Shown here: positions 1-64,000 of the stretch, in pieces
Numbering within the stretch: position 1 is the first letter of the stretch
Layout of the letters: the number at the start of each line of letters is the position of its first letter
Source: Gemmobacter fulvus
Lineage (GTDB): Bacteria; Pseudomonadota; Alphaproteobacteria; Rhodobacterales; Rhodobacteraceae
Assembly (NCBI RefSeq): GCF_018798885.1
Contig: NZ_CP076362.1
Coordinates: 124,001-188,000 of the forward strand
Direction of reading: 5' to 3'
DNA length: 64,000 nucleotides
Position numbers and translations under genes: made by a program
Notes under the pieces: model-generated
The model's input: only the letters and a program-made list of their open reading frames with translations
The model's database searches: none
What the model was told of the DNA's origin: nothing

Positions 1-396
1 CCGCCGCTGACCGAGACCTTCGCCCTGCGCTTTGAAGGCGCGGGCAGGGTGGTGGTGTTTTCGGGTGATACCGCGCACAACCCAGCCTTGGCCGACTTTG
101 CGGCGGGGGCGGATCTGCTGGTGCATGAGGCGATGCTGGCCGAAGGTCTGGTGCCGCTGCTGGCCCGCATCGGCAATGGCGACGGGCGGCTGATGGCGCA
201 TTGGCAGCGTGGGCACACGCTGGCGCATGAGGCGGCGGCGCTGGCCCGGGCGGCGGGGGTCAAGGCGCTGGCGCTGCATCACCTGATCCCGTCGGATGAT
301 CCCGATTTCGGGCCAGTGGTCTGGGCCCGGCATCTGGCCGCGCATTGGCAGGGCCCGCTGCATATCGGGCAGGACGGGCTGCGGATCGCGCTTTGA
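1..396 (+). CDS. MBL-fold metallo-hydrolase, C-terminal part (cut by window edge)
   Basis: The frame is open from the first base to a TGA at 394-396, so only the last ~131 residues are visible. They carry late motifs of the metallo-beta-lactamase fold: a GDT metal-binding turn after a hydrophobic strand (VVVFSGDTAHN), a LVHEAM segment, and a C-terminal LALHHLIPSDDP His motif. This arrangement is typical of RNase Z-like and arylsulfatase-like MBL hydrolases. The substrate cannot be told from this fragment, and the HxHxDH motif would lie upstream of the window. The gene converges on the Lrp-type regulator, with 22 bases between the two stops. I am confident of the fold, not of the reaction. Confidence 0.8.
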   Translation, partial: PPLTETFALRFEGAGRVVVFSGDTAHNPALADFAAGADLLVHEAMLAEGLVPLLARIGNGDGRLMAHWQRGHTLAHEAAALARAAGVKALALHHLIPSDDPDFGPVVWARHLAAHWQGPLHIGQDGLRIAL

Positions 397-418
397 TCCG
401 GTGTCGGTCGGGCTGGCA

Positions 419-871
419 CTAGACCGGCAGACCAGCATCCACCTTGGGCTGATCCATCACGATCTGGCTTTGCACCCGCGCCACGGCGGGGTGCGGCAGC
501 AGCCGGTGATGGATCAGCGCATTGAGCGCGGGCAGATCGGCGCACCAGACCCGCAGCAGATAATCGGCCTCGCCGGTCATCGTCCAGCAACTGACCACCT
601 CGGGCAGTTGCGCCATCAGACTGGCAAAGCTGCGCGCATTGTCGGCGCTGTGCGCGGCCATCTGCACCTGCACGAAGGCCTGCACCGTCAGCCCCAGCTT
701 GCCCGGATCCAGCCGCGCGCCATAGCCGCGGATGACGCCCTCGGCCTCCAGCCGCTGCCGACGCCGCGCCGCCTGACTGGGCGACAGGTTCAGCACCGCG
801 CCCAGATCCTGTGCGGTGATGTCGGCGCGTTTCTGCACCTCGGCCAGCAGGCGGGAATCAATCTCATCCAT
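419..871 (-). CDS. Lrp/AsnC-family transcriptional regulator
   Basis: The 150-residue product has normal Lrp/AsnC length. An N-terminal winged helix-turn-helix (about residues 4-50, including LNLSPSQAARRRQRLEAEGVI) is followed by the ligand-binding RAM domain (about 65-140, with the MTGEADYLLRVW strand typical of the family). It is transcribed divergently from hpd, with 132 bases between the starts. Lrp-type regulators beside 4-hydroxyphenylpyruvate dioxygenase commonly sense tyrosine, phenylalanine or another amino acid, so control of hpd is likely but inferred. The start has no competitor nearby. DNA-binding family membership is certain from sequence; the effector is not known. Confidence 0.88.
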   Translation of the reverse strand: MDEIDSRLLAEVQKRADITAQDLGAVLNLSPSQAARRRQRLEAEGVIRGYGARLDPGKLGLTVQAFVQVQMAAHSADNARSFASLMAQLPEVVSCWTMTGEADYLLRVWCADLPALNALIHHRLLPHPAVARVQSQIVMDQPKVDAGLPV

Positions 872-944
872 GATGCGGGTTTCTCGCGTTATCTTGGGTA
901 ATGATGAGTATCACGCGCATGAATACCCGGACACAAGCTCAACT

Positions 945-959
945 TTGCGCACATTGCGC
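945..959. promoter_or_regulatory. Possible Lrp-type operator ahead of hpd
   Basis: The 132-base gap between the divergent Lrp regulator and hpd holds TTGCGC twice, at 945-950 and 954-959, with a 3-base spacer; the second copy ends 45 bases before the hpd start. A site here would suit regulation of hpd and autoregulation. The motif is short and GC-rich, so chance occurrence is possible. Confidence 0.3.
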
Positions 960-1003
960 CGCGATCCGGTGTCACACTGATCCCCAAGCCAGAGGAGGAT
1001 ACC

Positions 1004-2098
1004 ATGGGCCCGTTTCCGCACAGCGCACCGCGCGCCACCATCAGCGCCGAAAACCCGGCGGGCACAGATGGGTTTGAATTTGTCGAATTCGCGCATCCGA
1101 ACCCAGAGGAGCTGCGCGCCCTGTTTGGCCGCATGGGCTATACGCTGACCGCGCGGCACAAGACCCGCGCCATCGAGCTGTGGCAGCAGGGCGATATCAC
1201 CTATATCCTGAATGACGAGCCGGGCAGCCATGCGCGCGATTTCGTCGATCAGCACGGCCCCTGCGCCCCCGCGATGGGCTGGCGCGTGGTCGATGCGCAG
1301 CACGCCTTTGCCCATGCGGTGCAGAATGGCGCCACGCCCTATGACGGGCCGGGCAAGACGCTGGATCTGCCCGCGATCCTTGGCATCGGCGGCTCGCTGA
1401 TCTATTTCACCGATGCCTATGGCGACGGCGCGCATCCCTATGCGGATTTCGACTTCATTGCCGCCGCCAAGCCTGCGGGCGTGGGCTTCCATTATCTGGA
1501 CCACCTGACCCATAATGTGCAGCGCGGCAATATGGACACCTGGTTTGAGTTTTACGGGAAACTGTTCAACTTTCGCCAGATCCGCTTCTTTGACATCGAG
1601 GGCAAGTTCACCGGCCTGTTCAGCCGCGCGCTGACCTCGCCCTGTGGCCGCATCCGCATCCCGATCAACGAAGACCGGGGCGAGACCGGGCAGATTGTCG
1701 AATACCTCAAACGCTACAAGGGCGAGGGCATCCAGCATATCGCGGTGGGCAGCCAGGATATCTACAGCGCCACCGATGCGATTGCGGCACGCGGGCTGAC
1801 CTTCATGCCGAAACCGCCGATGGCCTATTACGAGCTGTCGAAAACCCGCGTGGCGGGCCATCAGGAGCCGATTGACCAGATGGCGAAACACGGGATCCTG
1901 ATCGACGGCGAGGGTGTGGTGGATGGCGGCGAGACCCGCATCCTGTTGCAGATCTTTTCGAAAACCGTGATCGGGCCGATCTTTTTCGAATTCATCCAGC
2001 GCAAGGGTGATGACGGTTTTGGCGAAGGCAATTTCCGCGCGCTGTTCGAAAGCATCGAGCAGGATCAGATTGATCGCGGTGTGCTGAAGGCGGGCTGA
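1004..2098 (+). CDS. hpd: 4-hydroxyphenylpyruvate dioxygenase
   Basis: Fe(II)-dependent enzyme converting 4-hydroxyphenylpyruvate to homogentisate with O2, the entry step of tyrosine catabolism by the homogentisate route. The 364-residue length is usual for bacterial HPPD. Two vicinal-oxygen-chelate domains are visible, and the iron ligands sit at His167 (in LDHLTHNV), His245 (in IQHIAVGS) and Glu329 (in FFEFIQRKG). The C-terminal FGEGNFRALFESIE segment is diagnostic. A strong ribosome site (AGAGGAGG) precedes the ATG at 1004. Lrp is divergent upstream, and fahA, hmgA and maiA lie nearby on both strands, so the whole route from 4-HPP to fumarate and acetoacetate is encoded within 7.5 kb. Confidence 0.97.
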   Translation: MGPFPHSAPRATISAENPAGTDGFEFVEFAHPNPEELRALFGRMGYTLTARHKTRAIELWQQGDITYILNDEPGSHARDFVDQHGPCAPAMGWRVVDAQHAFAHAVQNGATPYDGPGKTLDLPAILGIGGSLIYFTDAYGDGAHPYADFDFIAAAKPAGVGFHYLDHLTHNVQRGNMDTWFEFYGKLFNFRQIRFFDIEGKFTGLFSRALTSPCGRIRIPINEDRGETGQIVEYLKRYKGEGIQHIAVGSQDIYSATDAIAARGLTFMPKPPMAYYELSKTRVAGHQEPIDQMAKHGILIDGEGVVDGGETRILLQIFSKTVIGPIFFEFIQRKGDDGFGEGNFRALFESIEQDQIDRGVLKAG

Positions 2099-2104
2099 GC
2101 GCCA

Positions 2105-2150
2105 AAGGACGGGGGCTGTCTGCCCCCGCACCCCCGAGGATATTTGCGCC
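2105..2150 (+). repeat. GC-rich intergenic repeat, copy 1
   Basis: This segment contains GGGGGC-loop-GCCCCC followed by GCACCCCCGAGGATATTTG. The reverse complement of this arrangement recurs at about 6211-6246, between hmgA and fahA. I recall such elements as widespread in Rhodobacterales intergenic spaces, which is general knowledge and was not searched. Function is unknown; it may serve in termination or RNA stability. Confidence 0.6.
2111..2127. terminator. GC-rich hairpin between convergent hpd and DUF2783 gene
   Basis: GGGGGC (2111-2116) and GCCCCC (2122-2127) form a 6-bp stem with a TGTCT loop just after the hpd stop. There is no clear T tract. The hairpin is the end of a longer GC-rich intergenic element that runs to about 2146 and recurs at about 6212-6246. 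It may act as a bidirectional terminator for the two convergent genes. Confidence 0.5.
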
Positions 2151-2157
2151 AGGTGAT

Positions 2158-2346
2158 CTAGGACGGGTGGCGCGCCAGTTCCATCGCTTGTGCCAGCACC
2201 TGCGGATCACCGATATGGTTCATCAGGATCAGGATCAGCCGGGCGTTGAGCGCATGGCTTTCGGCCTCGGTCAGGCCATCATGGGTGGCGATCAGCCGGG
2301 CGTAGCTTTCATCCGGCCGGTGCAGATTGGGGGCGGTGGTCAGCAT
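2158..2346 (-). CDS. DUF2783 domain protein
   Basis: A 62-residue product that matches my recollection of the small DUF2783 family, found in alphaproteobacteria next to FAD monooxygenases of aromatic catabolism. It has no signal peptide or membrane span and is largely helical and acidic-basic mixed. It is the last gene of the leftward homogentisate operon and starts 2 bases after the stop of the FAD monooxygenase, so the two are certainly co-transcribed and probably translationally coupled. The biochemical role is not known; a small accessory or stabilising subunit for the monooxygenase is an inference from linkage alone. Confidence 0.75.
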   Translation of the reverse strand: MLTTAPNLHRPDESYARLIATHDGLTEAESHALNARLILILMNHIGDPQVLAQAMELARHPS

Positions 2347-2348
2347 GA

Positions 2349-3965
2349 TCAGGCCTTTCCAAGGGCGCGGGCGAGGGCGGCGGTGACGGAATCTGCGTCA
2401 TAGCCGGTCCAGCGGGCGGCGACGTGCTGATCCGGGCGGATCAGGTAGACGGCGGTGGTGGCGGTGCCGAGGTAGCGGTCGCGCAATTCCGGTGTGGCGG
2501 TCAGGGCGATGCGCGGCACGGTCAGGCCATGGGCGACATGTTGGGGCGGGGCCTCGGCATCAAGGGTCAGCAGGGTGAAACCGGGGGCGAGCCGGGGCAG
2601 CAGCCAGCCCTCTGCGAGCGGGGCATCGGGGCAGGGGCTGCCGGGGCGGCTGCGGGCGGGCATCTGCGCGCTATCCGGGCCGTTCAGCGCCGATCCGTCA
2701 TAGGTGCAGGGCAGCGACAGCCGGCCGGAATTGACGATGCTGCGTGCGAAGGGCTGGGTTTCGGCCAGATGCAGCACCGCATTGCGGAACAGCTGCGACA
2801 CCGGGGTTTTCGGGGTGATGAAATCGGTGGCGCGGGTGGAATTGAGGATGTTTTCATCCGCCGCCTGTTCCCGTTCCGCCGCATAGCTGTCGAGCAGGCT
2901 GTCAGGGGCGTGGCCTTGCAGGACGGCGGCCAGTTTCCAGCCCAGATTGTCGGCATCCTGAAGGCCGGAATTCGCGCCACGCGCGCCGAAGGGCGAGACC
3001 TGATGCGCCGCATCGCCCGCGAACAGCACGCGGTCATGGCGGAACGCCTCCATCCGGCGGCACTGGAAGGTGTAGATCGAGCACCAGTCCAGTTCGTAGG
3101 AGACATCCGGCCCCAGCATGGCATCGACACGGGCGCGGATATTGGCGGGCTCCAGTTCCTTTTCGCGGTCGATATTCCAGCCGAGTTGAAAGTCGATGCG
3201 CCAGATGTCATCGGGCTGTTTGTGCAGCAGCGCCGAGGCACCGGATTTGAAATGCGGCTCGAACCAGAACCAGCGTTCGGTCGGGAAATCGGCCTTCATC
3301 TTCACATCGGCGATCAGGAAGTTGTCCTCGAACACCCGGCCATCGAAGCTCAGCCCCAGCAGGCTGCGCAGCGGGCTGCGCGCGCCGTCGCAGGCGATCA
3401 GCCAGTCGGCCTCCAGCCGATAGGGGCCATCGGGGGTCATCACCGCAAGTCCAACGTGATCGGCGGCGGGGGTGACGGCATCCACCCGGTTGCGGCCCCG
3501 GATCTCGATCGGGGTGCCTGCCGCCTGGGCGGTGACGATGGCGTCATGCAGGAATTTCTCGAACCAGGGCTGTTGCAGATTGATGAAGGCGGGGAAGGCA
3601 TGGCCGCCCTCGGGCAGCAGGTTGAACTCGTAAAGCAGCCGGTCGTCGTGAAACACCTTGCCGACATTCCATTGCACGCCCTTGGCCAGCATCGGGGCGG
3701 CGGCCCCCAGCCGGTCGCAGATCTCCAGCGTGCGTTTGGCAAAACACAGCGCGCGACTGCCCAGCCCGACGCCCTCATGGTCATCCAGCACCAGCACCGG
3801 GACACCGCGCAGGCCCAGATCCAGCGCTGTGGCCAGACCGACCGGCCCGCCGCCCACGATCACCACCGGATGGCGCACCGGCGTGGCGGCGGCCTGATCG
3901 GGGGATCTGACATAGGGGTAAAGGCGGAACGCCAGCTTGTAGCGTTCCCCGACGTGATCATTCAT
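2349..3965 (-). CDS. FAD-dependent aromatic monooxygenase (PHBH/MhpA-TfdB type)
   Basis: The 538-residue flavoprotein shows all three marks of class A aromatic hydroxylases: the dinucleotide fold GGGPVG at 38-43, the DG motif (ACDGARSPLR, 192-200) and the GD motif (LFAGDAAHQVSPFGARG, 314-330). A thioredoxin-like C-terminal region follows, as in phenol hydroxylase and MhpA. I place the start at 3965, where GGAGGACAAG precedes ATG; an open extension to 4250 runs into the upstream gene and is rejected. It lies between an MBL protein and DUF2783 in the operon with fahA and hmgA. Hydroxylation of a monohydroxylated aromatic acid to feed homogentisate (for example 3-hydroxyphenylacetate) is plausible, but the substrate is inferred. 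Confidence 0.88.
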   Translation of the reverse strand: MNDHVGERYKLAFRLYPYVRSPDQAAATPVRHPVVIVGGGPVGLATALDLGLRGVPVLVLDDHEGVGLGSRALCFAKRTLEICDRLGAAAPMLAKGVQWNVGKVFHDDRLLYEFNLLPEGGHAFPAFINLQQPWFEKFLHDAIVTAQAAGTPIEIRGRNRVDAVTPAADHVGLAVMTPDGPYRLEADWLIACDGARSPLRSLLGLSFDGRVFEDNFLIADVKMKADFPTERWFWFEPHFKSGASALLHKQPDDIWRIDFQLGWNIDREKELEPANIRARVDAMLGPDVSYELDWCSIYTFQCRRMEAFRHDRVLFAGDAAHQVSPFGARGANSGLQDADNLGWKLAAVLQGHAPDSLLDSYAAEREQAADENILNSTRATDFITPKTPVSQLFRNAVLHLAETQPFARSIVNSGRLSLPCTYDGSALNGPDSAQMPARSRPGSPCPDAPLAEGWLLPRLAPGFTLLTLDAEAPPQHVAHGLTVPRIALTATPELRDRYLGTATTAVYLIRPDQHVAARWTGYDADSVTAALARALGKA

Positions 3966-3987
3966 CTTGTCCTCCCTCCGGCTGGGC

Positions 3988-4938
3988 TCAGCCCTGAAGT
4001 GCTGCCCACATTTCCAGATCACGCGCGGCGGTCCAGATGCGGGGGTGGCTGATGCCGCGCGCCTCGTCATAGGCGCGGGCCACGTTGAACGGCAGGCAAT
4101 GCTCGTAAATCGCGTAATCCTTGAACTTCGGATCACATTCCGCACGGCAGGCGTCCCAGGCTTCGCGCAGGGTGCCGTTGCGGGCAGCGACGCGGGCGAC
4201 CGGGCGATAGGTGCTTTCGACAAAATCCTTGGTGCGGTCGAGTGCGGCATTCACCGCCGCGCGGCCCAGCACGGCATCGCCCCGGCCCGGCGCGATGGCA
4301 TCCAGATCATAGGTGCGGATCGCCTCCAGCGTGGCGCCCCAATCGGCAAAATGCCCGTCGCCGCAATAGCAGGCCGAATGGGCCTCCACGATATCGCCGG
4401 TGAACATCACATTGGCATCGGGCACATGGATCACCGCATCGCCTGCGGTATGGGCGCGGCCCAGTTGCAGGATGTCCACGCGGCGATGGCCCAGAAACAC
4501 GCTCATCCTGCCGGTGAAGGTGGTGGTGGGCCAGGTCAGGCCGGGGATCGATTCATGCCCTTGGAACAGGCGGGGGAAGCGCTGGAACTCGCTGTCCCAA
4601 TCCTCCTGCCCACGTTCGGCGACCATATTGCGCGCCGCTTCCGACATGATGATCTGCGGCGCGCCAAAGGCCGAGGCCCCCAGCACCCGCACCGCATGGT
4701 AATGGGTCAGCACCACATGGCTGATCGGCTTGTCGGTGACGCTGCGGATGCAGTCGATCACCTTTTGCGCCAGACGCGGCGTGGCCTGCGCCTCCACCAC
4801 CATCACGCTGTCATCGCCGATGATGACGCCGCTGTTCGGGTCGCCCTCGGCGGTGAAGGCGTAAAGCCCGTCGCCCACCTCGGTAAAGCTGATGGTCTTT
4901 TCCGACAGGTCGCCCTGCGATGCGAATGCCTTGGTCAT
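3988..4938 (-). CDS. MBL-fold protein with altered metal motif, homogentisate operon
   Basis: The 316-residue protein has the metallo-beta-lactamase fold, with a GVIIGDDSVMVVEAQ strand, His163 in GRAHTAGD and Asp182 in MFTGDIVEAH. The signature motif reads LTHYHAVR (His79, His81, Val83, Arg84), so the Asp and third His of HxHxDH are both replaced. Zinc site 2 is therefore probably absent, leaving either a mononuclear site or a changed function. The gene sits 1 base downstream of fahA and 22 bases upstream of the FAD monooxygenase, pointing to a step in the same pathway, perhaps thioester or lactone hydrolysis. That role is inference; fold assignment is firm. Confidence 0.82.
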   Translation of the reverse strand: MTKAFASQGDLSEKTISFTEVGDGLYAFTAEGDPNSGVIIGDDSVMVVEAQATPRLAQKVIDCIRSVTDKPISHVVLTHYHAVRVLGASAFGAPQIIMSEAARNMVAERGQEDWDSEFQRFPRLFQGHESIPGLTWPTTTFTGRMSVFLGHRRVDILQLGRAHTAGDAVIHVPDANVMFTGDIVEAHSACYCGDGHFADWGATLEAIRTYDLDAIAPGRGDAVLGRAAVNAALDRTKDFVESTYRPVARVAARNGTLREAWDACRAECDPKFKDYAIYEHCLPFNVARAYDEARGISHPRIWTAARDLEMWAALQG

Positions 4939-4939
4939 G

Positions 4940-6190
4940 TCAGGTCCTTTTGTAGGGGTCGGCCAGCGCCGGGATCACCTTGCCCGTGCAATCGCCAAAC
5001 CCGAGGCTGTATCCATCGCCCCGCGCCATACCGCGCAGGGTGAGCGTGTCATTGTCTTCAATGAAGCTGCGGCTGCCCCCTGCGATGGCAAAGGGCTCTT
5101 TCCCGCCCCAGCTCAGCTCCAGCAGCGAACCACGGCTGTCCTTGGTCGGCCCTGAAATTGTGCCCGATCCCAACAGATCGCCCGTGGTCATCGGACAGCC
5201 GCAACTGCTGTGATGCGCCAGTTGCTGGGCGGCGGAATAATAGAGCTCAGCCGCATTGGTCCGGCTGATCACGGTTTCGGCGCCGCCTTCGGGGCGCAGC
5301 GCCACCTCCAGCGCGATGTCATAGAGCATCGGGCCGGGCTCCTGCAGATACGGTAGCAGCGGCACGTCGCGCGGCGGCCCTGCTACGCGGAACGGCTCCA
5401 GCGCGGCGCTCATCACCACCCAGGGGCTGATCGTGGTGGCCGTCGCCTTGGCCTGAAACGGCCCGAGCGGCTGATATTCCCAGGCCTGAATGTCGCGCGC
5501 CGACCAATCGTTCAACAGCACATAGCCAAAGATCATCGCATCGGCCTCGGCCACCGTCACCGGCCCCTGCGATGGCGTCCCGACCACAGCGCCCAGCTCC
5601 AGCTCGATGTCAAACCGGGCCGAGGGCGCAAAGCGCGGCGCTGCATCCTCCGGCCCCTTCAGCTGCCCCCAGGGGCGGCGCACCTCGGTGCCCGACACCA
5701 CGACCGAGGACGCCCGGCCATTATAACCGATGGGAATATGCAGCCAGTTCGGCGGCAGCGCGTTGTCCGCGCCCCGGAACATGGTGCCGACATTGGTGGC
5801 ATGATGCCGCCCGGCATAGAAATCGGTATATTCGCTGACCAGAAACGGCAGATGCAGCTCTACCTCAGCGCGGGGCACCAGATAGGGCGCAGCCATGCGG
5901 CCCCCCCCCTCAGCCAAAAGCCGCGTCACCTGCGCCCGCAGATCGGCCCAGACCTGCGGCCCCGCCGCCATCACCTCGTTCCAGAACGGCACATCCAGCA
6001 GCGGGCCGCCCGACAGCGCAATCAGACCTTCGGCCTCCAGCCCCGCCAGATCCAGCACGAAATCGCCAATCGCCATGCCACAGCGCGGCTCCTCATCAGG
6101 CCGCGAAAACACCCCGCAGGGCAGATTGTTCAGCGGAAAGGGGCCTTCCGGCGCATTCGCGCTTTCCACCCAGCTGCGGATCAAAGCCAT
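4940..6190 (-). CDS. fahA: Fumarylacetoacetase
   Basis: Hydrolyses 4-fumarylacetoacetate to fumarate and acetoacetate, the last step of the homogentisate pathway. The 416-residue protein has the N-terminal SH3-like domain (about 1-110) and the catalytic FAH fold. Visible motifs are FLVSEYTDFYAGRHHATNVG (Asp that binds Ca/Mg, and catalytic His), RFDIELELGAVVG (metal-binding acidic residues) and LLNDWSARDIQAWEYQPLGP. The C-terminal GDLLGSGTISGP is also typical. It is transcribed leftward, 60 bases after hmgA and 1 base before the MBL gene. Length and motifs match two-domain FAHs rather than the shorter FAH-family isomerases. Confidence 0.96.
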   Translation of the reverse strand: MALIRSWVESANAPEGPFPLNNLPCGVFSRPDEEPRCGMAIGDFVLDLAGLEAEGLIALSGGPLLDVPFWNEVMAAGPQVWADLRAQVTRLLAEGGGRMAAPYLVPRAEVELHLPFLVSEYTDFYAGRHHATNVGTMFRGADNALPPNWLHIPIGYNGRASSVVVSGTEVRRPWGQLKGPEDAAPRFAPSARFDIELELGAVVGTPSQGPVTVAEADAMIFGYVLLNDWSARDIQAWEYQPLGPFQAKATATTISPWVVMSAALEPFRVAGPPRDVPLLPYLQEPGPMLYDIALEVALRPEGGAETVISRTNAAELYYSAAQQLAHHSSCGCPMTTGDLLGSGTISGPTKDSRGSLLELSWGGKEPFAIAGGSRSFIEDNDTLTLRGMARGDGYSLGFGDCTGKVIPALADPYKRT

Positions 6191-6210
6191 CGTTTATCCT
6201 TCATCTTGGT

Positions 6211-6246
6211 CCAAATATCCCGGGGGTGCGGGGGCTGGCCCCCGCC
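6211..6246 (-). repeat. GC-rich intergenic repeat, copy 2 (opposite orientation)
   Basis: CCAAATATCCCGGGGGTGCG followed by GGGGCTGGCCCCCGCC lies in the 60-base gap between hmgA and fahA. It is the reverse-complement counterpart of the element at 2105-2150. Its GGGGGC/GCCCCC arms could form a hairpin within the hmgA-fahA transcript. Because translation must restart at fahA 15-20 bases further on, it may tune the hmgA:fahA ratio. Confidence 0.6.
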
Positions 6247-6250
6247 GCCG

Positions 6251-7612
6251 TCATTTCACCCCGGGCGTGCCGTCGAATTTCTTCACAAGGCTGCCCCAGC
6301 AGTCGATGTAATCTTCCTGCAAATGCCCGGCCTGCGCGGCAAAGGGGGTCAGGTGCTGCGGAAAGCGGGTTTCGAACATGAAGCTCATGGTGTCGCTCAG
6401 CTTTTCCGCCTTCAGTTCGGCGTTGGAGGCGCCCTCGAAGGCGGTCTTGTCCGGCCCGTGCGGCAACATGCAATTGTGCAGGCTCATGCCGCCGGGCACA
6501 AAGCCTTGTGGTTTGGCATCATACTGGCCATAGATATTGCCCATCAGCTCCGACATGACGTTCTTATGATACCACGGCGGGCGGAAGGTGTTCTCGGCCA
6601 CCATCCAGCGCTCGCGGAACAGCACGAAGTCGATATTCGCCGTGCCTTCGATGCCGCTGGGCGCGGTCAGCACGGTGAAGATGCTGGGATCGGGGTGATC
6701 GAACAGGATCGCGCCGACCGGGCAATAGGTCCGCATGTCATATTTGCAGGGCGCGTAATTGCCATGCCAGGCCACCACATCCAGCGGGCTGTGGCCGATC
6801 CGGGTTTCGTGGAACTGGCCGCACCATTTGACGGTGACGGTCGAGGGCACTTCACGATCCTCGAAGGCCGCCACCGGCGTCTTGAAGTCGCGCGGGTTGG
6901 CCATGCAATTGGCCCCGATCGGCCCACGCCCCGGCAGAGTGAATTTCTGGCCGTAATTCTCGCAGACAAAGCCCCGCGCCGGGCCTTCCAGCACCTCGAC
7001 CCGGTAGACCAGCCCGCGCGGCAGGATGGCGATCTCTTTCGGTTCCAGATCAATCACGCCCAGTTCGGTGCAGAACCGCAACCGGCCTTCCTGCGGCACC
7101 ACCAGCAATTCGCTGTCGGCCGAAAAGAAATAGGCGTCCTGCATGGATTGCGTCACCAGATAGACATGGCTCGCCATGCCGACCTGCGTGTTCACATCGC
7201 CCGCCGTGGTCATCGTCCGCATGCCGGTGATCCAGGTCAGCGGCTGATCCGGTATTGGCAGCGGATCCCAGCGGTATTGGCCGAGGCTGAGGATATCAGG
7301 GTCGATGCAGGGTGCCGATTTCCAATGCGGCATGTCGATCTTGGTGAAGCGGTGGGTGTGCTGCACCGAAGGACGGATGCGATAGCACCATGTCCGTTCG
7401 TTCTCATGGCTGGGCGCGGTGAAGGCGGTGCCCGACAGCTGTTCGCCATAAAGGCCGTAATTGCACTTCTGCGGGCTGTTCATGCCCTGCGGCAGCGCGC
7501 CCGGGAGCGCCTCGGTTTCAAAATCATTGCCAAAGCCCGGCATATAGCCTGCGTGCGGCCCGGCCAGGGACGGCGCACGGATCATGTCGGCGGGAAGCGA
7601 ATGGGCGGTCAT
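6251..7612 (-). CDS. hmgA: Homogentisate 1,2-dioxygenase
   Basis: Fe(II) ring-cleavage enzyme that opens homogentisate to 4-maleylacetoacetate. The product is 453 residues, the normal length. The iron ligands are recognisable as His349 (in [11 protein letters not shown]), Glu355 and His385 (in MLPHGPD); their 6- and 30-residue spacing equals that of the human enzyme. N-terminal [16 protein letters not shown] is also diagnostic. The start at 7612 follows GAGGAGGACAG; the frame stays open upstream to 8326 across the divergent maiA gene, but that extension is antisense to maiA and rejected. It is first in a leftward operon with fahA, the MBL protein, the FAD monooxygenase and DUF2783. Confidence 0.97.
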
Positions 7613-7659
7613 CTGTCCTCCTCCTCGGGCCGGTCGCGGCCTTGTGAGTCGGATTAATA

Positions 7660-7673
7660 GTTGCGTATGCAAC
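7660..7673. promoter_or_regulatory. MarR-type operator, site 1 (hmgA/maiA divergent promoter)
   Basis: GTTGC-GTAT-GCAAC is a perfect 5-4-5 inverted repeat within a longer ATAGTTGCGTATGCAACCAA. A second version lies 28 bases downstream. It sits in the 114-base space between divergent hmgA and maiA, which suits a MarR-family repressor; a MarR gene follows maiA. Confidence 0.72.
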
Positions 7674-7687
7674 CAAGTCAAGATAAA

Positions 7688-7701
7688 GTTGCATCTGAAA
7701 C
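7688..7701. promoter_or_regulatory. MarR-type operator, site 2
   Basis: GTTGC-ATCT-GAAAC, in the context AAAGTTGCATCTGAAACCAA, matches site 1 at 15 of 20 positions and in the same orientation. The right arm is imperfect (GAAAC for GCAAC), so this may be the weaker site. The 28-base centre spacing places the two copies on nearly the same or slightly offset helix face. Confidence 0.65.
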
Positions 7702-7726
7702 CAATATTCCGGTGAAGAGGGCGAAG

Positions 7727-8353
7727 ATGATCCTGCATGACTACTGGCGCTCCTCGGCGGGCTATCGGCTGCGCATCGCGCTCAATCTGCTCGGGCTGGA
7801 CTATCAGCGCCACGCGGTCGATCTGCTGGCGGGCGAACAGCGCAGCGCGGACCATCTGGCGCGCAATCCGCAGGGGCTGGTGCCCGCACTGGAGATCGAC
7901 GGGCGGATGCTGACGCAATCGCTCGCCATACTCGAATATCTGGACGAGACCCGCGCAGCGGGCTTTCTGCCGCAAGAGCCGGGCGCGCGGGCGCGGGTGC
8001 GGGCGCTGTCTTATGCGATTGCGATGGATATTCACCCGGTCTGCAATCTGCGCGTGGCACGCCATGCTGTCGGTCTTGGCGGGGCGGTGACGATGGAAGG
8101 CTGGATGCAGCATTTCATCAGGCTGGGGCTGGACGGGGTGGAGGGGCTGCTGGCGCAGGGCGGGACGGGCCTGTTCTGCCATGGCGATCAGATCGGCATG
8201 GCCGATATCTGTCTGGTGCCGCAGGTCTATAACGCCCGCCGCTGGGGCGTGGATCTGGCGGCCTTCCCGCAGGTTGCGGCGATTGCGGCACGGGCCGAGG
8301 CGCTGCCCGCCTTTGCCGCCGCCCATCCCGACCGGGTTCAGCCTGCGGGGTGA
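7727..8353 (+). CDS. maiA: Maleylacetoacetate isomerase (zeta-class glutathione transferase)
   Basis: Glutathione-dependent isomerase of 4-maleylacetoacetate to 4-fumarylacetoacetate, linking HmgA and FahA. From ATG 7727, with GAAGAGGGCG upstream, the product is 208 residues, normal for MAAI. The N-terminal [13 protein letters not shown] matches the zeta signature SSxxxR(V/L)RIAL, and its serine/arginine pair should contact glutathione. [13 protein letters not shown] and the QSLAILEYL thioredoxin-domain helix follow, then [18 protein letters not shown] of the helical domain. A longer reading from 7661 would start inside the putative operator and is less likely. It is divergent from hmgA and leads the maiA-marR pair. 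Confidence 0.95.
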
Positions 8354-8408
8354 CTTGGCCGCGCGGCTATGGCAGGGTCTGGCAGAGGTTTTGACACGGA
8401 TCGGGGCA

Positions 8409-8897
8409 ATGCAGGGCGACGCAACAGACGGGGATGCCGCAGGCGGGCAAGAGGATTTCGATCTGGACGGGTTTCTGCCCTATCTGTTGAATCAGGCCGC
8501 CGAGGCCACGTCGAAATCCTTTCACGCCACCTATAAATCCGCCTATGGCATGACGCGCACGCAATGGCGGGTGATGGCCAATCTGGGCCGGTTCGGGGCC
8601 ATGACCGCGCGCGACATCTGCGCCATTTCTCATATCGAAAAAACCAAGGTCAGCCGGGCGGTGGCGGCGCTGGCCGAAGATGGGCTGCTGGCGCGTGCGC
8701 CCAGCCCGCAGGACCGGCGGGCCGAGATCCTGTCGCTGACCGAGGCGGGGCAGGCGGTGTTTGCCGATCTGGGGCGCCAGGCCATCCTTTATGATCGCGA
8801 CCTGCGCGCCGAGCTTGGCCCCGATCTGGCGGGGCAACTGGACGCGGTGCTGCGCCGCCTGATCGCGCAGGGCGCGCGGCTGACCGACGAGGCCTGA
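8409..8897 (+). CDS. MarR-family transcriptional regulator, probable HmgR-type
   Basis: The product is 162 residues if it starts at ATG 8409; an in-frame TTG at 8391 behind GGCAGAGG is an alternative. The winged helix-turn-helix is clear at about residues 45-110: [19 protein letters not shown], then [20 protein letters not shown], then the wing with [17 protein letters not shown], the MarR hallmark. The gene lies 55 bases after maiA on the same strand. The paired GTTGC-N4-GCAAC repeats between hmgA and maiA are good candidate targets, making this the likely homogentisate-pathway repressor. The ligand is unproven. Confidence 0.88.
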
Positions 8898-8904
8898 GGG
8901 CGGT

Positions 8905-9675
8905 TCACCCCGTGGCGCGATGGCCGAGGGCCGCCGAAATATCGGCCGTCAACTGACACAGCCGCGCCACCAGTTCTGGCTGCGGGTCATCCAGAATATG
9001 CTGCACCGACCCGATCAGGCCCACGCTGCCGATCAGCGTATTGTCGTAATTATAGACCGGGGCGGCAATGGCATTCACCCCCAGCAAGGATTGTTCGGGC
9101 GCCGTGGCATAGCCGCGCTGCCGGATCAGCGGCAGTTCGGCGGCCAGTGCGGCGGGATCGGTGATCGTGCGCGGTGTGATGCGGGGCAGCGGGCCTTGCC
9201 GCAGCTTTTGCATCAGCTCCGGCGCGCCGAAGGCCAGAAACACCTTGCCCTGCGCCGAGGCATGCAGCGACAGCTGGCTGCCCGGCTTGACCCCGATCTC
9301 GATCTGCTGGTTGCTGGCAACGGTTGACAGCACAAAGGCCGACTGCGGTGTCGGTGCCGACAGCACCACCGCCACGCCAAGCGCATTGCGGGCGGCCAGC
9401 ATCAGCGGCAGCGCCACGGCGGCAATATCATCAAGGCTTTGCGCGTGCCGGCTGAGCAGCCAGCTTTTGGGGCCAAGCCGATAGCGGGTAGTCGCCGTGT
9501 CCTGCACCACAAACCCATGGTCGATCAGGGTTTGCAGATGTTTGAACGCGGCGCTTTTGGCGATGCCCGCAAACTCCGCGATCTGTGTCACGCCTGCGGG
9601 TTCAGGTTCAAACGCCACATATTCCAGGATTCGCAGACACAGATCTGCCGCCTTCACCCCTTCAACAGCTGCCAT
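8905..9675 (-). CDS. IclR-family transcriptional regulator
   Basis: The 256-residue protein has the two IclR domains: an N-terminal winged helix-turn-helix (about 10-75, with ITQIAEFAGIAKSAAFKHLQTL-type recognition helix) and a C-terminal GAF-like effector domain with SLHASAQGKVFLAF and the closing RGYATAPEQSLLGVNAIAAP region. I prefer ATG 9675, preceded by AAGGGTGG, over a GTG 9 bases upstream. It converges on marR (7 bases between stops) and is divergent from the TRAP operon at 9821, so it probably controls that operon. IclR proteins of this kind usually respond to an aromatic or carboxylic acid intermediate. Confidence 0.92.
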   Translation of the reverse strand: MAAVEGVKAADLCLRILEYVAFEPEPAGVTQIAEFAGIAKSAAFKHLQTLIDHGFVVQDTATTRYRLGPKSWLLSRHAQSLDDIAAVALPLMLAARNALGVAVVLSAPTPQSAFVLSTVASNQQIEIGVKPGSQLSLHASAQGKVFLAFGAPELMQKLRQGPLPRITPRTITDPAALAAELPLIRQRGYATAPEQSLLGVNAIAAPVYNYDNTLIGSVGLIGSVQHILDDPQPELVARLCQLTADISAALGHRATG

Positions 9676-9745
9676 CGGTTCCACCCTTTCTGAATTCCGT
9701 TTTGCCCGGAGTTTCCGACGGCGTCGCCGGTTATCCGTGCTGTCA

Positions 9746-9773
9746 TTGACAAACTATAGCAAATCGACATTAT
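9746..9773 (+). promoter_or_regulatory. Candidate sigma-70 promoter for the TRAP operon
   Basis: A perfect -35 hexamer TTGACA (9746-9751) is followed after 16 bases by CATTAT (9768-9773) in a locally AT-rich patch. It lies about 50 bases upstream of the first TRAP gene and immediately before the AGAGAAC repeats. It is one of the best hexamer matches in this GC-rich window. Confidence 0.55.
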
Positions 9774-9800
9774 AGAGAACAGCGTTCTTTTAGAGAGAAC
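9774..9800. promoter_or_regulatory. Repeated AGAGAAC operator, probable IclR site
   Basis: AGAGAAC occurs at 9774-9780 and 9794-9800, exactly 20 bases apart. Between them AGAAC-AGC-GTTCT (9776-9788) is a perfect inverted repeat. The block overlaps or directly follows the predicted -10 box of the TRAP operon, a position where bound protein would block transcription. The adjacent divergent IclR gene is the obvious candidate. Confidence 0.6.
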
Positions 9801-9820
9801 GATGGGAGGGAAGAGATTCG

Positions 9821-10813
9821 ATGAAAAAGACAGTTGCGCTTGCAGCCCTGCTGATCGGCACCACCACGATGGCCTGGGCCGAGCCGGTGACCCTGCGACT
9901 TGGACATGCCGTGTTCGAGGCGCATCCGAACCACGATACCGCCGTGCGCTTCAAGGAAGCGGTGGAGCGGTTGTCGGGGGGCGATGTGACGATCAACATC
10001 TTTCCGGCGCGTCAGCTGGGCGATGTGAAAGAGCTGATGGAGGGGGTTCAGTTCGGCACGGTCGACATGACGGTCAATTCATCTTCGGCGCTCGCCACGC
10101 TGGAGCCGTCGATTGATGCGTTCCAGCTGCCGGGGGTGATCCCGGATTATGCCGGTTTCGCCAAACTGGCGCTGTCGGCCCCGGCGCGGGCGATCATGGA
10201 TACCGTCGCCAATCACGACATGGTGGCGCTTGGCCTTTATGACGGCGGGCAACGGCACTTCCTGACGGTGAAAGAGCCGGTCACCAGCATGGAAAGCCTG
10301 ACCGGGCTGAAAACCCGCGTGGCGCCGGTGAAGCTGTTTCTGGATGTCTGGGCCGCTGCCGGGGTGAACCCGACGCCGATGGCCTATGGCGAGGTGTATT
10401 CGGCGCTGGAAACCGGCACGCTGGATGCGGTTGAAATCAACCTGACCTCGATCGAATCCGAAAAATACTACGAGGTTGCGGGCGGCGTCACGCTGACCGG
10501 GCATTACTTCTGGCCCAGCTTCCTGCTGATCAACAAGGGCATCTTCGAGGGGCTGACCCCCGAACAGCAAAAGGCGATGCGCGATGCCGCCGCCGAAATC
10601 ACCGAACCGCAGGTGATGGCCGTGGCGGCGCTGGATGAAACCGTCAAGGCGCATCTGGCCGAGCTGAAGGTGCCGGTGGTAGAACCGTCGGCCGAGTTTC
10701 TGGCCGCCTTCCGCGCCGCCACGGCCCCGGTGGTCGAGGCCTACAAGGCCGCCGATCCGCGGATTGCCGCCTTTGTCGATGAAGCCGCCAGCCTCAGCCC
10801 GACCCAGAACTGA
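9821..10813 (+). CDS. TRAP transporter substrate-binding protein (DctP family)
   Basis: Periplasmic receptor that delivers a (usually carboxylate) solute to the TRAP membrane subunits encoded next. The 330-residue precursor has a signal peptide (MKKTVALAALLIGTTTMAWA, cleavage likely after residue 20). The mature part has DctP features: LRLGHAVFEAHPNHDTAVRF at its start, the SGGDVTINIFPARQLGDVKE strand-helix, and TRVAPVK near residue 165, the region of the ligand-binding arginine. GGGAGGGAAGAG precedes the ATG. It is first in the operon and is followed by a strong hairpin before the permease genes. Ligand identity is unknown. Confidence 0.93.
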   Translation: MKKTVALAALLIGTTTMAWAEPVTLRLGHAVFEAHPNHDTAVRFKEAVERLSGGDVTINIFPARQLGDVKELMEGVQFGTVDMTVNSSSALATLEPSIDAFQLPGVIPDYAGFAKLALSAPARAIMDTVANHDMVALGLYDGGQRHFLTVKEPVTSMESLTGLKTRVAPVKLFLDVWAAAGVNPTPMAYGEVYSALETGTLDAVEINLTSIESEKYYEVAGGVTLTGHYFWPSFLLINKGIFEGLTPEQQKAMRDAAAEITEPQVMAVAALDETVKAHLAELKVPVVEPSAEFLAAFRAATAPVVEAYKAADPRIAAFVDEAASLSPTQN

Positions 10814-10832
10814 CGCCGACAACTGACGTGCC

Positions 10833-10852
10833 GCCGGGGGTCAGCCCCCGGC
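10833..10852 (+). terminator. Hairpin between binding-protein and permease genes (attenuator)
   Basis: GCCGGGGG (10833-10840), loop TCAG, CCCCCGGC (10845-10852) give an 8-bp all-GC stem in the 60-base gap between the TRAP binding protein and small permease genes. It has no T tract. Placement suggests partial termination or 3'-end protection that leaves more binding-protein mRNA than permease mRNA. Confidence 0.6.
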
Positions 10853-10873
10853 CTGCGCGGCCCATGGGAGGGT

Positions 10874-11374
10874 ATGGACATGACATTGATATGGCGCAGT
10901 TATCTGCGCGCGGCGGAAAGCCTGTGTATTGCGGGCATCGCCCTTGTGCTGGTGCTGGGGGGCGCGCAGGTGTGGTTCCGCTATGTGGCGGGCACCTCGC
11001 TCGTCTGGTCGGAAGAGCTGATGCGCGTCACGATGCTGTGGCTGGTGATGATCGGGTCCGGGCTGGCCTATTCGCAGCGGCAGTTCATGGGGATGCGCTT
11101 TGCCGTCAACGTGATGCCGCCGCGGATGCAGCGGGCCTGTGATCTGCTGTCGGCGGCTTTGATGCTGAGCTTTCTGGCAGTGATCGGCTGGTATGGCGCG
11201 ATCTTTGCCTGGAAAACCCGGCTGCAAAGCTCGACCACGCTGGATGTGAGCCTGCTCTGGGTGCATGGCGCGATTGTGGTCGGGGCGGCGCTGATGGCGC
11301 TGCATATCGTGCTGGTCGAGGTGTTCGGCGTCAAATCCGAGGCCAACCCGCATGGCGACGGGGGGCTGGCATGA
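10874..11374 (+). CDS. TRAP transporter small permease (DctQ family)
   Basis: The 166-residue protein has four hydrophobic segments (about 15-35, 48-66, 88-108 and 128-148), as in DctQ subunits, and the family landmark TSLVWSEELMRVTMLWLVMIG. It should pair with the following DctM protein to form the membrane part of the transporter. Either ATG 10874 or ATG 10880 could start it; the GGGAGG at 10866-10871 is better spaced for the second. The last codon overlaps the ATG of dctM-like in an ATGA junction, so the two are translationally coupled. Confidence 0.92.
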   Translation: MDMTLIWRSYLRAAESLCIAGIALVLVLGGAQVWFRYVAGTSLVWSEELMRVTMLWLVMIGSGLAYSQRQFMGMRFAVNVMPPRMQRACDLLSAALMLSFLAVIGWYGAIFAWKTRLQSSTTLDVSLLWVHGAIVVGAALMALHIVLVEVFGVKSEANPHGDGGLA

Positions 11375-12654
11375 TCTGGCTCGGTTCCATCTTCCTGTTC
11401 CTGCTGCTGATCGGGATGCCGATTGCCTTTGTGCTGGGCGTCTCGGCGCTGGGGTATTTTCTGGCCACCGGCCAGACGCAGTTCATGCTGGTTCTGCCGC
11501 AGCGGATGCTGGCGGGCATGGATCACTTTGTGCTGCTGGCGATTCCGCTGTTCGTGCTGGCGGGTAATATCATGGATGTCGGCGGGCTGACCCAGCGGCT
11601 GATCGGGCTGGCCAATTCCATGGTCGGGCGGTTTCGCGGCGGGCTGTCGCTGACCGCCGTCTGGGGGGCCTTCCTGTTCGGCGGGGTCAGCGGATCGGCG
11701 GCGGCGGATGCGGCGGCGCTTGGCACGGTGATGGTGCCCGACATGAAGCGGCAAGGCTATGACGTGGATTATTCGGCGGCGCTGATTGCCGTTTCGTCGC
11801 TGATGGCACCGCTGGTGCCGCCGTCGATTGCGATGATCATCTATGGCGCGCTGTCGGGCACGTCGATTTCGCAACTGCTCATCGCCGGGGTGGTGCCGGG
11901 GGTGATGCTGGCGGTGGCGCTGTCGGCCTATGCCATCTTCATCGCCCATAAACACCAGTATCCGCGCGCCGCACCGCAATCGCTGCGCGAGATCGGTCTG
12001 GGCTTTGTCTATGCCGGGCCGGTGCTCATGCTGCCGGTGATCATCATCGTCGGCATCCGGGGCGGTGTGTTCACCGCAACCGAGGCGGCGGCGGTGGCCG
12101 CGATCTATGCGCTGCTCGTTTCCGGGCTGATCTACCGCGCGCTGACCTGGCCCTTCCTGCGGCGGGCGCTGCTGAATACGGCGATCATCACCTCGGCCAT
12201 ATATGTGCTGATTGCGATGGCCAATATCGCAGCCTTCATCTTTGCCATCGAGCAATTGCCGCAGCATGCGGTGGCCGGTCTGACCAGCCTGACCGACAAC
12301 CCCTATCTGATCCTGCTGATGGTCAATATCATCCTGCTGATCCTCGGCATGTTCCTCGACACCATCGGCATCCTGATCCTGACCGTGCCCGCCCTGACCG
12401 CCATCGGCACCACGCTGGGCATGGACCCGGTGCATCTGGGGGTGATGGTGGTGTTCAACGTGCTGATCGGCTTTGTCACGCCGCCGGTGGGTCTGTGCCT
12501 GTTCGTCATCGCCTCTGTCACCGGGCGGCCGATGGAAAAGATTGCCGTCAAGGCCCTGCCGATGATCGGGCTGGCGCTGGTGATCCTTGGCCTGATTTCG
12601 GTGTTCCCCGACATCGTGCTGTTCCTGCCGCGCCTGTTGAACGGGGGGGCGTGA
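11371..12654 (+). CDS. TRAP transporter large permease (DctM family)
   Basis: The 427-residue membrane protein has about twelve hydrophobic segments and the usual DctM length. Landmarks include an early LLLIGMPIAFVLGVSALGYF, the FGGVSGSAAADAAALG motif with MVPDMKRQGYD, LMAPLVPPSIAMIIYG, and the late FNVLIGFVTPPVGLCLF. It is the ion-coupled transport channel, probably Na+-driven, that takes substrate from the upstream periplasmic protein. It overlaps the small permease by 4 bases and the next gene by 1 base (TGATG), so the catabolic genes downstream belong to the same transcript. Confidence 0.95.
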   Translation: MIWLGSIFLFLLLIGMPIAFVLGVSALGYFLATGQTQFMLVLPQRMLAGMDHFVLLAIPLFVLAGNIMDVGGLTQRLIGLANSMVGRFRGGLSLTAVWGAFLFGGVSGSAAADAAALGTVMVPDMKRQGYDVDYSAALIAVSSLMAPLVPPSIAMIIYGALSGTSISQLLIAGVVPGVMLAVALSAYAIFIAHKHQYPRAAPQSLREIGLGFVYAGPVLMLPVIIIVGIRGGVFTATEAAAVAAIYALLVSGLIYRALTWPFLRRALLNTAIITSAIYVLIAMANIAAFIFAIEQLPQHAVAGLTSLTDNPYLILLMVNIILLILGMFLDTIGILILTVPALTAIGTTLGMDPVHLGVMVVFNVLIGFVTPPVGLCLFVIASVTGRPMEKIAVKALPMIGLALVILGLISVFPDIVLFLPRLLNGGA

Positions 12655-13718
12655 TGGCGGATCTGTCGACACGGATCGGGCGGCTGCGGTTGAAAAACCC
12701 GGTGATCGCGGCGGCGGGCGAACATCTGATGGATGCGGCGGGCATCCGGTCGGCCATTCTGGCCGGGGCCGGGGCGGTGGTGGGCAAATCCACCAACGAA
12801 TCCGACGCGGCAAAGGATCAGCTGACGCGCGCCGAATATGTGGCGCTGGGGCCGGACTGGCAGCCGGTGCTCTGGGGGCCGGATGCGCCCCGCGCCACCA
12901 TCCTGACCCGGTCGGGCCTGAGCCCGCTGGGGTTTGACGCCTGGCTGGCGCAATGTGTGGCGATGGCGGAGTTCGCGGCGGCGCATGACTGTCTGTATGT
13001 GCCGTCGCTGATCCTCGCCGCGCCCGAACCCGCCGTGCAGATGGCGCGGTCGGTGCAGGCGGCGGGGCTGCGCGTGCTGGAGTTCAACATCGGCACGCCC
13101 TATGCCTCGCAGGCGGCCAAGGGGGCGGTGGCCACCGAATTGTCACCCGAACGGGTGGCGGCGCTGACCGCAATGATGGTGCAGGCGCTGGAGATCCCGG
13201 TCTGGGTCAAGATCACCGGGCAAAGCGAGCGGGTGCCCGATCTGGCCGCCGCCGCCTTCGGGGCCGGCGCTGAAAGCGTGGTGATGGCGGGCCGCGCGCT
13301 GGGGATGCTGCCGGATCTGGACACGATGCAGCCGGTGCTGGGCACAAGCTGCGGCATCGGCGGCTGGTGGAACCTGCCGCTGACCTGTCACTGGCTGGCC
13401 GCAACCCGCGCGGCGCTTGGGCCGGACCCGGCGCTGATCGGCATCAACGGGGCCACCAACGGCCAGGATGTGGCGCGGATGCTGCTGGCCGGGGCCTCGG
13501 CTGTCGGTCTGTCCTCCGAGGTGATGCTGCGCGGCTGGCCGGTGATCACCGAGGCGGTGGCGGCGCTGGATGCCTATTGCACCGCCCGGAACCTGACGGT
13601 GGCCGCGCTGATCGGCCGGGCCGCCGACACCCGCAAACGCTTTGCCGATATGCCCGTGCTTGCAGAGCATTGGCGTCAATTCATCCCCGCGCCGCTGCCA
13701 GCGGCGGAAACGGAGTAA
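12654..13718 (+). CDS. Dihydroorotate-dehydrogenase-like FMN oxidoreductase
   Basis: The 354-residue product is a TIM-barrel flavoprotein of the dihydroorotate dehydrogenase/PreA superfamily. It shows the N-terminal LKNPVIAAAG, FMN-contacting PVWVKIT (about 180-186) and the phosphate-binding LIGINGATNGQDVARMLLAGA (about 260-280). The usual catalytic loop NxSCPN reads FNIGTPYAS, so the Cys/Ser base is not at its standard place. There is no adjacent electron-transfer partner (PreT/PyrK), and no other pyrimidine genes, so pyrimidine synthesis is unlikely. It probably oxidises or reduces an intermediate of the compound taken up by the TRAP system. Function is inferred from fold and operon only. 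Confidence 0.75.
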   Translation: MADLSTRIGRLRLKNPVIAAAGEHLMDAAGIRSAILAGAGAVVGKSTNESDAAKDQLTRAEYVALGPDWQPVLWGPDAPRATILTRSGLSPLGFDAWLAQCVAMAEFAAAHDCLYVPSLILAAPEPAVQMARSVQAAGLRVLEFNIGTPYASQAAKGAVATELSPERVAALTAMMVQALEIPVWVKITGQSERVPDLAAAAFGAGAESVVMAGRALGMLPDLDTMQPVLGTSCGIGGWWNLPLTCHWLAATRAALGPDPALIGINGATNGQDVARMLLAGASAVGLSSEVMLRGWPVITEAVAALDAYCTARNLTVAALIGRAADTRKRFADMPVLAEHWRQFIPAPLPAAETE

Positions 13719-13723
13719 ATCCC

Positions 13724-14644
13724 ATGGCTGATTTTCAGTATGACCCGGCGCTTGCCGACCGCGTGACCGCGCTGATGCAGGGGGCGGTGGATCTGCACAT
13801 CCATTCCGGCCCCTCGCTACACCCGCGCAAGGTGGACCATATGGAGGTGCTGCGCGCGGCGGATGCGGCTGGAATGCGCGCCATCCTGATCAAGGATCAC
13901 TATTATCCGACGATGCCGGTGACCACCCTGATGAACACCAACCTCGGGCTGAAAACCGAGGCGCTGGGGGCCATCGTGCTCAACAATCCGGTGGGCGGGC
14001 TGAACCCTTCGGCGGTGGATTATGCGCTGAAACAGGGGGCGAAAGTCGTCTGGATGGCCACGGCCCATGCGAAAAACCACATGGACCACGAGGCGAAAGA
14101 GGCGGATTTCAAGAACAAGTTTCCGGTGAATTCCAAAAAGACCGTGACGGCGATTCCGGCCACGCTGATCAATGACGCGGGCGTGGTGCATGACGCGGTG
14201 AAGCTGATCCTTGATCTGATTGCCGAAGCGGATGCCGTTGTGTCTGCCGGGCACCACCATATCAGCGAGTGTTTCCCCTTTTATGAAGAGGCGAAGGCGC
14301 GCGGCGTGACGCGGCTGTTCCTGAACCATCCGACCTATGTCAACGATGGCACGATGGAGGATGTGGCGTCGCTGGTGCGCATGGGCGTGAAGATGGAACA
14401 TTCGATCTGCATGTTCGTGCCCTCGACCTTCCATCTGTTCGACGACGATCACCTGAAAGCGGTGATTGCGGCGGCGGGGGTGGAGAACACCTTCTTCGGA
14501 TCGGATCTGGGCCAGCGCAACAACCCGACGCCGGTTGAAGGGATGCGCCAGATGATCGAGTTGCTGTTGCGGCTGGGCTATACCGATGCCGAGGTGCGGC
14601 AGATGACCACGACAACGGCGGCCACACTGGCGGGGCTGCAATGA
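13724..14644 (+). CDS. DUF6282 family metal-dependent hydrolase
   Basis: The 306-residue product matches what I know as DUF6282, an uncharacterised amidohydrolase-like TIM-barrel group. Likely metal ligands are the HxH in VDLHIHSGPS (about 24-29), a lysine/histidine in LIKDHYYP, the His cluster in SAGHHHISE (about 180-188) and the aspartate in FFGSDLGQ near the C-terminus. This order matches the beta-strand 1, 4, 5/6 and 8 positions of amidohydrolases. It overlaps the next gene by ATGA. In this operon a ring-opening or amide/lactone hydrolysis step is likely. The substrate is unknown. Confidence 0.78.
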   Translation: MADFQYDPALADRVTALMQGAVDLHIHSGPSLHPRKVDHMEVLRAADAAGMRAILIKDHYYPTMPVTTLMNTNLGLKTEALGAIVLNNPVGGLNPSAVDYALKQGAKVVWMATAHAKNHMDHEAKEADFKNKFPVNSKKTVTAIPATLINDAGVVHDAVKLILDLIAEADAVVSAGHHHISECFPFYEEAKARGVTRLFLNHPTYVNDGTMEDVASLVRMGVKMEHSICMFVPSTFHLFDDDHLKAVIAAAGVENTFFGSDLGQRNNPTPVEGMRQMIELLLRLGYTDAEVRQMTTTTAATLAGLQ

Positions 14645-15393
14645 CCGATCTGCGGGCACGGATCCTGCGCGGCGACCGGCTGGTGGGGTGTTTTCTGAAA
14701 ACCCCCAGCCCACAAGTGGCCGAGTTGCTGGGGCTGGCGGGGCTGGATTTCATCGTGGCCGATCAGGAACACGCGCCGGTCGATCTTGCCACGCTGGATC
14801 TGATTGCGCTGGCGGGGCGGGCGGTGGGGCTGCCGGTCCTGATCCGGGCCAGCCATGGCGCGGCCCCGGCGATCTGGCCCGCGCTGGACATCGGCTGCAC
14901 CGGCGTGATGGTGCCGCATGTCCGCACCGCCGAAGAGGCGGGGCAGGTGGCCGATGCGGTGAAGTATGCGCGGGGGCAGCGCGGCTTTTCGCCCTCGGGG
15001 CGGGCGGGGGGCTATGGCACCGTTCCGGCGGCCGACTATCGCAGGCAGGCCGATGCGGCCTCGGTGATCCTGACGCAGATCGAGGATGCGGCGGCGCTGG
15101 CGCAGCTGGATGCCATCGCTGCGGTGCCGGAGGTGGATGTGCTGTTCGTGGGGCCTGCCGATCTGGCGCTGTCGCTGGGCTGCGCGCCCGATGCGCCCGC
15201 GCTGGAGGCGGCGATCCTGCAGGTGGCCGAGGCGGCGCGCCGGGCGGGCAAGGCGGCGGGGCTGTTCGTGACCGATGCCGCGCAGATCGGCCCCTGGGCG
15301 GCACGCGGTATCAGCGTGTTCGTCTGCGGATCGGATCAGGGACTTTTGATGCAGGGCGCGCGGCGGCTGATGGCCACCGGACGCGCAGGATAG
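14641..15393 (+). CDS. HpcH/HpaI-family aldolase
   Basis: Class II, metal-dependent aldolase of 250 residues that cleaves 2-keto-3-deoxy or 4-hydroxy-2-oxo acids to pyruvate (or an analogue) and an aldehyde. Visible motifs are the catalytic His in ADQEHAPVDL (about 40), the glutamate in ILTQIEDAAAL (about 142) and the aspartate in LFVGPADLALSLG (about 172); the last two bind the metal with a PHVRTAEEA region between. It follows the DUF6282 gene with an ATGA overlap. An aldehyde dehydrogenase is encoded two genes on and may oxidise the released aldehyde, which would make a coherent cleavage-oxidation sequence. Confidence 0.88.
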   Translation: MTDLRARILRGDRLVGCFLKTPSPQVAELLGLAGLDFIVADQEHAPVDLATLDLIALAGRAVGLPVLIRASHGAAPAIWPALDIGCTGVMVPHVRTAEEAGQVADAVKYARGQRGFSPSGRAGGYGTVPAADYRRQADAASVILTQIEDAAALAQLDAIAAVPEVDVLFVGPADLALSLGCAPDAPALEAAILQVAEAARRAGKAAGLFVTDAAQIGPWAARGISVFVCGSDQGLLMQGARRLMATGRAG

Positions 15394-15401
15394 GAGCAAA
15401 C

Positions 15402-15749
15402 ATGCAGGTTCATCAGATCGACTGGTCGGCACTGGAGTGGAAGACCATCCGGCCGGGGGTGGAGCAGAAGGCGTTCTCGGGCACCGGGGCGACCATCGCC
15501 TTGCACCGGCTGCAACCGGGGCACGAGCCGAAGCCGCATCGCCATGTCAACGAACAGATTGCCTATATCGTGTCAGGCGTGGCCGATTTTCACATCGGGG
15601 AGACGGTGCTGCGGCTGGGGCCGGGCGGCATTGCGGTGATCCCGCCGAATGTGCTGCACCACGCGGTCGTGGTCGGGGATCAGGAGGTGATCAACCTCGA
15701 TGTATTCACCCCGGCCCGCCCGGAATATGCGGCCCTGCCGACCGGCTGA
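15402..15749 (+). CDS. Small single-domain cupin
   Basis: The 115-residue beta-barrel protein has cupin motif 1 (PKPHRHVNEQIAYIVSG, about residues 45-62, supplying His, His and Gln/Glu) and motif 2 (PPNVLHHAVVV, about 87-97). It is therefore likely to bind a divalent metal. RBS TAGGAG precedes ATG 15402. It lies between the aldolase and aldehyde dehydrogenase genes of the TRAP operon. Cupins in this position can be isomerases, dioxygenases or sugar-binding proteins, and nothing in the sequence decides between these. Confidence 0.82.
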   Translation: MQVHQIDWSALEWKTIRPGVEQKAFSGTGATIALHRLQPGHEPKPHRHVNEQIAYIVSGVADFHIGETVLRLGPGGIAVIPPNVLHHAVVVGDQEVINLDVFTPARPEYAALPTG

Positions 15750-15823
15750 CGGGACCAGAAAATATCTGAAATGCGCCAGATCACACGCCTATGGGCGGTG
15801 CCTTGGCATGACGGGAGACGACC

Positions 15824-17251
15824 ATGACCGACAACCTATATATCAACGGCCAGTGGACCTCCGGGTCCGGCACGCGCCGGGGTGCGGTGATCAACCCGGC
15901 CACGGGAGAGACCATCGGCGCGGTGACCTTTGCCGAAGCCGCCGATCTGGATGCGGCGCTGGCGGCGGCCAACGCCGCCTCTGCCGGATGGGCGCGCACC
16001 TCGGCCTATGACCGGGCGGCGATCCTGAAACGCGCGGCGGCCAATGCGCGGGCGCAGGCCGAAGCGATGGCGCAGGCCATTACGCGGGAGCAGGGCAAAC
16101 CCCTGTCCGAAGCGCGGATGGAGGCCGGATCGGCGGGCGATCATATCGAATGGTATGCCGAAGAGGCCCGCCGCACCTATGGCCGCGTGATCCCCAGCCG
16201 CCAGCCCGAGGTGATGCAGAGCGTGATGCTGGAGCCTGTCGGCCCGGTGGCGGCGTTCAGCCCGTGGAACTTTCCCATCGGGCAACTTGTGCGCAAGCTG
16301 GCCGGGGCGCTGGCGGCAGGCTGCACCATCATTGCCAAGGCCCCCGAAGAAACCCCGACCTGCGCGATGATCCTGATCCAGTGTTTTGTCGATGCCGGGG
16401 TGCCTGCGGGCGTGCTCAATCTGGTGTTCGGTGTGCCGGCCGAGATTTCGGCGCATCTGATCCCGTCGCCAGTGATCCGCAAGATCTCGTTCACCGGGTC
16501 GGTGCCGGTGGGGCGGCTGCTGGGCGAACTGGCGGCGCGGCATCTGAAACGCACGACGATGGAGCTTGGCGGCCATGCGCCCTTCATCGTCTGTGACGAT
16601 GCCGAGGCCGAAAAGGTGGCGCTGCTGGGGGCGGCGCTGAAATTCCGCAATGCCGGGCAGGTCTGCGCCTCACCCACCCGCTTTCTGGTGCAGGATGCGG
16701 TGGCCGAGCGGTTTACCACGGCGTTTGTCGCGCGCGCCCGTGCCCTGCGGCTGGGAGATGGCGCGGCAGAGGGCACCGAGATGGGGCCGCTGGCTCATGC
16801 CCGGCGGCTGGACATGATGCAGGCGCTGGTCGCCGATGCGCTGGACCAAGGCGCGCGGTTGCTGACTGGCGGGGCGCGCCACGGCAATACCGGCTTTTTC
16901 TTTGAACCGACGGTTCTGGCCGATGTGCCGCTGTCGGCGCGGATCATGCAGGAAGAACCCTTTGGCCCCATCGCCATCGTCAACCGCTTTGCCGATCTGC
17001 CCGAGGCCATCGCCGAGGCGAACCGTCTGCCTTACGGGCTTGCCGCCTTCGGTTTTTCCACCCGCACCGACCGCACCCATGCTATGGCGCGCGGCATCGA
17101 GACGGGCATGATGTCGATCAACCATTTCGGTCTGGCCGCGCCCGAAACGCCCTTCGGCGGCATCAAGGACTCGGGCCACGGGTCGGAAGGCGGGTCCGAG
17201 GGCATCCTGTCCTATCTCACCCCCAAATTCGTTTCGCAGTTCAACGGCTAG
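15824..17251 (+). CDS. NAD(P)-dependent aldehyde dehydrogenase (succinate-semialdehyde type)
   Basis: The 475-residue enzyme has the aldehyde dehydrogenase fold with general base Glu247 (in TMELGGHAPF) and nucleophile Cys281 (in NAGQVCASPTRF). Further landmarks are AFSPWNFP (cofactor and substrate contact) and EEPFGPIAI. Residue pattern and length are closest to the succinate/glutarate-semialdehyde dehydrogenase group (GabD-like), and the C-terminal PFGGIKDSGHGSEGG region supports that. It likely oxidises the aldehyde released by the HpcH/HpaI aldolase or produced by the GMC enzyme that follows 2 bases later. The exact aldehyde is not known. Confidence 0.92.
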   Translation: MTDNLYINGQWTSGSGTRRGAVINPATGETIGAVTFAEAADLDAALAAANAASAGWARTSAYDRAAILKRAAANARAQAEAMAQAITREQGKPLSEARMEAGSAGDHIEWYAEEARRTYGRVIPSRQPEVMQSVMLEPVGPVAAFSPWNFPIGQLVRKLAGALAAGCTIIAKAPEETPTCAMILIQCFVDAGVPAGVLNLVFGVPAEISAHLIPSPVIRKISFTGSVPVGRLLGELAARHLKRTTMELGGHAPFIVCDDAEAEKVALLGAALKFRNAGQVCASPTRFLVQDAVAERFTTAFVARARALRLGDGAAEGTEMGPLAHARRLDMMQALVADALDQGARLLTGGARHGNTGFFFEPTVLADVPLSARIMQEEPFGPIAIVNRFADLPEAIAEANRLPYGLAAFGFSTRTDRTHAMARGIETGMMSINHFGLAAPETPFGGIKDSGHGSEGGSEGILSYLTPKFVSQFNG

Positions 17252-17253
17252 GC

Positions 17254-18837
17254 ATGGAACAGGTGGATTACATCGTGGTCGGCGCCGGATCGGGCGGGGC
17301 GGTGGTGGCGCACCGTCTGGTTGCGGCCGGAAAATCGGTGCTGCTGCTGGAGGCCGGGCCGAGCGACCGGGTGCCCTTCGTGCATATTCCGGGCACCTTC
17401 GTCCGAGTGATCGGCACCAAGCGCACCTGGCCCTATGCGACGGAACCGGAGCCGGGGGCCATGGGCCGCGTCATGCACGTGCCGCAGGGGCGGATGCTGG
17501 GCGGCAGTTCATCCGTCAATGCCATGATCTATATCCGGGGCGACGCGGCGGATTATGATGGCTGGGCGGCGGCAGGGGCGACCGGATGGGGTTATGCCGA
17601 TGTGCTGCCCTTCTTCCGGCGGGCCGAGGCGAACCAGCGGCTGGCCGATGCCTTTCACGGCACCGACGGGCCGCTGCGCGTATCGGACCCCGGCCACCGC
17701 CATCCGCTTGCCTATGCCTTTCTGCGCGCGGCGCAACAGGCGGGGTTGCCGCTGACGCAGGATTTCAACGGCGCGACCCAGGAAGGGGTGGGCTTTTACC
17801 AATCCACCACGTTCAAGGGGCGGCGCGGCTCGACCGCGGTGTGTTACCTGAACCCGCTGCGCGGCCATCCGCGCCTGACCATCCGCACCGGGGCGCAGGT
17901 GGAACGGCTGCTGCTGGAGGGCGATCAGGTGCGCGGGGTTCTGTGCCGGATGGCGAACGGGCAGCTGCTGACGCTGCACGCCCGTGAAGAGGTGGTGCTG
18001 GCGGCCGGTGCGGTCAGCACGCCCAAGATCCTGCTGCTGTCGGGCATTGGTGGCGAGGCGGCGCTGGCCCCGCACGGGCTTGCGGTGCAGCACCGGCTGG
18101 AGGGGGTGGGGCAGAACTTTCAGGATCACGTCGCGGCATCGGTCTATGGCGCGCTGCGCGACCCGATCAGCCTGTTTGGCGCGGATCGGGGCCTGACGGC
18201 AGTGCGGCACATGCTGCAATATCTGCTGACGCGCACCGGATTGCTCAGCTCCAACGTCATCGAGGCGGGCGGGTTTCTGGATACGGCGGGCACGGGCCGC
18301 CCGGATGTGCAGATCCATGTGGTGCCGACGCTGGTGGGCGATGCCGACCGGCAGGCCCCGCAGCGGCATGGCCTTTCGCTCAACCCCTGTTGCCTGCGGC
18401 CCAGCTCGCGCGGAACCGTGGGCCTGCGCAGCGCCGATCCGGCCGACCTGCCGGTGATCCGTGCGAACAACCTGACAACCGATCAGGATATTGCCACCCT
18501 GATGCGCGGCGTGGCGCTGTGCCGCCGCATCCTGCAAGCCCCGGCGCTGCGCGCGCTGGTCAGCGAAGAGCTGGCTCCCGGCCCGGCGGGGGACAGCCCG
18601 GCAGGGCTGGAAGCGCATTGCCGCCGCTTTGCCAAGACGGTCTATCATCCGTCCTGCACCGCGCGCATGGGCAGCGATGCCCTTGCCGTCACCGATCCGC
18701 AGCTGCGGGTGCGCGGGCTGAAGCGGCTGCGCATCGCCGATGCCTCGGTGATGCCCGCGCTGGTCAGCGGCAATACCAATGCGCCCACGATCATGATCGG
18801 GGAACGCTGCGCCGATTTCATCCTGCGCGGGGCCTGA
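17254..18837 (+). CDS. GMC-family FAD alcohol dehydrogenase (choline-dehydrogenase-like)
   Basis: The 527-residue flavoprotein begins with the Rossmann motif VVGAGSGG (about 8-15) and LLLEAGPSD, then GMC signature 1 (GRMLGGSSSVNAMIYIRG) and signature 2 (GAVSTPKILLLSGIG). The catalytic pair is predicted as His465 (in YHPSCTARMG) and Asn509 (in SGNTNAPTI), 44 residues apart as in choline oxidase. Such enzymes oxidise primary alcohols to aldehydes, which fits the aldehyde dehydrogenase immediately upstream. It is last in the operon and converges on another GMC gene with only 14 bases between stops. The natural alcohol is unknown. Confidence 0.92.
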   Translation: MEQVDYIVVGAGSGGAVVAHRLVAAGKSVLLLEAGPSDRVPFVHIPGTFVRVIGTKRTWPYATEPEPGAMGRVMHVPQGRMLGGSSSVNAMIYIRGDAADYDGWAAAGATGWGYADVLPFFRRAEANQRLADAFHGTDGPLRVSDPGHRHPLAYAFLRAAQQAGLPLTQDFNGATQEGVGFYQSTTFKGRRGSTAVCYLNPLRGHPRLTIRTGAQVERLLLEGDQVRGVLCRMANGQLLTLHAREEVVLAAGAVSTPKILLLSGIGGEAALAPHGLAVQHRLEGVGQNFQDHVAASVYGALRDPISLFGADRGLTAVRHMLQYLLTRTGLLSSNVIEAGGFLDTAGTGRPDVQIHVVPTLVGDADRQAPQRHGLSLNPCCLRPSSRGTVGLRSADPADLPVIRANNLTTDQDIATLMRGVALCRRILQAPALRALVSEELAPGPAGDSPAGLEAHCRRFAKTVYHPSCTARMGSDALAVTDPQLRVRGLKRLRIADASVMPALVSGNTNAPTIMIGERCADFILRGA

Positions 18838-18851
18838 CGATGCGCCGCCGC

Positions 18852-20267
18852 CTACCGCGCCAGAATGCGGTCGGCGGTGCGCAGCGCCTGCGCCACCATC
18901 ATGAAGGTCGGGTTGCCGGAGTTGGAGCTGCCGATCACCGAATTGTCGGCCACATACAGATTGTCATAGCCCCAGACGCGGCCCCCGCCATCCACCACCG
19001 ATGTGCCGTCATCGACAGCACCCATGCGGCACGATCCCATGAAATGCGTCGATCCGCCAAAGGCATAGAGGCTCGGGCTCCAGCCCGGCTCCATCTCGCC
19101 CACATCAGAGGCAATCAGGAAGTGTTCGGCCATAGCCTGACCGATCCGCAGCCGGTCTGCCGCGGTGAAACCATAGCTTGCGGTGACATGCGGCAGGCCC
19201 AGCGGATCCTTGCGGACCGGATCGAAGTGCAAGCGGTTCTCGGGGCGCACGTCGATCGACACAAAGGTGAAGATGTCAGAACTGTCCACCTCGCGGATAC
19301 CGGGGGCCAGACGGCTGCCGCCCGAGCCGAGCGTGAAGCGGCACAGCTGGTTCTGCCAGGGTTGCGCCGCATTGGCGGGGATCCAGATCGAATAGACCGG
19401 CTCGTCATCGCGGATCAGCTGGCGGATCTCGGGCAGCAGGGTCACGCGCGACCCGATGCAGGCATGTTCATGGATATAGGCGCCAAGTGCCGCCCGCTGT
19501 TCCAGCCGCGATGCGGCCAGCAGCTTGGGCGAACCGACAGTGCCACAGGACACGACAACCGTGTCCGCCGAAACCTCGACCGTCTCGCCCGTCACCCGGT
19601 CGCGCGCGTGCAATCCGGTGGCGCGGCTGCCCTGTGTCATCACCTCCAGCGCCACGCAATCGGGCAGGATGGTCAGATTGGCGGGCGGCGGGGCATCGCG
19701 GAAGAACAGATCATCCGATGCGCAGATCTTGAACACGCCGTTCACCCGCCGTGCCGCCACCGGCATGGGCCGCACATGGCGGCCATCGGGGCGCGGGCCG
19801 ATGGCGCGGCGGGTGCGCTCCAGCAGCATTTCGAACATCTCCCCCGACCCGCCGCCGTTCAGGTCGATGTGCATGAGCTGTTCGGCGCGGGCAAAATACG
19901 GCTCCCAGGCTGCGGCGGGCAGCCAGTCGGGCAGTTCGCTGGCATCGGGGCGCGGGCAATTGCCCATCCACAGGGCGAACATGCCGCCCGTGGCATGGCT
20001 GACCCGCAGATCCCGGATATTCTCGACCGGGGTATCGGTAAAGCCGGGGTTCACCAGCATCTCGGTGTAGATCAGATCCCCGACCTTCGACAGATCCGCC
20101 TCCGAGGTAAAAACGCTGCGCACATGGGTGCCCAGCGGCGAGAATCGCTGCGGCCCCGCCTCCAGCACCAGAACACGCAGCCCCGCCGCGGCCAGTTCGC
20201 CCCCCACCGCCGATGCCCCGGCGCCAGAGCCTGCAATCACCACATCTGCGTTCAGTTTCCGTGCCAT
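18852..20267 (-). CDS. GMC-type oxidoreductase, short form
   Basis: The 471-residue flavoprotein has an N-terminal FAD fold (VVIAGSGAGASAVGGELAAAG, then VLVLEAGP) and a C-terminal GMC domain with THFMGSCRMG and the closing DNSVIGSSNSGNPTFM, where the Asn of the active site is expected. Architecture is nearer to the gluconate-2-dehydrogenase/pyranose-oxidase branch than to choline dehydrogenase. No Tat or Sec signal is visible. It is transcribed divergently from the sugar-type ABC operon (106 bases between starts), so it probably acts on the imported compound or its product, for example oxidising a secondary alcohol of a sugar or cyclitol. This is inferred from context. Confidence 0.85.
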   Translation of the reverse strand: MARKLNADVVIAGSGAGASAVGGELAAAGLRVLVLEAGPQRFSPLGTHVRSVFTSEADLSKVGDLIYTEMLVNPGFTDTPVENIRDLRVSHATGGMFALWMGNCPRPDASELPDWLPAAAWEPYFARAEQLMHIDLNGGGSGEMFEMLLERTRRAIGPRPDGRHVRPMPVAARRVNGVFKICASDDLFFRDAPPPANLTILPDCVALEVMTQGSRATGLHARDRVTGETVEVSADTVVVSCGTVGSPKLLAASRLEQRAALGAYIHEHACIGSRVTLLPEIRQLIRDDEPVYSIWIPANAAQPWQNQLCRFTLGSGGSRLAPGIREVDSSDIFTFVSIDVRPENRLHFDPVRKDPLGLPHVTASYGFTAADRLRIGQAMAEHFLIASDVGEMEPGWSPSLYAFGGSTHFMGSCRMGAVDDGTSVVDGGGRVWGYDNLYVADNSVIGSSNSGNPTFMMVAQALRTADRILAR

Positions 20268-20307
20268 GCCTGCCTCATTTCATAATCGTTGACAGCCTGA
20301 TGTTGCC

Positions 20308-20330
20308 TTGATATTTTACTGAAATATTAA
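20308..20330. promoter_or_regulatory. AT-rich inverted repeat in divergent GMC/ABC promoter
   Basis: TTGATATTT-TACTG-AAATATTAA has arms that match at all but one pair. It is central in the 106-base divergent promoter of the GMC gene and the ABC operon. Its parts (TTGATATTT and ACTGAAAT) both recur in the divergent promoter at 37902-37938, so a shared regulator such as the GntR protein at 26840 is possible. Confidence 0.5.
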
Positions 20331-20373
20331 AGAAGTCAACCGCGACAAAGCGGTGACAACAGGGAGAACGGGA

Positions 20374-21471
20374 ATGAAACTGCGGATGAATGCCGTTCGT
20401 GGCAGCACGGCTGCTGCGCTGCTGGGTGTGCTGGGACTGTTTGCGCCGCTGACGGCCGCTGCCGAAAGCTGGACATTTCCGGTCATGGCGATGGATACGC
20501 TGCGCGATACGGCGGTGGCCCCCTTTGATGCCAAGCCGGTGGACTATACGGCGCTGGATGCCGCCGACGTGACGAAAAAGTGGAACCTGTGTTTCCTTGT
20601 GCCGCACACCACCAATGACATCATCCGCGCCTATCTTTACGGCACGGTCGAAGAGGTGAAGCGCCTGGGGGCCAGCCTGACGGTGTTCGATGCCGGGGGC
20701 TATGGCAATCTGGATGCGCAGCTGTCGCAGTTCGATGATTGCGTGACGCTGGGGGCGGATGCGATCCTGATCATGGCCGTGTCGCCGACGGCCTTCAACC
20801 AGAAGATCTCGGAAGCGCGCGCCAAGGGCGTGAAAGTGGTGGATGTGAACATCGGCATTGACGGCCCGGCAGATGGCCGCGTGGTGGTGACCTACAAGGC
20901 GGTGGGCGATGTCATCGGCAAGACGCTTGCCGCCGCCCATGCTGCCGGTTCGGGCAAGGTGTCGACCGTGGTCCTGCCCGGTCCTGCGGGTGTGGCCTGG
21001 TCCGAAGATACGCAGCTTGGCTTTGCCGCCGCCGTGGCGGGCAGCGATGTGGTGATCGAGAAGGTGGCCTATGGCGGCTCCAGCCGTCTGGATCAGCAGC
21101 CGCTGATCGAGGATGTTCTGGTGACATATCCCGAGCTGGATTTCATCGTCGGCATGGGCACCAGCATCGAATCCGCGTTGAACGCCCTGCGGGAACAGGG
21201 CCGGGTCGGTGACATGGCGCTGTATGGCAGCTTCATCACCCCGGATCTGATCGAACCGATCAAGGCGGGGGATGTGGCCGGGGTTGTGGTTGAAAACTCC
21301 ATCATCATCAACCGGCTGGCGGTGGATATGGCGGTGCGCTTGCTGGAAGGCAAGGCCACGATCACCGATGCGGTGCCTGCCGTCACGCTGGTGAATGCCG
21401 CCAATGTGGATGTGGTGCCGGAGGCCAATTTCGCCCCCGCCGACTGGCAGGCCACGATGTCCGTTGAATAA
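20374..21471 (+). CDS. TorT-like periplasmic binding protein of sugar-type ABC transporter
   Basis: The product is 365 residues from ATG 20374 (RBS AGGGAG), with a signal peptide of about 30 residues ending in LTAAAES. The body is a periplasmic-binding fold type I domain. KKWNLCFLVPHTTND, a VEEVKRLGASLTVFDAGGYG block and an LSQFDDCVTLGADAILI stretch closely resemble TorT, the periplasmic TMAO-sensing protein, more than ribose-binding RbsB. No TorS sensor kinase is nearby; instead ABC ATPase and permease genes follow after three genes. It is therefore likely to be the solute receptor of an ABC importer. A terminator-like hairpin follows it. Confidence 0.85.
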   Translation: MKLRMNAVRGSTAAALLGVLGLFAPLTAAAESWTFPVMAMDTLRDTAVAPFDAKPVDYTALDAADVTKKWNLCFLVPHTTNDIIRAYLYGTVEEVKRLGASLTVFDAGGYGNLDAQLSQFDDCVTLGADAILIMAVSPTAFNQKISEARAKGVKVVDVNIGIDGPADGRVVVTYKAVGDVIGKTLAAAHAAGSGKVSTVVLPGPAGVAWSEDTQLGFAAAVAGSDVVIEKVAYGGSSRLDQQPLIEDVLVTYPELDFIVGMGTSIESALNALREQGRVGDMALYGSFITPDLIEPIKAGDVAGVVVENSIIINRLAVDMAVRLLEGKATITDAVPAVTLVNAANVDVVPEANFAPADWQATMSVE

Positions 21472-21488
21472 CGGCATCTGACGCCGTG

Positions 21489-21523
21489 ACGGGTGGTGCC
21501 ACACGCTCCTCGGTGCCACCCGT
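21489..21523 (+). terminator. Intrinsic terminator or attenuator after the binding-protein gene
   Basis: ACGGGTGGTGCC (21489-21500) pairs with GGTGCCACCCGT (21512-21523) in a 12-bp stem with two G-U pairs. A pyrimidine-rich run with TTTCCCTTTTTCTT follows at once. This is the most classical intrinsic terminator in the window. As the ABC ATPase and permease lie downstream on the same strand, partial readthrough would give excess binding protein. Confidence 0.75.
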
Positions 21524-21555
21524 TTCCCTTTTTCTTCTGAGCCTGTGAGACCCCG

Positions 21556-22137
21556 ATGCCCCGTATAGACCCGCTGCCGCGCCAGGACCTTGCCGAATAC
21601 GAACCGATCTTTCAGGGCATGGTCAATTCCATCGGCTATGTGCCGAATTCATTCCTCACCATGGCCCGCGATCCCGGTCTGTTGAACGCCGTGGGGGCGA
21701 TGTCGGATGCGATCTGGTATCCTGACACGGTGGACGAGCCGCTGCGCCGGTTGGTCACTTTTGCCTACAGCCATTACGCCGGGTCGTATTATTCGTCGGC
21801 GCATTGCGCCTGCGGCGCCGAAGAGCTGGGACTGGCGCGGGAAAAGATCATGGCGATCTTCGAATATGAAACCGCGCCGGTCTATACCGAGGCAGAGCGC
21901 GCCGTGCTGCGCCTGTGCCGCCATGCCGCGCGCATTCCGGGCGAAGTGACCGATGCCGATGTCGAGGCGGTGAAGGCCCATTACGGTGTGCAGGTGGCCA
22001 CCTTCATTGCGGGCATGATCTGCTACATGGCCTTCCTGAACAAATGGAACGAAATCGCCGGAACGCGGCTGGAAGATGTGCCCTATGAATGGGCCTCGGC
22101 CAATCTGCGCGGGCTTGGCTGGACCTTGACCCAGTGA
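21556..22137 (+). CDS. AhpD-like/carboxymuconolactone-decarboxylase-fold protein, paralogue 1
   Basis: The 193-residue protein belongs to the AhpD-like, all-helical peroxidase-related family. The typical core reads YVPNSFLTMARDPGLL at the N-terminus and SYYSSAHCACGAEELG at about 75-92, with one of the two active-site cysteines of the usual ExxCxxC motif replaced (HCAC). It is paired with a paralogue 25 bases downstream. Members of this family act as thiol-dependent peroxidases or in halide/aromatic acid reactions. The spacing of the cysteines (Cys-Ala-Cys) is not the AhpD CxxC, so redox activity is uncertain. It lies within the sugar-type ABC operon. Confidence 0.8.
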   Translation: MPRIDPLPRQDLAEYEPIFQGMVNSIGYVPNSFLTMARDPGLLNAVGAMSDAIWYPDTVDEPLRRLVTFAYSHYAGSYYSSAHCACGAEELGLAREKIMAIFEYETAPVYTEAERAVLRLCRHAARIPGEVTDADVEAVKAHYGVQVATFIAGMICYMAFLNKWNEIAGTRLEDVPYEWASANLRGLGWTLTQ

Positions 22138-22162
22138 AGAACGGGGGGCAGGGATCACGCTG

Positions 22163-22750
22163 ATGTCACGCTTCGCACCTTTGGCACCGGCCGATCTGCC
22201 GGAGTTTGCGGCGGCGCTGGCCGCCATCCGCGCCGATCACGGCTATATCCCCAATTCGTTCCTGACCCTTGGCCATCACCCGGCTTTCCTGCGCGCGACC
22301 GACGCGCTGGCCGGGGCGCTGTGGTATGATGACCGTCTGCCCCAGCCGATCCGCCGCCTGACCGGCTTTGCGTTTTCATGGTTCAGTGGGGCCATGTATT
22401 CCGCCGCGCATCTGGCGCATGGGGCGGAAGAACTGGGCCTGTCGCCCGCGAAGCTGCAGGCGGTGGACGATTGGGAAACCGCGCCGGTCTATAGCCCGGC
22501 AGAGCGGGCGGTGCTGCGCCTGTGCCGCAACGCCGCCCGGATGCCGGGCGAGGTGGGCGACGCGGATATGGCGGCGCTGCGCGCGCATTTTCCCGCGCCG
22601 CAGATCCTGCTGATCGTTGGCCTGATCTGCTGGCACGCCTTTCTGAACCGCTGGAACGACATGGCCGCCACCACTCTGGAAGCGGCCCCGCGCCAGACTG
22701 CCGAAACCCTGCTTGTCCCGATGGGGTGGACGCTTCACCCCCACGCCTGA
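22163..22750 (+). CDS. AhpD-like protein, paralogue 2 (active-site cysteines absent)
   Basis: The 195-residue protein is a close paralogue of the preceding gene product along its whole length (YIPNSFLTLGHHPAFL, then TAPVYSPAERAVLRLCRNAARMPGEV, then WHAFLNRWNDMA). The motif that reads SSAHCACGAEELG in paralogue 1 reads SAAHLAHGAEELG here, so both cysteines are lost. It cannot use the AhpD thiol mechanism; a structural partner in a heteromeric complex with paralogue 1, or a non-redox function, is more likely. Tandem duplication followed by divergence explains the pair. Confidence 0.82.
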   Translation: MSRFAPLAPADLPEFAAALAAIRADHGYIPNSFLTLGHHPAFLRATDALAGALWYDDRLPQPIRRLTGFAFSWFSGAMYSAAHLAHGAEELGLSPAKLQAVDDWETAPVYSPAERAVLRLCRNAARMPGEVGDADMAALRAHFPAPQILLIVGLICWHAFLNRWNDMAATTLEAAPRQTAETLLVPMGWTLHPHA

Positions 22751-22782
22751 TCCCGCCTTCGTGCCCGATGGAGCCTGACCCG

Positions 22783-24288
22783 ATGACCGACACCCCGCTG
22801 CTTGAGGCCAAAGGCATTTCGAAACGCTTCGGCGCGGTTCAGGCGTTGAAACGCATGGATTTCACGCTGCGTGCCGGTGAAGTGCATGTGCTGTTCGGAG
22901 AAAACGGCGCGGGCAAATCCACGCTCATCAACGTGATCTGCGGCGCGCTGCGCCCCGATGAGGGGGTGATCCTGCGTGACGGACAGCCGGTGGCGTTCCG
23001 CGATGTGCAACACGCCCGCAGCCATGGTGTTGCGGCCATGTTTCAGGAATTCAGCCTCGCGCCGCAATTGACGGTCGAAGAGAATGTGTTTCTGGGTGCT
23101 GAACCCCGATGTGGCATCCTGTTGAAAACCGGCGACAGGCGGGCGCGGGTCCGCGCCGCATTGGACCGCTTCGGGTTTGACATCCCGACCACGGCCACTG
23201 TGGCGCATCTGTCGCGCGCCGAACAGCAGATGGTCGAAATGACCAAGGCCCTGCTGACCGATCCGCGGGTTCTGATCCTGGATGAACCCACGGCATCGCT
23301 GTCGCAGAAGGAAACTGAGGCGATGTATGGCCTGATCCGGGCGCTGAAGGCGGCGGGGGTTGGCATCATCTACATCACCCATCGCATGAAAGAGATCGAG
23401 GCGATCGGCGACCGGGTTACCGTGATGCGCGATGGCGGTTTCATCGCCACGGTCGATGTGGCGGGCACATCGCAGACAGCACTGGTCGAGCTGATGACCG
23501 GCCGCAGCTTCGAGCAGTTTTATCCCGACATCGCCCATCGTCCGGGCCAGACCCTGTTGCAGATTGCCGGTCTTACCGCCGCCAACGGCGCCATCCGCGA
23601 GGCCAGTCTGGAGCTGCGCGCGGGCGAGATTGTCGGCATTGCCGGGCTGGTCGGCTGCGGCAAATCCGAAATCCTGCGCGCCTGTTTCGGGCTGCACCCC
23701 TTTGCGGCGGGTCAGATCACCGTGAAGGGGCAGGCGGTCGCCAGCCCGACGCCGCGCGGGATGCTGGATCTGGGGGTGGCCTATATCACCTCTGACCGCC
23801 GCAGCGAGGGGCTGATGCTGATGCGCCCCACACGGGAAAACCTGACCCTGTCGGCGCTTGGCCAAAAGGTGCTGTCCTGGTGGGGCTGGCTCAAGACCCG
23901 GCAGGAAAGCGGTTTTGCCGAAGGTCTGGGCACGCGGCTGCGGGTGCATCCGCTGGATCTGGACAAGCTGGTGGTCAAATACTCTGGCGGCAACCAGCAA
24001 AAGATCATGATCGCCAAGGCGATGGCGCGCGATACGGCGGTGTTCCTGTTTGATGAACCGACCGTGGGCATTGATGTGTCTGCGCGGGTCGAAGTCTACG
24101 CCTTTCTGAAGGCGCTGGTCGAGGCCGGCGGGGCGGTGCTGATGGTCAGCTCTGACCTGCCCGAAGTGCTGAACCTCAGCCATCGCCTGCTGGTCGTCAG
24201 CAATGGCCGCATCGTCGACGAGATGGCGCGGGATGACATCTCGGAAGCGCGTGTGCTGCACGGCTTTTTCGGCACCTCCGCCGCCTGA
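22783..24288 (+). CDS. Sugar-type ABC transporter ATP-binding protein (RbsA/MglA-like, duplicated)
   Basis: The 501-residue protein has two fused ATPase domains, as in RbsA and MglA. Domain 1 holds Walker A GENGAGKST (39-47), a degenerate signature LSRAEQQ and Walker B VLILDEPTASLS. Domain 2 holds Walker A-like GLVGCGKSE, signature YSGGNQQK and Walker B VFLFDEPTVGID. The signature is canonical only in domain 2, as is normal in this family. I start it at ATG 22783, behind GGAG, rather than at ATG 22768, which has no ribosome site. It powers the importer formed with the TorT-like receptor and the next permease. Confidence 0.94.
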   Translation: MTDTPLLEAKGISKRFGAVQALKRMDFTLRAGEVHVLFGENGAGKSTLINVICGALRPDEGVILRDGQPVAFRDVQHARSHGVAAMFQEFSLAPQLTVEENVFLGAEPRCGILLKTGDRRARVRAALDRFGFDIPTTATVAHLSRAEQQMVEMTKALLTDPRVLILDEPTASLSQKETEAMYGLIRALKAAGVGIIYITHRMKEIEAIGDRVTVMRDGGFIATVDVAGTSQTALVELMTGRSFEQFYPDIAHRPGQTLLQIAGLTAANGAIREASLELRAGEIVGIAGLVGCGKSEILRACFGLHPFAAGQITVKGQAVASPTPRGMLDLGVAYITSDRRSEGLMLMRPTRENLTLSALGQKVLSWWGWLKTRQESGFAEGLGTRLRVHPLDLDKLVVKYSGGNQQKIMIAKAMARDTAVFLFDEPTVGIDVSARVEVYAFLKALVEAGGAVLMVSSDLPEVLNLSHRLLVVSNGRIVDEMARDDISEARVLHGFFGTSAA

Positions 24289-24319
24289 CCCCCTCTTCTC
24301 CGATCCGAAAGGACATCCG

Positions 24320-25327
24320 ATGACAACAGCCCCGCTCGCCACCGTCAGACCCGGCACCTTGCTGAAGACGGCCTTCATCCATCTGGGAATCCTGCCGTTC
24401 CTGCTGGTGGGTGTGGTCATTTTCTTTGCGCTGAATGAGAGCCGTTTCCTGTCGTCGCTGAACATCTTCAACGTGGCCCGGCAATCGACCTTCCTGATCA
24501 TCATCGCCATGGGGCAGGCGGTCGTGTTGCTGACGGCGGGGCTTGACCTGTCGGTGGGGGCAGTTGTCGGCTTTGCCGGGGTGGTGACGGCGCTGATCCT
24601 GAAATCCATGGGCCTCGCCTTCCCCGAGGCAACGGCGCTTGTCTTTGCCACGGCTATTGCCGGGGGGATCGCGGCGGGGTTGGTGGTTGGCCTGATCAAC
24701 GGCATTGGCGTGGCCTTGCTGAATGTGCCGCCCTTCATGATGACGCTTGGCACGATGACAAGTCTGGTCGGCGTGGCGCTGAGCATGACCAAGGGCCTGC
24801 CAGTGACGCAGATCCCCGACGATTTCATGCGCTTTCTGGGCTATGGTCGGGTGTTGGGCATGGCGCCTGCGGTCTTTGTCACGCTGATCCTGTTTGCCGC
24901 GATGTGGCTGTTGCTGAACCGCACGACGGTGGGCCGCTATTTCTACGCGGTGGGATCAAACATCCGCGCTGCACAGCTGTCGGGGATCAATACCAGACGG
25001 CAATTGATGCTGGCCTATCTGCTGTCCAGCCTGATGGCGGCGATTGTCGGGGTGTTGTTTCTGGCCCGCACCGGCTCTGCCGAGGCGTTGAACGGCCAAC
25101 CCTACGGCCTGCAATCGGTCGCCGCCTGTGTGATTGCCGGTGTGTCGCTGTTCGGGGGCAATGGCAAGGTGCGTGATGTGCTGCTGGGGGCCTTGTTCAT
25201 CGTGATCCTGACCAATGGCATGAACCTGATCCGGGTCGAAAGTTATGTGCAGCAGATCGTGCTGGGGGCCATTCTGATCCTCGCGCTGATTGCCGACCAG
25301 ATCCGCACCCGTCTGATTGCAGGCTGA
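24320..25327 (+). CDS. Sugar-type ABC transporter permease (RbsC-like)
   Basis: The 335-residue membrane protein has 8-10 hydrophobic segments and the RbsC family pattern: IIIAMGQAVVLLTAGLDLSV near residue 60, LLNVPPFMMTLGTMT, the cytoplasmic YFYAVGSNIRAAQLSGIN coupling loop, and SVAACVIAGVSLFGGNGKVR. It starts at ATG 24320, after GAAAGGA. One permease gene alone implies a homodimer. It is followed 3 bases later by a SnoaL-like gene on the same transcript. Imported solute unknown, but sugars, polyols and autoinducer-like molecules are typical of this family. Confidence 0.93.
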   Translation: MTTAPLATVRPGTLLKTAFIHLGILPFLLVGVVIFFALNESRFLSSLNIFNVARQSTFLIIIAMGQAVVLLTAGLDLSVGAVVGFAGVVTALILKSMGLAFPEATALVFATAIAGGIAAGLVVGLINGIGVALLNVPPFMMTLGTMTSLVGVALSMTKGLPVTQIPDDFMRFLGYGRVLGMAPAVFVTLILFAAMWLLLNRTTVGRYFYAVGSNIRAAQLSGINTRRQLMLAYLLSSLMAAIVGVLFLARTGSAEALNGQPYGLQSVAACVIAGVSLFGGNGKVRDVLLGALFIVILTNGMNLIRVESYVQQIVLGAILILALIADQIRTRLIAG

Positions 25328-25330
25328 CCG

Positions 25331-25708
25331 ATGACCGCCGCAAACAAAGCCGTTGTCGCCGATTTCATCGCCACCGTGTTCAATGGTCATCGTGTGGACG
25401 AAGGGATCGACCGGTGTCTTGGCCCCTATTACATCCAGCACAACCCCGAGGTGGCGGATGGAAAAGAGGCCTTTCGCGCGCATTTTCTTGCGTTTTTTGC
25501 CGCGCATCCACAGTCTGTCTTTACCGTGAAGCGCATGTTCAGCGAAGGGGATTTCGTGACCGTCCATGCCCATTGGCAAGACACGCCAGAAGATGGCGGC
25601 GCGGCGGTGATGGACATTTTCCGGCTGGAACAGGGCCGTATCGTGGAACACTGGGACTGTGTTCAGCCGGTCCCGCCCAGGCTGGCCCACACCAATACCA
25701 TGTTCTGA
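25331..25708 (+). CDS. SnoaL-like (NTF2-fold) protein
   Basis: The 125-residue protein fits the SnoaL-like polyketide-cyclase/NTF2 fold. GPYYIQHNPEVADG supplies the recurrent YIQHNP motif, and the end MDIFRLEQGRIVEHWDCVQPVP is the classic conserved strand with the ExW element. The fold offers a hydrophobic cavity used for isomerisation, hydration or ligand binding. It begins 3 bases after the permease stop and precedes a DoxX-like gene. The reaction cannot be told from sequence. Confidence 0.85.
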   Translation: MTAANKAVVADFIATVFNGHRVDEGIDRCLGPYYIQHNPEVADGKEAFRAHFLAFFAAHPQSVFTVKRMFSEGDFVTVHAHWQDTPEDGGAAVMDIFRLEQGRIVEHWDCVQPVPPRLAHTNTMF

Positions 25709-25721
25709 AACGGAGATTGCG

Positions 25722-26096
25722 ATGACATCCCCCGAGATCCTCAACCTGATTGGCCGCCTCTGCGTGGCAGGCTATTTCCTGTGGTCGGTGCCTTTCAACC
25801 TGGGTGCGCGCGGGCATCATCTGGCCGAATTCCGGCGCATCGGGGTGCCGGGGGGGCCAGTTCTGTTCGCGGGAGGAATTGCGCTCAGCCTGGTGGGCAG
25901 CGTGTTGCTGCTCTATACGCCGACGGCGATGATCGGGGCGCTGATGCTGATCCTGTTCACCCTGACCGCGGACGCGCTGTTCCATCGGTTCTGGACCTAT
26001 GCCGACCCGCATGAGGCGGTGATCCACAAGTTTTTCCTGATCGAGCATATCGCGCTCTGCGGTGGTATCCTCGGGCTGGCGGCGGCAACGCTGTGA
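25722..26096 (+). CDS. DoxX-like membrane protein
   Basis: The 124-residue protein has four hydrophobic segments (about 5-22, 46-64, 68-88 and 105-122), as in DoxX/DoxD-type proteins, and the LAEFRRIGVPGGPVLFAGG segment found there between the first two spans. It begins at ATG 25722 behind CGGAG. Its stop overlaps the GTG of the RraA-like gene (GTGA), so the two are coupled. DoxX proteins are membrane components of diverse redox functions; none is predicted here. Confidence 0.78.
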   Translation: MTSPEILNLIGRLCVAGYFLWSVPFNLGARGHHLAEFRRIGVPGGPVLFAGGIALSLVGSVLLLYTPTAMIGALMLILFTLTADALFHRFWTYADPHEAVIHKFFLIEHIALCGGILGLAAATL

Positions 26097-26809
26097 GCGC
26101 GCTGTCACCGCAAACGCAGGCGCAGCTGCGGGCCGTGAGCATTTCCACCCTGTCGACCGTGCTGTTCAAACGGGGCTTTCGCAACCGCGTGATGCAGGGG
26201 GTCGGCCCTTTGTCCCCTTCGGCGGTGCGTATGGTCGGCCCCGCCTTCACGCTGCGGTTCATTCCCGCGCGCGAGGATCTGGACACGATGGAGGATTACG
26301 CGCTGCCAACCCATGTGCAGCGCCGCGCCATCGAGGAATGCCCGGCAGAGCATGTGCTGGTGATCGACGCGCGCGGCGACAGGGGGGCGGCCTCGGCAGG
26401 CGATATCATGATCGCGCGGCTGAAGGCGCGCGGCTGCGCCGGGGCGGTGACGGATGGCGGCTTTCGTGACACCGCCGATATCGCGGCCCTTGGGTTTCCG
26501 GCATTTCACAGCGGACCGGCCACGCCCTCCAGCCCGATCCGGCACCATCCGGCTGATCTGAACCTGCCGATCGGCTGTGGCGGGGTTGCGGTCTATCCCG
26601 GTGACATCGTGGTGTCAGACAGCGACGGTGTGATTGTCATCCCCCGCCATCTGGCCGATGAGGTCGCCGCCGAGGCGATGGCGATGACGGAATACGAGAC
26701 TTTCGCGGCAGAGCAGGTGGCGCAGGGGCGTTCGATCTTCGGGTTGTTCCCGTCGACAGAAGAAAGCCGCGCCGAATTCGCATTGTGGAAAGACGGCCCG
26801 GCTGTGTAG
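26093..26809 (+). CDS. RraA-family protein, likely HMG/CHA-type aldolase
   Basis: The 238-residue product has the RraA fold (formerly annotated as menaquinone methyltransferase/RNase E regulator). Class II aldolases of this fold cleave 4-hydroxy-4-methyl-2-oxoglutarate or 4-carboxy-4-hydroxy-2-oxoadipate to pyruvate. The active-site motif reads AVTDGGFRDTADI (about 120-132), supplying the Arg-Asp pair that binds substrate and metal, preceded by SAGDIMIARLKARG. It starts at GTG 26093. As the last gene of an import-catabolic operon it fits an aldolase better than a ribonuclease regulator. A strong hairpin follows. Confidence 0.82.
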   Translation: MSALSPQTQAQLRAVSISTLSTVLFKRGFRNRVMQGVGPLSPSAVRMVGPAFTLRFIPAREDLDTMEDYALPTHVQRRAIEECPAEHVLVIDARGDRGAASAGDIMIARLKARGCAGAVTDGGFRDTADIAALGFPAFHSGPATPSSPIRHHPADLNLPIGCGGVAVYPGDIVVSDSDGVIVIPRHLADEVAAEAMAMTEYETFAAEQVAQGRSIFGLFPSTEESRAEFALWKDGPAV

Positions 26810-26811
26810 CG

Positions 26812-26833
26812 GGATGGCGCCTGCGCGCCATCC
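26812..26833. terminator. Bidirectional hairpin between RraA-like and GntR genes
   Basis: GGATGGCGC (26812-26820), loop CTGC, GCGCCATCC (26825-26833) is a perfect 9-bp stem. It starts 2 bases after the RraA-like stop and ends 6 bases before the GntR stop of the opposite strand. It should terminate both convergent transcripts. Confidence 0.7.
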
Positions 26834-26839
26834 GGTCTG

Positions 26840-27535
26840 TCAATGCGGCGAGGCCGAGATGATCCGCTGGCGCAGGCTGTCGACATGCGCCCGCATCGCA
26901 GTGGCGGCGGCCTGACCGTCGCGGATGCGGATCGCCTCAAGGATTGCGCCGTGTTCGCTGCCGGTCATGTTGAAATCATGGAAATGCCAGGTGGGCAGAA
27001 ACCAGATGCGCGACATGCGGTCATGGATGGCACTCTGGAAATCGCCCACCAGATGATTGCCTGAAAACTGACCGATCTTGTTGTGAAACAGCCTGTCCCA
27101 TTCCATCAGGGTCTTTTTGTCCAACGTCTCGTGACCGGAATCAAACCGGGCGCAAATCGCTGCCAGCTCGGCAAATTCCGCCTCGGTCCGGCGTTCGGCA
27201 CAGAGCTGGGCACAGAAGGGTTCCACCAGCGCGCGCGCTTCCAGGGCCAGATGGATCTCGGAAAGAGAATCCGACCGAACCAGAATCCCCTTGCGGGCGA
27301 TGATCTCGACCAGACCTTCCTGTTGCAGGCGGTGCAGGGCCTGATTCACCGGCGTGCGGCCAAGGCCAAGATCTTCGGCCACCTGGCTTTCCTGCAAGAA
27401 CTGGCCCGGCACATATTGCGCCGAGATCAGCAATTCCTTCAGCATGTCATATGCCGTTTCGGAAAGGGTTTTGGAGGCGGCCGAAAGCGGCCTGCCTGAA
27501 CGCTGCGCGAGGGTGGGTTTCTGCGACTCGGTCAT
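26840..27535 (-). CDS. GntR-family regulator, FCD (FadR) subfamily
   Basis: The 231-residue protein starts at ATG 27535 (AGGATAAA before it). The N-terminal winged helix (about 20-85) has LKELLISAQYVPGQFLQESQ and the GLGRTPVNQALHRLQQEG recognition helix. The C-terminal FCD domain has the metal/ligand pattern WDRLFHNKIGQFSGN and a late His in RAHVDSLRQRI. It is the last gene of the leftward molybdenum hydroxylase operon, 128 bases after coxG-like, and converges on the ABC operon, so it may control either or both. A TGATA-ATA-TATCA repeat is just upstream. Confidence 0.92.
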   Translation of the reverse strand: MTESQKPTLAQRSGRPLSAASKTLSETAYDMLKELLISAQYVPGQFLQESQVAEDLGLGRTPVNQALHRLQQEGLVEIIARKGILVRSDSLSEIHLALEARALVEPFCAQLCAERRTEAEFAELAAICARFDSGHETLDKKTLMEWDRLFHNKIGQFSGNHLVGDFQSAIHDRMSRIWFLPTWHFHDFNMTGSEHGAILEAIRIRDGQAAATAMRAHVDSLRQRIISASPH

Positions 27536-27581
27536 TTTATCCTGCAACCTTATACTTTGCTCTGAAACACGCCTGATACTT

Positions 27582-27594
27582 TGATAATATATCA
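27582..27594. promoter_or_regulatory. TGATA-N3-TATCA inverted repeat upstream of GntR gene
   Basis: TGATA-ATA-TATCA is a perfect 5-3-5 inverted repeat, 47 bases upstream of the GntR start and in a rare AT-rich stretch. Its 11-base core ATAATATATCA recurs at 44967-44977 upstream of the polyamine-type ABC operon. Inverted repeats of this size suit GntR/FadR-type dimers. Confidence 0.55.
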
Positions 27595-27663
27595 GAGCAA
27601 AGCCAAAGCGCATAAAAAAATCGCGCTCTGCGAACGGATTTTCCTGCGACCTTCCGTCACGGA

Positions 27664-28272
27664 TCACACCTGCTGTGTCAACAGAAGGGCGATCAGGGCA
27701 AATACCGCCGCCGTGGCCCAGCCGGCCAGCGCAAAGTTGCGCCAGCTGACCCCGGCGACGGCAGCCATGGGCACCACAGCACCGGGCGCGGGTATCCGCA
27801 GGGTGGCGGGGGCAGGTGTCGCGGAAACCTCGCCGCCGGTGACTACTTCGGAAAAGCGCTGAAAGAACTGGCCCGCCAGCGCATTGGCCACGCCCTTGAT
27901 CATCCGTGAACCCAGTTGCGCGATCTTGCCGCCCAGGGCTGCCTCGACGGTATAGGACAGTTTCGTGCCCCCCTCGACCGTTTCCAGCCGGATCAGCGCC
28001 GAGCCTTTGGCGAAACCGGCCACACCGCCCGATCCCTGCCCGGTGATGCGATACGACTGCGGCGCGTCAATCTCCGACAGGGTGACATGGCCGGTAAAAC
28101 TGGCGCTGACCGGGCCGATCTTCTGGACCACACGCGCCGTCATCTCGGTCGGGCTGACCCTATCCAGCGCTTCACAGCCCGGAATGCAGGCGCGCAGGAT
28201 GGCGGGGTCGTTCAGCCCGGCCCAGACGGTCTGGATCGGGGCGGCAATGACGGTTTCACCGGAAAGTTCCAT
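27664..28272 (-). CDS. CoxG-like SRPBCC protein with C-terminal membrane anchor
   Basis: The 202-residue protein belongs to the CO-dehydrogenase subunit G (CoxG) group. The SRPBCC domain spans about 1-150 (start MELSGETVIAAPIQTVW, then LNDPAILRACIPGCEALD). A Pro/Ala-rich linker and one hydrophobic span (about 178-198) follow. CoxG proteins are accessory to molybdenum hydroxylases and are thought to recruit the enzyme to the membrane for electron transfer to quinones. Here it follows the first S and M subunit genes, which supports membrane-linked electron acceptance by this hydroxylase. Confidence 0.9.
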   Translation of the reverse strand: MELSGETVIAAPIQTVWAGLNDPAILRACIPGCEALDRVSPTEMTARVVQKIGPVSASFTGHVTLSEIDAPQSYRITGQGSGGVAGFAKGSALIRLETVEGGTKLSYTVEAALGGKIAQLGSRMIKGVANALAGQFFQRFSEVVTGGEVSATPAPATLRIPAPGAVVPMAAVAGVSWRNFALAGWATAAVFALIALLLTQQV

Positions 28273-28283
28273 TCCACGCTCCT

Positions 28284-28685
28284 TCAGCGGCGGCCCTTGC
28301 CGATATGGGCGATGCCTTCGATTTCGACATAGATCGTCGGCCCGGCAAGGTTTGACACCTCCACCAGCGAGCAGGCCGGAAAATCACCGCTGAAAAACTC
28401 GGCGCGGGCTTTCCACACGCCCTGACGGTGCTGCATCCGGGTGACATAAATGGTCAGTTTGGTGAAATCCGACATCTGCCCGCCCGCAGCCTCGATCAGG
28501 GCCTTGTGTTTGCCGAGGATGATCTTTGTCTGCTCATATTCATCCGCCCCATCAATGGTAATCAGATCGGCATTGCGCGAGGTGAGGCCCGACAGATAGG
28601 CGATTCCATCCACCACAAGGCAGTTGGACCACATGCCGGCAATGGGTTCGGCAACAAGTGGGCTGGTGTAACGGGTAATGGTCAT
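28284..28685 (-). CDS. RidA-family protein lacking the deaminase arginine
   Basis: The 133-residue protein has the YjgF/YER057c/UK114 fold, with GIAYLSGLTS, KTKIILGKHKALIEAAGG-type helix and a closing VEIEGIAHIGKG. RidA proper has Arg105 in a PARSxVEV motif that binds the carboxylate of imine substrates. Here this segment reads FPACSLVEVSNL, with Cys in place of Arg, so enamine/imine deaminase activity of the RidA type is unlikely. Such Rid2-7 type proteins often sit in aromatic catabolic operons. It lies between the FAD subunit and CoxG genes. Function is open. Confidence 0.88.
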   Translation of the reverse strand: MTITRYTSPLVAEPIAGMWSNCLVVDGIAYLSGLTSRNADLITIDGADEYEQTKIILGKHKALIEAAGGQMSDFTKLTIYVTRMQHRQGVWKARAEFFSGDFPACSLVEVSNLAGPTIYVEIEGIAHIGKGRR

Positions 28686-28705
28686 CGGATGTCCTTTCGG
28701 GAGGG

Positions 28706-29503
28706 TCAGGCCAGCGCACGGATCACGGCGCGGCGGATGACATGGGGCAGGATCTGCGCACGGTAGGTTTTGGCGGCGTGCAAATCTTCGTTGAGCTCTT
28801 CGGGATCAAAGCGCAGGGTCCGTGCGATGTCCGGTGTGAAATCGGCCGAAAGTGTGGCTTCGGCGGCGCTGTCGCGGAACACGCAAGGACCGGCCCCGTT
28901 GATCGCAACGCGGGTAATTGCACCGAACCGCGCGACAAAGGCACCGCAGGTCACATAGCCCGATGCCGGGTTCGGCACCTTGAAATAGCCCGCCGCATCC
29001 GGCCTGCGAAAGCTGATGGCGGTCAGGATTTCATCCCGTTGCAGCGCGGTGGAAAACATGCCGGTAAAGAACGCGTCCGCCGCGATCTGGCGGCGGTCGG
29101 TGTGGATGGTGGCACCCAGGGCCAGCACCGCCGCCGGATAATCCGCTGCGGGATCATTATTGGCCACCGATCCGCCCAGCGTGCCCATATTGCGCACCAG
29201 CGGGTCGGCAATGCCGCCTGCCAGCGCCGACAAGGCCGGGATCCGCGCCAGAATGTCAGCCGAGGCCGCCACTTCGGCATGGCGGGTCATCGCGGCGATG
29301 GTGATCGTGGTGTCCTGCACGGTGATGCCGCACAGCGCGGTGATTGCCTGAAGGTCGATCAGCGTGGAATGGGCGGTCAGGCGGTGTTTCATCGCCGGCA
29401 GCAAGGTTTGCCCCCCGGCCAGCAGGCGGGGTTCGACATCGGTGCGCAGGATCTCCAGCGCCTCGGACAAGGTGGTGGGGCGCTGATAGTCAAACGGATA
29501 CAT
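28706..29503 (-). CDS. Molybdenum hydroxylase 1, FAD subunit (CoxM/XdhB type)
   Basis: The 265-residue protein has the vanillyl-alcohol-oxidase type FAD-binding domain of CoxM. Motifs are AGGQTLLPAMKHRL (about 33-46), RNMGTLGGSVANNDPAADYP (about 100-120, contacting FAD) and the C-terminal domain ending in ETYRAQILPHVIRRA-like residues. It transfers electrons from the iron-sulfur subunit to an acceptor. It overlaps the upstream 2Fe-2S subunit gene by 14 bases, a tight coupling. A start at 29503 (MYPFDYQRPTTL) matches the typical beginning of this subunit. Confidence 0.94.
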   Translation of the reverse strand: MYPFDYQRPTTLSEALEILRTDVEPRLLAGGQTLLPAMKHRLTAHSTLIDLQAITALCGITVQDTTITIAAMTRHAEVAASADILARIPALSALAGGIADPLVRNMGTLGGSVANNDPAADYPAAVLALGATIHTDRRQIAADAFFTGMFSTALQRDEILTAISFRRPDAAGYFKVPNPASGYVTCGAFVARFGAITRVAINGAGPCVFRDSAAEATLSADFTPDIARTLRFDPEELNEDLHAAKTYRAQILPHVIRRAVIRALA

Positions 29504-29981
29504 CGTCCCCCCCCTGCATCCTCGCCTGCCCGTCCAGCAGGGCGGCCACGATGTTGTTGTATCCGGTGCAGCGGCAGATATTGCCTTCCAGCTGGCGCCG
29601 CGCCTCGGCCTCGGTCAGGGGGGCGTGGTCGCGGGCCACCGCGATGCAGGTCATGATCATGCCGGGGGTGCAATAGCCGCATTGCAGCGCGTGATGGTCG
29701 ATGAAGGCCTGTTGCATCGGATGCAATGTTGCACCGGCCATGCCTTCGATGGTCTGCACCACATGCCCCTGCGCCTGCATCGCCAGCACGGTGCAGGCTT
29801 TCACCACCTGCCCGTCCAGATGGACCGCACAGCAGCCGCATTGCGTGGTATCGCAGCCGACATGCGGGCCGGTCAGGCGCAATTCCTCACGCAGGAATTC
29901 GACCAGCAGCATCTGCGGCGGGATGGTGCGGCTGACCTCGCGGCCATTCACGGTCAGGGTGAGGGGGGCATTGCGGGTCAT
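29490..29981 (-). CDS. Molybdenum hydroxylase 1, 2Fe-2S subunit (CoxS/XdhC type)
   Basis: The 163-residue protein binds two [2Fe-2S] clusters. The N-terminal plant-type ferredoxin domain has GCDTTQCGCCAVHLDG with a later Cys (VKACTVLA). The C-terminal helical domain has QCGYCTPGM and CRCTGY, which bind the molybdopterin-proximal cluster. Length and order match CoxS/QorS. It lies 1 base after the YCII gene and 14 bases overlapping the FAD subunit. Together with the genes at 28706 and 30687 it completes the first hydroxylase. Confidence 0.95.
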   Translation of the reverse strand: MTRNAPLTLTVNGREVSRTIPPQMLLVEFLREELRLTGPHVGCDTTQCGCCAVHLDGQVVKACTVLAMQAQGHVVQTIEGMAGATLHPMQQAFIDHHALQCGYCTPGMIMTCIAVARDHAPLTEAEARRQLEGNICRCTGYNNIVAALLDGQARMQGGDDVSV

Positions 29982-29982
29982 G

Positions 29983-30270
29983 TCACAGGTTCCGCGTCTG
30001 CCAGCGCCACGCATCGACATGCACGGTCGCAAACAGGCCCGCCAGCACGAAAGGGTCACGCGCGGCAATGGCCTCGGCTGCGGCCAGACTGTCGGCCTCC
30101 AGCACATACATGCCGCCAAGCTTCTCTGCGCCATCCGGGCCGAGCAGCGGGCCGCCGATTATGGCGGCGCTGCCCAGCGATTGCATGAAGGCGATATGTG
30201 CGGGCCGTGTGGCATCGCGCAGAGCCGCAAGCCCCGGCGCATCGCGCGTATAGACAACAAAATGCCCCAT
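29983..30270 (-). CDS. YCII-related (ABM-like) small protein
   Basis: The 95-residue protein has the YCII fold: MGHFVVYTRDAPG at the start, HIAFMQSLGSAAIIGGPLLG in the middle, and EADSLAAAEAIAARDPFVLAGLF, with the conserved His-Asp pair of the family at RPAHIAF and ARDPF. Family members are implicated in chlorinated and hydroxylated aromatic catabolism as lyase, dehydrochlorinase or isomerase. It lies between the cupin and 2Fe-2S subunit genes. Which step it catalyses cannot be told. Confidence 0.85.
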   Translation of the reverse strand: MGHFVVYTRDAPGLAALRDATRPAHIAFMQSLGSAAIIGGPLLGPDGAEKLGGMYVLEADSLAAAEAIAARDPFVLAGLFATVHVDAWRWQTRNL

Positions 30271-30273
30271 GGT

Positions 30274-30690
30274 TCAGCCCTTCTGCTGGCCGTCAAGAAA
30301 GCCGCCGATGGTGTCATCGGTGTGGAACGAGGGCTTTTCGTAATAATGCGGGCCGTCATAAATCTCGACCAGACGGCATTTGGTCACCGCCACGGTCGGG
30401 CCATGCGGATGATCCTTGGGGTTCATGTAAAAGGCCCCCGGTTTCAGCACGATGTCGCTGTCGGTATAGGCATATTCGCCTTCCAGACAGTACATGAACT
30501 GGTTCGACGCATGTGAATGCTTGATCGGGATCCCGCCGCCCACATCATATTCCAGCAGGGCGATGCTTGCCCCAGTGGCCGGGTTTTTCCACAGGAAATA
30601 CTGCCGGAAGCCGTATTCGGGAAAGTTGAGCCAGTTTTCGGCCTTCAGGTCTTTGTCGTGGATCAGAACTTCCAGAGTGTCGGGGGTCAT
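30274..30690 (-). CDS. Cupin-domain protein in the molybdenum hydroxylase operon
   Basis: The 138-residue protein has cupin motif 1 as IPIKHSHASNQFMYCLEGEY (about 65-84, with His, His and Gln) and motif 2 as KDHPHGPT (about 106-113). The metal is probably Fe(II) or Mn(II). GFRQYFLWKNPATGA upstream resembles cupins near ring-cleavage pathways. Its start overlaps the stop of the large subunit by 4 bases, so expression is coupled. A dioxygenase or isomerase role is possible. Confidence 0.82.
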   Translation of the reverse strand: MTPDTLEVLIHDKDLKAENWLNFPEYGFRQYFLWKNPATGASIALLEYDVGGGIPIKHSHASNQFMYCLEGEYAYTDSDIVLKPGAFYMNPKDHPHGPTVAVTKCRLVEIYDGPHYYEKPSFHTDDTIGGFLDGQQKG

Positions 30691-33035
30691 GGGGTTTCCT
30701 CCTCTTGTCGTGGCGCCGGGGTCAGGGCGCGCAGGATCTGCGCGGGGGTGACCGGCATGGTCAGGGTGCCTGCGGCCTGTGGCCCCAGCGCGTGTTCAAT
30801 GGCTTGCACGATGGCGGGCGGGGCGGCGATCGTACCGACCTCGGCCCCGCCCTTGACGCCAAGCGGGTTGGTTCTTGTGGGCGTGAGGTGCAGCGCCGAG
30901 ACGATCGGCGGCATGTGATGCGCGCGTGGCATCGCATATTCGGTGAAGGCCGCTGTCAGAAGCTGGCCTTCCGCATCATAGACCACCTGTTCCATCAGCG
31001 CGGCCCCGATGCCCTGCGCCGCCGATCCGTGCAGCTGGCCCTCCAGCAGCATGGGATTGGCGACCACCCCCACATCATCGGCCGCTGCATAGCGGGCCAG
31101 ATGCACCGTGCCCAGATCCGGGTCGATCTCGACCTCGACGATATGGCAGCCATTGGGGTAATTCTGCGGGGTGGCGGTATAGGTTCCGACCGCCTCAAGT
31201 CCCACGCCCAGATGGGCGGGAAAGCCCATGGTGCGGTAACTGGCCTTGGCAACCTCGGTCAGCGACAGCGCCGTGTTGCTGCCGGTGGCGGTGAACATGC
31301 CGTCGGCAAAGCTGAGCGTTTCGGGCGCAACCTCCATCAGCCAGGCGGCAATCGGGGTGGCTTTGGCCAGAATGGCGTCACAGGCCTGACGCAGCGCCGA
31401 TCCGCCCACCGTCAGCGACCGTGAGGCGTAGGTGCCGCCGCCATAGGGCACCTGATCGGTGTCGCCTTCGACAAAACCGATCTGATCATAGGGCAGGCCC
31501 AGCCAGCCATGCACCATCTGGGTATAGACGGTATGGTGGCCTTGCCCGTGGCTGAACGTGCCTGCGATGATGGTGGCATGTCCGGTCGGATCGAACTGCA
31601 CCGCCATGCGTTCATTGCTGATCGCCGACACTTCGACAAAAAAGCTGAGCCCGCGCCCGCGCAGCCTGCCTTGCGCCGCCGAGGCGGCCCGGCGGGCGGC
31701 AAAGCCGTCCCAATCCGCCAGCTTCAGCGCCGTGTCCAGCACACCGGCGAAATCACCGCAGTCATAGGTATCCAGCAGCGCCGTCTTGTAGGGCATGTCT
31801 GTGGCGGCAATCAGGTTGCGGCGGCGGATCTCCACCGGATCAAGCCCGATCTGCGCCGCCGCCTTGTCCAGCATCCGCTCCAGAAAATATGTGGCTTCCG
31901 GCCGGCCTGCGCCGCGGTAACTGGTGGTGGTGCGGGTGTTGGAAAAGACGCCCTGCACCCGCACATGCGCGGCGGGCATGGCGTAAGGCCCGGCCAGCAT
32001 CCGCGCCGACAGGAACGGCGACACGCCGGTCGCCGGGCCAAGCCGACAGCCCAGATTGTGCTGCGTCAGGGCCTCCAGCGCCAGAATGTGCCCTTCGGCA
32101 TCAAAGGCCATCCGCCCGCTGCCGATCTGATCGCGGCCCTGAAAATCGCTCAGGAACGCTTCAGAGCGCGAGGCCACCCATTTCACCGGCCGCCCGGTAT
32201 GCCGGGCCGCCCACAGCACCAGCACATCCTCAGGGTAAAGCCGGCCCTTCAGCCCGAAGCCGCCACCAACATCCTGCGCCGAGACGCGCACCTGATGGGC
32301 GGGCACCTGCAACACGTTTTCGGCCAGCAAGCGCCGCACCGAATGCGGATTCTGGGTGGATGTGATCAGATGCCAGCGCTGGTCACGCGCATCATGGATG
32401 CCGATGGAGCCGCGCGGCTCCAATGCGGCATGGGCAATGCGGTGCTGCCGGGTTGTCAGGCTGACGACATGGGCCGCCCCGGCAAAGGCGTCTGCCACCT
32501 TGGCCGCATCGCCGATGGTGGCGTCAAAGCACAGGTTGCCTGGCGCGTCGGGATACAGCTGCGGCGCGCCTTCGGCCAGGGCCGCCTCCAGCGTGGCCAC
32601 CAGCGGCAAGGGCTCATAGGCGCAGTCGACCAGCTCTGCCGCGCTTTGGGCCTGCCTGCGGGTTTCGGCGATGACAAGCACCACCGGATCGCCGATGACC
32701 CGCACCCGGTCCATCGGCAGGGCGGGAAACGGGGTGCGGATCCACTGGCCCCGGGTGATCGCGGGCACCATGCTTTCGCAAGGCAGATCGCCCCAGCCAA
32801 GTGCGGCGAAATCGGCCCCGGTCAGCACCGCCACCACGCCATCCGCCGCAGCCGCCACCGTGGTATCGACCGACAGGATGCGCGCATGGCCGTGATCGCT
32901 GCGCACCAGCGCCATGTGCAACATGCCCGGCAGCACCACATCATCGACGTAGCGCCCGGCGCCGGTCACCAGCCGTGCGTCCTCGCGCCGGGTAACTGGC
33001 TGTCCGAAGATACCTGTGTCGGGGGCATGTGTCAT
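30687..33035 (-). CDS. Molybdenum hydroxylase 1, molybdopterin-binding large subunit
   Basis: The 782-residue protein belongs to the xanthine oxidase/CoxL family (expected about 770-810). The cofactor loop reads SYRGAGRPEATYF, the form II type (AYRGAGR), not the AYRCSFR of authentic CO dehydrogenase, so CO oxidation is unlikely. GGGFGLKGR near residue 260 and the C-terminal KGGAEVGTIAAPPAI with the catalytic Glu are also present. GTG 33038 is an alternative start 3 bases upstream. It should hydroxylate an aromatic or aldehyde C-H using water. It is preceded in the operon by the extradiol dioxygenase and followed by cupin, YCII, S and M genes. Confidence 0.94.
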   Translation of the reverse strand: MTHAPDTGIFGQPVTRREDARLVTGAGRYVDDVVLPGMLHMALVRSDHGHARILSVDTTVAAAADGVVAVLTGADFAALGWGDLPCESMVPAITRGQWIRTPFPALPMDRVRVIGDPVVLVIAETRRQAQSAAELVDCAYEPLPLVATLEAALAEGAPQLYPDAPGNLCFDATIGDAAKVADAFAGAAHVVSLTTRQHRIAHAALEPRGSIGIHDARDQRWHLITSTQNPHSVRRLLAENVLQVPAHQVRVSAQDVGGGFGLKGRLYPEDVLVLWAARHTGRPVKWVASRSEAFLSDFQGRDQIGSGRMAFDAEGHILALEALTQHNLGCRLGPATGVSPFLSARMLAGPYAMPAAHVRVQGVFSNTRTTTSYRGAGRPEATYFLERMLDKAAAQIGLDPVEIRRRNLIAATDMPYKTALLDTYDCGDFAGVLDTALKLADWDGFAARRAASAAQGRLRGRGLSFFVEVSAISNERMAVQFDPTGHATIIAGTFSHGQGHHTVYTQMVHGWLGLPYDQIGFVEGDTDQVPYGGGTYASRSLTVGGSALRQACDAILAKATPIAAWLMEVAPETLSFADGMFTATGSNTALSLTEVAKASYRTMGFPAHLGVGLEAVGTYTATPQNYPNGCHIVEVEIDPDLGTVHLARYAAADDVGVVANPMLLEGQLHGSAAQGIGAALMEQVVYDAEGQLLTAAFTEYAMPRAHHMPPIVSALHLTPTRTNPLGVKGGAEVGTIAAPPAIVQAIEHALGPQAAGTLTMPVTPAQILRALTPAPRQEEETP

Positions 33036-33108
33036 CACAGCTCACATTCTCTGGTGCGGGCGGGCAGGGGGGCGGTCCTCAGGCGCCGGGGGCGCCTTGG
33101 GCAGGGCG

Positions 33109-34050
33109 TCAATCGAAGAAGGTATCGGGCGGGGCCATGCCCCATTGCGTCGTTTCATGCGCGCCACCGACAAACCGCACCGGGACATAGGCGTCATTGA
33201 TGACATCGGTGTCGGTATAATGTTCGATCCGGTTGCCGAACGGGTCCAGCCAGTAATCATAGATCAGGCTGCCAAGATAATGGCGGCCCACACCGGCATC
33301 CAGCGTCCAGCCCTTCGCGACCAGATGATCGTGGCCTGCGGCGACGGCATCCAGATCCAGCACCTCGTAAGACGAATGGTGGCAGCCGAAGTGCTTGGAT
33401 TTGTTGATCAGGATACAGTGGTGTTCGACAAATTCCGCCCCACGGTCAAAGCGCAGGAAAGTGCCCACGGTGATCGGCTCCGGCTCTGCCGGGGCGCAGA
33501 TGTAATCGGCGGGGCAAAGCGCGAAATGATCGGTGAACCAGGTGATCTCGGACAGCGCATCCGGCACCCACAGCACGAAATGCCCGATCCGCAACACCGG
33601 CGTTGCTTCGGGCCGCTGCCGCACCGCCGAATTGTGGCGCAGGTGTTCCGACGCAAAGTTCATGCGATACGAGCGCCGCACAGGCATTTCCGGCACGGTG
33701 GCCACGCCATGCTCGATCCAGATCGTGTGTTTGTTGGGGGTGGTCAGCGTGACACGAAACCCGCCACCGGGATCGGTGATCGCGGTGACAGGGGACGCGC
33801 CGGGGATGCGGGCCGCCTTGTCCAGCTCTGCCCGTGTTGCCACGGTGAAGGCACCCCCCAGAAAGCGATTGTCAGGCCCCAGCCGCGCCACATGCACATG
33901 GTGGTTGGCCCCCGAGCCGCGCATGTAAAGCGCATCGGCGGTGCGGGCAGAGCGGGTCATGCCGAAATCAATCAGAAACCGTTCCATCAGATCAAGGTCG
34001 GTCACCTGATAGGCGGTATAACCGACGTCGAGCAGGTTCACTTTATCCAT
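33109..34050 (-). CDS. Type I extradiol ring-cleavage dioxygenase (VOC superfamily)
   Basis: The 313-residue product has two VOC domains as in BphC-type extradiol dioxygenases. The Fe(II) ligands are predicted at His157 (in RIGHFVLWV), His224 or His225 (in GCHHSSYEVLDLD) and Glu276 (in GNRIEHYTD); the last two motifs match HHxxFEV and NxxEYxTG. It begins at ATG 34050, just 7 bases after the second large subunit gene, with GAGGG ahead (ATG 34053 also possible). It should cleave a catechol-like intermediate made by the two hydroxylases. The ring is unknown. This gene is the key to the operon's logic. Confidence 0.87.
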   Translation of the reverse strand: MDKVNLLDVGYTAYQVTDLDLMERFLIDFGMTRSARTADALYMRGSGANHHVHVARLGPDNRFLGGAFTVATRAELDKAARIPGASPVTAITDPGGGFRVTLTTPNKHTIWIEHGVATVPEMPVRRSYRMNFASEHLRHNSAVRQRPEATPVLRIGHFVLWVPDALSEITWFTDHFALCPADYICAPAEPEPITVGTFLRFDRGAEFVEHHCILINKSKHFGCHHSSYEVLDLDAVAAGHDHLVAKGWTLDAGVGRHYLGSLIYDYWLDPFGNRIEHYTDTDVINDAYVPVRFVGGAHETTQWGMAPPDTFFD

Positions 34051-34057
34051 CATGCCC

Positions 34058-36421
34058 TCACAGATACTGGCCGGAAACGCGGCTGCCGCCGGGGGCGGCC
34101 CCTTCGCCGTGGCGCAATGCCCACAGCACCTTGTCCGCCGCCATCGGCAGCGAATGGATGCGCACGCCAATGGCGTCATAAATCGCATTGGCGATGGCCG
34201 GGGCGGGGTTCACCAGCCCCGCCTCACCGCAGCCCTTGGCCCCGAATGGCCCGGCCTCCAGCGGATCCTCGACCAGCAGATGCGCCATGTCCGGCACATC
34301 CATCGTGGTGGGCAGGCGATAGGTCAGCAGACTGTCGGACAGCACGCGCCCGGTATCGGGATCAATCACGAAATCCTCGGTCAGCGCAAAGCCGATGCCC
34401 TGCACAAGGCTGCCCTCCATCTGTGCCTCGACCAGCAGCGGGTTGATCGCCCGGCCGATGTCATGCGCCGAGACATAGTTCAGCACCGTGACCAGCCCGG
34501 TTTCGGTATCCACCTCCACCTCGGCAAAGGCCGCCTGATGATTGGGGTGGTGCGAGGTGGACAGATAGGAGCCAGAGGCATTGAGCTGGCTGCCCCCCGA
34601 TCCGAAATCATAGATCGCGGCATAGGCCACCTGCGCCACGTCAAACGCCACGCCGGGGGCGGCATCGCTGGTGATGCGTCCGGCCCGCACCTCGATCTGG
34701 TCGGGCGTCACCCGCACCTGATGCTCTGCAAACAGCGCGACCGCGCGGTCGCGGATCTGCTCCTTGATCTTCACCCCCGCTGCCGCCACGGCGTTGCCGA
34801 TCACCAGCATCGACCGGCTGGCATGGGAGCCGATGTCGAACATCGTCACATCGGTATCGCCGGTCGACACGCGGATCTGTTCATAGCGCAGACCGCTGGA
34901 TTCCGCCGCCACCTGCGCCAGCGCGCCGATGATGCCTTGCCCCATCTCGCAGGGGCTGACGATCAGATTGAGCGCGCCATCCGACAGCACCTTCATCACG
35001 CAGCTGGAATGTTCCAGCAGAAACCCCCCTGCGCCCGAGGCATGGGTCAGCACCGACATGCCGATCCCGCGTTTGTAGCGGCCCGGCTTGGCCACGCCCC
35101 AGCCTTGCCATTTGTCCTTGTAGCCGATTTTTTCGGCGGCCAGATGGATACATTCCTCCAGTTTGGTATGTTCCAGCGGCACGGGCACAAAACAGCTGGG
35201 ATCGCCGGGCACCTTCAGGTTTTTCAGGCGGAACTCCATCGGGTCCATGCCGATCTTTTCGGCCAGACGATCCAGCGCCTGCTGAAAGACAAAGGCCCCT
35301 TCGGGATTGCCATAGCCGCGGAAACCGCTGGTCGTGGGGGTATTGGTATAGGCCACGGTCAGATGGCCGCGGATATTGTCACATTTCAGAACACCCAGCG
35401 TTTTCTGCATGTTGACAGTGGCGGTGGTGGCGGAATGGGACAGATAGGCGCCGCTGTCGGCCACGATGATCTGTTCGATCGCCAGCAGCTTGCCGTCCTT
35501 GTTGGCGGCGACGCGGATGGTCTGATGCTGATCGGTGCGCGATGAGTAGCCCGAGAAATCCTCTTCGCGGGTGGTGGTCACCCGCACCGGACGCTTGCAG
35601 GCCCGTGCCAGCAGCACGGCCACCGGCTCCACGCCCAGGGCAAGGCGCGCGCCGAACCCGCCGCCGATGGTGGGCGACAGCCAGCGGATGTCACCATCCG
35701 ACAGATCGGGGAACACACGTTTCGTCAGGTGCTTTTTCGCCAGATGCGGCCCCTGCGACGGTGAAATGATGACCAGCCGCCCATCGGATTCGTGATAGGC
35801 GATGGCGATGTCTGTCTCCAGATGCAGGTGCTTCTGGCGCGAGTTCACGCCGGTAAACTCGACCACGGCCTCGGCCTCGGCAAAGGCGCGGTCCACGTCG
35901 CCGCTGTTGAACGGATGGTCCATCTCGAAGGCGATATTGCCCGCAACATCGTCATGCACAGAGGGTGCGCCGGGTTCCAGCGCCTTGTGCGGATCAAGGA
36001 TCATCGGCAGCAGCTCGTACTCCACCTCGATCAGCTCCAGCGCCGCTTCGGCGGTGTAGATGTCTTCGGCGGCGACAGCGGCGATCCAGTCCCCGACATA
36101 GCGGGCCTTGTCCGTCAGGATATACTGATCCTGACGTTCGCCGGTGAAGGCAAATTCCGGCAGGGCCTCGGCCATGGTCGACCGGGAAAAGCGGCTGTCG
36201 GGGCAATCCTTGTGTGTCAGCACGCACAGCACCCCGGGCAGGGCGGCGGCCTTGCTGGTATCAATGCGCAGGATGCGGGCATGGGCATGCGGGCTGGCGA
36301 GGATCCGGCCCTCGACCATGCTGGGCACGGTCATGTCATCGGTATATTTGGCCTCGCCCGTCACCTTGCCGTAAATGTCGGGCTTGGTCAGGCGTTTGCC
36401 GACATAAGCGAATTCGGTCAT
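34058..36421 (-). CDS. Molybdenum hydroxylase 2, molybdopterin-binding large subunit
   Basis: The 787-residue protein is of the same family but a different branch from hydroxylase 1. The cofactor loop reads GFRGYGNPEGAFVFQQALDR and the catalytic glutamate lies in FGAKGCGEAGLVNPAPAIANA, nearer to 4-hydroxybenzoyl-CoA reductase and nicotinate-type enzymes than to CoxL. SPTIGGGFGARL at about 265 contacts the cofactor. It overlaps the upstream 2Fe-2S subunit by 4 bases and is followed by the extradiol dioxygenase 7 bases later. Substrate is not predictable. Confidence 0.94.
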   Translation of the reverse strand: MTEFAYVGKRLTKPDIYGKVTGEAKYTDDMTVPSMVEGRILASPHAHARILRIDTSKAAALPGVLCVLTHKDCPDSRFSRSTMAEALPEFAFTGERQDQYILTDKARYVGDWIAAVAAEDIYTAEAALELIEVEYELLPMILDPHKALEPGAPSVHDDVAGNIAFEMDHPFNSGDVDRAFAEAEAVVEFTGVNSRQKHLHLETDIAIAYHESDGRLVIISPSQGPHLAKKHLTKRVFPDLSDGDIRWLSPTIGGGFGARLALGVEPVAVLLARACKRPVRVTTTREEDFSGYSSRTDQHQTIRVAANKDGKLLAIEQIIVADSGAYLSHSATTATVNMQKTLGVLKCDNIRGHLTVAYTNTPTTSGFRGYGNPEGAFVFQQALDRLAEKIGMDPMEFRLKNLKVPGDPSCFVPVPLEHTKLEECIHLAAEKIGYKDKWQGWGVAKPGRYKRGIGMSVLTHASGAGGFLLEHSSCVMKVLSDGALNLIVSPCEMGQGIIGALAQVAAESSGLRYEQIRVSTGDTDVTMFDIGSHASRSMLVIGNAVAAAGVKIKEQIRDRAVALFAEHQVRVTPDQIEVRAGRITSDAAPGVAFDVAQVAYAAIYDFGSGGSQLNASGSYLSTSHHPNHQAAFAEVEVDTETGLVTVLNYVSAHDIGRAINPLLVEAQMEGSLVQGIGFALTEDFVIDPDTGRVLSDSLLTYRLPTTMDVPDMAHLLVEDPLEAGPFGAKGCGEAGLVNPAPAIANAIYDAIGVRIHSLPMAADKVLWALRHGEGAAPGGSRVSGQYL

Positions 36422-36909
36422 GCTGCCACCTCACGCGCGGCGTTGATCTTTTGGGCGGCATCCATCACCGCATCGAGGATTTTCACATAGCCGGTGCAGC
36501 GGCAGATATTGCCCGACAGCGCCCGCTTCACATCCTCGCGCGAGGGGCGGGGATTGGCATCCAGCAGCGCCTTGGCGGTCATCAGCATCCCGGCGGTGCA
36601 ATAGCCGCATTGGGCGGCGCAATGGTCGATGAAGGCCTGTTGCAGCGGATGCAGCGTGCCATCGGCACTGCGCAATCCTTCGACGGTTTCCAGCGCGCGG
36701 TCCTGGGCGGTGACGGCCAGGGTCAGGCAGGAGCAGATCGGCTGATCGTCGGCCAGCACCGTGCAGGCCCCGCAATTCCCCGAGGCACAGGCCCGTTTTG
36801 TGCCGGTCAGCCCGATATGATCGCGGATCACATCGACCAGCAGCATATGGGGTTCGATGATCGCGTCGCAGTGCTTGCCGTTTACGCGGAAGGTTCCGAT
36901 TTGTTTCAT
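36418..36909 (-). CDS. Molybdenum hydroxylase 2, 2Fe-2S subunit
   Basis: The 163-residue protein has the two [2Fe-2S] domains of XdhC/CoxS type: CASGNCGACTVLADDQPICSC (first cluster) and QCGYCTAGM with CRCTGY (second cluster). Start at ATG 36909 with GAAGGA; a TTG 15 bases upstream is less likely. It is not a copy of the first 2Fe-2S protein but a separate branch. It overlaps the large subunit start by 4 bases and follows the FAD subunit by 11 bases, giving an M-S-L order here, against L-cupin-YCII-S-M for hydroxylase 1. Confidence 0.94.
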   Translation of the reverse strand: MKQIGTFRVNGKHCDAIIEPHMLLVDVIRDHIGLTGTKRACASGNCGACTVLADDQPICSCLTLAVTAQDRALETVEGLRSADGTLHPLQQAFIDHCAAQCGYCTAGMLMTAKALLDANPRPSREDVKRALSGNICRCTGYVKILDAVMDAAQKINAAREVAA

Positions 36910-36920
36910 GGTGCGGTCCT

Positions 36921-37832
36921 TCAATAAGCCAGATGAGCGTCTTCGGCGGGGTCATGGCGGGATCTGGCGCGGCTTGCGGCCTGTTGCAGCACGTCGCGCG
37001 CCAGAATGCGGATCCACTCCGACCGGATTTCCTCGACCCAGGGGGCATCGGTCATCGGGGCCACGGCGGCCATCGCCTGTGCCGCCGCCGCGTCGAACAC
37101 CGCTTCATCCGCCAGTTGCCCGACAAGGGCGGCCTCGGCCGCCGGAATACGGATCGGATGCGCCCCGATGCAGCCGAGCGCCAGTGTCGCATCAAGGATG
37201 CGCTCGCGGGCCGGGTCCAGCGCGATATAGGCGGCGGCATTGATCTTGTGCAGATCGCCCTCGCGGCGGCGGGCCTTGTAGATCTTCTTGAAGGCCGATC
37301 CGGCATCGGGGCCGGGCGGCGGCAGGAACATGGATGCGACCATTTCCCCCGGCTGCACGGCGGTCTGCCGGTCTGCGCCATAGAAGGCCTCGATGGGAAC
37401 GATGCGGGTGGCCGTGCCATCGGTGATGCGCAGCTCTGCCCGATGTGCAAAGAGCGCGGTCGGCAGATCGTAATAGTTCACCGCCGCGCAGACATTGCCG
37501 ATCAGCGTGCCCATATTGAGGATATGCGGCGGGTGCAGCTGTTCGATTGCCTCATGCAGCGCCGCCCACCGCTTGCCCACCCAGATATGGCTGGCCAGCC
37601 GGTTGATGCGCACTTGCGCGCCCACTTCGACCCCTATCTTGGGATGGGCGGTGAACGTGTCCAGCCCCGGCAATTTCATGATGCTGACAAGGTTCTGATA
37701 CCGCACCGCACCACGCCGCATCGCCAGAACCAGTTCACATCCCCCGGCAAACAGCCGCGCGCCCGGGGCCTGTGCCAGTGCAAGCGCCTCTGTCATGCTG
37801 GTTGGTTCGTGAAAGTCGAAAGGCTGGATCAC
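36921..37832 (-). CDS. Molybdenum hydroxylase 2, FAD subunit
   Basis: The protein is 303 residues from GTG 37832 (VIQPFDFHEP, aligning with the MYPFDYQRP start of the other FAD subunit). A TTG at 37841 preceded by GAGGGG at a better distance is a strong alternative start. FAD motifs are LFAGGCELVLAMRRG (near 35-50) and LNMGTLIGNVCAAVNYYDLP. The C-terminal KINAAAYIAL region follows. It is the first gene of the twelve-gene leftward operon. Divergent from the FAH-family hydrolase, with an AT-rich repeat between. Confidence 0.92.
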   Translation of the reverse strand: MIQPFDFHEPTSMTEALALAQAPGARLFAGGCELVLAMRRGAVRYQNLVSIMKLPGLDTFTAHPKIGVEVGAQVRINRLASHIWVGKRWAALHEAIEQLHPPHILNMGTLIGNVCAAVNYYDLPTALFAHRAELRITDGTATRIVPIEAFYGADRQTAVQPGEMVASMFLPPPGPDAGSAFKKIYKARRREGDLHKINAAAYIALDPARERILDATLALGCIGAHPIRIPAAEAALVGQLADEAVFDAAAAQAMAAVAPMTDAPWVEEIRSEWIRILARDVLQQAASRARSRHDPAEDAHLAY

Positions 37833-37904
37833 CCGTCCCAATTCAATACCCCTCTGAGTTGCTGCACGCCTTGGTGCTGCGATGGGCAGCCTAGCACGCT
37901 TAAC

Positions 37905-37936
37905 TGAAATTCTACAGATGTTCGGTTGATATTTCA
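37905..37936. promoter_or_regulatory. Inverted repeat in divergent hydroxylase/FAH promoter
   Basis: TGAAAT (37905-37910) and ATTTCA (37931-37936) are spaced arms, the second within TTGATATTTCAA. The blocks ACTGAAAT and TTGATATTT both also occur in the divergent promoter at 20308-20330. A TTGACT at 37941-37946 may be the -35 of the rightward promoter. The shared blocks suggest a common regulator. Confidence 0.45.
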
Positions 37937-37997
37937 AGCGTTGACTTTGCTGATGGGCAGAGTATCGGTGAGGCAGGCTCACCAAGGAGGCGGCAGG

Positions 37998-38846
37998 ATG
38001 AAGCTATTGCGATATGGCCCGGCTGGGGCAGAACGGCCCGGTCTGCTGGATGCGGACGGCATCCTGCGCGACCTGAGCGGGGTTGTGCCCGACATTGGCG
38101 GCGATACGCTGTCCGACGCCGGGCTGGCCCGCCTGCGGGAGCTTGACCCCGCGCAACTGCCTGCCGTGCCCGGTCAGCCGCGCATCGGCCCCTGTGTGGC
38201 GGGTGTGGGCAAGTTCATCTGCATCGGCCTGAACTACGCCGATCATGCCGCCGAAACCGGCAAATCCGTGCCGCCAGAGCCGGTGATCTTTCTGAAGGCC
38301 ACCTCGGCCATCTGCGGCCCGAACGATCCGATGGAAATTCCGCAAGGCGCCGTGAAGGCGGATTGGGAGGTGGAGTTGGGCATCGTCATCGGCGCGCGGG
38401 CAAAAAACATCCCGCAGGCGCAGGCGCTGGATCATGTGGCGGGCTATTGCACCATCAATGACGGATCAGAGCGCGCCTTCCAGTCTGACATGCAGGGCCA
38501 GTGGACCAAGGGCAAAAGCCATGACAGTTTCGGCCCGATCGGGCCGTGGCTGGTGACGCGAGACGCGGTGCCCGATCCGCAATCACTCGATCTGTGGTGC
38601 GAGGTGGACGGCATCCGCCATCAGGCGGGCAATACCCGCACCATGGTCTATGGCGTGGCCTATCTTGTGGCCTATCTCAGCCGGTTCATGACGCTGCATC
38701 CCGGCGACATCATTGCCACCGGCACACCGCCCGGTGTCGGGCTGGGCCTGAAGCCGCCGGTCTTCCTGCGGGCAGGCCAGCGGATACGGCTTGAGGTGCA
38801 GGGTCTTGGGATGCAAGATCACCTGACCGTCGATGTTCAACCCTGA
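37998..38846 (+). CDS. Fumarylacetoacetate hydrolase (FAH) family hydrolase
   Basis: The 282-residue protein is a single-domain FAH-family enzyme, shorter than true fumarylacetoacetase. Landmarks are FICIGLNYADHAAETG, FLKATSAICGP, DWEVELGIVIG (metal-binding acidic residues) and IIATGTPPGVGLG. Members hydrolyse acylpyruvates or isomerise/hydrate 2-hydroxy-dienoates of meta cleavage. The strong RBS AAGGAGG precedes the ATG. It is divergent from the hydroxylase-dioxygenase operon and is therefore a good candidate for the step that follows extradiol cleavage. Confidence 0.92.
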   Translation: MKLLRYGPAGAERPGLLDADGILRDLSGVVPDIGGDTLSDAGLARLRELDPAQLPAVPGQPRIGPCVAGVGKFICIGLNYADHAAETGKSVPPEPVIFLKATSAICGPNDPMEIPQGAVKADWEVELGIVIGARAKNIPQAQALDHVAGYCTINDGSERAFQSDMQGQWTKGKSHDSFGPIGPWLVTRDAVPDPQSLDLWCEVDGIRHQAGNTRTMVYGVAYLVAYLSRFMTLHPGDIIATGTPPGVGLGLKPPVFLRAGQRIRLEVQGLGMQDHLTVDVQP

Positions 38847-38869
38847 AATGCGGATCGGAGACCCCTGAC

Positions 38870-39157
38870 ATGGCCGCCTATTTCATTGCCCATGGCACCG
38901 TGAAGGATGCCGCGAAAATGCTGGAATATGTTGATCGGTCCGGCCCCTGCGTTGCGGCCTTCGGCGGGGAATTCCTGACCGTGGGCGAGGTGAAATCCGT
39001 GCTGACCGGACGGCACGATCACAAGCGCACCGCAATTTTCAAGTTCCCCGACGTGGCTGCCGCCGAAGGCTGGTACAATTCCGACGCCTATCGCGCGCTG
39101 TGGCCGCTGCGCAATGCGGCGGGGGACTTCGATTTCATCGTGATGGAAGAATTCTGA
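38870..39157 (+). CDS. DUF1330 family protein
   Basis: The 95-residue dimeric alpha-beta (ABM-like) protein has DUF1330 marks: AYFIAHGTVKD at the start, GEFLTVGEVKSVLTG, and the DAAAEGWYNSDAYRALWPLR-like helix that gives the family its YxSxxYxxL pattern. It begins 23 bases after the FAH-family gene, in the same operon. Functions are unknown for the family, though they commonly lie in aromatic degradation clusters. Confidence 0.87.
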   Translation: MAAYFIAHGTVKDAAKMLEYVDRSGPCVAAFGGEFLTVGEVKSVLTGRHDHKRTAIFKFPDVAAAEGWYNSDAYRALWPLRNAAGDFDFIVMEEF

Positions 39158-39287
39158 CGCCCGGCGGGCGCAGCACTCCAGATCCCTGACCTGATCTCTG
39201 CCAAGGCGCTCACCTGTTGAGGGCATTGGCCGGGCTTTGGCTTGCCCGCATAACCCGCTTTTTCCCCCCTTTTGGAAAGGACACACC

Positions 39288-39938
39288 ATGTCTTTGCTTC
39301 CCGGCCAGACCGAGGCCATTGCCGCAGTGGATGCCCTGCGCGCGCGCATCGGCACGGCGGATGCCGATACGCTTGCGCTGCTGCTGACCGAGGCGCGCAC
39401 CCATTCCGCCTTTACGGATCAACCCGTCAGCGATGCGCTGTTGCATCAGGCGGTGGCCATGGCGGCGATGGGCCCGACCTCGATGAACTGTCAGCCGCTG
39501 CGGATCCGCTTCGTGCGCAGCGCCGCAGACAAGGCGCGACTGGTGCCGCTGCTGGCGCCGGGCAATCAGGCCAAGACAGCGGCCGCGCCGGTGACGGCCA
39601 TCGTGGCCTATGACGCCGCATTTTATGAACAGATGCCCAAGGTCTTTCCGATCAATGCCGGGGCGCGCGATATGTTTGCGGGCAATCCGGCGCTGGCGCA
39701 GAGCACCGCCTTTCGCAACGGATCGCTGCAAGCTGCCTATTTCCTGATCGCGTTGCGCGCCGCCGGGCTGGATTGCGGCCCGATGTCGGGGTTTGACCCG
39801 GCGGGTGTCGATGCCGCTTTCTTTGCGGGCAGCACCGTTCGGACAAACTTCCTGATCAACATCGGGTATGGCGATACGGCGGGCGTGTTTCCGCGTTTGC
39901 CGCGCCTGTCGGTGGCCGAGATGGTGCTGGAAGGCTGA
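39288..39938 (+). CDS. Nitroreductase-family flavoprotein (RutE-like)
   Basis: The 216-residue FMN enzyme resembles RutE, the malonic-semialdehyde reductase of the pyrimidine Rut pathway. The pattern includes AVAMAAMGPTSMNCQPLRIRFV (FMN-binding SxNxQPxR), NGSLQAAYFLIALRAAGLDCGPMSGFD, and TNFLINIGYGD. TGGAAAGGA precedes ATG 39288. It lies 130 bases after DUF1330 and converges on a broken YciI gene, with 2 bases between stops. No other rut genes are visible, so it probably reduces a short oxo-acid made by this island. That assignment is inferred. Confidence 0.85.
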   Translation: MSLLPGQTEAIAAVDALRARIGTADADTLALLLTEARTHSAFTDQPVSDALLHQAVAMAAMGPTSMNCQPLRIRFVRSAADKARLVPLLAPGNQAKTAAAPVTAIVAYDAAFYEQMPKVFPINAGARDMFAGNPALAQSTAFRNGSLQAAYFLIALRAAGLDCGPMSGFDPAGVDAAFFAGSTVRTNFLINIGYGDTAGVFPRLPRLSVAEMVLEG

Positions 39939-39940
39939 GG

Positions 39941-40335
39941 TCAGCGGATCTGGGCGGTCTGATCGGAAAAGCGCAGCGTGACGGTCAGGCCGCCTTCATT
40001 CATCATCCAGGGCCGAAGGGTATAACGCCGCACGCCCCGTGCGTGCATCGGATCGGCATCTCGCACAGCGCGCGGGCCTGCTCTGCCCCGTCGGCCCGCA
40101 GGATGAACATGCCCTCGCCGGTGTGGTGCAGGCCATCCTCGGTCCAGAACGGTCCGGCGGCCAGCAGCGCGCCTGCACGCTCCAGCCGCACCTGATGCGC
40201 CAGATGGTCAGGCGTGACCGCATCCAGCAGATGTTCCTGGCCGGGCACCGGCGTGGTGAACACCACAAAAAGCTGCATCTGCAACATGCCGGCACATTCC
40301 TGTTCGATCATCGCGCGGGTGGGTTTGTAGGGCAT
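39941..40335 (-). pseudogene. YciI family gene interrupted by a frameshift
   Basis: The ATG frame from 40335 reads a typical YciI protein (MQLFVVFTTPVPGQEHLL, then GFWTEDGLHHTGEGMFIL-like) but goes off pattern after residue ~90 and stops at 40003. Reading the next frame from about 40070 restores the expected C-terminus: DADPMHARGVRRYTLRPWMM, then NEGGLTVTLRF, ending at TGA 39941-39943. The full span is 395 bases, one short of a multiple of three. So a 1-base deletion (or 2-base insertion) lies near 40058-40075. It could be a real lesion or a sequencing error. It starts 2 bases after the ABC permease gene, in that operon. Confidence 0.75.
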
Positions 40336-40337
40336 GA

Positions 40338-41138
40338 TCAGCCTTTCAGCTTGCGCGCGCGGTGCTGCATGCCGGTGAAAACCAGCAGCAGGGACGCCGA
40401 GAACAGGATCAGCAGGGTCGCCACGGCCATGACCGTCGGATCAAGGTTTTCGCGTGTCCCGCTCAGCAGCTCACGGGGCAGGGTGCGTTGTTCCGGCCCG
40501 GTCAGCAGGATGGCCACGACCACTTCGTCAAACGAGGTGGTGAACGCGAAAATCGCACCGGATACCACGCCGGGCAGGATGAGCGGAAAGGTGACGGCCC
40601 GGAAGGTGGTGACCGGGTTCGCCCCGAGGCTGGATGCCGCGCGGGCCAGGACCGGGTCCAGCTGCGCGACGGATGCGGTGACGGTGATCACCACAAACGG
40701 CACCGCCAGCGCCACATGCGCGAGGATCAGGCCGAGCAGGCTGTTCACCAGCCCGATGGCCGAAAACGCGAAATAGATGCCCACGGCGGTGATGATGGTG
40801 GGCACGATCATCGGTGACATCAGCGCCGCCACCAGCACGGATTTGCCACGAAAGCTGACCATCGACAGGCCAAGCGCGGCAAAGGTGCCAAGCGGCGTTG
40901 CAATCAGCACCGTGGCAGCGCCCACGATCAGGCTGTTGCGGATCGCTGCCCACCAGCGCCCGTCGGAAAACAGCTTGGCATACCATTGCAGCGAAAACCC
41001 CTCCAGCGGGTAGGTGAGGATGCTGGAGGTGTTGAACGACAGCGGAATGATGGCAAGGATCGGCGCGATCAGGAACAGCAGCACCAAGGCGCCGCAGATC
41101 TTGGTGGCAAGCCGCCAGAGTTTTGGGGTGTCGATCAT
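40338..41138 (-). CDS. Polyamine-type ABC transporter permease (PotC-like)
   Basis: The 266-residue inner-membrane protein has six hydrophobic segments and starts at ATG 41138; upstream frame extension into the other permease gene is rejected. The cytoplasmic coupling motif reads ARAASSLGANPVTTFRAVTFPLILPGV (EAA loop), about residues 165-192. Length equals PotC. It overlaps nothing but is 1 base from the stop of the PotB-like gene. It probably imports a cationic amine, amino alcohol or similar, given the kinase and transaminase genes upstream. Confidence 0.92.
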   Translation of the reverse strand: MIDTPKLWRLATKICGALVLLFLIAPILAIIPLSFNTSSILTYPLEGFSLQWYAKLFSDGRWWAAIRNSLIVGAATVLIATPLGTFAALGLSMVSFRGKSVLVAALMSPMIVPTIITAVGIYFAFSAIGLVNSLLGLILAHVALAVPFVVITVTASVAQLDPVLARAASSLGANPVTTFRAVTFPLILPGVVSGAIFAFTTSFDEVVVAILLTGPEQRTLPRELLSGTRENLDPTVMAVATLLILFSASLLLVFTGMQHRARKLKG

Positions 41139-41139
41139 C

Positions 41140-42345
41140 TCAGCCAAGCCCGATCCGGTCCACGCCGACCAAGCGGACATAGACGCCATACAGAAGGAAG
41201 GTGGCGGCCAGCAGAATGGCGCCCAGCGATGCGGCAAGCCCCCAGTTCACCGTCTGCGTGGTGTTGAAGGCGATGTAATAGGGCAGCAGCTGGTCGCCCG
41301 CGCCGCCCAGCAAAAGCGGGGTGATATAGTACCCCAGCGCCAGAATGAACACCAACAACCCGCCCGCCGAAATGCCCGGCACGATCTGCGGCAGGTAGAC
41401 GCTGAAAAAGCTGCGCAGGGCACCGGCCCCCAGCGAACTGGCGGCCAGTGTCTGATTGCGCGGCACATTGCGCATCGCCGCCAGAACAGGCAGCACCGCA
41501 TAGGGCAGCAGGATATGGGTCAGCGCGATCAGCACGCCGGTGCGGTTGAACACCAGCTCCAGCGGCTCGGCGATCAACCCGGTTTTCAGCAGGGCGCTGT
41601 TGACCAGCCCGTTCTTCTGCAAGATCACCATCCAGGCAGCAGAGCGCACCAGCAGCGATGTCCACAGCGGCAGCAGCAGCACGATCATCAGCAGCGATGA
41701 CAGCGTAAGGCCCGCCGTCTGCAACAGATAGGCGCAGGGCAGCGCCAGCAGCAGGGCAATCACCGTGACAGTAAAGGCGATGGACAGCGTGCGCAGCAGG
41801 ACATCCACATAGAGACGGCTTTCGGCGGGGGCGCGGGCAATCTCGCCTGCCGCATCGCGCCGCAGATCCAGCGCCACCAGCAGAAAGAAATCGCTGGCCG
41901 GGCCGCGCGCCCGGTGGATCGCGGTCCAGATGGCGGGCTGGCCCCAGGCCGGGTCCAGCGCGGGCAGATCGGTGGTCCAATCCCGGTCTTCGGGAAAGGC
42001 CCCCGACAGCGCGCGGGCGGTGTTGCTGATGACCGCGCGGAATTCCGGCCTGTCATAGGACAGGCGGCGGGCCGGAACGCCGGCGGTTCTGGTCTGGCGC
42101 GCGGCGTGCAGATCACGGGCCAGGGCTTCGAACACCGGGGCATCCGGCAGGCCGCGGCCATCCCATGTCCCGATGCGGTCGGTGGTCAGCGGCATCACCG
42201 AGGCCAGTTCGGTATCGCGGACTGACAGGCCCAGCATCCCGCCGATCGGCACGAAAAACACGGCCAGCAGGAAGGCGGCAAGCGGCAGGATCAGCAGCGC
42301 CGCGCCAGCCTTTCGAACGGAATCAGAGCGGAGGGAAGGGGCCAT
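41140..42345 (-). CDS. Polyamine-type ABC transporter permease (PotB-like, long form)
   Basis: The 401-residue permease is about 110 residues longer than E. coli PotB. The additional part lies after the first membrane span (about residues 40-160, charged and Trp/Asp-rich), predicted to be periplasmic. The rest has five membrane spans and the EAA loop AASSLGAGALRSFFSVYLPQIVPGI. I recall such extended forms in other alphaproteobacterial polyamine-type systems. It lies 66 bases after the substrate-binding protein gene in the leftward operon. Confidence 0.92.
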   Translation of the reverse strand: MAPSLRSDSVRKAGAALLILPLAAFLLAVFFVPIGGMLGLSVRDTELASVMPLTTDRIGTWDGRGLPDAPVFEALARDLHAARQTRTAGVPARRLSYDRPEFRAVISNTARALSGAFPEDRDWTTDLPALDPAWGQPAIWTAIHRARGPASDFFLLVALDLRRDAAGEIARAPAESRLYVDVLLRTLSIAFTVTVIALLLALPCAYLLQTAGLTLSSLLMIVLLLPLWTSLLVRSAAWMVILQKNGLVNSALLKTGLIAEPLELVFNRTGVLIALTHILLPYAVLPVLAAMRNVPRNQTLAASSLGAGALRSFFSVYLPQIVPGISAGGLLVFILALGYYITPLLLGGAGDQLLPYYIAFNTTQTVNWGLAASLGAILLAATFLLYGVYVRLVGVDRIGLG

Positions 42346-42411
42346 GGCGGCGTCAGTCTTTCTGATGGCAAGGGGTGCGGCACCGGCACGGCAGCCGGGG
42401 CCGCAATCAGA

Positions 42412-43452
42412 TCAGTTACCCGACCAGGTGGCGAAACGCGTGTTCAACGCGTCGATATTGGCGATCCAGAAGCCGGTATCCAGCGGCAGCGCCACCGAGA
42501 CATTGGCCTCGGCCGTGGGCAGGCTTGCGGCCAGCGCCGGGTCGAGCATCGCTTGCGCCTCGGTCACACCCACGCCACCGCCCAGCTGTTCCGGCCATTT
42601 CACCTGCACCTCGGGGCGGCTCATGAACTCCAAGAGCTTGTAGGCCGCTTCCAGATTTGGCGAGCCTTTCATCACCACCCAGCTGTCGACCAGAAACATC
42701 GAGCCATCATAGATCAGCTTGAAATTCGTGCCGTCGCTGGTGTTCGAATTGCCGACGCGGGTGTGATACGTGGTGGTCATTGCCACTTCGCCAGACCCCA
42801 GCAGCTGCATCGGCTGATTGCCCGAGGTCCACCACACGATATCGCCCTTGATTTCGTCCAGCTTGGCAAAGGCGCGATCCACACCTTCAGGGGTGGACAG
42901 AACGCTGTAGACATCGGCAGGCGCGACGCCATCGGCCATCAGCGCGAATTCCAGGTTCATCTTCGGGCCATTGCGCAGGGCGCGTTTGCCCGGAAACTTC
43001 GTGGTGTCCCAGAAATCGGCCCAGCCCTTCGGCCCTTCGGGCATCTTGTCGGCATCATAGGCGATGACAAGGCTGTAGATATTCGCCGGGATGCCGCAAT
43101 CGGTGGCGGTGCCCGGCAGATATTTTTCATAACCGCCCAGCTTGGCGGGATCCAGCACTTCGAACAGGCCCTCTTCGCAGCCGATCTCCAGCTCGTCGCC
43201 TTCCACCTCGATCACATCCCAGGTGTTGGCGTCGCCGCCCTGTGCCTTGGAGCGCAGGACGCCGACACCGCCTTCCCAGCTGTCTTCGGCCAGCGCCGTG
43301 CCGGTTTCTGCCGCAAACGGCGCAAAGAACACGGTGCGTTGCGCATCCTGAAAGATACCGCCCCAGGATACCACGGTCAGATCCCGCGCGGCGGCAAGGT
43401 TTGGCACGGTGGCAAGCGCCGCGACAGCGGCACAGTGCAACAAGCTTCTCAT
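42412..43452 (-). CDS. Extracellular polyamine-type substrate-binding protein (PotD-like)
   Basis: The 346-residue precursor has a signal peptide cut near residue 22 (LAAARD). The mature protein resembles PotD/PotF family receptors: LTVVSWGGIFQDAQRTVFF at the start, DVIEVEGDELEIGCEEGLFE (acidic, Trp-rich ligand region), WWTSGNQPMQLLGSGEVAM, and SWVVMKGSPN. The ligand is likely a cationic or zwitterionic amine, in keeping with the kinase and aminotransferase genes. It is second in the operon, 75 bases after the ATPase gene. Confidence 0.93.
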   Translation of the reverse strand: MRSLLHCAAVAALATVPNLAAARDLTVVSWGGIFQDAQRTVFFAPFAAETGTALAEDSWEGGVGVLRSKAQGGDANTWDVIEVEGDELEIGCEEGLFEVLDPAKLGGYEKYLPGTATDCGIPANIYSLVIAYDADKMPEGPKGWADFWDTTKFPGKRALRNGPKMNLEFALMADGVAPADVYSVLSTPEGVDRAFAKLDEIKGDIVWWTSGNQPMQLLGSGEVAMTTTYHTRVGNSNTSDGTNFKLIYDGSMFLVDSWVVMKGSPNLEAAYKLLEFMSRPEVQVKWPEQLGGGVGVTEAQAMLDPALAASLPTAEANVSVALPLDTGFWIANIDALNTRFATWSGN

Positions 43453-43527
43453 GTCAGTCTCCCTATGATCATCCGGTTCAGGCCGGTTTGCGTTGTTCCG
43501 GCGATTTGCTGCCGGTCGTGTGAGGCG

Positions 43528-44613
43528 TCAGGCACATGCCAGCAGGCGGCAGGCGCTGACGGGCATTTCGATGGTCACGCTGTCGCCCGGTGCAACGGCG
43601 GTGGCGTCCTCGGCATTGGCTTTCAGCACCAGCCTGCCAATGCCTGTCGCCTCCAGAACCACGCGGTTCTGATCGCCAAGATAGACGGTATCCACCACCC
43701 TTGCGGCGGCCTGCTGCGTGCCGGGCAGGGGCTTTGGCCCGGCAAGGCGGATGCTTTCGGGCCGCAGGTTGAAGGTCACACCGGCCCCGACAGAACAGCC
43801 CGTCTGCTGCGGCGCGAACAGGGTGCCGCCGTCGGCAAAGCGGACAACCGCATGGCCGCGCTCATGGCCGACAACCGTGCCGACCAGCCCGTTGTTTTCG
43901 CCGATAAAGGAGGCAACAAAAGGGGTTGCCGGGCGTTTGTAAAGCTCTTCCGGGGTGCCGATCTGTTCGATCTTGCCCTTGTTGAACACCACCACCCGGT
44001 CCGAAAGCGTCAGCGCCTCTGACTGGTCATGGGTGACAAACACCATCGTGGTGCCCAGCTCGCGGTGCAGGGTCTTCAGCTCTGATTGCAGATGTTCCCG
44101 CAGGTTCTTGTCCAGCGCGCCCAGCGGTTCATCCAGCACGATCAGCCGTGGCTTGAAGATCATCGCGCGGGCCAGGGCGACACGTTGCTGCTGCCCCCCC
44201 GAAAGCTGCACCGGGCGGCGATGGCCCATCGTCTCCAGATGCACCACGGCCAATGCGGCATCGACGCGGCGGGCCATCTCGGCCCGTGCCATGCCGCGCA
44301 CCTTCAACGGAAAGGCGAGGTTTTCGCGCACGGTCATATGCGGAAACAGCGCATAGTTCTGGAACACCACGCCGATGTTGCGTTTGTGCGCGGGCAGCTT
44401 TTCAATGCGCTTGCCATCCATTTCGATGCTGCCATCCGTCGGGCTTTCAAACCCGGCCAGCATCATCAGCGTGGTGGTTTTTCCCGACCCGGACGGGCCC
44501 AGAAAGGTGATGAATTCACCGTTCAGGATATCGAGGTCGATCGTGTCGATGGCGGTGTAGCTGCCATAGACCTTGGACACGCCACGGAGGCGGACAATGG
44601 GGGTGGGTGTCAT
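43528..44613 (-). CDS. Polyamine-type ABC transporter ATP-binding protein (PotA-like)
   Basis: The 361-residue ATPase has Walker A GPSGSGKTT (about 38-46), Q-loop FQNYALFPHMT, signature LSGGQQQRVALARA, Walker B LIVLDEPLGALD and a C-terminal TOBE domain (about 280-355) typical of PotA/FutC-type proteins. It is the first gene of the leftward transporter operon, so a promoter should lie in the 413-base gap upstream, where an ATAATATATCA repeat occurs. The order ATPase-receptor-PotB-PotC differs from E. coli potABCD. Confidence 0.95.
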   Translation of the reverse strand: MTPTPIVRLRGVSKVYGSYTAIDTIDLDILNGEFITFLGPSGSGKTTTLMMLAGFESPTDGSIEMDGKRIEKLPAHKRNIGVVFQNYALFPHMTVRENLAFPLKVRGMARAEMARRVDAALAVVHLETMGHRRPVQLSGGQQQRVALARAMIFKPRLIVLDEPLGALDKNLREHLQSELKTLHRELGTTMVFVTHDQSEALTLSDRVVVFNKGKIEQIGTPEELYKRPATPFVASFIGENNGLVGTVVGHERGHAVVRFADGGTLFAPQQTGCSVGAGVTFNLRPESIRLAGPKPLPGTQQAAARVVDTVYLGDQNRVVLEATGIGRLVLKANAEDATAVAPGDSVTIEMPVSACRLLACA

Positions 44614-45026
44614 GTCAGGGATCTTTCACACGCAAGCAGGTGGTCAGCAGGAAACAGCAGAGAGGCGTCTGGCATCGGGCAAGAGGCGGCGGCTGTGCCG
44701 GGCCTGTGGAGACGCGCGGCGGGTTCGGAGTGGGTCAGGTCAGGCCATCCGGGGCCTGCGGCGGTTTGGTTTTCTGTTCGGTCAATCTGCCGCCGGGGCC
44801 AGTCTCGCACCATACCCTTAATAGGCTACAGGTCTGGCGGTGGCGGGCTGGGGCGGGGATGAAGACCGCCGCACAGCCTACTGGTTTCATTCGGATAGTC
44901 AGGATGAAGCAGCACGGTTTTGCGGCCTCCTGTCGGGGTTCAAAGGCGGATCAATCTGCCATTCGTATAATATATCACAGGAACATCAAAGAATCGCAGC
45001 CAAAATTCTCCCCTTGGATCGCCGGA
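44614..45026. other. 413-base gap with no gene; probable promoter region of the PotA-like operon
   Basis: No reading frame here has a credible start, codon bias or family motif on either strand. The region separates the leftward kinase-aminotransferase operon (ends 45027) from the leftward ABC operon (starts 44613). Base composition turns distinctly AT-rich at about 44960-45005, the likeliest promoter zone. Confidence 0.6.
44967..44977. promoter_or_regulatory. Copy of the GntR-upstream motif
   Basis: ATAATATATCA matches all 11 bases of 27584-27594, with CAG against GAG on its right. The left arm of the inverted repeat is not conserved (GTATA for TGATA), so the symmetry is weaker. It lies about 350 bases upstream of the PotA-like start, in the only AT-rich stretch of the gap. 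Confidence 0.4.
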
Positions 45027-46025
45027 TCAGAGCCCGCGCTGATAGGCATCGGCCAGATCGAAAGCATCGCAGAGGAAGCGCGCCATCCGGTCCCGGGTGC
45101 CGGATTCCTCCAGCCGGGCTGCGGCCCAGCCGATATAGGACAGCGCACGCAGCAACAGGAACAGCGGCAGGGCTTGCAGATCCTGCGCGTGCAAAGCCCG
45201 CGCAGTGCGATACCCGGCAATCAGCGCGGCCTCGATCCGGCGATAATTCGGTTCGCGCCGGTTCTTGATCAGCGCCGTCGCAATGTCGAACATGCGCCAG
45301 CCGGGGCCTGAATCGTCGAAATCAATCATCTCGACCGTGGTGCCTGTCAGAAGCACATTCTCGCGCACCAGATCGGCGTGGATCAAGCCATAATCCAATC
45401 TGCCAAGGCGCGACAGGCCGGTTGCGGCCAGCGCCCGGATGGCCTGCAAGCGTGCCGCCTCCTCTGCGCGCAGGCCTGCGCAATCCCAGAACCGGCCCCA
45501 GAGTGGTGCTGCGCCAAGCAGCCCCTCGCCGTCCCAGGCCTTGCGGGCAAAGCCGGGCGGTGGCTGCCACCGATCCAGCGCGCTGTGCATCTGCGCCATG
45601 GTCCGGCCAAGGGCGGTGAACACCGATGTCAGCTGCGCGGCGGTCATGCCCAGCGGGATGCCCGTCTGGCCCAGCGGCGTGCCCTCCATCCACGAGACAA
45701 TATCGGCGTGAAGCGCGGGTTGCCCCACGTCTGCGGCAAGGGTGACGGTGGCGGCCCCCTCTGCCGTCAGGATCGGGCGGGGCACCCGCAGCCCGGTTGC
45801 GCGCAGCGCCGTCATCAGATGCAGCTCTGATGCCAGTTCTGCGGCGCTGTGATAGCCGGGGCGATGCAGGCGCAGCGCCGCTGGGCGGCCATCGGCAAGC
45901 TGCACCCGGAACACCGCGTTTTCGCGGTATTTCAGCAGGACAGGCGGGGTGCTCAGCCCCCATCGGGCCTGTGCCTGCACCGCGCGGGCTTGAAGCCGCC
46001 GCAGTAGAAGATCACCGCCGGTCAC
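45027..46025 (-). CDS. APH-fold kinase (hydroxylysine-kinase-like)
   Basis: The 332-residue product has the aminoglycoside-phosphotransferase/choline kinase fold. The catalytic loop is GLIHADLVRENVLL (His216, Asp218, Asn223) and the metal-binding motif is MIDFDDSG (Asp235). GTG 46025 overlaps the upstream aminotransferase stop (GTGA), so the two are coupled. In eukaryotes and many bacteria this kinase type pairs with AGXT2L-type phospho-lyases: it phosphorylates a hydroxyl of an amino alcohol (5-hydroxylysine, ethanolamine-like) and the PLP enzyme removes ammonia and phosphate. The linkage here supports that role; the substrate is not proven. Confidence 0.85.
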   Translation of the reverse strand: MTGGDLLLRRLQARAVQAQARWGLSTPPVLLKYRENAVFRVQLADGRPAALRLHRPGYHSAAELASELHLMTALRATGLRVPRPILTAEGAATVTLAADVGQPALHADIVSWMEGTPLGQTGIPLGMTAAQLTSVFTALGRTMAQMHSALDRWQPPPGFARKAWDGEGLLGAAPLWGRFWDCAGLRAEEAARLQAIRALAATGLSRLGRLDYGLIHADLVRENVLLTGTTVEMIDFDDSGPGWRMFDIATALIKNRREPNYRRIEAALIAGYRTARALHAQDLQALPLFLLLRALSYIGWAAARLEESGTRDRMARFLCDAFDLADAYQRGL

Positions 46026-47302
46026 AGGGTTGCCAGAGCGTCGTCCAGCACCTCCAGCATCAGATCGGCATTGTCGCGGCTGAACGGCATCGGCGGGCGG
46101 ATCTTGGTGGTGCATTCGCCCACGCCGATCTTGCCCATCAGGATGCCCCGGTCTTTCATGCCATTGATCAGCCGTGTGGCATGATCCGGGGCCGGTGTTC
46201 TGGCGGTGCGGTCCAGCATCAGCTCCGCCCCGAAGAACAGCCCCGTGCCGCGCACCATTCCGATCAGATCGTGACGTGCCGCCAGACGTTCAAGGCCGTG
46301 GCGGGCATAGTCCCCCACCGCGCGAGCATTCTCCATCAGGTTTTCGTCGCGCAATACATCCAGCACAACCAGGGCCGCAGCGCAGGACACCGGATTGCCG
46401 CCGAAGGTGTTGAAATAGCGAAAGGCCTTGCGGAACGCGTTCAGTGTGTCTGGCGTCGTCACCACTGCCCCCACCGGATGACCATTGGCCATCGGTTTTC
46501 CCAGTGTCACGATATCGGGCATGAAGCCCGCGCGTTGATGACCCCAGAAATGGCTGCCGGTGCGGCCAAAGCCGGGCTGCACCTCGTCGGCAATCACCAC
46601 CCCGCCCGCCTTGCGCACGGCGGCGATTGCGCCGTCCAGAAATCCGGGCGGCAGATCGGGAAAGCCTTCATTGGCGAAATAGGGGCAGAGGATGAAGGCC
46701 GAAAACCCGTGCGTCGTCGCCTCCAGATCGGCAATCGCCTGTTCGACCCGCGCGGTGAAGGCAGTCCCCGGCGCGCCGCCCAGAGGCCGCGCGCTGTCCG
46801 GGGCGGGCACATGGCGGACATGGCCACCAAAGCCCCCGACCGGCGGCATCCGGGTGGACAGTTGCGACACCGCCGTGGTGTTGCCATGATAGGTGTGATC
46901 GGTGGCAATGACCCCGGTCCTGCCGGTGACCGCCTGCGCCATCCGCAGGGCAATGTCATTCGCCTCGGACCCGGTGCAGGTCATGATGGCGGTGGACAAA
47001 GACGGATCAAACGTTGCGGTCAGCCGCTCGACATAACCAAGGATCCCCTCGTGCAGATAGCGGGTATGGGTGTTCAACAGGCTTGCCTGCCGGCAGATCG
47101 CCTCGACAACTGCCGGATGGCAATGCCCGACATGCGGCACATTGTTGTAGCAATCCAGATACTTGCGCCCGTCCGCATCCCACAGCCACACCCCGCTGCC
47201 CCGCACCAGATGCACCGGATCGGTATAGAAGGTGGACATGCCGCGCCCCAGCAGGCGTTCGCGCCGGGCTAGAAGGTCGGTGTTTGCCTGCATCTGTGTC
47301 AT
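46022..47302 (-). CDS. Class III PLP enzyme, phospho-lyase type (AGXT2L-like)
   Basis: The 426-residue protein has the class III aminotransferase fold with Asp239 (in VVIADEVQPGFGR) and the PLP lysine Lys269 (in VTLGKPMANG). CYNNVPHVGHCHPAVVEA and SLLNTHTRYLHEGI are the marks of the branch that holds ethanolamine-phosphate phospho-lyase and 5-phosphohydroxylysine phospho-lyase rather than ordinary transaminases. The APH-type kinase gene overlaps it. It should therefore eliminate phosphate and ammonia from a phosphorylated amino alcohol to give an aldehyde. Transaminase activity remains a possible alternative. Confidence 0.85.
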   Translation of the reverse strand: MTQMQANTDLLARRERLLGRGMSTFYTDPVHLVRGSGVWLWDADGRKYLDCYNNVPHVGHCHPAVVEAICRQASLLNTHTRYLHEGILGYVERLTATFDPSLSTAIMTCTGSEANDIALRMAQAVTGRTGVIATDHTYHGNTTAVSQLSTRMPPVGGFGGHVRHVPAPDSARPLGGAPGTAFTARVEQAIADLEATTHGFSAFILCPYFANEGFPDLPPGFLDGAIAAVRKAGGVVIADEVQPGFGRTGSHFWGHQRAGFMPDIVTLGKPMANGHPVGAVVTTPDTLNAFRKAFRYFNTFGGNPVSCAAALVVLDVLRDENLMENARAVGDYARHGLERLAARHDLIGMVRGTGLFFGAELMLDRTARTPAPDHATRLINGMKDRGILMGKIGVGECTTKIRPPMPFSRDNADLMLEVLDDALATL

Positions 47303-48654
47303 GCTTTCACCGCCGCCAGCCCGGCATCGAGGGCCGCAAGCATCCGGGCCACATGGTCCGAGGTGATGATCAGCGGCGGGGAAAAGATGATGTTGCTGCC
47401 CGATGTGCGCACCATGCAGCCCGCGTCATAGGTCACATCCTGCACGGTCTGCACCTTGTCCTTGCCCAGCCCGGTTCTGGTTTCGGGATCCGACACCAGC
47501 TCCAGCGCGCACATCAGCCCAATGCCGCGCACATCGCCGATCACCGCATGGCGCGACTTCAACGCGTGCAGACCCGCCATCAGCTCGGCCCCGCGCGCGG
47601 CGGCATTGGCGGCCAGATTCAGACGCTTTGCTTCGGCCAGCGTCGCCAGTGCCGCCGCCGCGCCGACCGGATGCCCGGAATAGGTATAGCCATGGCTGAT
47701 CAGCCCGCGCGTGTCGCTATTGGCCTCGAAGGCCTGCGCAATCCTGTCACTGATCATCGCCGCCCCAAAGGGGAAGTAGCCATTGGTGATGGCCTTGGCC
47801 GTGGCCATCAGATCGGGCTTCACCCCCCACAGGCGGCTGCCTGTCCAGGCGCCGGTGCGGCCGAAGGCGGTGATGACCTCGTCTGCGATCATCAGGATGC
47901 CGTGCCGGTCACAGATCGCGCGCAGCAAGGGCAGCAGCGTCGGATGCGGCACGATCACGCCACCGGCCCCCAGAACCGGCTCCACGATCAGGGCGGCGAT
48001 AGTATCTGCGCCCTGAAAGGCGATGTCATCCTCGAACTGGCGGGCAATGATGCGGGCCATCGCGGCGGGATTTTCGGTGTCCAGCGTGCTGCGATAGGGA
48101 TAGGGGGCGGGCAGATGGAACACGCCGTCCAGCATCGGTGCATAGTTGCGCCGGAACGCCGGATTGCCATTCACGGAGGCACCGCCGAAATGCGTGCCGT
48201 GATAGCCTTTCTTGAGCGCGAAGAATTTCGTGCGCTCGGGCTGGCCATTCACCTTGTGATACTGGCGGGCCAGCCGCAGGCAGGTTTCCACCGAATCCGA
48301 GCCGCCCGAGGTAAAGAACGCCCGTGTCAGCCCGTCTTCGCGGAACCATTCGGCCAGTTCGTAGGACAGTTCGATCTGCGGTGCATTCGCCGTGCCGCGA
48401 AAGACCGAATAATAGGGCAGGGCCTCCAGCTGATCGGCAATCGCCTGTTTCACCGGCGCGCTGGAATAGCCGAGATTGACGTTCCAAAGCCCGCCCACGC
48501 CGTCCAGCGCGGTCTTGCCGTGAATATCGGTGATCTCCACCCCCTGCGCCGCTGCGATGATGCGCGGCGGATGGGCCCGCATTTCCGCAGGATGCGCCAT
48601 TGGATGCCACATATGGCGGGCGTTGTTCTCGGTCAGGAAATTGGTGTCGCGCAT
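47299..48654 (-). CDS. Class III aminotransferase (omega-amino acid:pyruvate type)
   Basis: The 451-residue protein has Asp258 (in MIADEVITAFGRTG) and PLP-Lys287 (in ATAKAITNGYFP). NLGYSSAPVKQAIADQL and the YYSVFRGTANAP region match omega-amino acid, taurine or putrescine:pyruvate transaminases. It is first of the leftward three-gene unit and overlaps the phospho-lyase by 4 bases. It may process the terminal amine of an imported diamine or take the amine product of the kinase/phospho-lyase pair. No more specific substrate can be given. Confidence 0.92.
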   Translation of the reverse strand: MRDTNFLTENNARHMWHPMAHPAEMRAHPPRIIAAAQGVEITDIHGKTALDGVGGLWNVNLGYSSAPVKQAIADQLEALPYYSVFRGTANAPQIELSYELAEWFREDGLTRAFFTSGGSDSVETCLRLARQYHKVNGQPERTKFFALKKGYHGTHFGGASVNGNPAFRRNYAPMLDGVFHLPAPYPYRSTLDTENPAAMARIIARQFEDDIAFQGADTIAALIVEPVLGAGGVIVPHPTLLPLLRAICDRHGILMIADEVITAFGRTGAWTGSRLWGVKPDLMATAKAITNGYFPFGAAMISDRIAQAFEANSDTRGLISHGYTYSGHPVGAAAALATLAEAKRLNLAANAAARGAELMAGLHALKSRHAVIGDVRGIGLMCALELVSDPETRTGLGKDKVQTVQDVTYDAGCMVRTSGSNIIFSPPLIITSDHVARMLAALDAGLAAVKA

Positions 48655-48757
48655 CGGGGATCCATTCTGCTGGCGTCGGCCAAAGGTCTTTGGCCTGACC
48701 CTATCGGGCCGCAGGGGCGCGCGTCATTCCTCCTGAAAGGTGACGGTCTTTAGTGGA

Positions 48758-49675
48758 TCAGGGCGCGCGGCGCTGTTCCGGGGCGGCGGCGACGGTGGTT
48801 TGCAGCCAGTCCTGAAAGATGCGCAGGGCGGCGCGTTTGGGCAGCGAATTGTTGACGCAGAACCAATAGCCGTGACTGGCCAGAAAGCCGATGCCGCCGG
48901 GGTTGACCAGCGCGCCCGACAGCAGCTCTTCCTCGATCAGCTTGCGCGGGATCAGCGCCATGCCCTGCCCGGACAGCGCCGCGCGGATGACCATGGTGTA
49001 ATAGCCAAAGCGCATCCGGTGGCGCGGCTCCAGCTCCGGAAGGCCATAGGCGGCGGCCAGGGTCGACCAGTGCAGCGGCGTCTGCGGATGTTCCAGCATG
49101 GTGCCCTGCGCGAAATCCTCAAGCCGCTCTGGCCCGCCCAGCTTGGCCTCATATCCCGGCGTGCAGGCCAGAATCACATCGCGGCCCAGCAGATAGATCG
49201 CATCCTCGCCCGGAAACTGGCCCTGCCCGTAGCGGAACACGCCGTCCGGCGGCTCGAACTGGGTTTCCGACACGAAGGTGGTGAACTGAAGGTCAATGTC
49301 GGGATGGCGCTGCGCGAAATCGGCAAAGCGCGGCAACAGCCAGCGGTCCCCGAAAATCGGCAGAACCTGAAGGCGCAGGGTCTTGGGATCAGCCCCAAGT
49401 CGCAACGCGCGCAGGGCGGCATCCTCCATCGCCTTCACCGCGATGCGGGCATGTTCGATGTAGATCTGGCCCAGTTCGGTCGGCACCATCCCCGTTGGCA
49501 GCCGGGTGAACACCGGGCCGCCCAGCAGGGTTTCCAGCGACAGAAGTTGTTTGCTGACAGCACTTTGCGACAGATTGATGCTCTCGGCGGCAGCGGTGGT
49601 CGATCCGCGTTCGGCAATGGCCAGCAACACGCGCAAACCGGTCATGGAAGGCAGGCGGATGGGTTGATAAGCCAT
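48758..49675 (-). CDS. LysR-family transcriptional regulator
   Basis: The 305-residue protein has the LysR winged helix (about 8-66, STTAAAESINLSQSAVSKQL) and the periplasmic-binding-like effector domain with IFGDRWLLPRFADF and GYYTMVIRAALSGQGMALIP. It has GcvA/AmpR-like character. It lies 103 bases upstream of the aminotransferase unit on the same strand and is divergent from the argininosuccinate-lyase-like operon, with 118 bases between starts. LysR genes usually control the divergent operon; that is the preferred reading. Confidence 0.92.
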   Translation of the reverse strand: MAYQPIRLPSMTGLRVLLAIAERGSTTAAAESINLSQSAVSKQLLSLETLLGGPVFTRLPTGMVPTELGQIYIEHARIAVKAMEDAALRALRLGADPKTLRLQVLPIFGDRWLLPRFADFAQRHPDIDLQFTTFVSETQFEPPDGVFRYGQGQFPGEDAIYLLGRDVILACTPGYEAKLGGPERLEDFAQGTMLEHPQTPLHWSTLAAAYGLPELEPRHRMRFGYYTMVIRAALSGQGMALIPRKLIEEELLSGALVNPGGIGFLASHGYWFCVNNSLPKRAALRIFQDWLQTTVAAAPEQRRAP

Positions 49676-49793
49676 GATCCCCCGTCAGGTGCCTAGTCGG
49701 TTTCGTCATATGGTTAGCAGATAAACGCGTTTGTGCAAGCGCGGCTGTGGCGCGAAGCTGTGTGTAACAAGACCAAGACGACAGGGAAATCAG

Positions 49794-51257
49794 ATGTCCG
49801 AACCAACGAACCTTCTGTGGGGGGCGCGCTTTGCCAGCGGCCCTTCGGTGGAGCTCAGCAATTTGTCACGCGCGCCGTCCTCCTTCTTCCGGCTGTTCCG
49901 CGAAGACCTTGCCGGATCACGGGCCCATGCCCGCGAGTTGGAACGCGCCGCGGTTCTGACTGCCGACGAATGTGCCCGGATGCTGGATGCGCTGGACCGG
50001 ATCGAGGCCGATGTCGCCAGCGGCGATGAACAGCCGCAGCCGGGTGACGAGGATGTGCATACCTTTCACGAACGGCTGCTGGTGCAGACGCTGGGCACCT
50101 TGGGGGGCAAGCTGCGGGCCGGGCGGTCGCGCAATGACCAGACGGCGAACAACACCCGGCTGTATCTGCGCAGCACGGCGCGGCGACTCACGCTGGCGGT
50201 GCTGACGGTGCAAGAGGCGCTGGCGGCACAGGCCGCGCGCCATGCCGAGACGCTGATGCCCGGCTTTACCCATCTGCAACCGGCGCAGCCGGTGGCGCTG
50301 GGGCATCACCTGATGGCCCATGCGCAGGCCATGTCGCGCGATGTGGCGCGGTTCATCGACTGGGACGCGCGCTTTGCGCAATCGCCACTGGGGGCGGCGG
50401 CGCTGGCCGGATCGGCCTTTGCCCGCACGCCCGAACTGTCGGCGCAGGACATGGGATATGGCGGCCCCTGCGAAAATTCGATTGATGCCGTGGCCAGCCG
50501 CGATGTGGTGGCGGAATTCCTGTTCATCACCGCGATGCTGGGCGTCAACCTGTCGCGCCTGTCGGAAGAGATCTGCATCTGGGCCTCGCGCCAGTTCGGC
50601 TGGGTCAAGCTGCACGATTCCTATTCCACCGGATCGTCGATCATGCCGCAGAAGAAGAACCCCGATATCGCCGAACTGACGCGCGGCATGTCAGGCACGA
50701 TGATCGGCAATCTGACCGGGATTCTGGCGACGCTGAAGGCGATGCCGCTGGCCTATAACCGCGATCTGGCCGAGGACAAGCGGGCGCTGTTCCAGACGGT
50801 CGATCTGCTTGATCTGATCCTGCCCGCCTTTGCCGGCGTGGTGCGCACACTGGGCTTTGACACCGACCGGCTGGCCGCCGATGCGCCGCGCGGCTTCACG
50901 CTCGCCACCGAAGTGGCCGACTGGCTGGTGCGGCAGGGCATCCCGTTTGCACAGGCGCATGAGGTTTCGGGCGCCAGCGTGCGCTATTGCGAAGAGCGCG
51001 GGATGGAGCTTCAGGATCTGACTGCCGCCGATCTGCCGCAGATCGACGCGGCGCTGACCCCGGCGGTGCTGGCGGTGATCAGCCCCGACCGCGCGCTGGC
51101 CGAACGCTGGGGCAAGGGCGGCACCGCGCCAGTGCGGGTGCGCGAACAGATCGCGGCCTTTACCGAGACCTGCGCCCGCCAGCGCCGCTGGGCGATGGCA
51201 GAGCCGACCGGCGCCGCCCTGCGCCGCAGCCCCAGCCGTGCGGAGGTTCTGGCATGA
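49794..51257 (+). CDS. Argininosuccinate-lyase-family C-N lyase, probable catabolic paralogue
   Basis: The 487-residue protein has the fumarase/aspartase superfamily signature GSSIMPQKKNPD (catalytic serine about 281-282) and THLQPAQP (Thr159, His160). Compared with ArgH, the RSRNDQVATD motif reads RSRNDQTANN and a variant EDVHTFHERL occurs, so substrate contacts may differ. It starts at ATG 49794 (ACAGGGAAATCAG). Its place at the head of an amino-acid ABC/MmgE operon, and not with other arginine genes, suggests a catabolic C-N lyase acting on an N-succinyl type compound, releasing fumarate. True argininosuccinate lyase is the alternative. Confidence 0.85.
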   Translation: MSEPTNLLWGARFASGPSVELSNLSRAPSSFFRLFREDLAGSRAHARELERAAVLTADECARMLDALDRIEADVASGDEQPQPGDEDVHTFHERLLVQTLGTLGGKLRAGRSRNDQTANNTRLYLRSTARRLTLAVLTVQEALAAQAARHAETLMPGFTHLQPAQPVALGHHLMAHAQAMSRDVARFIDWDARFAQSPLGAAALAGSAFARTPELSAQDMGYGGPCENSIDAVASRDVVAEFLFITAMLGVNLSRLSEEICIWASRQFGWVKLHDSYSTGSSIMPQKKNPDIAELTRGMSGTMIGNLTGILATLKAMPLAYNRDLAEDKRALFQTVDLLDLILPAFAGVVRTLGFDTDRLAADAPRGFTLATEVADWLVRQGIPFAQAHEVSGASVRYCEERGMELQDLTAADLPQIDAALTPAVLAVISPDRALAERWGKGGTAPVRVREQIAAFTETCARQRRWAMAEPTGAALRRSPSRAEVLA

Positions 51258-52123
51258 CGACGCAAATGTCTGACGCTTCGGAACAGGCGCGCTATGAAAT
51301 CGCGCATCTGAAACTGGTGCCGCGCCGCCACGTCGGGCGGCTGATCACGGCGGCGGTGGCGCTGCTGCTGACCGGCCTGCTGGTGCGCGCCTTCATCATC
51401 GGCCAGATCGAATGGGATATCGTGGGCCAGTTCCTGTTTGCCCCGGCCATCGTCAAGGGCATCTGGAACACGCTGGCGATGACGGTGATGGCGATGGGCC
51501 TTGGCATCGTGCTGGGCGTGGTGATCGCGGTGATGCGCATTTCGGGCAACCCGGTGCTGTCGGTCATCGCCCATGCCTATGTCTGGGTGTTTCGCGGCGC
51601 TCCTGCCCTGCTGCAACTGCTGCTGTGGTTCAATCTGGCGCTGATCTTTCCGACCATTGCCTTTCCCGGCCTGTTCGAACTGCGCACCGTCGATGTGATG
51701 ACGCCCTTTGTGGCCGCGATGCTGGGCCTTGGCATCCAGCAGGGGGCCTATACCTCTGAAGTGGTGCGCTCGGGCCTGTTGTCAGTCGACAGCGGCCAGT
51801 ATGAGGCGGCGCGCACCATCGGCATGACCCAGATGCAGATGCTGCGCCGGATCGTGCTGCCGCAGGCGATGCGCGTCATGGTGCCGCCGATCGGCAACGA
51901 GGTGATCGGCATGGTCAAGCTGACCTCGCTGGCCTCGGTGATCCAGTTTTCGGAAATCCTGCACAATGCGCAGATCATCTACTACGCCAACACCCGCGTG
52001 CTGGAACTGCTGCTGGTGGCAAGCTTCTGGTATCTGGTGATCGTCTCTGTGCTGTCGCTGATCCAGAGCCGGATCGAACGCCATTACGGACGCGGCACGC
52101 GCTCCGTCCGGGCCACCGTGTAA
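51254..52123 (+). CDS. Polar amino-acid ABC transporter permease (HisM/GlnP type)
   Basis: The 289-residue permease has five to six hydrophobic segments and the HisM/GlnP-type motif GIQQGAYTSEVVRSGLLSV with the EAA loop QYEAARTIGMTQMQMLRRIVLPQA. The N-terminus is a hydrophilic extension of about 30 residues. It overlaps the upstream lyase gene (ATGA). Only one permease gene is present, so a homodimeric channel is likely. It works with the next ATPase and receptor. Confidence 0.93.
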   Translation: MTTQMSDASEQARYEIAHLKLVPRRHVGRLITAAVALLLTGLLVRAFIIGQIEWDIVGQFLFAPAIVKGIWNTLAMTVMAMGLGIVLGVVIAVMRISGNPVLSVIAHAYVWVFRGAPALLQLLLWFNLALIFPTIAFPGLFELRTVDVMTPFVAAMLGLGIQQGAYTSEVVRSGLLSVDSGQYEAARTIGMTQMQMLRRIVLPQAMRVMVPPIGNEVIGMVKLTSLASVIQFSEILHNAQIIYYANTRVLELLLVASFWYLVIVSVLSLIQSRIERHYGRGTRSVRATV

Positions 52124-52135
52124 GGAGCGGCACAG

Positions 52136-52906
52136 ATGACAACGGATATTCTGGTCAAGGCTATCGACGTTACCAAGAACTTCGGCGAATTCCGTGCGCT
52201 GGATGCCGTCAGCCTCGAGGTGCGCAAGGGCGAAGTGACCTGCATCATCGGCCCCTCCGGTTCGGGCAAAAGCACCTTTTTGCGCTGCATCAACCTGCTG
52301 GAGCGGATCGACGCGGGCGGCATCTGGGTGAATGGCGAGCTGATCGGCTATCGCCGCGACGGCAACCGCCTGCACGAGCTGGCCGATGCGCAGATCGCCC
52401 GCCAGCGCCGCGGCATCGGCATGGTGTTCCAGCGCTTCAACCTGTTTCCGCATCAGACCGCGCTGGAAAACATCACCGAAGGCCCGATCCAGGTGCTGAA
52501 AGACAATCCCAAGGTGGCGCGCGACCATGCGATGCACCTGCTGGAGCGGGTGGGCCTAGCCGACAAGGCGGGCAACTATCCGGCAGAACTGTCGGGCGGG
52601 CAGCAGCAGCGCGTGGCGATTGCCCGCGCGATGGGCATGCGCCCCAATCTGATCCTGTTTGATGAACCCACTTCGGCGCTTGATCCTGAACTGGTCGCCG
52701 AAGTGCTGGATGTGATGAACGATCTTGCCACCTCCGGCATGACGATGATCGTTGTCACGCACGAGCTGGGCTTTGCCCGGAATGTCAGCAACAGCGTTGC
52801 CTTCATGGACGGGGGCAGGCTGATCGAACATGGCCCCGCAGCCAAGGTGCTGACGCAACCCGACAGTCCCCGGACTGCCGAGTTCATAAAAGCCGTCCAC
52901 AGATAA
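52136..52906 (+). CDS. Polar amino-acid ABC transporter ATP-binding protein (GlnQ/HisP type)
   Basis: The 256-residue ATPase has Walker A GPSGSGKST (about 41-49), FQRFNLFPHQTALENITEGP in the Q-loop region, signature LSGGQQQRVAIARA, Walker B LILFDEPTSALDPELV and the H-loop TMIVVTHELGFAR. AAGGAG precedes the ATG. Of HisP/GlnQ length. It energises the importer made with the preceding permease. Confidence 0.96.
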   Translation: MTTDILVKAIDVTKNFGEFRALDAVSLEVRKGEVTCIIGPSGSGKSTFLRCINLLERIDAGGIWVNGELIGYRRDGNRLHELADAQIARQRRGIGMVFQRFNLFPHQTALENITEGPIQVLKDNPKVARDHAMHLLERVGLADKAGNYPAELSGGQQQRVAIARAMGMRPNLILFDEPTSALDPELVAEVLDVMNDLATSGMTMIVVTHELGFARNVSNSVAFMDGGRLIEHGPAAKVLTQPDSPRTAEFIKAVHR

Positions 52907-52933
52907 CAAAACCCAACAGACGAGGATCCTCCC

Positions 52934-53770
52934 ATGACCGCAACCCGTATTCTGGCCACTTCGGTGGGCCTGCTCTGCCTTGCCTGCGCCGTCAGCGCCG
53001 AGGGCCTGCCCGAAAAATACAAGACCGCCGGCAAGGTGGTGGTGGCCAATCAGCCGAACTACCCGCCGATGGAATATGTCGATCCTGCGACCAACACGCT
53101 GATGGGGGTGGATATCGATCTGGGCCTCGCACTGGCCAAACATCTGGGCGTGACCGTGGAATGGGCCGATATCGGCTTTGAACAGATGGTCTCGTCGCTG
53201 GAAACTGGCCGCGTCGATCTGATCCACAGCGGCATGAGCGATCTGCCCAAACGCCGCGAAACCATGGATTTCGTGGATTACATGAAATCGGGCGCGCAGT
53301 TCTATACCGTGACGGCGCGGGCGGGCGAATTTGCCAGCATCGCGGATTTCTGCGGCAAGACCGTGGGCATGAGCCGCCGCACCTCCTTTCCCGACGAGGC
53401 CAAGAAATGGAGCGATGCAACCTGCGTCGCCAATGGCAAGCCAGAGCTGATCGTGGTCGGCACCGAAGGGTCTGCCGATGCGCGCACGCAGCTGAAACAG
53501 GGCCGTCTTGATGGCGCGGTGCAGGGGTCGGAAACGCTTCCCTATCTGCTGACGCTGGAACCCGATACCTATGCCGTGATCGGTGAGCCCTTCACCGCCG
53601 TCTATCAGGGCATCGGTTTTGCCAAGGACGCGACCGATCTGCGCGATGCCTATGCCGCCGCGCTGTCGGCGCTGATCGCCTCGGGTGAATACAAGACGAT
53701 CTTTGAAAAATACGGTCTGGGCGGCACCATGCTCGATGCCGTGCGGATCAATGGCGAACCGCTGAACTGA
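52934..53770 (+). CDS. Amino-acid ABC transporter periplasmic binding protein
   Basis: The 278-residue precursor has a signal peptide cut near residue 23 (CAVSAEG). The family 3 solute-binding domain is shown by GKVVVANQPNYPPMEYVD, LMGVDIDLGLALAKHLG and the DLIHSGMSDLPKRRETMDFVDY segment that binds the ligand alpha-amino/carboxyl groups. RBS ACGAGGAT precedes ATG 52934. Ligand unknown, but an amino-polycarboxylate or basic amino acid is likely from context. Hairpins follow the gene. Confidence 0.93.
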   Translation: MTATRILATSVGLLCLACAVSAEGLPEKYKTAGKVVVANQPNYPPMEYVDPATNTLMGVDIDLGLALAKHLGVTVEWADIGFEQMVSSLETGRVDLIHSGMSDLPKRRETMDFVDYMKSGAQFYTVTARAGEFASIADFCGKTVGMSRRTSFPDEAKKWSDATCVANGKPELIVVGTEGSADARTQLKQGRLDGAVQGSETLPYLLTLEPDTYAVIGEPFTAVYQGIGFAKDATDLRDAYAAALSALIASGEYKTIFEKYGLGGTMLDAVRINGEPLN

Positions 53771-53780
53771 TCCCCCGCTC

Positions 53781-53832
53781 GCCCGTGGCCGCGTTTGGCC
53801 ACGGGCCCCGCGCCGGGCATCCCGCCCGGTGC
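53781..53832 (+). terminator. Two tandem hairpins after the amino-acid-binding protein gene
   Basis: GCCCGTGGCC (53781-53790), loop GCGTTT, GGCCACGGGC (53797-53806) is a perfect 10-bp stem. A second stem, GCGCCGGGC (53810-53818) with GCCCGGTGC (53824-53832), has one wobble pair. No T tract follows. They lie just before the MmgE/PrpD gene and may reduce expression of the enzymes relative to the receptor. Confidence 0.6.
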
Positions 53833-53853
53833 CCCTATTCAAGGACAGGATGG

Positions 53854-55263
53854 ATGACCTCGCATTCCGCTTTGGGCGGACCCTTTCCGGCTGCGCTGCC
53901 GCATCTGGAGGCGATGACCCGCTTCACCGCCGCCCTGCGCTTCGAGGATCTGGACCCCGCGCTGATCGCCAAGGCCAAGCTGCATCTTCTGGACACATTG
54001 GGGGCGGCGCTGGCGGGCACCCGATCCGCCGAATTCCGTGCCGCCTGCCAGCTTGCGACGGGCGACGGCGCGCGGCTGTTGGGCAGCGCGCTGCATGCCA
54101 GCCCGCGCGATGCGGCGCTGATCAATGGCGTGGCGGCGCATGTGTTCGAACTCGACGATTCCGGCGGCTGCGATCATTCCGGCGCGGTGGTGGTGCCCGC
54201 GCTGCTGGCGGCAATGGGATCGGGGGCGGGCACCTCGGGGCGCGATCTGATCTGTGCGCTGCTGGCGGGGTATGAGGTGGGGCGGCGGATTCTGGATGCC
54301 TCGGGCGGCTATGGCGGCCATAATGGCGCGGGCTGGCATTCCACCGGCACCTGCGGCACGCTGGCCGCCGCTGCCGCCGTCTCGCGCCTGCGCGGCTACG
54401 GGCCGCAGACCACCCGCCACGCCGTCACCCTGTCCACCAGCTTTTCCTCGGGGCTCTGGGCCTTCATCCATGATGGCAGTCAGGCCAAGAAGATCCATGC
54501 CGGACGCGCCGCCGAGGGCGGGCTGCTGGCGGCGGATCTGGCCGGGGCGGGGCTGACCGGTCCGTCGCAGGTGTTTGAAGAGGTCTGGGGCGGCTTCTTC
54601 CGCAGCTTCATCGGACAGCCGGGCCGCGCGCAGGAATTTTCTGACGGGCTGGGGCAGATCTGGAAAATCAACCGCGTGTCGCTGAAACCCTATGCCGCCT
54701 GCCGGGGCGCACATTCGGCGGTGGACGCCTTGGGCGACAGTCTGGCGCAGACCGGGCACAGCCCGGAGCAGATCACCCGCATCGACCTGCGGCTGAGCCA
54801 GTTCCTGATGGATATGTGCGGCACCGCCCGGCTGGACACGCTGGCGGGCGCGCAGATGAGCCTCGCCTATGTGCTGGCCGCGCGCTGTGTGTTCGGGGCG
54901 GCGGGGCTGGCGCAATATGCCGCCCCCGTCCGCCGCGATCCGCGTCTGGCCGCGGTGATGGCCAAGGTGCGGTTTCAGGTTGATCCCGCGCTGGCGCAGA
55001 TGGACGAGCCGGTGCTGACGCTGACCTTCGCCGATTGCCAGCAGATCACCACCGTGGTGCCGCGCGCTACCGGCGCCCCCGAGCGCCCGATGACCGAGGC
55101 GGCGGTGCTGGCCAAATTCACCAGCCTTGCGGGCATGGCCCTGCCAGAGCCGCAGGTGGCAGAATTGCTTGCTTGTGTGAACCGCCTCGAGACGCTTGAC
55201 AGCTGTGACAGCCTTGTCGCTCTGCTCACCCATGACGGGCCACAGCGCCCGGTATTCGACTGA
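53854..55263 (+). CDS. MmgE/PrpD family protein (epimerase/dehydratase fold)
   Basis: The 469-residue protein has the two-domain MmgE/PrpD architecture. Domain 1 includes LLDTLGAALAGT, FELDDSGGCDHSGAVVVPALL (conserved DxxH-type segment), GWHSTGTCGTLAAAAA and GSQAKKIHAGRAAEGG. Family members include 2-methylcitrate dehydratase, cis-aconitate decarboxylase and iminodisuccinate epimerase. The start ATG 53854 follows AAGGACAGG. A prp operon is absent. Beside an argininosuccinate-lyase-type C-N lyase it resembles aminopolycarboxylate (iminodisuccinate) systems, which I take as the leading hypothesis. Confidence 0.88.
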   Translation: MTSHSALGGPFPAALPHLEAMTRFTAALRFEDLDPALIAKAKLHLLDTLGAALAGTRSAEFRAACQLATGDGARLLGSALHASPRDAALINGVAAHVFELDDSGGCDHSGAVVVPALLAAMGSGAGTSGRDLICALLAGYEVGRRILDASGGYGGHNGAGWHSTGTCGTLAAAAAVSRLRGYGPQTTRHAVTLSTSFSSGLWAFIHDGSQAKKIHAGRAAEGGLLAADLAGAGLTGPSQVFEEVWGGFFRSFIGQPGRAQEFSDGLGQIWKINRVSLKPYAACRGAHSAVDALGDSLAQTGHSPEQITRIDLRLSQFLMDMCGTARLDTLAGAQMSLAYVLAARCVFGAAGLAQYAAPVRRDPRLAAVMAKVRFQVDPALAQMDEPVLTLTFADCQQITTVVPRATGAPERPMTEAAVLAKFTSLAGMALPEPQVAELLACVNRLETLDSCDSLVALLTHDGPQRPVFD

Positions 55264-55281
55264 GCCCCGGAGGGCACCCCC

Positions 55282-56151
55282 ATGACCCATGACCTGACCC
55301 CAAGGCCGCTGAACCCCGCCCCGCCCGCGCCCGATTTTGCCTGGCCCGGTGGCAAGAAAAGCGCTGTGTTCATCGGCTTTGACGTGGATGCCGAAACCGC
55401 CTGGATCGGCAATACCCCGGCCAATGTGAACCGCATGGTCACAACCTCGCATGGCGGTTACGACGCCCGTGTCGGCATTGCGAAGATCCTTGATCTGATG
55501 GCGGATCTGTCGCTGAAGGGCACCTTCTTCATTCCGGGCTGGACCGCCGAGGCGCATCCGGCCGCCTGTGAGGCCATCGTCGCGGCAGGGCACGAGATCG
55601 GCCATCACGGCTATCTGCACAAGCTGCCCGACCGCGACCGTCTGGACGAGGCCTATGACGAGATCGACCGCGGGCTGGCGGCGCTGAAGGCGCGGCTGGG
55701 CGTGGTGCCGGTGGGCTATCGCGCGCCCTCGGGTGAGAATTTCCCCGAACTGCTGGCGCATCTGACGGCGCGCGGGCTGCGGTATTCCAGCTCGTTCCGC
55801 GATGACATCCGGCCCTATCGTCATCTGCTTGCCGATGGCCGCCCCGGCCCGGTGGAAATTCCGGTGAACTATGCCTTTGATGACTGGAACTTCGGTATGA
55901 CCGCCCGCACCAGCCCGCGCAGCATCTTCGGACGCGACATGATCCTGCCGCTGTGGCGCGATGAGTTTGCGGCAACCCATGACTGGGGCGGCGTCACCAC
56001 CATGGTGCTGCATCCGCAGGTGTCGGGCCGCCCGATGCGCTGGCATATCCTGCGCGATTTCCTGACCGAAGTCGCCGCGCGCGAGGATGTCTGGATCGCC
56101 ACCGGGGCCGAGATCACCGCGCATTACGAGGCCTGCGAGGCGGCACGGTAA
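55282..56151 (+). CDS. Polysaccharide-deacetylase-fold (NodB) hydrolase, HpPgdA/PuuE-like
   Basis: The 289-residue protein has the NodB homology fold. The motif 1 metal Asp is in FIGFDVDAET, and motif 2 holds the HxxxH-like EIGHHGYLHK. VGYRAPSGENFPELLAHL is motif 3, with a late MVLHPQVSGRP motif 5. The absence of a signal peptide suggests an intracellular enzyme cutting a small amide or C-N bond, like PuuE or the peptidoglycan-deacetylase HpPgdA branch. It starts 18 bases after the MmgE/PrpD stop. Reaction not known. Confidence 0.87.
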   Translation: MTHDLTPRPLNPAPPAPDFAWPGGKKSAVFIGFDVDAETAWIGNTPANVNRMVTTSHGGYDARVGIAKILDLMADLSLKGTFFIPGWTAEAHPAACEAIVAAGHEIGHHGYLHKLPDRDRLDEAYDEIDRGLAALKARLGVVPVGYRAPSGENFPELLAHLTARGLRYSSSFRDDIRPYRHLLADGRPGPVEIPVNYAFDDWNFGMTARTSPRSIFGRDMILPLWRDEFAATHDWGGVTTMVLHPQVSGRPMRWHILRDFLTEVAAREDVWIATGAEITAHYEACEAAR

Positions 56152-56156
56152 CGGGA

Positions 56157-56184
56157 GGCGCGCGGGGGCAGCCCCCCGCGCGCC
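56157..56184. terminator. Long GC hairpin between convergent operons
   Basis: GGCGCGCGGGGG (56157-56168) pairs with CCCCCGCGCGCC (56173-56184) around a CAGC loop, a perfect 12-bp stem. It sits between the deacetylase stop (56151) and the ureohydrolase stop (56190), so it probably terminates both convergent transcripts. Confidence 0.7.
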
Positions 56185-56189
56185 TGTCG

Positions 56190-57227
56190 TCAGGATTTCA
56201 GGGCCGGGCTGAACGCCATCAGGCTGAGGATTTCAAACAGCACCTGTGCGGCGATTTGTGCGGTGTTGGTGGTGCTGTCATATTGCGGCGCCACCTCGAC
56301 CACATCGCCCCCCACCAGATTGAGGCCCTTGAGGCCCCGGATCAGCTCCAGCACCTCGCGCGGGGTCATGCCGCCCACTTCGGGTGTGCCGGTGCCGGGG
56401 GCAAAGCCGGGGTCCAGCGCGTCAATGTCGAACGACAGATAGGTCGGGCCATCGCCCACCACGGCGCGGGCGCGGCGGATGATTTCGGGGATGCCCAGAT
56501 GCGGCACCTCTTCGCCATGGATCACCGTCATGCCCGAGACGGTCGAGAACTCCCACAGATATTCCGCCGAGCCGCGAATCCCGATCTGGATCGTGCGCTC
56601 GGGGTCCAGCACGCCATCCAGCACGGCATTACGCATCGGGCCACCATGATGGAACTTGGTGCCATCGGTCGCGCCGCCGGTGTCGCAATGCGCGTCGATA
56701 TGGATCAGCCCGACCGGCCGGTCGCGCCCCACTGCGCGCAAGACCGGATGGGTGATCGAATGATCGCCGCCGACCGACAGCGGCACGACCCCCGCCGCCA
56801 CGATCCGCGCGATATGCGCCTCGATGTCGCGGTGGCTCTGCTCCAGATCATAGCGGCTGGTGAAGGCCACATCGCCGATATCGCCCACCCGCATCTCGTG
56901 CAGCGGCAGGCAATCCAGCACGTGATTATAGGGGCCGATCCGCTCCACCCCGCGCATGGCACGCGGCCCGAAGCGCGCGCCGGGGCGGTTGGTGACGCCC
57001 AGATCCATCGGCAGCCCGGTCAGCGCCACCTGCAGGTCGGCCAGGGCCTCCGGCTCGGGCCGGTAGGGGGCGCCGACCAGCGTCGGCACACCGGACCACG
57101 GCATCACGCGGGTGCCTGCCGGGTTGAACACCCGCGCGGCCACGCGGGCAAAGCGCGGATCGGCGATCCGGGCAGAGTTGTCATCGCTGAACTGGGCGCG
57201 CAGGGCGGCAAGGTGAATCTTATCCAT
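56190..57227 (-). CDS. Agmatinase/guanidino-acid ureohydrolase family
   Basis: Manganese enzyme of the arginase superfamily, 345 residues from ATG 57227 (or 364 from ATG 57284; neither has a strong RBS). The Mn-binding motifs are all present: GGDHSITHP, IDAHCDTG, and SFDIDALDPGFAPGTGTPEVGG. NRPGARFGPRAMRG is the usual upstream element. It hydrolyses a guanidino group to urea plus an amine. Agmatine, 4-guanidinobutyrate and 3-guanidinopropionate are the candidates. A LysR gene is divergent, as for gbuA/gbuR of pseudomonads. Confidence 0.93.
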   Translation of the reverse strand: MDKIHLAALRAQFSDDNSARIADPRFARVAARVFNPAGTRVMPWSGVPTLVGAPYRPEPEALADLQVALTGLPMDLGVTNRPGARFGPRAMRGVERIGPYNHVLDCLPLHEMRVGDIGDVAFTSRYDLEQSHRDIEAHIARIVAAGVVPLSVGGDHSITHPVLRAVGRDRPVGLIHIDAHCDTGGATDGTKFHHGGPMRNAVLDGVLDPERTIQIGIRGSAEYLWEFSTVSGMTVIHGEEVPHLGIPEIIRRARAVVGDGPTYLSFDIDALDPGFAPGTGTPEVGGMTPREVLELIRGLKGLNLVGGDVVEVAPQYDSTTNTAQIAAQVLFEILSLMAFSPALKS

Positions 57228-57336
57228 CTGAAGGGTCTTTCTGATGTCGGGCGGTTGCGGGCCGAGTATGACAGCACTGGACATGGCAGATCAATTTACA
57301 GAATATTGCGATATGATGTCAGGAAAACTCACATAG

Positions 57337-58254
57337 ATGCACGCGCTGCCCCCCCTGACCGCGCTGCGCGCCTTTGAGGCGGTGGTGCGCACCGGCACGC
57401 TGTCGGCGGCGGCGCACGATCTGGGCATCACCCATGGCGCGGTCAGCCTGCAAATTCGCGCGCTGGAACAGGCGGTGGGGCAGCCGCTGTTCGCGCGGCC
57501 CGGCAAGCGGCTGGTGCTGAACGGCCATGGCGCGCGGCTGTTTCAGGCGGTCAGCACGGCGTTTCAGGGCATGGCCACGGCCACCGCGCAATTGCGCGCC
57601 CCGGTGGACAGTGGCCGCTTGCGCATCGCCTGTGTGCCTGCGCTGCTGTCGCATTGGCTGTTGCAGGTCATCGACGATTTCGCCCAGACCCACCCCGAGG
57701 TGGAGCTGCATCTGATCCCCGCCAATGACCCGCAGCTGGTGCTGCGCGATGCGGCGGATCTGTGCCTCTGTTATGGCGACCGACCCGACCCGGCGCAGAT
57801 CCACAGCCAGAGCCTTGCCGCCGTCCGCCTGTTTCCGGTGGCCAGCCCGGCGTTGCTGACGCGGGTGCCGCTGAAATCCTGGCGGGGGTTGCAGCAGCAT
57901 GTCCTGCTGCATGCCGATGACGGGCAGGAGTGGCGCGAATGGGCCGGGGCCGCGCCATGCCCGCTGCGCCCCACCGCCCATCGGTATCTGAGCGATGCGC
58001 GGCTGGTGCTGGAGGCGGCGATCCTTGGCCATGGCATCGCGCTTGGCGATACGATCACCACCGGGCGGGCGCTGGCGCGGGGCGATCTGGTGGTGCCCTT
58101 TGCGCAGAGCGTGATGTCGCGCTCGGTGTTTTATCTGGCCTGCCATCCGGGGCGGCGCGATGTGCCGCTGCTGGCCAAGATGTCCGGCTGGCTGGCCGGG
58201 GCGATGGAGGCGACGGGTGATCCGCTGCGCCTGCCCGCCGCGCGGGGCGAGTGA
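57337..58254 (+). CDS. LysR-family transcriptional regulator
   Basis: The 305-residue protein has an N-terminal helix-turn-helix (about 3-62, with SAAAHDLGITHGAVSLQIRALEQ) and a GcvA-type effector domain (LRIACVPALLSHWLLQVIDDF). It is divergent from the agmatinase-family gene; 109 bases separate the starts and contain AT-rich motifs including ATATTGCGATAT at 57303-57314. It is probably the activator of the ureohydrolase gene. It converges with the phospholipid operon by adjoining stops. Confidence 0.93.
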   Translation: MHALPPLTALRAFEAVVRTGTLSAAAHDLGITHGAVSLQIRALEQAVGQPLFARPGKRLVLNGHGARLFQAVSTAFQGMATATAQLRAPVDSGRLRIACVPALLSHWLLQVIDDFAQTHPEVELHLIPANDPQLVLRDAADLCLCYGDRPDPAQIHSQSLAAVRLFPVASPALLTRVPLKSWRGLQQHVLLHADDGQEWREWAGAAPCPLRPTAHRYLSDARLVLEAAILGHGIALGDTITTGRALARGDLVVPFAQSVMSRSVFYLACHPGRRDVPLLAKMSGWLAGAMEATGDPLRLPAARGE

Positions 58255-58899
58255 TCAGGCGCGTGTGTGCAGCGCGCGGACGATGCGCCAGGCCCGCCGC
58301 GCCACGGTCAGCGCCGTCCCCAGCACCACCGCCCAAAGCGTCAGCCACAGCACGCCGCCCGCACCCGACCACAGCGGCTCGGCCAGCGCCAGCAGCGCGC
58401 CGCCCGTCACCAGCGCCATGCGCTGGGGTTTGGCCATCGGCCCGCAAAAATCCGCAGGCAGGCCGCAGCTGCGGCCCAGCTCGCGGGTATAGGCGGTGAA
58501 CACCGCCAGCGTGGCAGCGGCCCAGCCCAAGGCGGGAAGGCCAAGGCCCAGCCCCAGCCCGACCAGAATGGCAATATCGGCGATCCGGTCGGGAAATTCG
58601 TTCCAGAATGGGCCATCCGGCGCTTGTCGGCCCGCCTCGATGGCGACCAGCCCGTCCATCAGATTGCAGATCAGCCGCACCTGGCAGCCAAGTGCTGCCA
58701 GCAGCAGCAACCCCACGCGCCACGCCCCGTCCGCCGTGCCCACCGCCCAGAGCGCCCCACCCGCCAGCGCCGCCGCCGCGATACTGGCCAGCGAGATCTG
58801 GTTCGGCGTGATGCTTGTGCCGGCCAGCCAGCGGCTCAGCCCACGGGCCCAGCCGGTGTCGCGGCTGGAAATCGGGCGGCGATCAGGGGCTTGGGTCAT
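58255..58899 (-). CDS. CDP-alcohol phosphatidyltransferase family protein with altered motif
   Basis: The 214-residue membrane protein has several hydrophobic segments and a recognisable CDP-alcohol phosphotransferase motif at about 80-107. The canonical DxxDGxxAR-x8-GxxxDxxxD is here NLMDGLVAIEAGRQAPDG then PFWNEFPD, so the first and third Asp are Asn, and Arg is Ile. This suits a distinct subfamily near E. coli YnbA, not necessarily a dead enzyme. It is last in the leftward trio, 21 bases after the CdsA-like gene. A phospholipid headgroup transfer is inferred. Confidence 0.82.
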   Translation of the reverse strand: MTQAPDRRPISSRDTGWARGLSRWLAGTSITPNQISLASIAAAALAGGALWAVGTADGAWRVGLLLLAALGCQVRLICNLMDGLVAIEAGRQAPDGPFWNEFPDRIADIAILVGLGLGLGLPALGWAAATLAVFTAYTRELGRSCGLPADFCGPMAKPQRMALVTGGALLALAEPLWSGAGGVLWLTLWAVVLGTALTVARRAWRIVRALHTRA

Positions 58900-58920
58900 G
58901 CGGGCTCCGGTTGCGGGGGA

Positions 58921-59871
58921 TCATGTCAGCGACCACCAATAGCGGGTCAGATGGTAAAAGATCGGCGCCGAAAAGATCACCGAATCCAGCCGGTCGATAA
59001 AGCCGCCATGCCCGGCTATCAGGTGGCCCCAATCCTTGACGCCACGATCCCGCTTGATGGCCGACATGACAAGCCCGCCGAAGAACCCCATCAGCACGAT
59101 CACACACGACAGGCCCGCCGCCTGCAATGGGGTGAAGGGCGTCAGCCAGGACAGGCTCGCCCCGATCAGCATGGCCGACAGTGCGCCCCCGGTAAAGCCC
59201 TCGACCGTCTTGGAGGGCGACAGGCGCGGCGCAATCTTTGTGCGGCCCAGCAGCTTGCCCCAGACATATTGCATCACGTCGCTGCCCTGCACCACCACCA
59301 CCAGAAAGGCGATCAGCAGCACATTGCGCCCCTCATATCCCGGGATATGCAGGCTGAGCAGGGCAGGCACATGCGAGATGCAGAACACGCAGATCATCGC
59401 GGCCCATTGCACTGCGGCCACCCGCAGCAGAAAGCGTTCGGTATCGCCGAACAGCACCGCAAGGATCGGCAGCAGCAGAAAGGCATAGACCGGGATGAAG
59501 ATGGACCACAGGCCATACCACTCGATCCAGATCAGGTAATATTGCACCGGCAGCACGCCGAAAAACGTGGCAACCAGCGCCCAGTGATCGCTGCGCCGGG
59601 TGTCGACCAGCGTAACGAACTCGCGCAGCGCCGCGAAAGAGCAGAGCGCGAACAGCAGCGTGGTGCCCGAAGATCCCAGCAGCAGCGCCACCGCCATCAG
59701 CGCGACCATCACCCACCAGGCCTTGATCCGGTCATTCAGGTTTTCGATGCCCGGATTTTCACCCTGCGGCGACAGGCGTTGCTGCAACACATAGCCCACG
59801 CCCGAGGCGGTCAGCAGCACGCCGCCCAGACCCGCCAGCAGCCAGATCAGATCGCTTTGCGCGGGCGTCAT
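58921..59871 (-). CDS. Phosphatidate cytidylyltransferase (CdsA/YnbB-like)
   Basis: The 316-residue integral membrane protein has about eight hydrophobic spans. The C-terminal signature reads SAIKRDRGVKDWGHLIAGHG then GFIDRLDS, which is the CDS family pattern SxxKRxxxxKDxxxxxxxHGGxxDRxDS. It makes CDP-diacylglycerol from phosphatidate and CTP. It overlaps the acyltransferase gene by 4 bases. With the CDP-alcohol transferase downstream it would supply and use CDP-lipid. Likely a second cdsA of ynbB type, not the housekeeping copy, by linkage. Confidence 0.92.
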   Translation of the reverse strand: MTPAQSDLIWLLAGLGGVLLTASGVGYVLQQRLSPQGENPGIENLNDRIKAWWVMVALMAVALLLGSSGTTLLFALCSFAALREFVTLVDTRRSDHWALVATFFGVLPVQYYLIWIEWYGLWSIFIPVYAFLLLPILAVLFGDTERFLLRVAAVQWAAMICVFCISHVPALLSLHIPGYEGRNVLLIAFLVVVVQGSDVMQYVWGKLLGRTKIAPRLSPSKTVEGFTGGALSAMLIGASLSWLTPFTPLQAAGLSCVIVLMGFFGGLVMSAIKRDRGVKDWGHLIAGHGGFIDRLDSVIFSAPIFYHLTRYWWSLT

Positions 59872-60527
59872 TGCGGCGGCCTTTCTGCCTTGGGCGACAG
59901 GCCGATCAGGGCTGCGGTGGCGCGGGCCAGAAAGGCGTCTTTCGTCTCGTCACCGCCCACATGCAGCGGCGCGCCGAAGGTCACCGTGCAGATCAGCGGG
60001 ATCGGCACCAGACCGCCCTTGGGCAGCACCCGGTTCAGATTGTCGATCCAGACCGGCACCAGTTCGGTCGCCGGGCGGGCGCGGGCCAGATGATAAAGCC
60101 CGCTGCGAAACGGCAGCAGCGGCGCATCGGTCACATTGCGCGTGCCCTCGGGAAATACGATCAGCGAGGCGCCCCCATCCAGCGCCTGCGCCATCTGCGC
60201 CACCGGATCCGCCTGCCGCGTGGCGGGGTCGCGGTCGATCAGCAGGGCGTTGAACACCTTCTGCCCGACAAAGCGGCGCAGCGCCCCCGCCTGCCAATAC
60301 TCCGCCGCCGCAACAGGCCGCGTCACCCGGCGCAGGCGCGGCGGCAGCACCGTCCAGACCAGCACGAAATCGCCATGGCTGGCATGATTGGCGAAATAGA
60401 TGCGCTGCGTTGCATCCGGGGTGATGCCGCTGAAAATGCCGCGCACCGCCGTCACGGCCCGCGCAAACAGCACAATCGCCAGCGCGCAGAGCGCGGCCGG
60501 CAGGGGCCTGAAAATGCCTGTGATCAT
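59868..60527 (-). CDS. plsC: 1-acyl-sn-glycerol-3-phosphate acyltransferase (PlsC family)
   Basis: The 219-residue protein has the glycerolipid acyltransferase motifs: HASHGDFVLVW (Hx4D, catalytic), VFPEGTRNV (motif III, FPEGT) and a hydrophobic N-terminal anchor. It acylates lysophosphatidate at sn-2. It starts the leftward trio and overlaps the next gene by 4 bases. The PlsC-CdsA-CDP-alcohol transferase order covers three successive steps of phospholipid synthesis. Substrate preference cannot be told. Confidence 0.9.
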   Translation of the reverse strand: MITGIFRPLPAALCALAIVLFARAVTAVRGIFSGITPDATQRIYFANHASHGDFVLVWTVLPPRLRRVTRPVAAAEYWQAGALRRFVGQKVFNALLIDRDPATRQADPVAQMAQALDGGASLIVFPEGTRNVTDAPLLPFRSGLYHLARARPATELVPVWIDNLNRVLPKGGLVPIPLICTVTFGAPLHVGGDETKDAFLARATAALIGLSPKAERPPQ

Positions 60528-60611
60528 ATTGCCCGATCCTGCGTCCGGCCTGAGCCCGTCTGATGGCGAGTAGAGCAGAGCCGCCGCCTTATCGCAACAG
60601 TGCCGGACCGA

Positions 60612-61085
60612 TCAGCCGCCCCGGGCGGCCTCGATCGCGGCCACGTCGATCTTTGTCATTTCCATCATCGCGGCAAAGGCGCGGCGGGCCTCGTCGCCGC
60701 CTGCGGCCATTGCCTCGGTCAGCACGCGCGGCGTGATTTGCCACGAGATGCCCCACCGATCCTTGCACCAGCCACAGGCGCTTTCCTGCCCGCCATTGCC
60801 GACGATGGCATTCCAGTAGCGGTCGGTTTCGTCCTGATCCTCGGTGGCGATCTGGAACGAAAAGGCCTCGGTCTGCCGGAAGGCAGGCCCGCCGTTCAGA
60901 CCCATGCAGGGGATACCCGCCACGATGAAATCGACCGTCAGCACATCCCCCGCCTTGCCCGACGGATAATCGGCGGGGGCCAGATGCACCGCCGTGACCG
61001 CGCTGTCCGGGAAGGTCTGGGCATAAAACTGCGCCGCCGCTTCGGCATCCTTGTCATACCAGACGCAGATCCTGTTCTTGGCCAT
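60612..61085 (-). CDS. PhnB-like VOC family protein
   Basis: The 157-residue protein is of the PhnB/3-demethylubiquinone methyltransferase-like VOC group: ICVWYDKDAEAAAQFYAQTF at the start, FIVAGIPCMGLNGGPAFRQTEAFSFQI, and GWCKDRWGISWQITPRVLTE at the end. The start ATG 61085 follows AAAGGACA. Functions of the group are poorly known (metal-binding or antibiotic/peroxide related). It lies alone between the plsC trio and a secreted protein, all leftward. Confidence 0.88.
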   Translation of the reverse strand: MAKNRICVWYDKDAEAAAQFYAQTFPDSAVTAVHLAPADYPSGKAGDVLTVDFIVAGIPCMGLNGGPAFRQTEAFSFQIATEDQDETDRYWNAIVGNGGQESACGWCKDRWGISWQITPRVLTEAMAAGGDEARRAFAAMMEMTKIDVAAIEAARGG

Positions 61086-61183
61086 ATCCTGTCCTTTCGC
61101 TGCTGGGGGGGATCCGGGGAAGGCGCAGACCACCTCTCAGCAAGGCGCAAAAGCCACGTTCGGTCAAGGCGCGCGTGATCCGG

Positions 61184-61918
61184 TCAGTCTCCGACCCAGC
61201 GGACCAGCTGCGCGGTGGACCAGTTGCAGGCCCCGGCCTCGGTCATGCCCGTCACCTGCCAATGCACGCTGAACAGCCGGGGCGTCAGCAGCCGCATCCG
61301 CCCGGTCGAGGTCAGTGCGCCGCCTTCGGCCGCGAGTGAGGCGGTGCCGAGGGTTTCCACCGGGGTCACGTTCTGAAACCTGTGGGGCGCATAGTCGGGA
61401 TCGGGATTGGCGGCCATGAAGGCGGTCTGGATGGTCTCGCCCGAAAAACCGGCGTTCCAGACCAGCCGCGCCGTGACGGTTTTCGGATTGGCCAGAACCT
61501 GCCGGAACATCTCGGTTCCCGGCCCGCACTGCACCGCGATATTGAACGGCGTGCCATCGCGCCACAGCCCATCCACCGGCTCCAGCGTGGTTTGCGGGCA
61601 GGTGCCCGAACCGCCAAAGCGGGCGTGCAGCGCATCGGTGCCCTCATCGGTCAGGCTGCTGTCGGTGGCCGGGCTGTCCCACACACCCTGCACCTCTGCC
61701 GCGACCTCTGGCAGGCCCAGGGCCACCGCCAGATCGGCACGGCTGAGCGGCATGGCGGCACAGGTGCAGCCCGCACCCGCCACACAATGCGCGGAATAAA
61801 GCCCCGAGGCATAGGCATCGACAAAGGGCCTGCCTTCATCGCCGGGGGTAAAGACCGGAATGGAGTCGGCCAGAAGCGGGCTGGCAAGGGCAATCAGAAC
61901 AAGGGCGGCAAGGCGCAT
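61184..61918 (-). CDS. Secreted protein of unknown function
   Basis: The 244-residue precursor has a clear signal peptide (LAALVLIALASPLLADS, cleavage near residue 18). I recognise no family. The mature part has several cysteines (AHCVAGAGCTCAAM, SGTCPQTT, VQCGPG, GACNW), probably disulfide-bonded in the periplasm, and acidic, glycine-rich loops. GGAG precedes ATG 61918. The neighbours give no clue. Expression on its own promoter is likely. Confidence 0.65.
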   Translation of the reverse strand: MRLAALVLIALASPLLADSIPVFTPGDEGRPFVDAYASGLYSAHCVAGAGCTCAAMPLSRADLAVALGLPEVAAEVQGVWDSPATDSSLTDEGTDALHARFGGSGTCPQTTLEPVDGLWRDGTPFNIAVQCGPGTEMFRQVLANPKTVTARLVWNAGFSGETIQTAFMAANPDPDYAPHRFQNVTPVETLGTASLAAEGGALTSTGRMRLLTPRLFSVHWQVTGMTEAGACNWSTAQLVRWVGD

Positions 61919-62163
61919 GGGGCGGCTCCGGTCGGGACAGGTGCGGCACAGGTTAGGGTGGTTCTGCGCCCCATGCTTGGGGCTGACGGCACCTGGCACG
62001 GGGTTGGCGGCACTGGCCGTATGCTGCCCGGCGGAACTTTTCGGGTATCGCACCATACCGGCCACCCGGCTGGCGCGACGCGCGGCGGCGGTGCAGGGTC
62101 TGGCAGAGGAAGACAAGGCAGTGGCCGCGGCGCATCCGGCCACCACCGAGGAGGAGGAAAAAC
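61919..62163. other. 245-base divergent promoter region without a supported gene
   Basis: The interval separates the secreted protein gene (leftward) from the intradiol dioxygenase (rightward). It should hold both promoters. No regulator gene lies inside, and short frames here lack start signals. GAGGAGGAAAAAC immediately before 62164 is a very strong ribosome site for the dioxygenase. Confidence 0.6.
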
Positions 62164-63036
62164 ATGCGGAATGTCACCATCGACAACGTCACCGACGTTG
62201 TGATTTCGTCACTTGGCCAGACGACGCCGATCCCGGCACGGCAGCGGGAAATCATGGAGGCCCTGCTGCGCCACCTGCACGGTTTCTGCAAGGACGTGAA
62301 CCTGACCCATGCCGAGTTTCTGGCCGCCTGCGATTATCTGGGCCGCGCCGGGGCGATCTGTTCGGACAAGCGGCAGGAATTCATCCTGCTGGGCGACATT
62401 CTGGGCGTCGAGGTGCTGGTCGACATGCTGTCGAACCCGATCACCGGCGGCGAGACCATTTCGACCGTGCTGGGGCCGTTCTTCCGCGAAAATGCGCCGG
62501 TGATGCCCAAAGGGGCCTCGACCGTGCAAAAGGCGTTCGACACGCAGGAAACCGTGCTGGTCGAGGGCTATATCCGCGACACCGAGGGCAATCCGATTGC
62601 GGGCGCGATCATCGACGTGTGGGAAGATGCGCCGAACGGTCTGTATGAAAACCACGACCCCGAGCAGCCGGATTACAACCTGCGTGGCCGCTTTGAAAGC
62701 GATGCAGACGGCCACTATGCCTTCCGCGCCATCCGCCCGGTGCCCTATCCGATCCCCGGCGACGAGACGGCGGGCGAGCTGATCCGCTTCATGGGCCATC
62801 ACTGCATGCGCCCGGGCCATATTCACGTGATGGTGTCGCATGACGGCCACCGCCCGCTGATCTCGCAGATCTACGATGCGGAGAGCGCGCATCTGGACAA
62901 TGACTCGGTCTTTGCGGTGAAGGCGGATCTGATCGGCGAGTTCAAGAAGGCGCCGGCAGGGGCCGACACCGATCTGACGCTGCGCTTTGATTTCGCACTG
63001 CCCCGGGCGGATGCCGCGCGCATGGCAGCCGAGTAA
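62164..63036 (+). CDS. Intradiol ring-cleavage dioxygenase (catechol/hydroxyquinol 1,2-type)
   Basis: The 290-residue Fe(III) enzyme has ligands at Tyr161 (in NGLYENHD), Tyr195 (in VPYPIPGD), His219 and His221 (in RPGHIHVMV), spaced as in catechol 1,2-dioxygenase. The N-terminal helical domain (about 1-100) is that of catechol and hydroxyquinol dioxygenases, not of protocatechuate enzymes. Which of the two it is cannot be settled by eye: the muconate cycloisomerase gene downstream favours catechol (catA), while GDETAGELIRFMG resembles hydroxyquinol enzymes. Cleaves to cis,cis-muconate or maleylacetate. Confidence 0.9.
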   Translation: MRNVTIDNVTDVVISSLGQTTPIPARQREIMEALLRHLHGFCKDVNLTHAEFLAACDYLGRAGAICSDKRQEFILLGDILGVEVLVDMLSNPITGGETISTVLGPFFRENAPVMPKGASTVQKAFDTQETVLVEGYIRDTEGNPIAGAIIDVWEDAPNGLYENHDPEQPDYNLRGRFESDADGHYAFRAIRPVPYPIPGDETAGELIRFMGHHCMRPGHIHVMVSHDGHRPLISQIYDAESAHLDNDSVFAVKADLIGEFKKAPAGADTDLTLRFDFALPRADAARMAAE

Positions 63037-63045
63037 GACAGAAGG

Positions 63046-63080
63046 GCGCGCCGCAGCCCCATCCGGGGCGTGCGGCGCGC
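63046..63080 (+). terminator. Hairpin between dioxygenase and cycloisomerase genes
   Basis: GCGCGCCGCAGCCCC (63046-63060) pairs with GGGGCGTGCGGCGCGC (63065-63080) with a single bulged base, giving a stem of about 15 bp. It starts 10 bases after the dioxygenase stop. No T tract; partial termination or mRNA end protection within the operon is possible. Confidence 0.6.
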
Positions 63081-63126
63081 ATCGTTGACCGGCGCGCCTG
63101 TTGGCCGCCCTTGAAGGACCATGCAG

Positions 63127-64000
63127 ATGAACATGCCGGGCATTGCCGCGCCAAGCCATCCTATTGCCTTGGGCGATCTTGCCCGCGGGCGCGAGATTGT
63201 CGCCGTGGAAACCGTCATCGTCGACGTGCCCACCGCGCGGCAGCACCGGCTGTCAAACACCGAGATCACCGTGCAATCCTATGTCATCGTCAAGGTCGCG
63301 CTGGCCGATGGCACGCTGGGCTATGGCGAGGCCGCCACGCTGGGCGGGCCGCGTTGGGCCGAAGAAAGCGTCGAGGCGATCAAGGCCAATATCGACAGCT
63401 ATCTGGCCCCCGCCGTGCTGGGCCGGTCGGCCCTCTCGTTCGAGGCGAACCAGTTGGCGATGCAGATGGCGGCCAGTCGCAACAATGCCGCCCGCGGCGG
63501 CGTGGATGCGGCGCTGTTCGATGCGGCGGGCAAATCGCTGGGCCTGCCCACGCATCAGTTGCTGGGTGGCGCGCTGCGCGACCGGATCGAGGTGCTCTGG
63601 GCGCTGGCCTCGGGCGATGCCGATCAGGAGATCGAAGAGGCGCGGGCGAAGCTGGCCGCGCGCGAACATCGCCGCTTCAAGATCAAGCTGGGCTTTCACA
63701 GCCCCGCCGAGGACATGGCGCGCCTGGCCCGGATCGTGGCGGCCCTGCCGGGCTGCGAGATTGTCTGTGACGTCAATCAGGGTTGGTCAGAGGCGACGGC
63801 CATCCGTTATGTGCCGCAGCTGGCCGAGCTGGGGGTGGTGCTGATCGAACAGCCGCTGCGCCCCGGTCTTGCCGCCGCAACCGCCCGGGTGGCCGCGCGC
63901 AGCCCCATTCCGATCATGACCGATGAGGCGGCCTTTACCGGCCCCGAAATCGTGGCGCAGGCCATGGCCGGGGCGGGATCGGTCTATTCGCTGAAACTGG
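63127..64000 (+). CDS. Muconate cycloisomerase-type enolase-superfamily enzyme (cut by window edge)
   Basis: The visible part, from ATG 63127 (8 bases after GAAGGA; ATG 63121 is too close to it), codes for about 291 residues of an expected ~370. Both enolase-superfamily domains are shown: capping domain (ETVIVDVPTARQHRLSN), then barrel residues KIKLG (catalytic Lys), CDVNQGWS and LIEQPL (metal ligands Asp, Glu) and MTDEA. The order and the KxK motif place it with muconate and chloromuconate cycloisomerases. It acts on the muconate made by the preceding dioxygenase and gives muconolactone. The gene continues beyond the window. Confidence 0.9.
   Translation, partial: MNMPGIAAPSHPIALGDLARGREIVAVETVIVDVPTARQHRLSNTEITVQSYVIVKVALADGTLGYGEAATLGGPRWAEESVEAIKANIDSYLAPAVLGRSALSFEANQLAMQMAASRNNAARGGVDAALFDAAGKSLGLPTHQLLGGALRDRIEVLWALASGDADQEIEEARAKLAAREHRRFKIKLGFHSPAEDMARLARIVAALPGCEIVCDVNQGWSEATAIRYVPQLAELGVVLIEQPLRPGLAAATARVAARSPIPIMTDEAAFTGPEIVAQAMAGAGSVYSLKL

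Follow-up and report, generated by a model that had tools for sequence, protein, structure and literature searches.

The window, the stretch of 64,000 nucleotides analysed here, carries on its minus strand twelve genes (positions 26840 to 37832) that encode two molybdenum hydroxylases, termed Mo1 and Mo2 in the following, an extradiol dioxygenase and several further proteins (Table 1). All twelve are present in the order given in an earlier note on this DNA, which described them as mostly overlapping or near-abutting; the gaps, counted leftward from FAD2, are 11, −4, 4, 70, −4, 3, 1, −14, 20, 11 and −4 bases and thus span −14 to +70 bases. The starts of FAD2, the extradiol gene, FeS1, YCII and, as probable, FAH listed in Table 1 are refined ones. 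The genes for FAH, the DUF1330 protein and the malonic-semialdehyde-reductase-like protein are oriented divergently from the operon.

Table 1. Genes of the molybdenum hydroxylase/extradiol dioxygenase locus and its surroundings (positions refer to the window)
Feature	Positions	Strand	Remarks
FAD2, FAD subunit of Mo2	36921..37832	-	FAD_binding_5, CO_deh_flav_C; GTG start at 37832
FeS2, two-[2Fe-2S] subunit of Mo2	36418..36909	-	Fer2_2; cysteine motifs
large2, molybdopterin subunit of Mo2	34058..36421	-	XdhA/4-HBCR branch; loop GFRGYGN; Glu in KGCGE
VOC (type I) extradiol dioxygenase, 314 aa	33109..34053	-	glyoxalase (VOC) domain; His-His-Glu ligands
large1, molybdopterin subunit of Mo1	30687..33038	-	CoxL/Kdh/Qor/glyceraldehyde dehydrogenase branch; SYRGAGR; Glu in KGGAE
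Cupin, small core protein	30274..30690	-	Pfam; 66-84% identical to its counterparts in the 11 other clusters
YCII-domain protein	29983..30270	-	Pfam
FeS1, two-[2Fe-2S] subunit of Mo1	29490..29981	-	Fer2_2
FAD1, FAD subunit of Mo1	28706..29503	-	FAD_binding_5
RidA-like protein without catalytic arginine	28284..28685	-	L-PSP (RidA)
CoxG/SRPBCC protein, possible Mo1 accessory factor	27664..28272	-	CoxG
GntR/FCD regulator	26840..27667	-	Pfam
FAH-family hydratase/hydrolase, divergent	37998..38846	+	start probable, behind good ribosome-binding site
DUF1330 protein, divergent	38870..39157	+	
Nitroreductase-fold protein, putative malonic semialdehyde reductase	39237..39938	+	passes RutE model: 273 bits, cut-off 152
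RraA-like protein (aldolase/decarboxylase family)	26093..26809	+	present with 12/12 clusters
Ribose-type (CUT2) ABC importer, TorT-like binding protein, CMD-domain proteins	20353..25327	+	
GMC oxidoreductase	18852..20267	-	

The search for the same gene order in other genomes found the identical twelve-gene arrangement in G1525 and G1367, two members of the same family; the arrangement is therefore conserved and not a product of chance. In both genomes, an ABC transporter of a different type lies between FAD2 and FAH. The stretch with the CUT2 importer and the CMD-domain proteins is kept beside the clusters of G421, G422, G1525 and G1367, as is the GMC oxidoreductase, and a more distant version of this stretch (31–47%) is found beside the cluster of G1072. 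A megablast comparison of the operon region with plasmids returned only fragments, covering 3–5% of the query, from 6 records. A promoter-like site (37937–37909, minus strand) is situated immediately upstream of FAD2, but the three promoter-like sites of the region equal the shuffle mean of 3.1; the twelve genes presumably form one transcript.

Mo1 and Mo2 are both members of the xanthine oxidase family, each with MoCoBD/hammerhead domains, two [2Fe-2S] motifs, an FAD subunit and the catalytic Glu; Pfam recognizes MoCoBD_1/2 and Ald_Xan_dh_C in both large subunits, Fer2_2 in FeS1 and FeS2, and FAD_binding_5 in FAD1 and FAD2. In a tree of 25 large subunits, the Mo1 and Mo2 groups form separate supported clades, with the Mo1 large subunits of six clusters united in a single one (100/100). 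Large1 and large2 are therefore no recent duplicates, and the earlier note was right to see two complete hydroxylases of different branches, distinguished by the loops SYRGAGR and GFRGYGN, instead of a simple duplication. The catalytic Glu is kept in 6/6 Mo1 and 5/5 Mo2 enzymes; in this motif check, the FeS1 sequence of G1367 was a fragment of 4 residues, and the search for the glycine loop returned nothing for G1525 and an aberrant result for the large1 protein of G1367.

For all three Mo1 subunits, the top NCBIfam model is that of the aldehyde-oxidizing glyceraldehyde dehydrogenase, an identity that is rejected because every subunit scores below the curated equivalog cut-off (565/790, 192/290 and 175/350 bits). 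Nor is large1 an aerobic CO dehydrogenase, whose active-site loop contains a cysteine (AYRCSF; PMC8305194), since SYRGAGR has none and both CO dehydrogenase models stay below cut-off. Among solved structures, the three best matches of large1 are, in this order, a CoxL (450 bits), Kdh (428 bits) and Qor (401 bits). Large2 and FAD2 have their best NCBIfam matches in xanthine dehydrogenase models, and 1rm6 is the closest solved relative of large2 (352 bits). 4-Hydroxybenzoyl-CoA reductase and XdhA-type xanthine dehydrogenase are nearest to large2, but its scores lie below the curated cut-offs (595 bits against 780 for XdhA); an assignment of large2 and FAD2 to the reductase fails at 495 against 994.55 and 81 against 404.55 bits, respectively.

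A core composed of the extradiol dioxygenase, the cupin, the RidA-like protein, the RraA-like protein and FAH is common to the 12 clusters that were mapped (a set without the class matches G138, G261 and G394 and the weaker matches G040 and G045), two of which reside on Streptomyces plasmids. Alignments of the core proteins begin at the tblastn match rather than at checked starts, and some are shortened (e.g., FAH of G1249 and Streptomyces). The two-His-one-Glu iron ligands of the extradiol enzyme, at the GH, HH and IEHYTD/VEHYTD positions that align with 3b59, are intact in all 12 clusters and mark the protein as a type I (VOC) enzyme. It cannot be assigned to any of four named extradiol families, as it scores 58.9 (HpaD), 41.9 (BphC), 40.1 (catechol 2,3-dioxygenase) and 20.7 bits (HsaC) against cut-offs of 320–450. 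The core set is absent from the stretches read around extradiol relatives with 35–42% identity (L011, L012, L046, L050–L056), nine of which, L054 being left out, served as outgroups. A structure prediction from four extradiol sequences was poor (mean pLDDT 48.9) and was not used.

The RidA-like protein is a tempting sign of nitrogen release, yet it lacks the arginine required for imine hydrolysis: the protein from the window has Cys where RutC (3v4d) and 5yu2 carry Arg, and the position is occupied by Cys, Ser or Ala in 12/12 clusters. The corresponding Arg105 of TdcF is described as essential for imine hydrolysis, and about 10% of RidA proteins are said to have Ser there (PMC4433059). We therefore do not regard the protein as a RidA-type imine/enamine deaminase. 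Matches to CoxG are found in the Mo1-containing clusters of G1525, G1367, G1072 and G1293 (37–69%) and, at 30%, in G421, and none was reported in the Mo1 cluster of G423. Among the 12 clusters, the nitroreductase-fold gene accompanies only those of the window, G1525 and G1367.

In the DNA that was read, all 12 clusters encode exactly one of two enzymes, Mo1 or an aldehyde dehydrogenase of the piperidine-6-carboxylate type; a thirteenth cluster, on a plasmid of Streptomyces coelicoflavus, has an annotated aldehyde dehydrogenase and no molybdenum enzyme. The six cluster aldehyde dehydrogenases group together (93/99), and that of L007, Mesorhizobium sp. CU3 (14758–16299), attains 653 bits with the piperidine-6-carboxylate dehydrogenase model (cut-off 730). 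On the extradiol tree, this trait switches three times. No more than two independent contrasts lie behind the exclusion if starred branches are counted, and three if all branches are, so few that a sign test, which needs at least six, cannot reach significance.

Mo1 occurs without Mo2 in G1072 and G1293, which possess an HpaB monooxygenase, and in G423, which possesses a PhzS-like one; G421 and G422, in contrast, have Mo2 but no Mo1, and both encode a divergent HpaB (30–33% identical to the other HpaBs). The Mo2 genes are located directly upstream of the extradiol gene, the position taken by HpaB in G1072, G1293 and the two Streptomyces clusters; the PhzS-like enzyme, present in three clusters, is encoded elsewhere. 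Neither monooxygenase is linked to the clusters of the window, G1525 and G1367; a search of the window's genome for HpaB, run without a positive control, gave no match, and the sole PhzS-like match there is 32% identical.

The core in 12 clusters and the iron ligands retained in each of them uphold the view, already put forward in the earlier note, of a ring-degradation operon in which extradiol cleavage is followed by FAH; its substrate is plausibly an N-heteroaromatic compound. The exchange pattern suggests that each molybdenum enzyme would replace an ordinary one, Mo2 a flavin oxygenase and Mo1 an aldehyde dehydrogenase. We tentatively favour, as possible and close to probable, a meta-cleavage pathway in which molybdenum hydroxylases would perform both interchangeable oxidation steps, i.e., an all-molybdenum version of an amn-like route. 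Mo2 would place a water-derived hydroxyl group on a ring that is already hydroxylated and probably N-heteroaromatic, which would produce a vicinal diol, a task that HpaB or the PhzS-like flavin monooxygenase would carry out in other clusters; the extradiol enzyme would then open the ring, and Mo1 would oxidize the aldehyde carbon thus exposed to an acid, as the piperidine-6-carboxylate-type aldehyde dehydrogenase would elsewhere. The RidA-like protein, FAH and RraA would subsequently yield a 2-oxo acid (probably pyruvate) together with a small aldehyde; the latter is probably malonic semialdehyde and may be reduced by the RutE-like nitroreductase. These roles are derived from gene presence and two to three independent switches; the slot for the first step is not clean because G421 and G422 carry Mo2 plus HpaB, and Kdh and Qor, relatives of Mo1 whose heteroaromatic substrates are known, act as hydroxylases of rings and not of aldehydes, which speaks against the aldehyde role. 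The missing arginine of the RidA-like protein and the generic aldehyde dehydrogenases near some Mo1 clusters also count against the favoured reading.

This kinship of Mo1 with enzymes acting on N-heteroaromatic rings fits the proposal of the earlier note that Mo1 and Mo2 jointly make the diol by sequential ring hydroxylations, as does the report that Kdh is the second hydroxylase of its own pathway (PMC8305194). We nevertheless do not favour this proposal and judge it unlikely: Mo1 is also found with HpaB or the PhzS-like enzyme, Mo2 also without Mo1, and Mo1 and the dehydrogenase exclude each other in 12/12 clusters. Moreover, molybdenum hydroxylases usually attack carbons adjoining a ring nitrogen, and the two carbons beside ring nitrogen are vicinal only in pyrazine-type rings. 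In the clusters of the window, G1525 and G1367, both enzymes are present and no linked HpaB or PhzS-like monooxygenase was found, and there the two-hydroxylation version may therefore apply.

Both the exclusion pattern and the relatedness of Mo1 to ring hydroxylases would be accounted for if Mo1 hydroxylated, before cleavage, the ring carbon that otherwise emerges as the aldehyde, so that cleavage gave the acid directly and no dehydrogenase was needed; this would call for a ring carbon activated towards attack by such an enzyme, and we consider the route rather unlikely. Equally doubtful is a scheme in which the conserved ring-cleavage module repeatedly acquired molybdenum enzymes in place of both the oxygen-dependent flavin hydroxylase and the NAD-dependent aldehyde dehydrogenase, with Mo1 attacking a cyclized, aromatic ring-cleavage product at the carbon that the dehydrogenase oxidizes in the open chain; cyclization would proceed as in the conversion of aminomuconate semialdehyde to picolinate, and only the cleavage step itself would need oxygen. 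Finally, it is very improbable that Mo1 serves a side substrate while an unlinked aldehyde dehydrogenase oxidizes the semialdehyde and the exclusion reflects chance and shared ancestry: the switches are few, and the window harbours a generic aldehyde dehydrogenase (15824–17251; such enzymes, with 24–29% identity, lie near some Mo1 clusters) and its genome a 50% identical one, but core genes lie between those for Mo1 in an operon of overlapping genes, and Mo1 is one clade across six clusters.

Should the favoured all-molybdenum reading be correct, a single aromatic pathway can have its aldehyde dehydrogenase replaced by one molybdenum hydroxylase and its flavin monooxygenase by another. Clusters that possess or lack a given enzyme represent natural swaps, and their exchange pattern offers a direct test. 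The catabolic route, for which the very conserved cupin may serve as a marker, would be common to Alphaproteobacteria, a second lineage of their phylum and Streptomyces. In agreement with the earlier note, which named no described system of this kind, term searches of an open-access library found no description of such a cluster; one may exist in subscription papers.

Kdh (6-hydroxypseudooxynicotine dehydrogenase of Arthrobacter nicotinovorans) and Qor (quinoline 2-oxidoreductase) share subunit make-up and catalytic Glu with Mo1, but their similarity to large1 is remote only, and to our knowledge neither of their pathways contains this extradiol module. The 4-hydroxypyridine pathway is rejected as an explanation because it employs different enzymes, an amidohydrolase-type dioxygenase opening the ring. 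The lum cluster for riboflavin/lumichrome degradation in Nocardioides simplex has, as here, an extradiol dioxygenase next to a hydroxylase resembling xanthine oxidase; it is likewise rejected, since its enzymes differ: LumJ, one protein, is the sole molybdenum enzyme described, a Rieske dioxygenase makes the catechol, and the word RidA is absent from the main text (PMC12746152).

The decarboxylase and the hydratase of the 2-aminophenol amn pathway are FAH-fold enzymes. In Burkholderia xenovorans LB400 and Pseudomonas sp. AP-3, this pathway is described as following the same logic of extradiol cleavage and semialdehyde oxidation, and as continuing with a RidA-family deaminase, a decarboxylase, a hydratase and later enzymes (PMC3790839, PMC6742747). 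The operon cannot represent the amn-type pathway itself, which requires a LigB-type aminophenol dioxygenase (AmnB of LB400 shares 89% identity with a LigB), whereas the dioxygenase here is of the VOC type; furthermore, the RidA-like protein of the operon lacks the conserved arginine, and the operon employs molybdenum enzymes as well as an RraA protein. The HpaB-VOC-RraA-cupin-ALDH-RidA-FAH clusters on Streptomyces plasmids possess the same core, with extradiol enzymes that are 45–48% identical; in the stretches seen they contain no molybdenum enzyme, and a flavin monooxygenase and an aldehyde dehydrogenase occupy the two slots.

The twelve-gene operon of the window is real, conserved and catabolic; all twelve genes were found in the order that the earlier note had given, with joints of −14 to +70 bases between them, and the ring-cleavage route read from them there was right. 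The extradiol enzyme, a VOC protein of 314 residues that keeps the iron ligands, reached no named extradiol family at the curated cut-off in the model search. Both molybdenum hydroxylases, Mo1 (large1, FeS1, FAD1) and Mo2 (large2, FeS2, FAD2), are complete three-subunit enzymes that possess the cluster-binding cysteines and the catalytic glutamate, and they are, as had been claimed, unrelated to each other. Large2 has XdhA as its best model and 4-hydroxybenzoyl-CoA reductase as its nearest solved chain; large1 lies closest to the models of glyceraldehyde dehydrogenase and aerobic CO dehydrogenase and to the solved chains of a CoxL (450 bits), Kdh and Qor, and every model matched by either subunit scores under its curated cut-off. 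Large1 was rejected as a CO dehydrogenase, since the cysteine loop of that enzyme is absent. In FAD2, the second FAD-binding glycine motif is changed to GTLIG; in the FAD2 proteins of the relatives, too, a pattern search recovered no second glycine motif.

Features of the window and of related clusters (G, genome; L, fetched DNA stretch)
Feature	Position	Strand or setting
Twelve-gene operon	26840-37832	minus
FAD2	36921-37832	minus, in operon
FAH-family gene	37998-38846	divergent
DUF1330 gene; gene passing the malonic semialdehyde reductase model		divergent, beside FAH
RraA gene; ribose-type ABC importer		downstream of operon, convergent
TorT-like binding protein	20353-21471	component of the importer
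Second YCII-domain protein	40003-40335	adjoins binding-protein-dependent ABC transporter
Intradiol (catechol-type) dioxygenase	62164-63036	
Aromatic-ring FAD hydroxylase	2349-4250	
FeS2-like gene, G423	L009:8785-9921	
Methyltransferase-like protein and corrinoid protein, G474	L047:12-1613, L048:4088-4867	adjoin core cluster
RibF-like proteins	L007:18422-19393, L049:17485-18339	beside HpaB-bearing clusters
CoxL-like large subunit	L054:222-3514, L055:9579-13815	beside VOC extradiol gene

Matches to the extradiol protein occur in few genomes: 3/61 among relatives (E 1e-30), 11/385 in the class (1e-60), 2/398 in the phylum, 3/248 in the window's own family, 3/200 in the family of G1072 and 1/198 in that of G423 (all 1e-75), and 3/346 in the family of G421 (1e-80), counts that take in the query's own or the centre genome where present; the module is therefore rare. 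Three loci (73-85% identity) emerged from a scan of genome_contigs, and 125 plasmid records matched, three from Streptomyces at 45-48% and the others listed below 40%. Ten class matches besides the window were obtained, and the stretches read in all seven that were fetched (G157, G096, G334, G412, G222, G102, G392) lack the cupin-RidA-RraA core.

The tblastn maps of twelve clusters span 21 to 104 kb apiece, and every one shows genes for the extradiol enzyme, the cupin, RidA and RraA together with one of the FAH family. Six of them, namely the window, its sister clusters G1525 and G1367, G423, G1072 and G1293, carry Mo1. The other six, G421 (Mesorhizobium sp. CU3), G422, G474, G1249 and two Streptomyces plasmids, whose annotation a third matches, carry a dedicated aldehyde dehydrogenase with 53% or more identity to the one in G421. 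None of the mapped stretches holds both or neither; distant aldehyde dehydrogenases (24-29%) occur near both kinds of cluster alike. The extradiol proteins form one clade separate from nine outgroups (100/99), and the Mo1 proteins form one clade, which branches in the order that their six clusters show in the extradiol tree. The dedicated dehydrogenases of the clusters form a group at 93/99, just missing the tool's mark for firm support, and their neighbour is a 50% identical homologue elsewhere in the window's genome. On the extradiol tree, the choice between Mo1 and the dehydrogenase switches three times, and with only two to three independent pairs, significance in a sign test is out of reach.

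Mo2 is found in the window, G1525, G1367, G421 and G422. HpaB occurs in G421, G422, G1072, G1293 and the two Streptomyces clusters, those of G421/G422 being only 30-33% identical to the others, and a PhzS-like monooxygenase in G423, G474 and G1249 (nearest solved chains 2rgj and 3c96, which we take to be PhzS; 282 bits). The relatives weaken the proposal that the diol is made by both hydroxylases, because they possess each without the other, beside a flavin monooxygenase. It may still hold for the window, G1525 and G1367, to which neither HpaB nor a PhzS-like enzyme is linked; the window's genome yielded no close flavin monooxygenase, an HpaB search run without a positive control being empty and the best match to the PhzS-like enzyme reaching only 32% identity. 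At the Mo2 position, G423 carries FAD2-like and FeS2-like genes (38-40%), the FeS2-like one being prolonged by a long C-terminal extension. No large2 gene lies in the stretch covered, a state that resembles decay of a Mo2 whose place a flavin enzyme has taken. The G423 genome holds seven other CoxL-like large subunits elsewhere, and a distant partner is therefore possible. RibF-like proteins, recognized by eye beside HpaB-bearing clusters, perhaps serve flavin supply.

The mutual exclusion of Mo1 and the dedicated dehydrogenase suggests that they supply the same oxidation, a role that fits the model search, in which every Mo1 subunit had an aldehyde-oxidising enzyme as its top NCBIfam match, though each under cut-off. 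With 653 bits against the model of L-piperidine-6-carboxylate dehydrogenase (cut-off 730), the dedicated dehydrogenase is similar to an enzyme that acts on an amino-semialdehyde in its ring-closed form; 2-aminomuconate semialdehyde, the analogous ring-cleavage product, closes to picolinate. Conversion to picolinic acid is named in the title of PMC3790839. A molybdenum hydroxylase could oxidise the carbon on which the dehydrogenase acts, either in such a cyclic form or in the still intact ring. By analogy, the lower part of the route may follow the amn pattern: oxidation, a RidA-family step, FAH-family hydration, and finally an aldol cleavage by RraA that splits 4-hydroxy-2-oxoadipate into pyruvate and malonic semialdehyde. 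The latter end product would account for the RutE-like gene, which of the 12 clusters only the window, G1525 and G1367 were found to carry. Against such steps count the RidA-like protein, whose Cys replaces the arginine that imine hydrolysis requires and that RutC and a second solved homologue possess, and the cupin, to which no role is assigned.

The ring is probably N-heteroaromatic, judging by Mo2, the piperidine-carboxylate-type dehydrogenase, the TorT-like binding protein and a Streptomyces transporter annotated as cytosine permease. The TorT-like protein scores 202.5 against one TorT model (cut-off 200, just over) and 149 against another (cut-off 310, under). For G474, an N-methylated substrate is hinted at by a protein similar to trimethylamine methyltransferase (203 bits, cut-off 525) and by a corrinoid protein recognized by eye. 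Elsewhere in the window lie an intradiol dioxygenase and an aromatic-ring FAD hydroxylase, which give this DNA the look of an island of aromatic catabolism.

A related, simpler CoxL-like and extradiol pairing is found in L054/L055, where the large subunit is a tree neighbour of the Mo1 clade (90/84); two FAH-family genes also adjoin it in L055. A cousin lower module in Agrobacterium tumefaciens pQ15_94_2 (L060) and Mesorhizobium loti pML2037 (L061) comprises cupin (46%, 43.5%), Ldh-family oxidoreductase, RidA, FAH and an FAD-dependent oxygenase or oxidoreductase; no extradiol gene lies in this row, and in L061 a short VOC protein is encoded at some distance from it. As far as our literature search reaches, no published description of the operon was found. 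Through the gene content of the relatives, the part played by each molybdenum enzyme can be tested directly, and the operon represents a new form of the meta-cleavage type.
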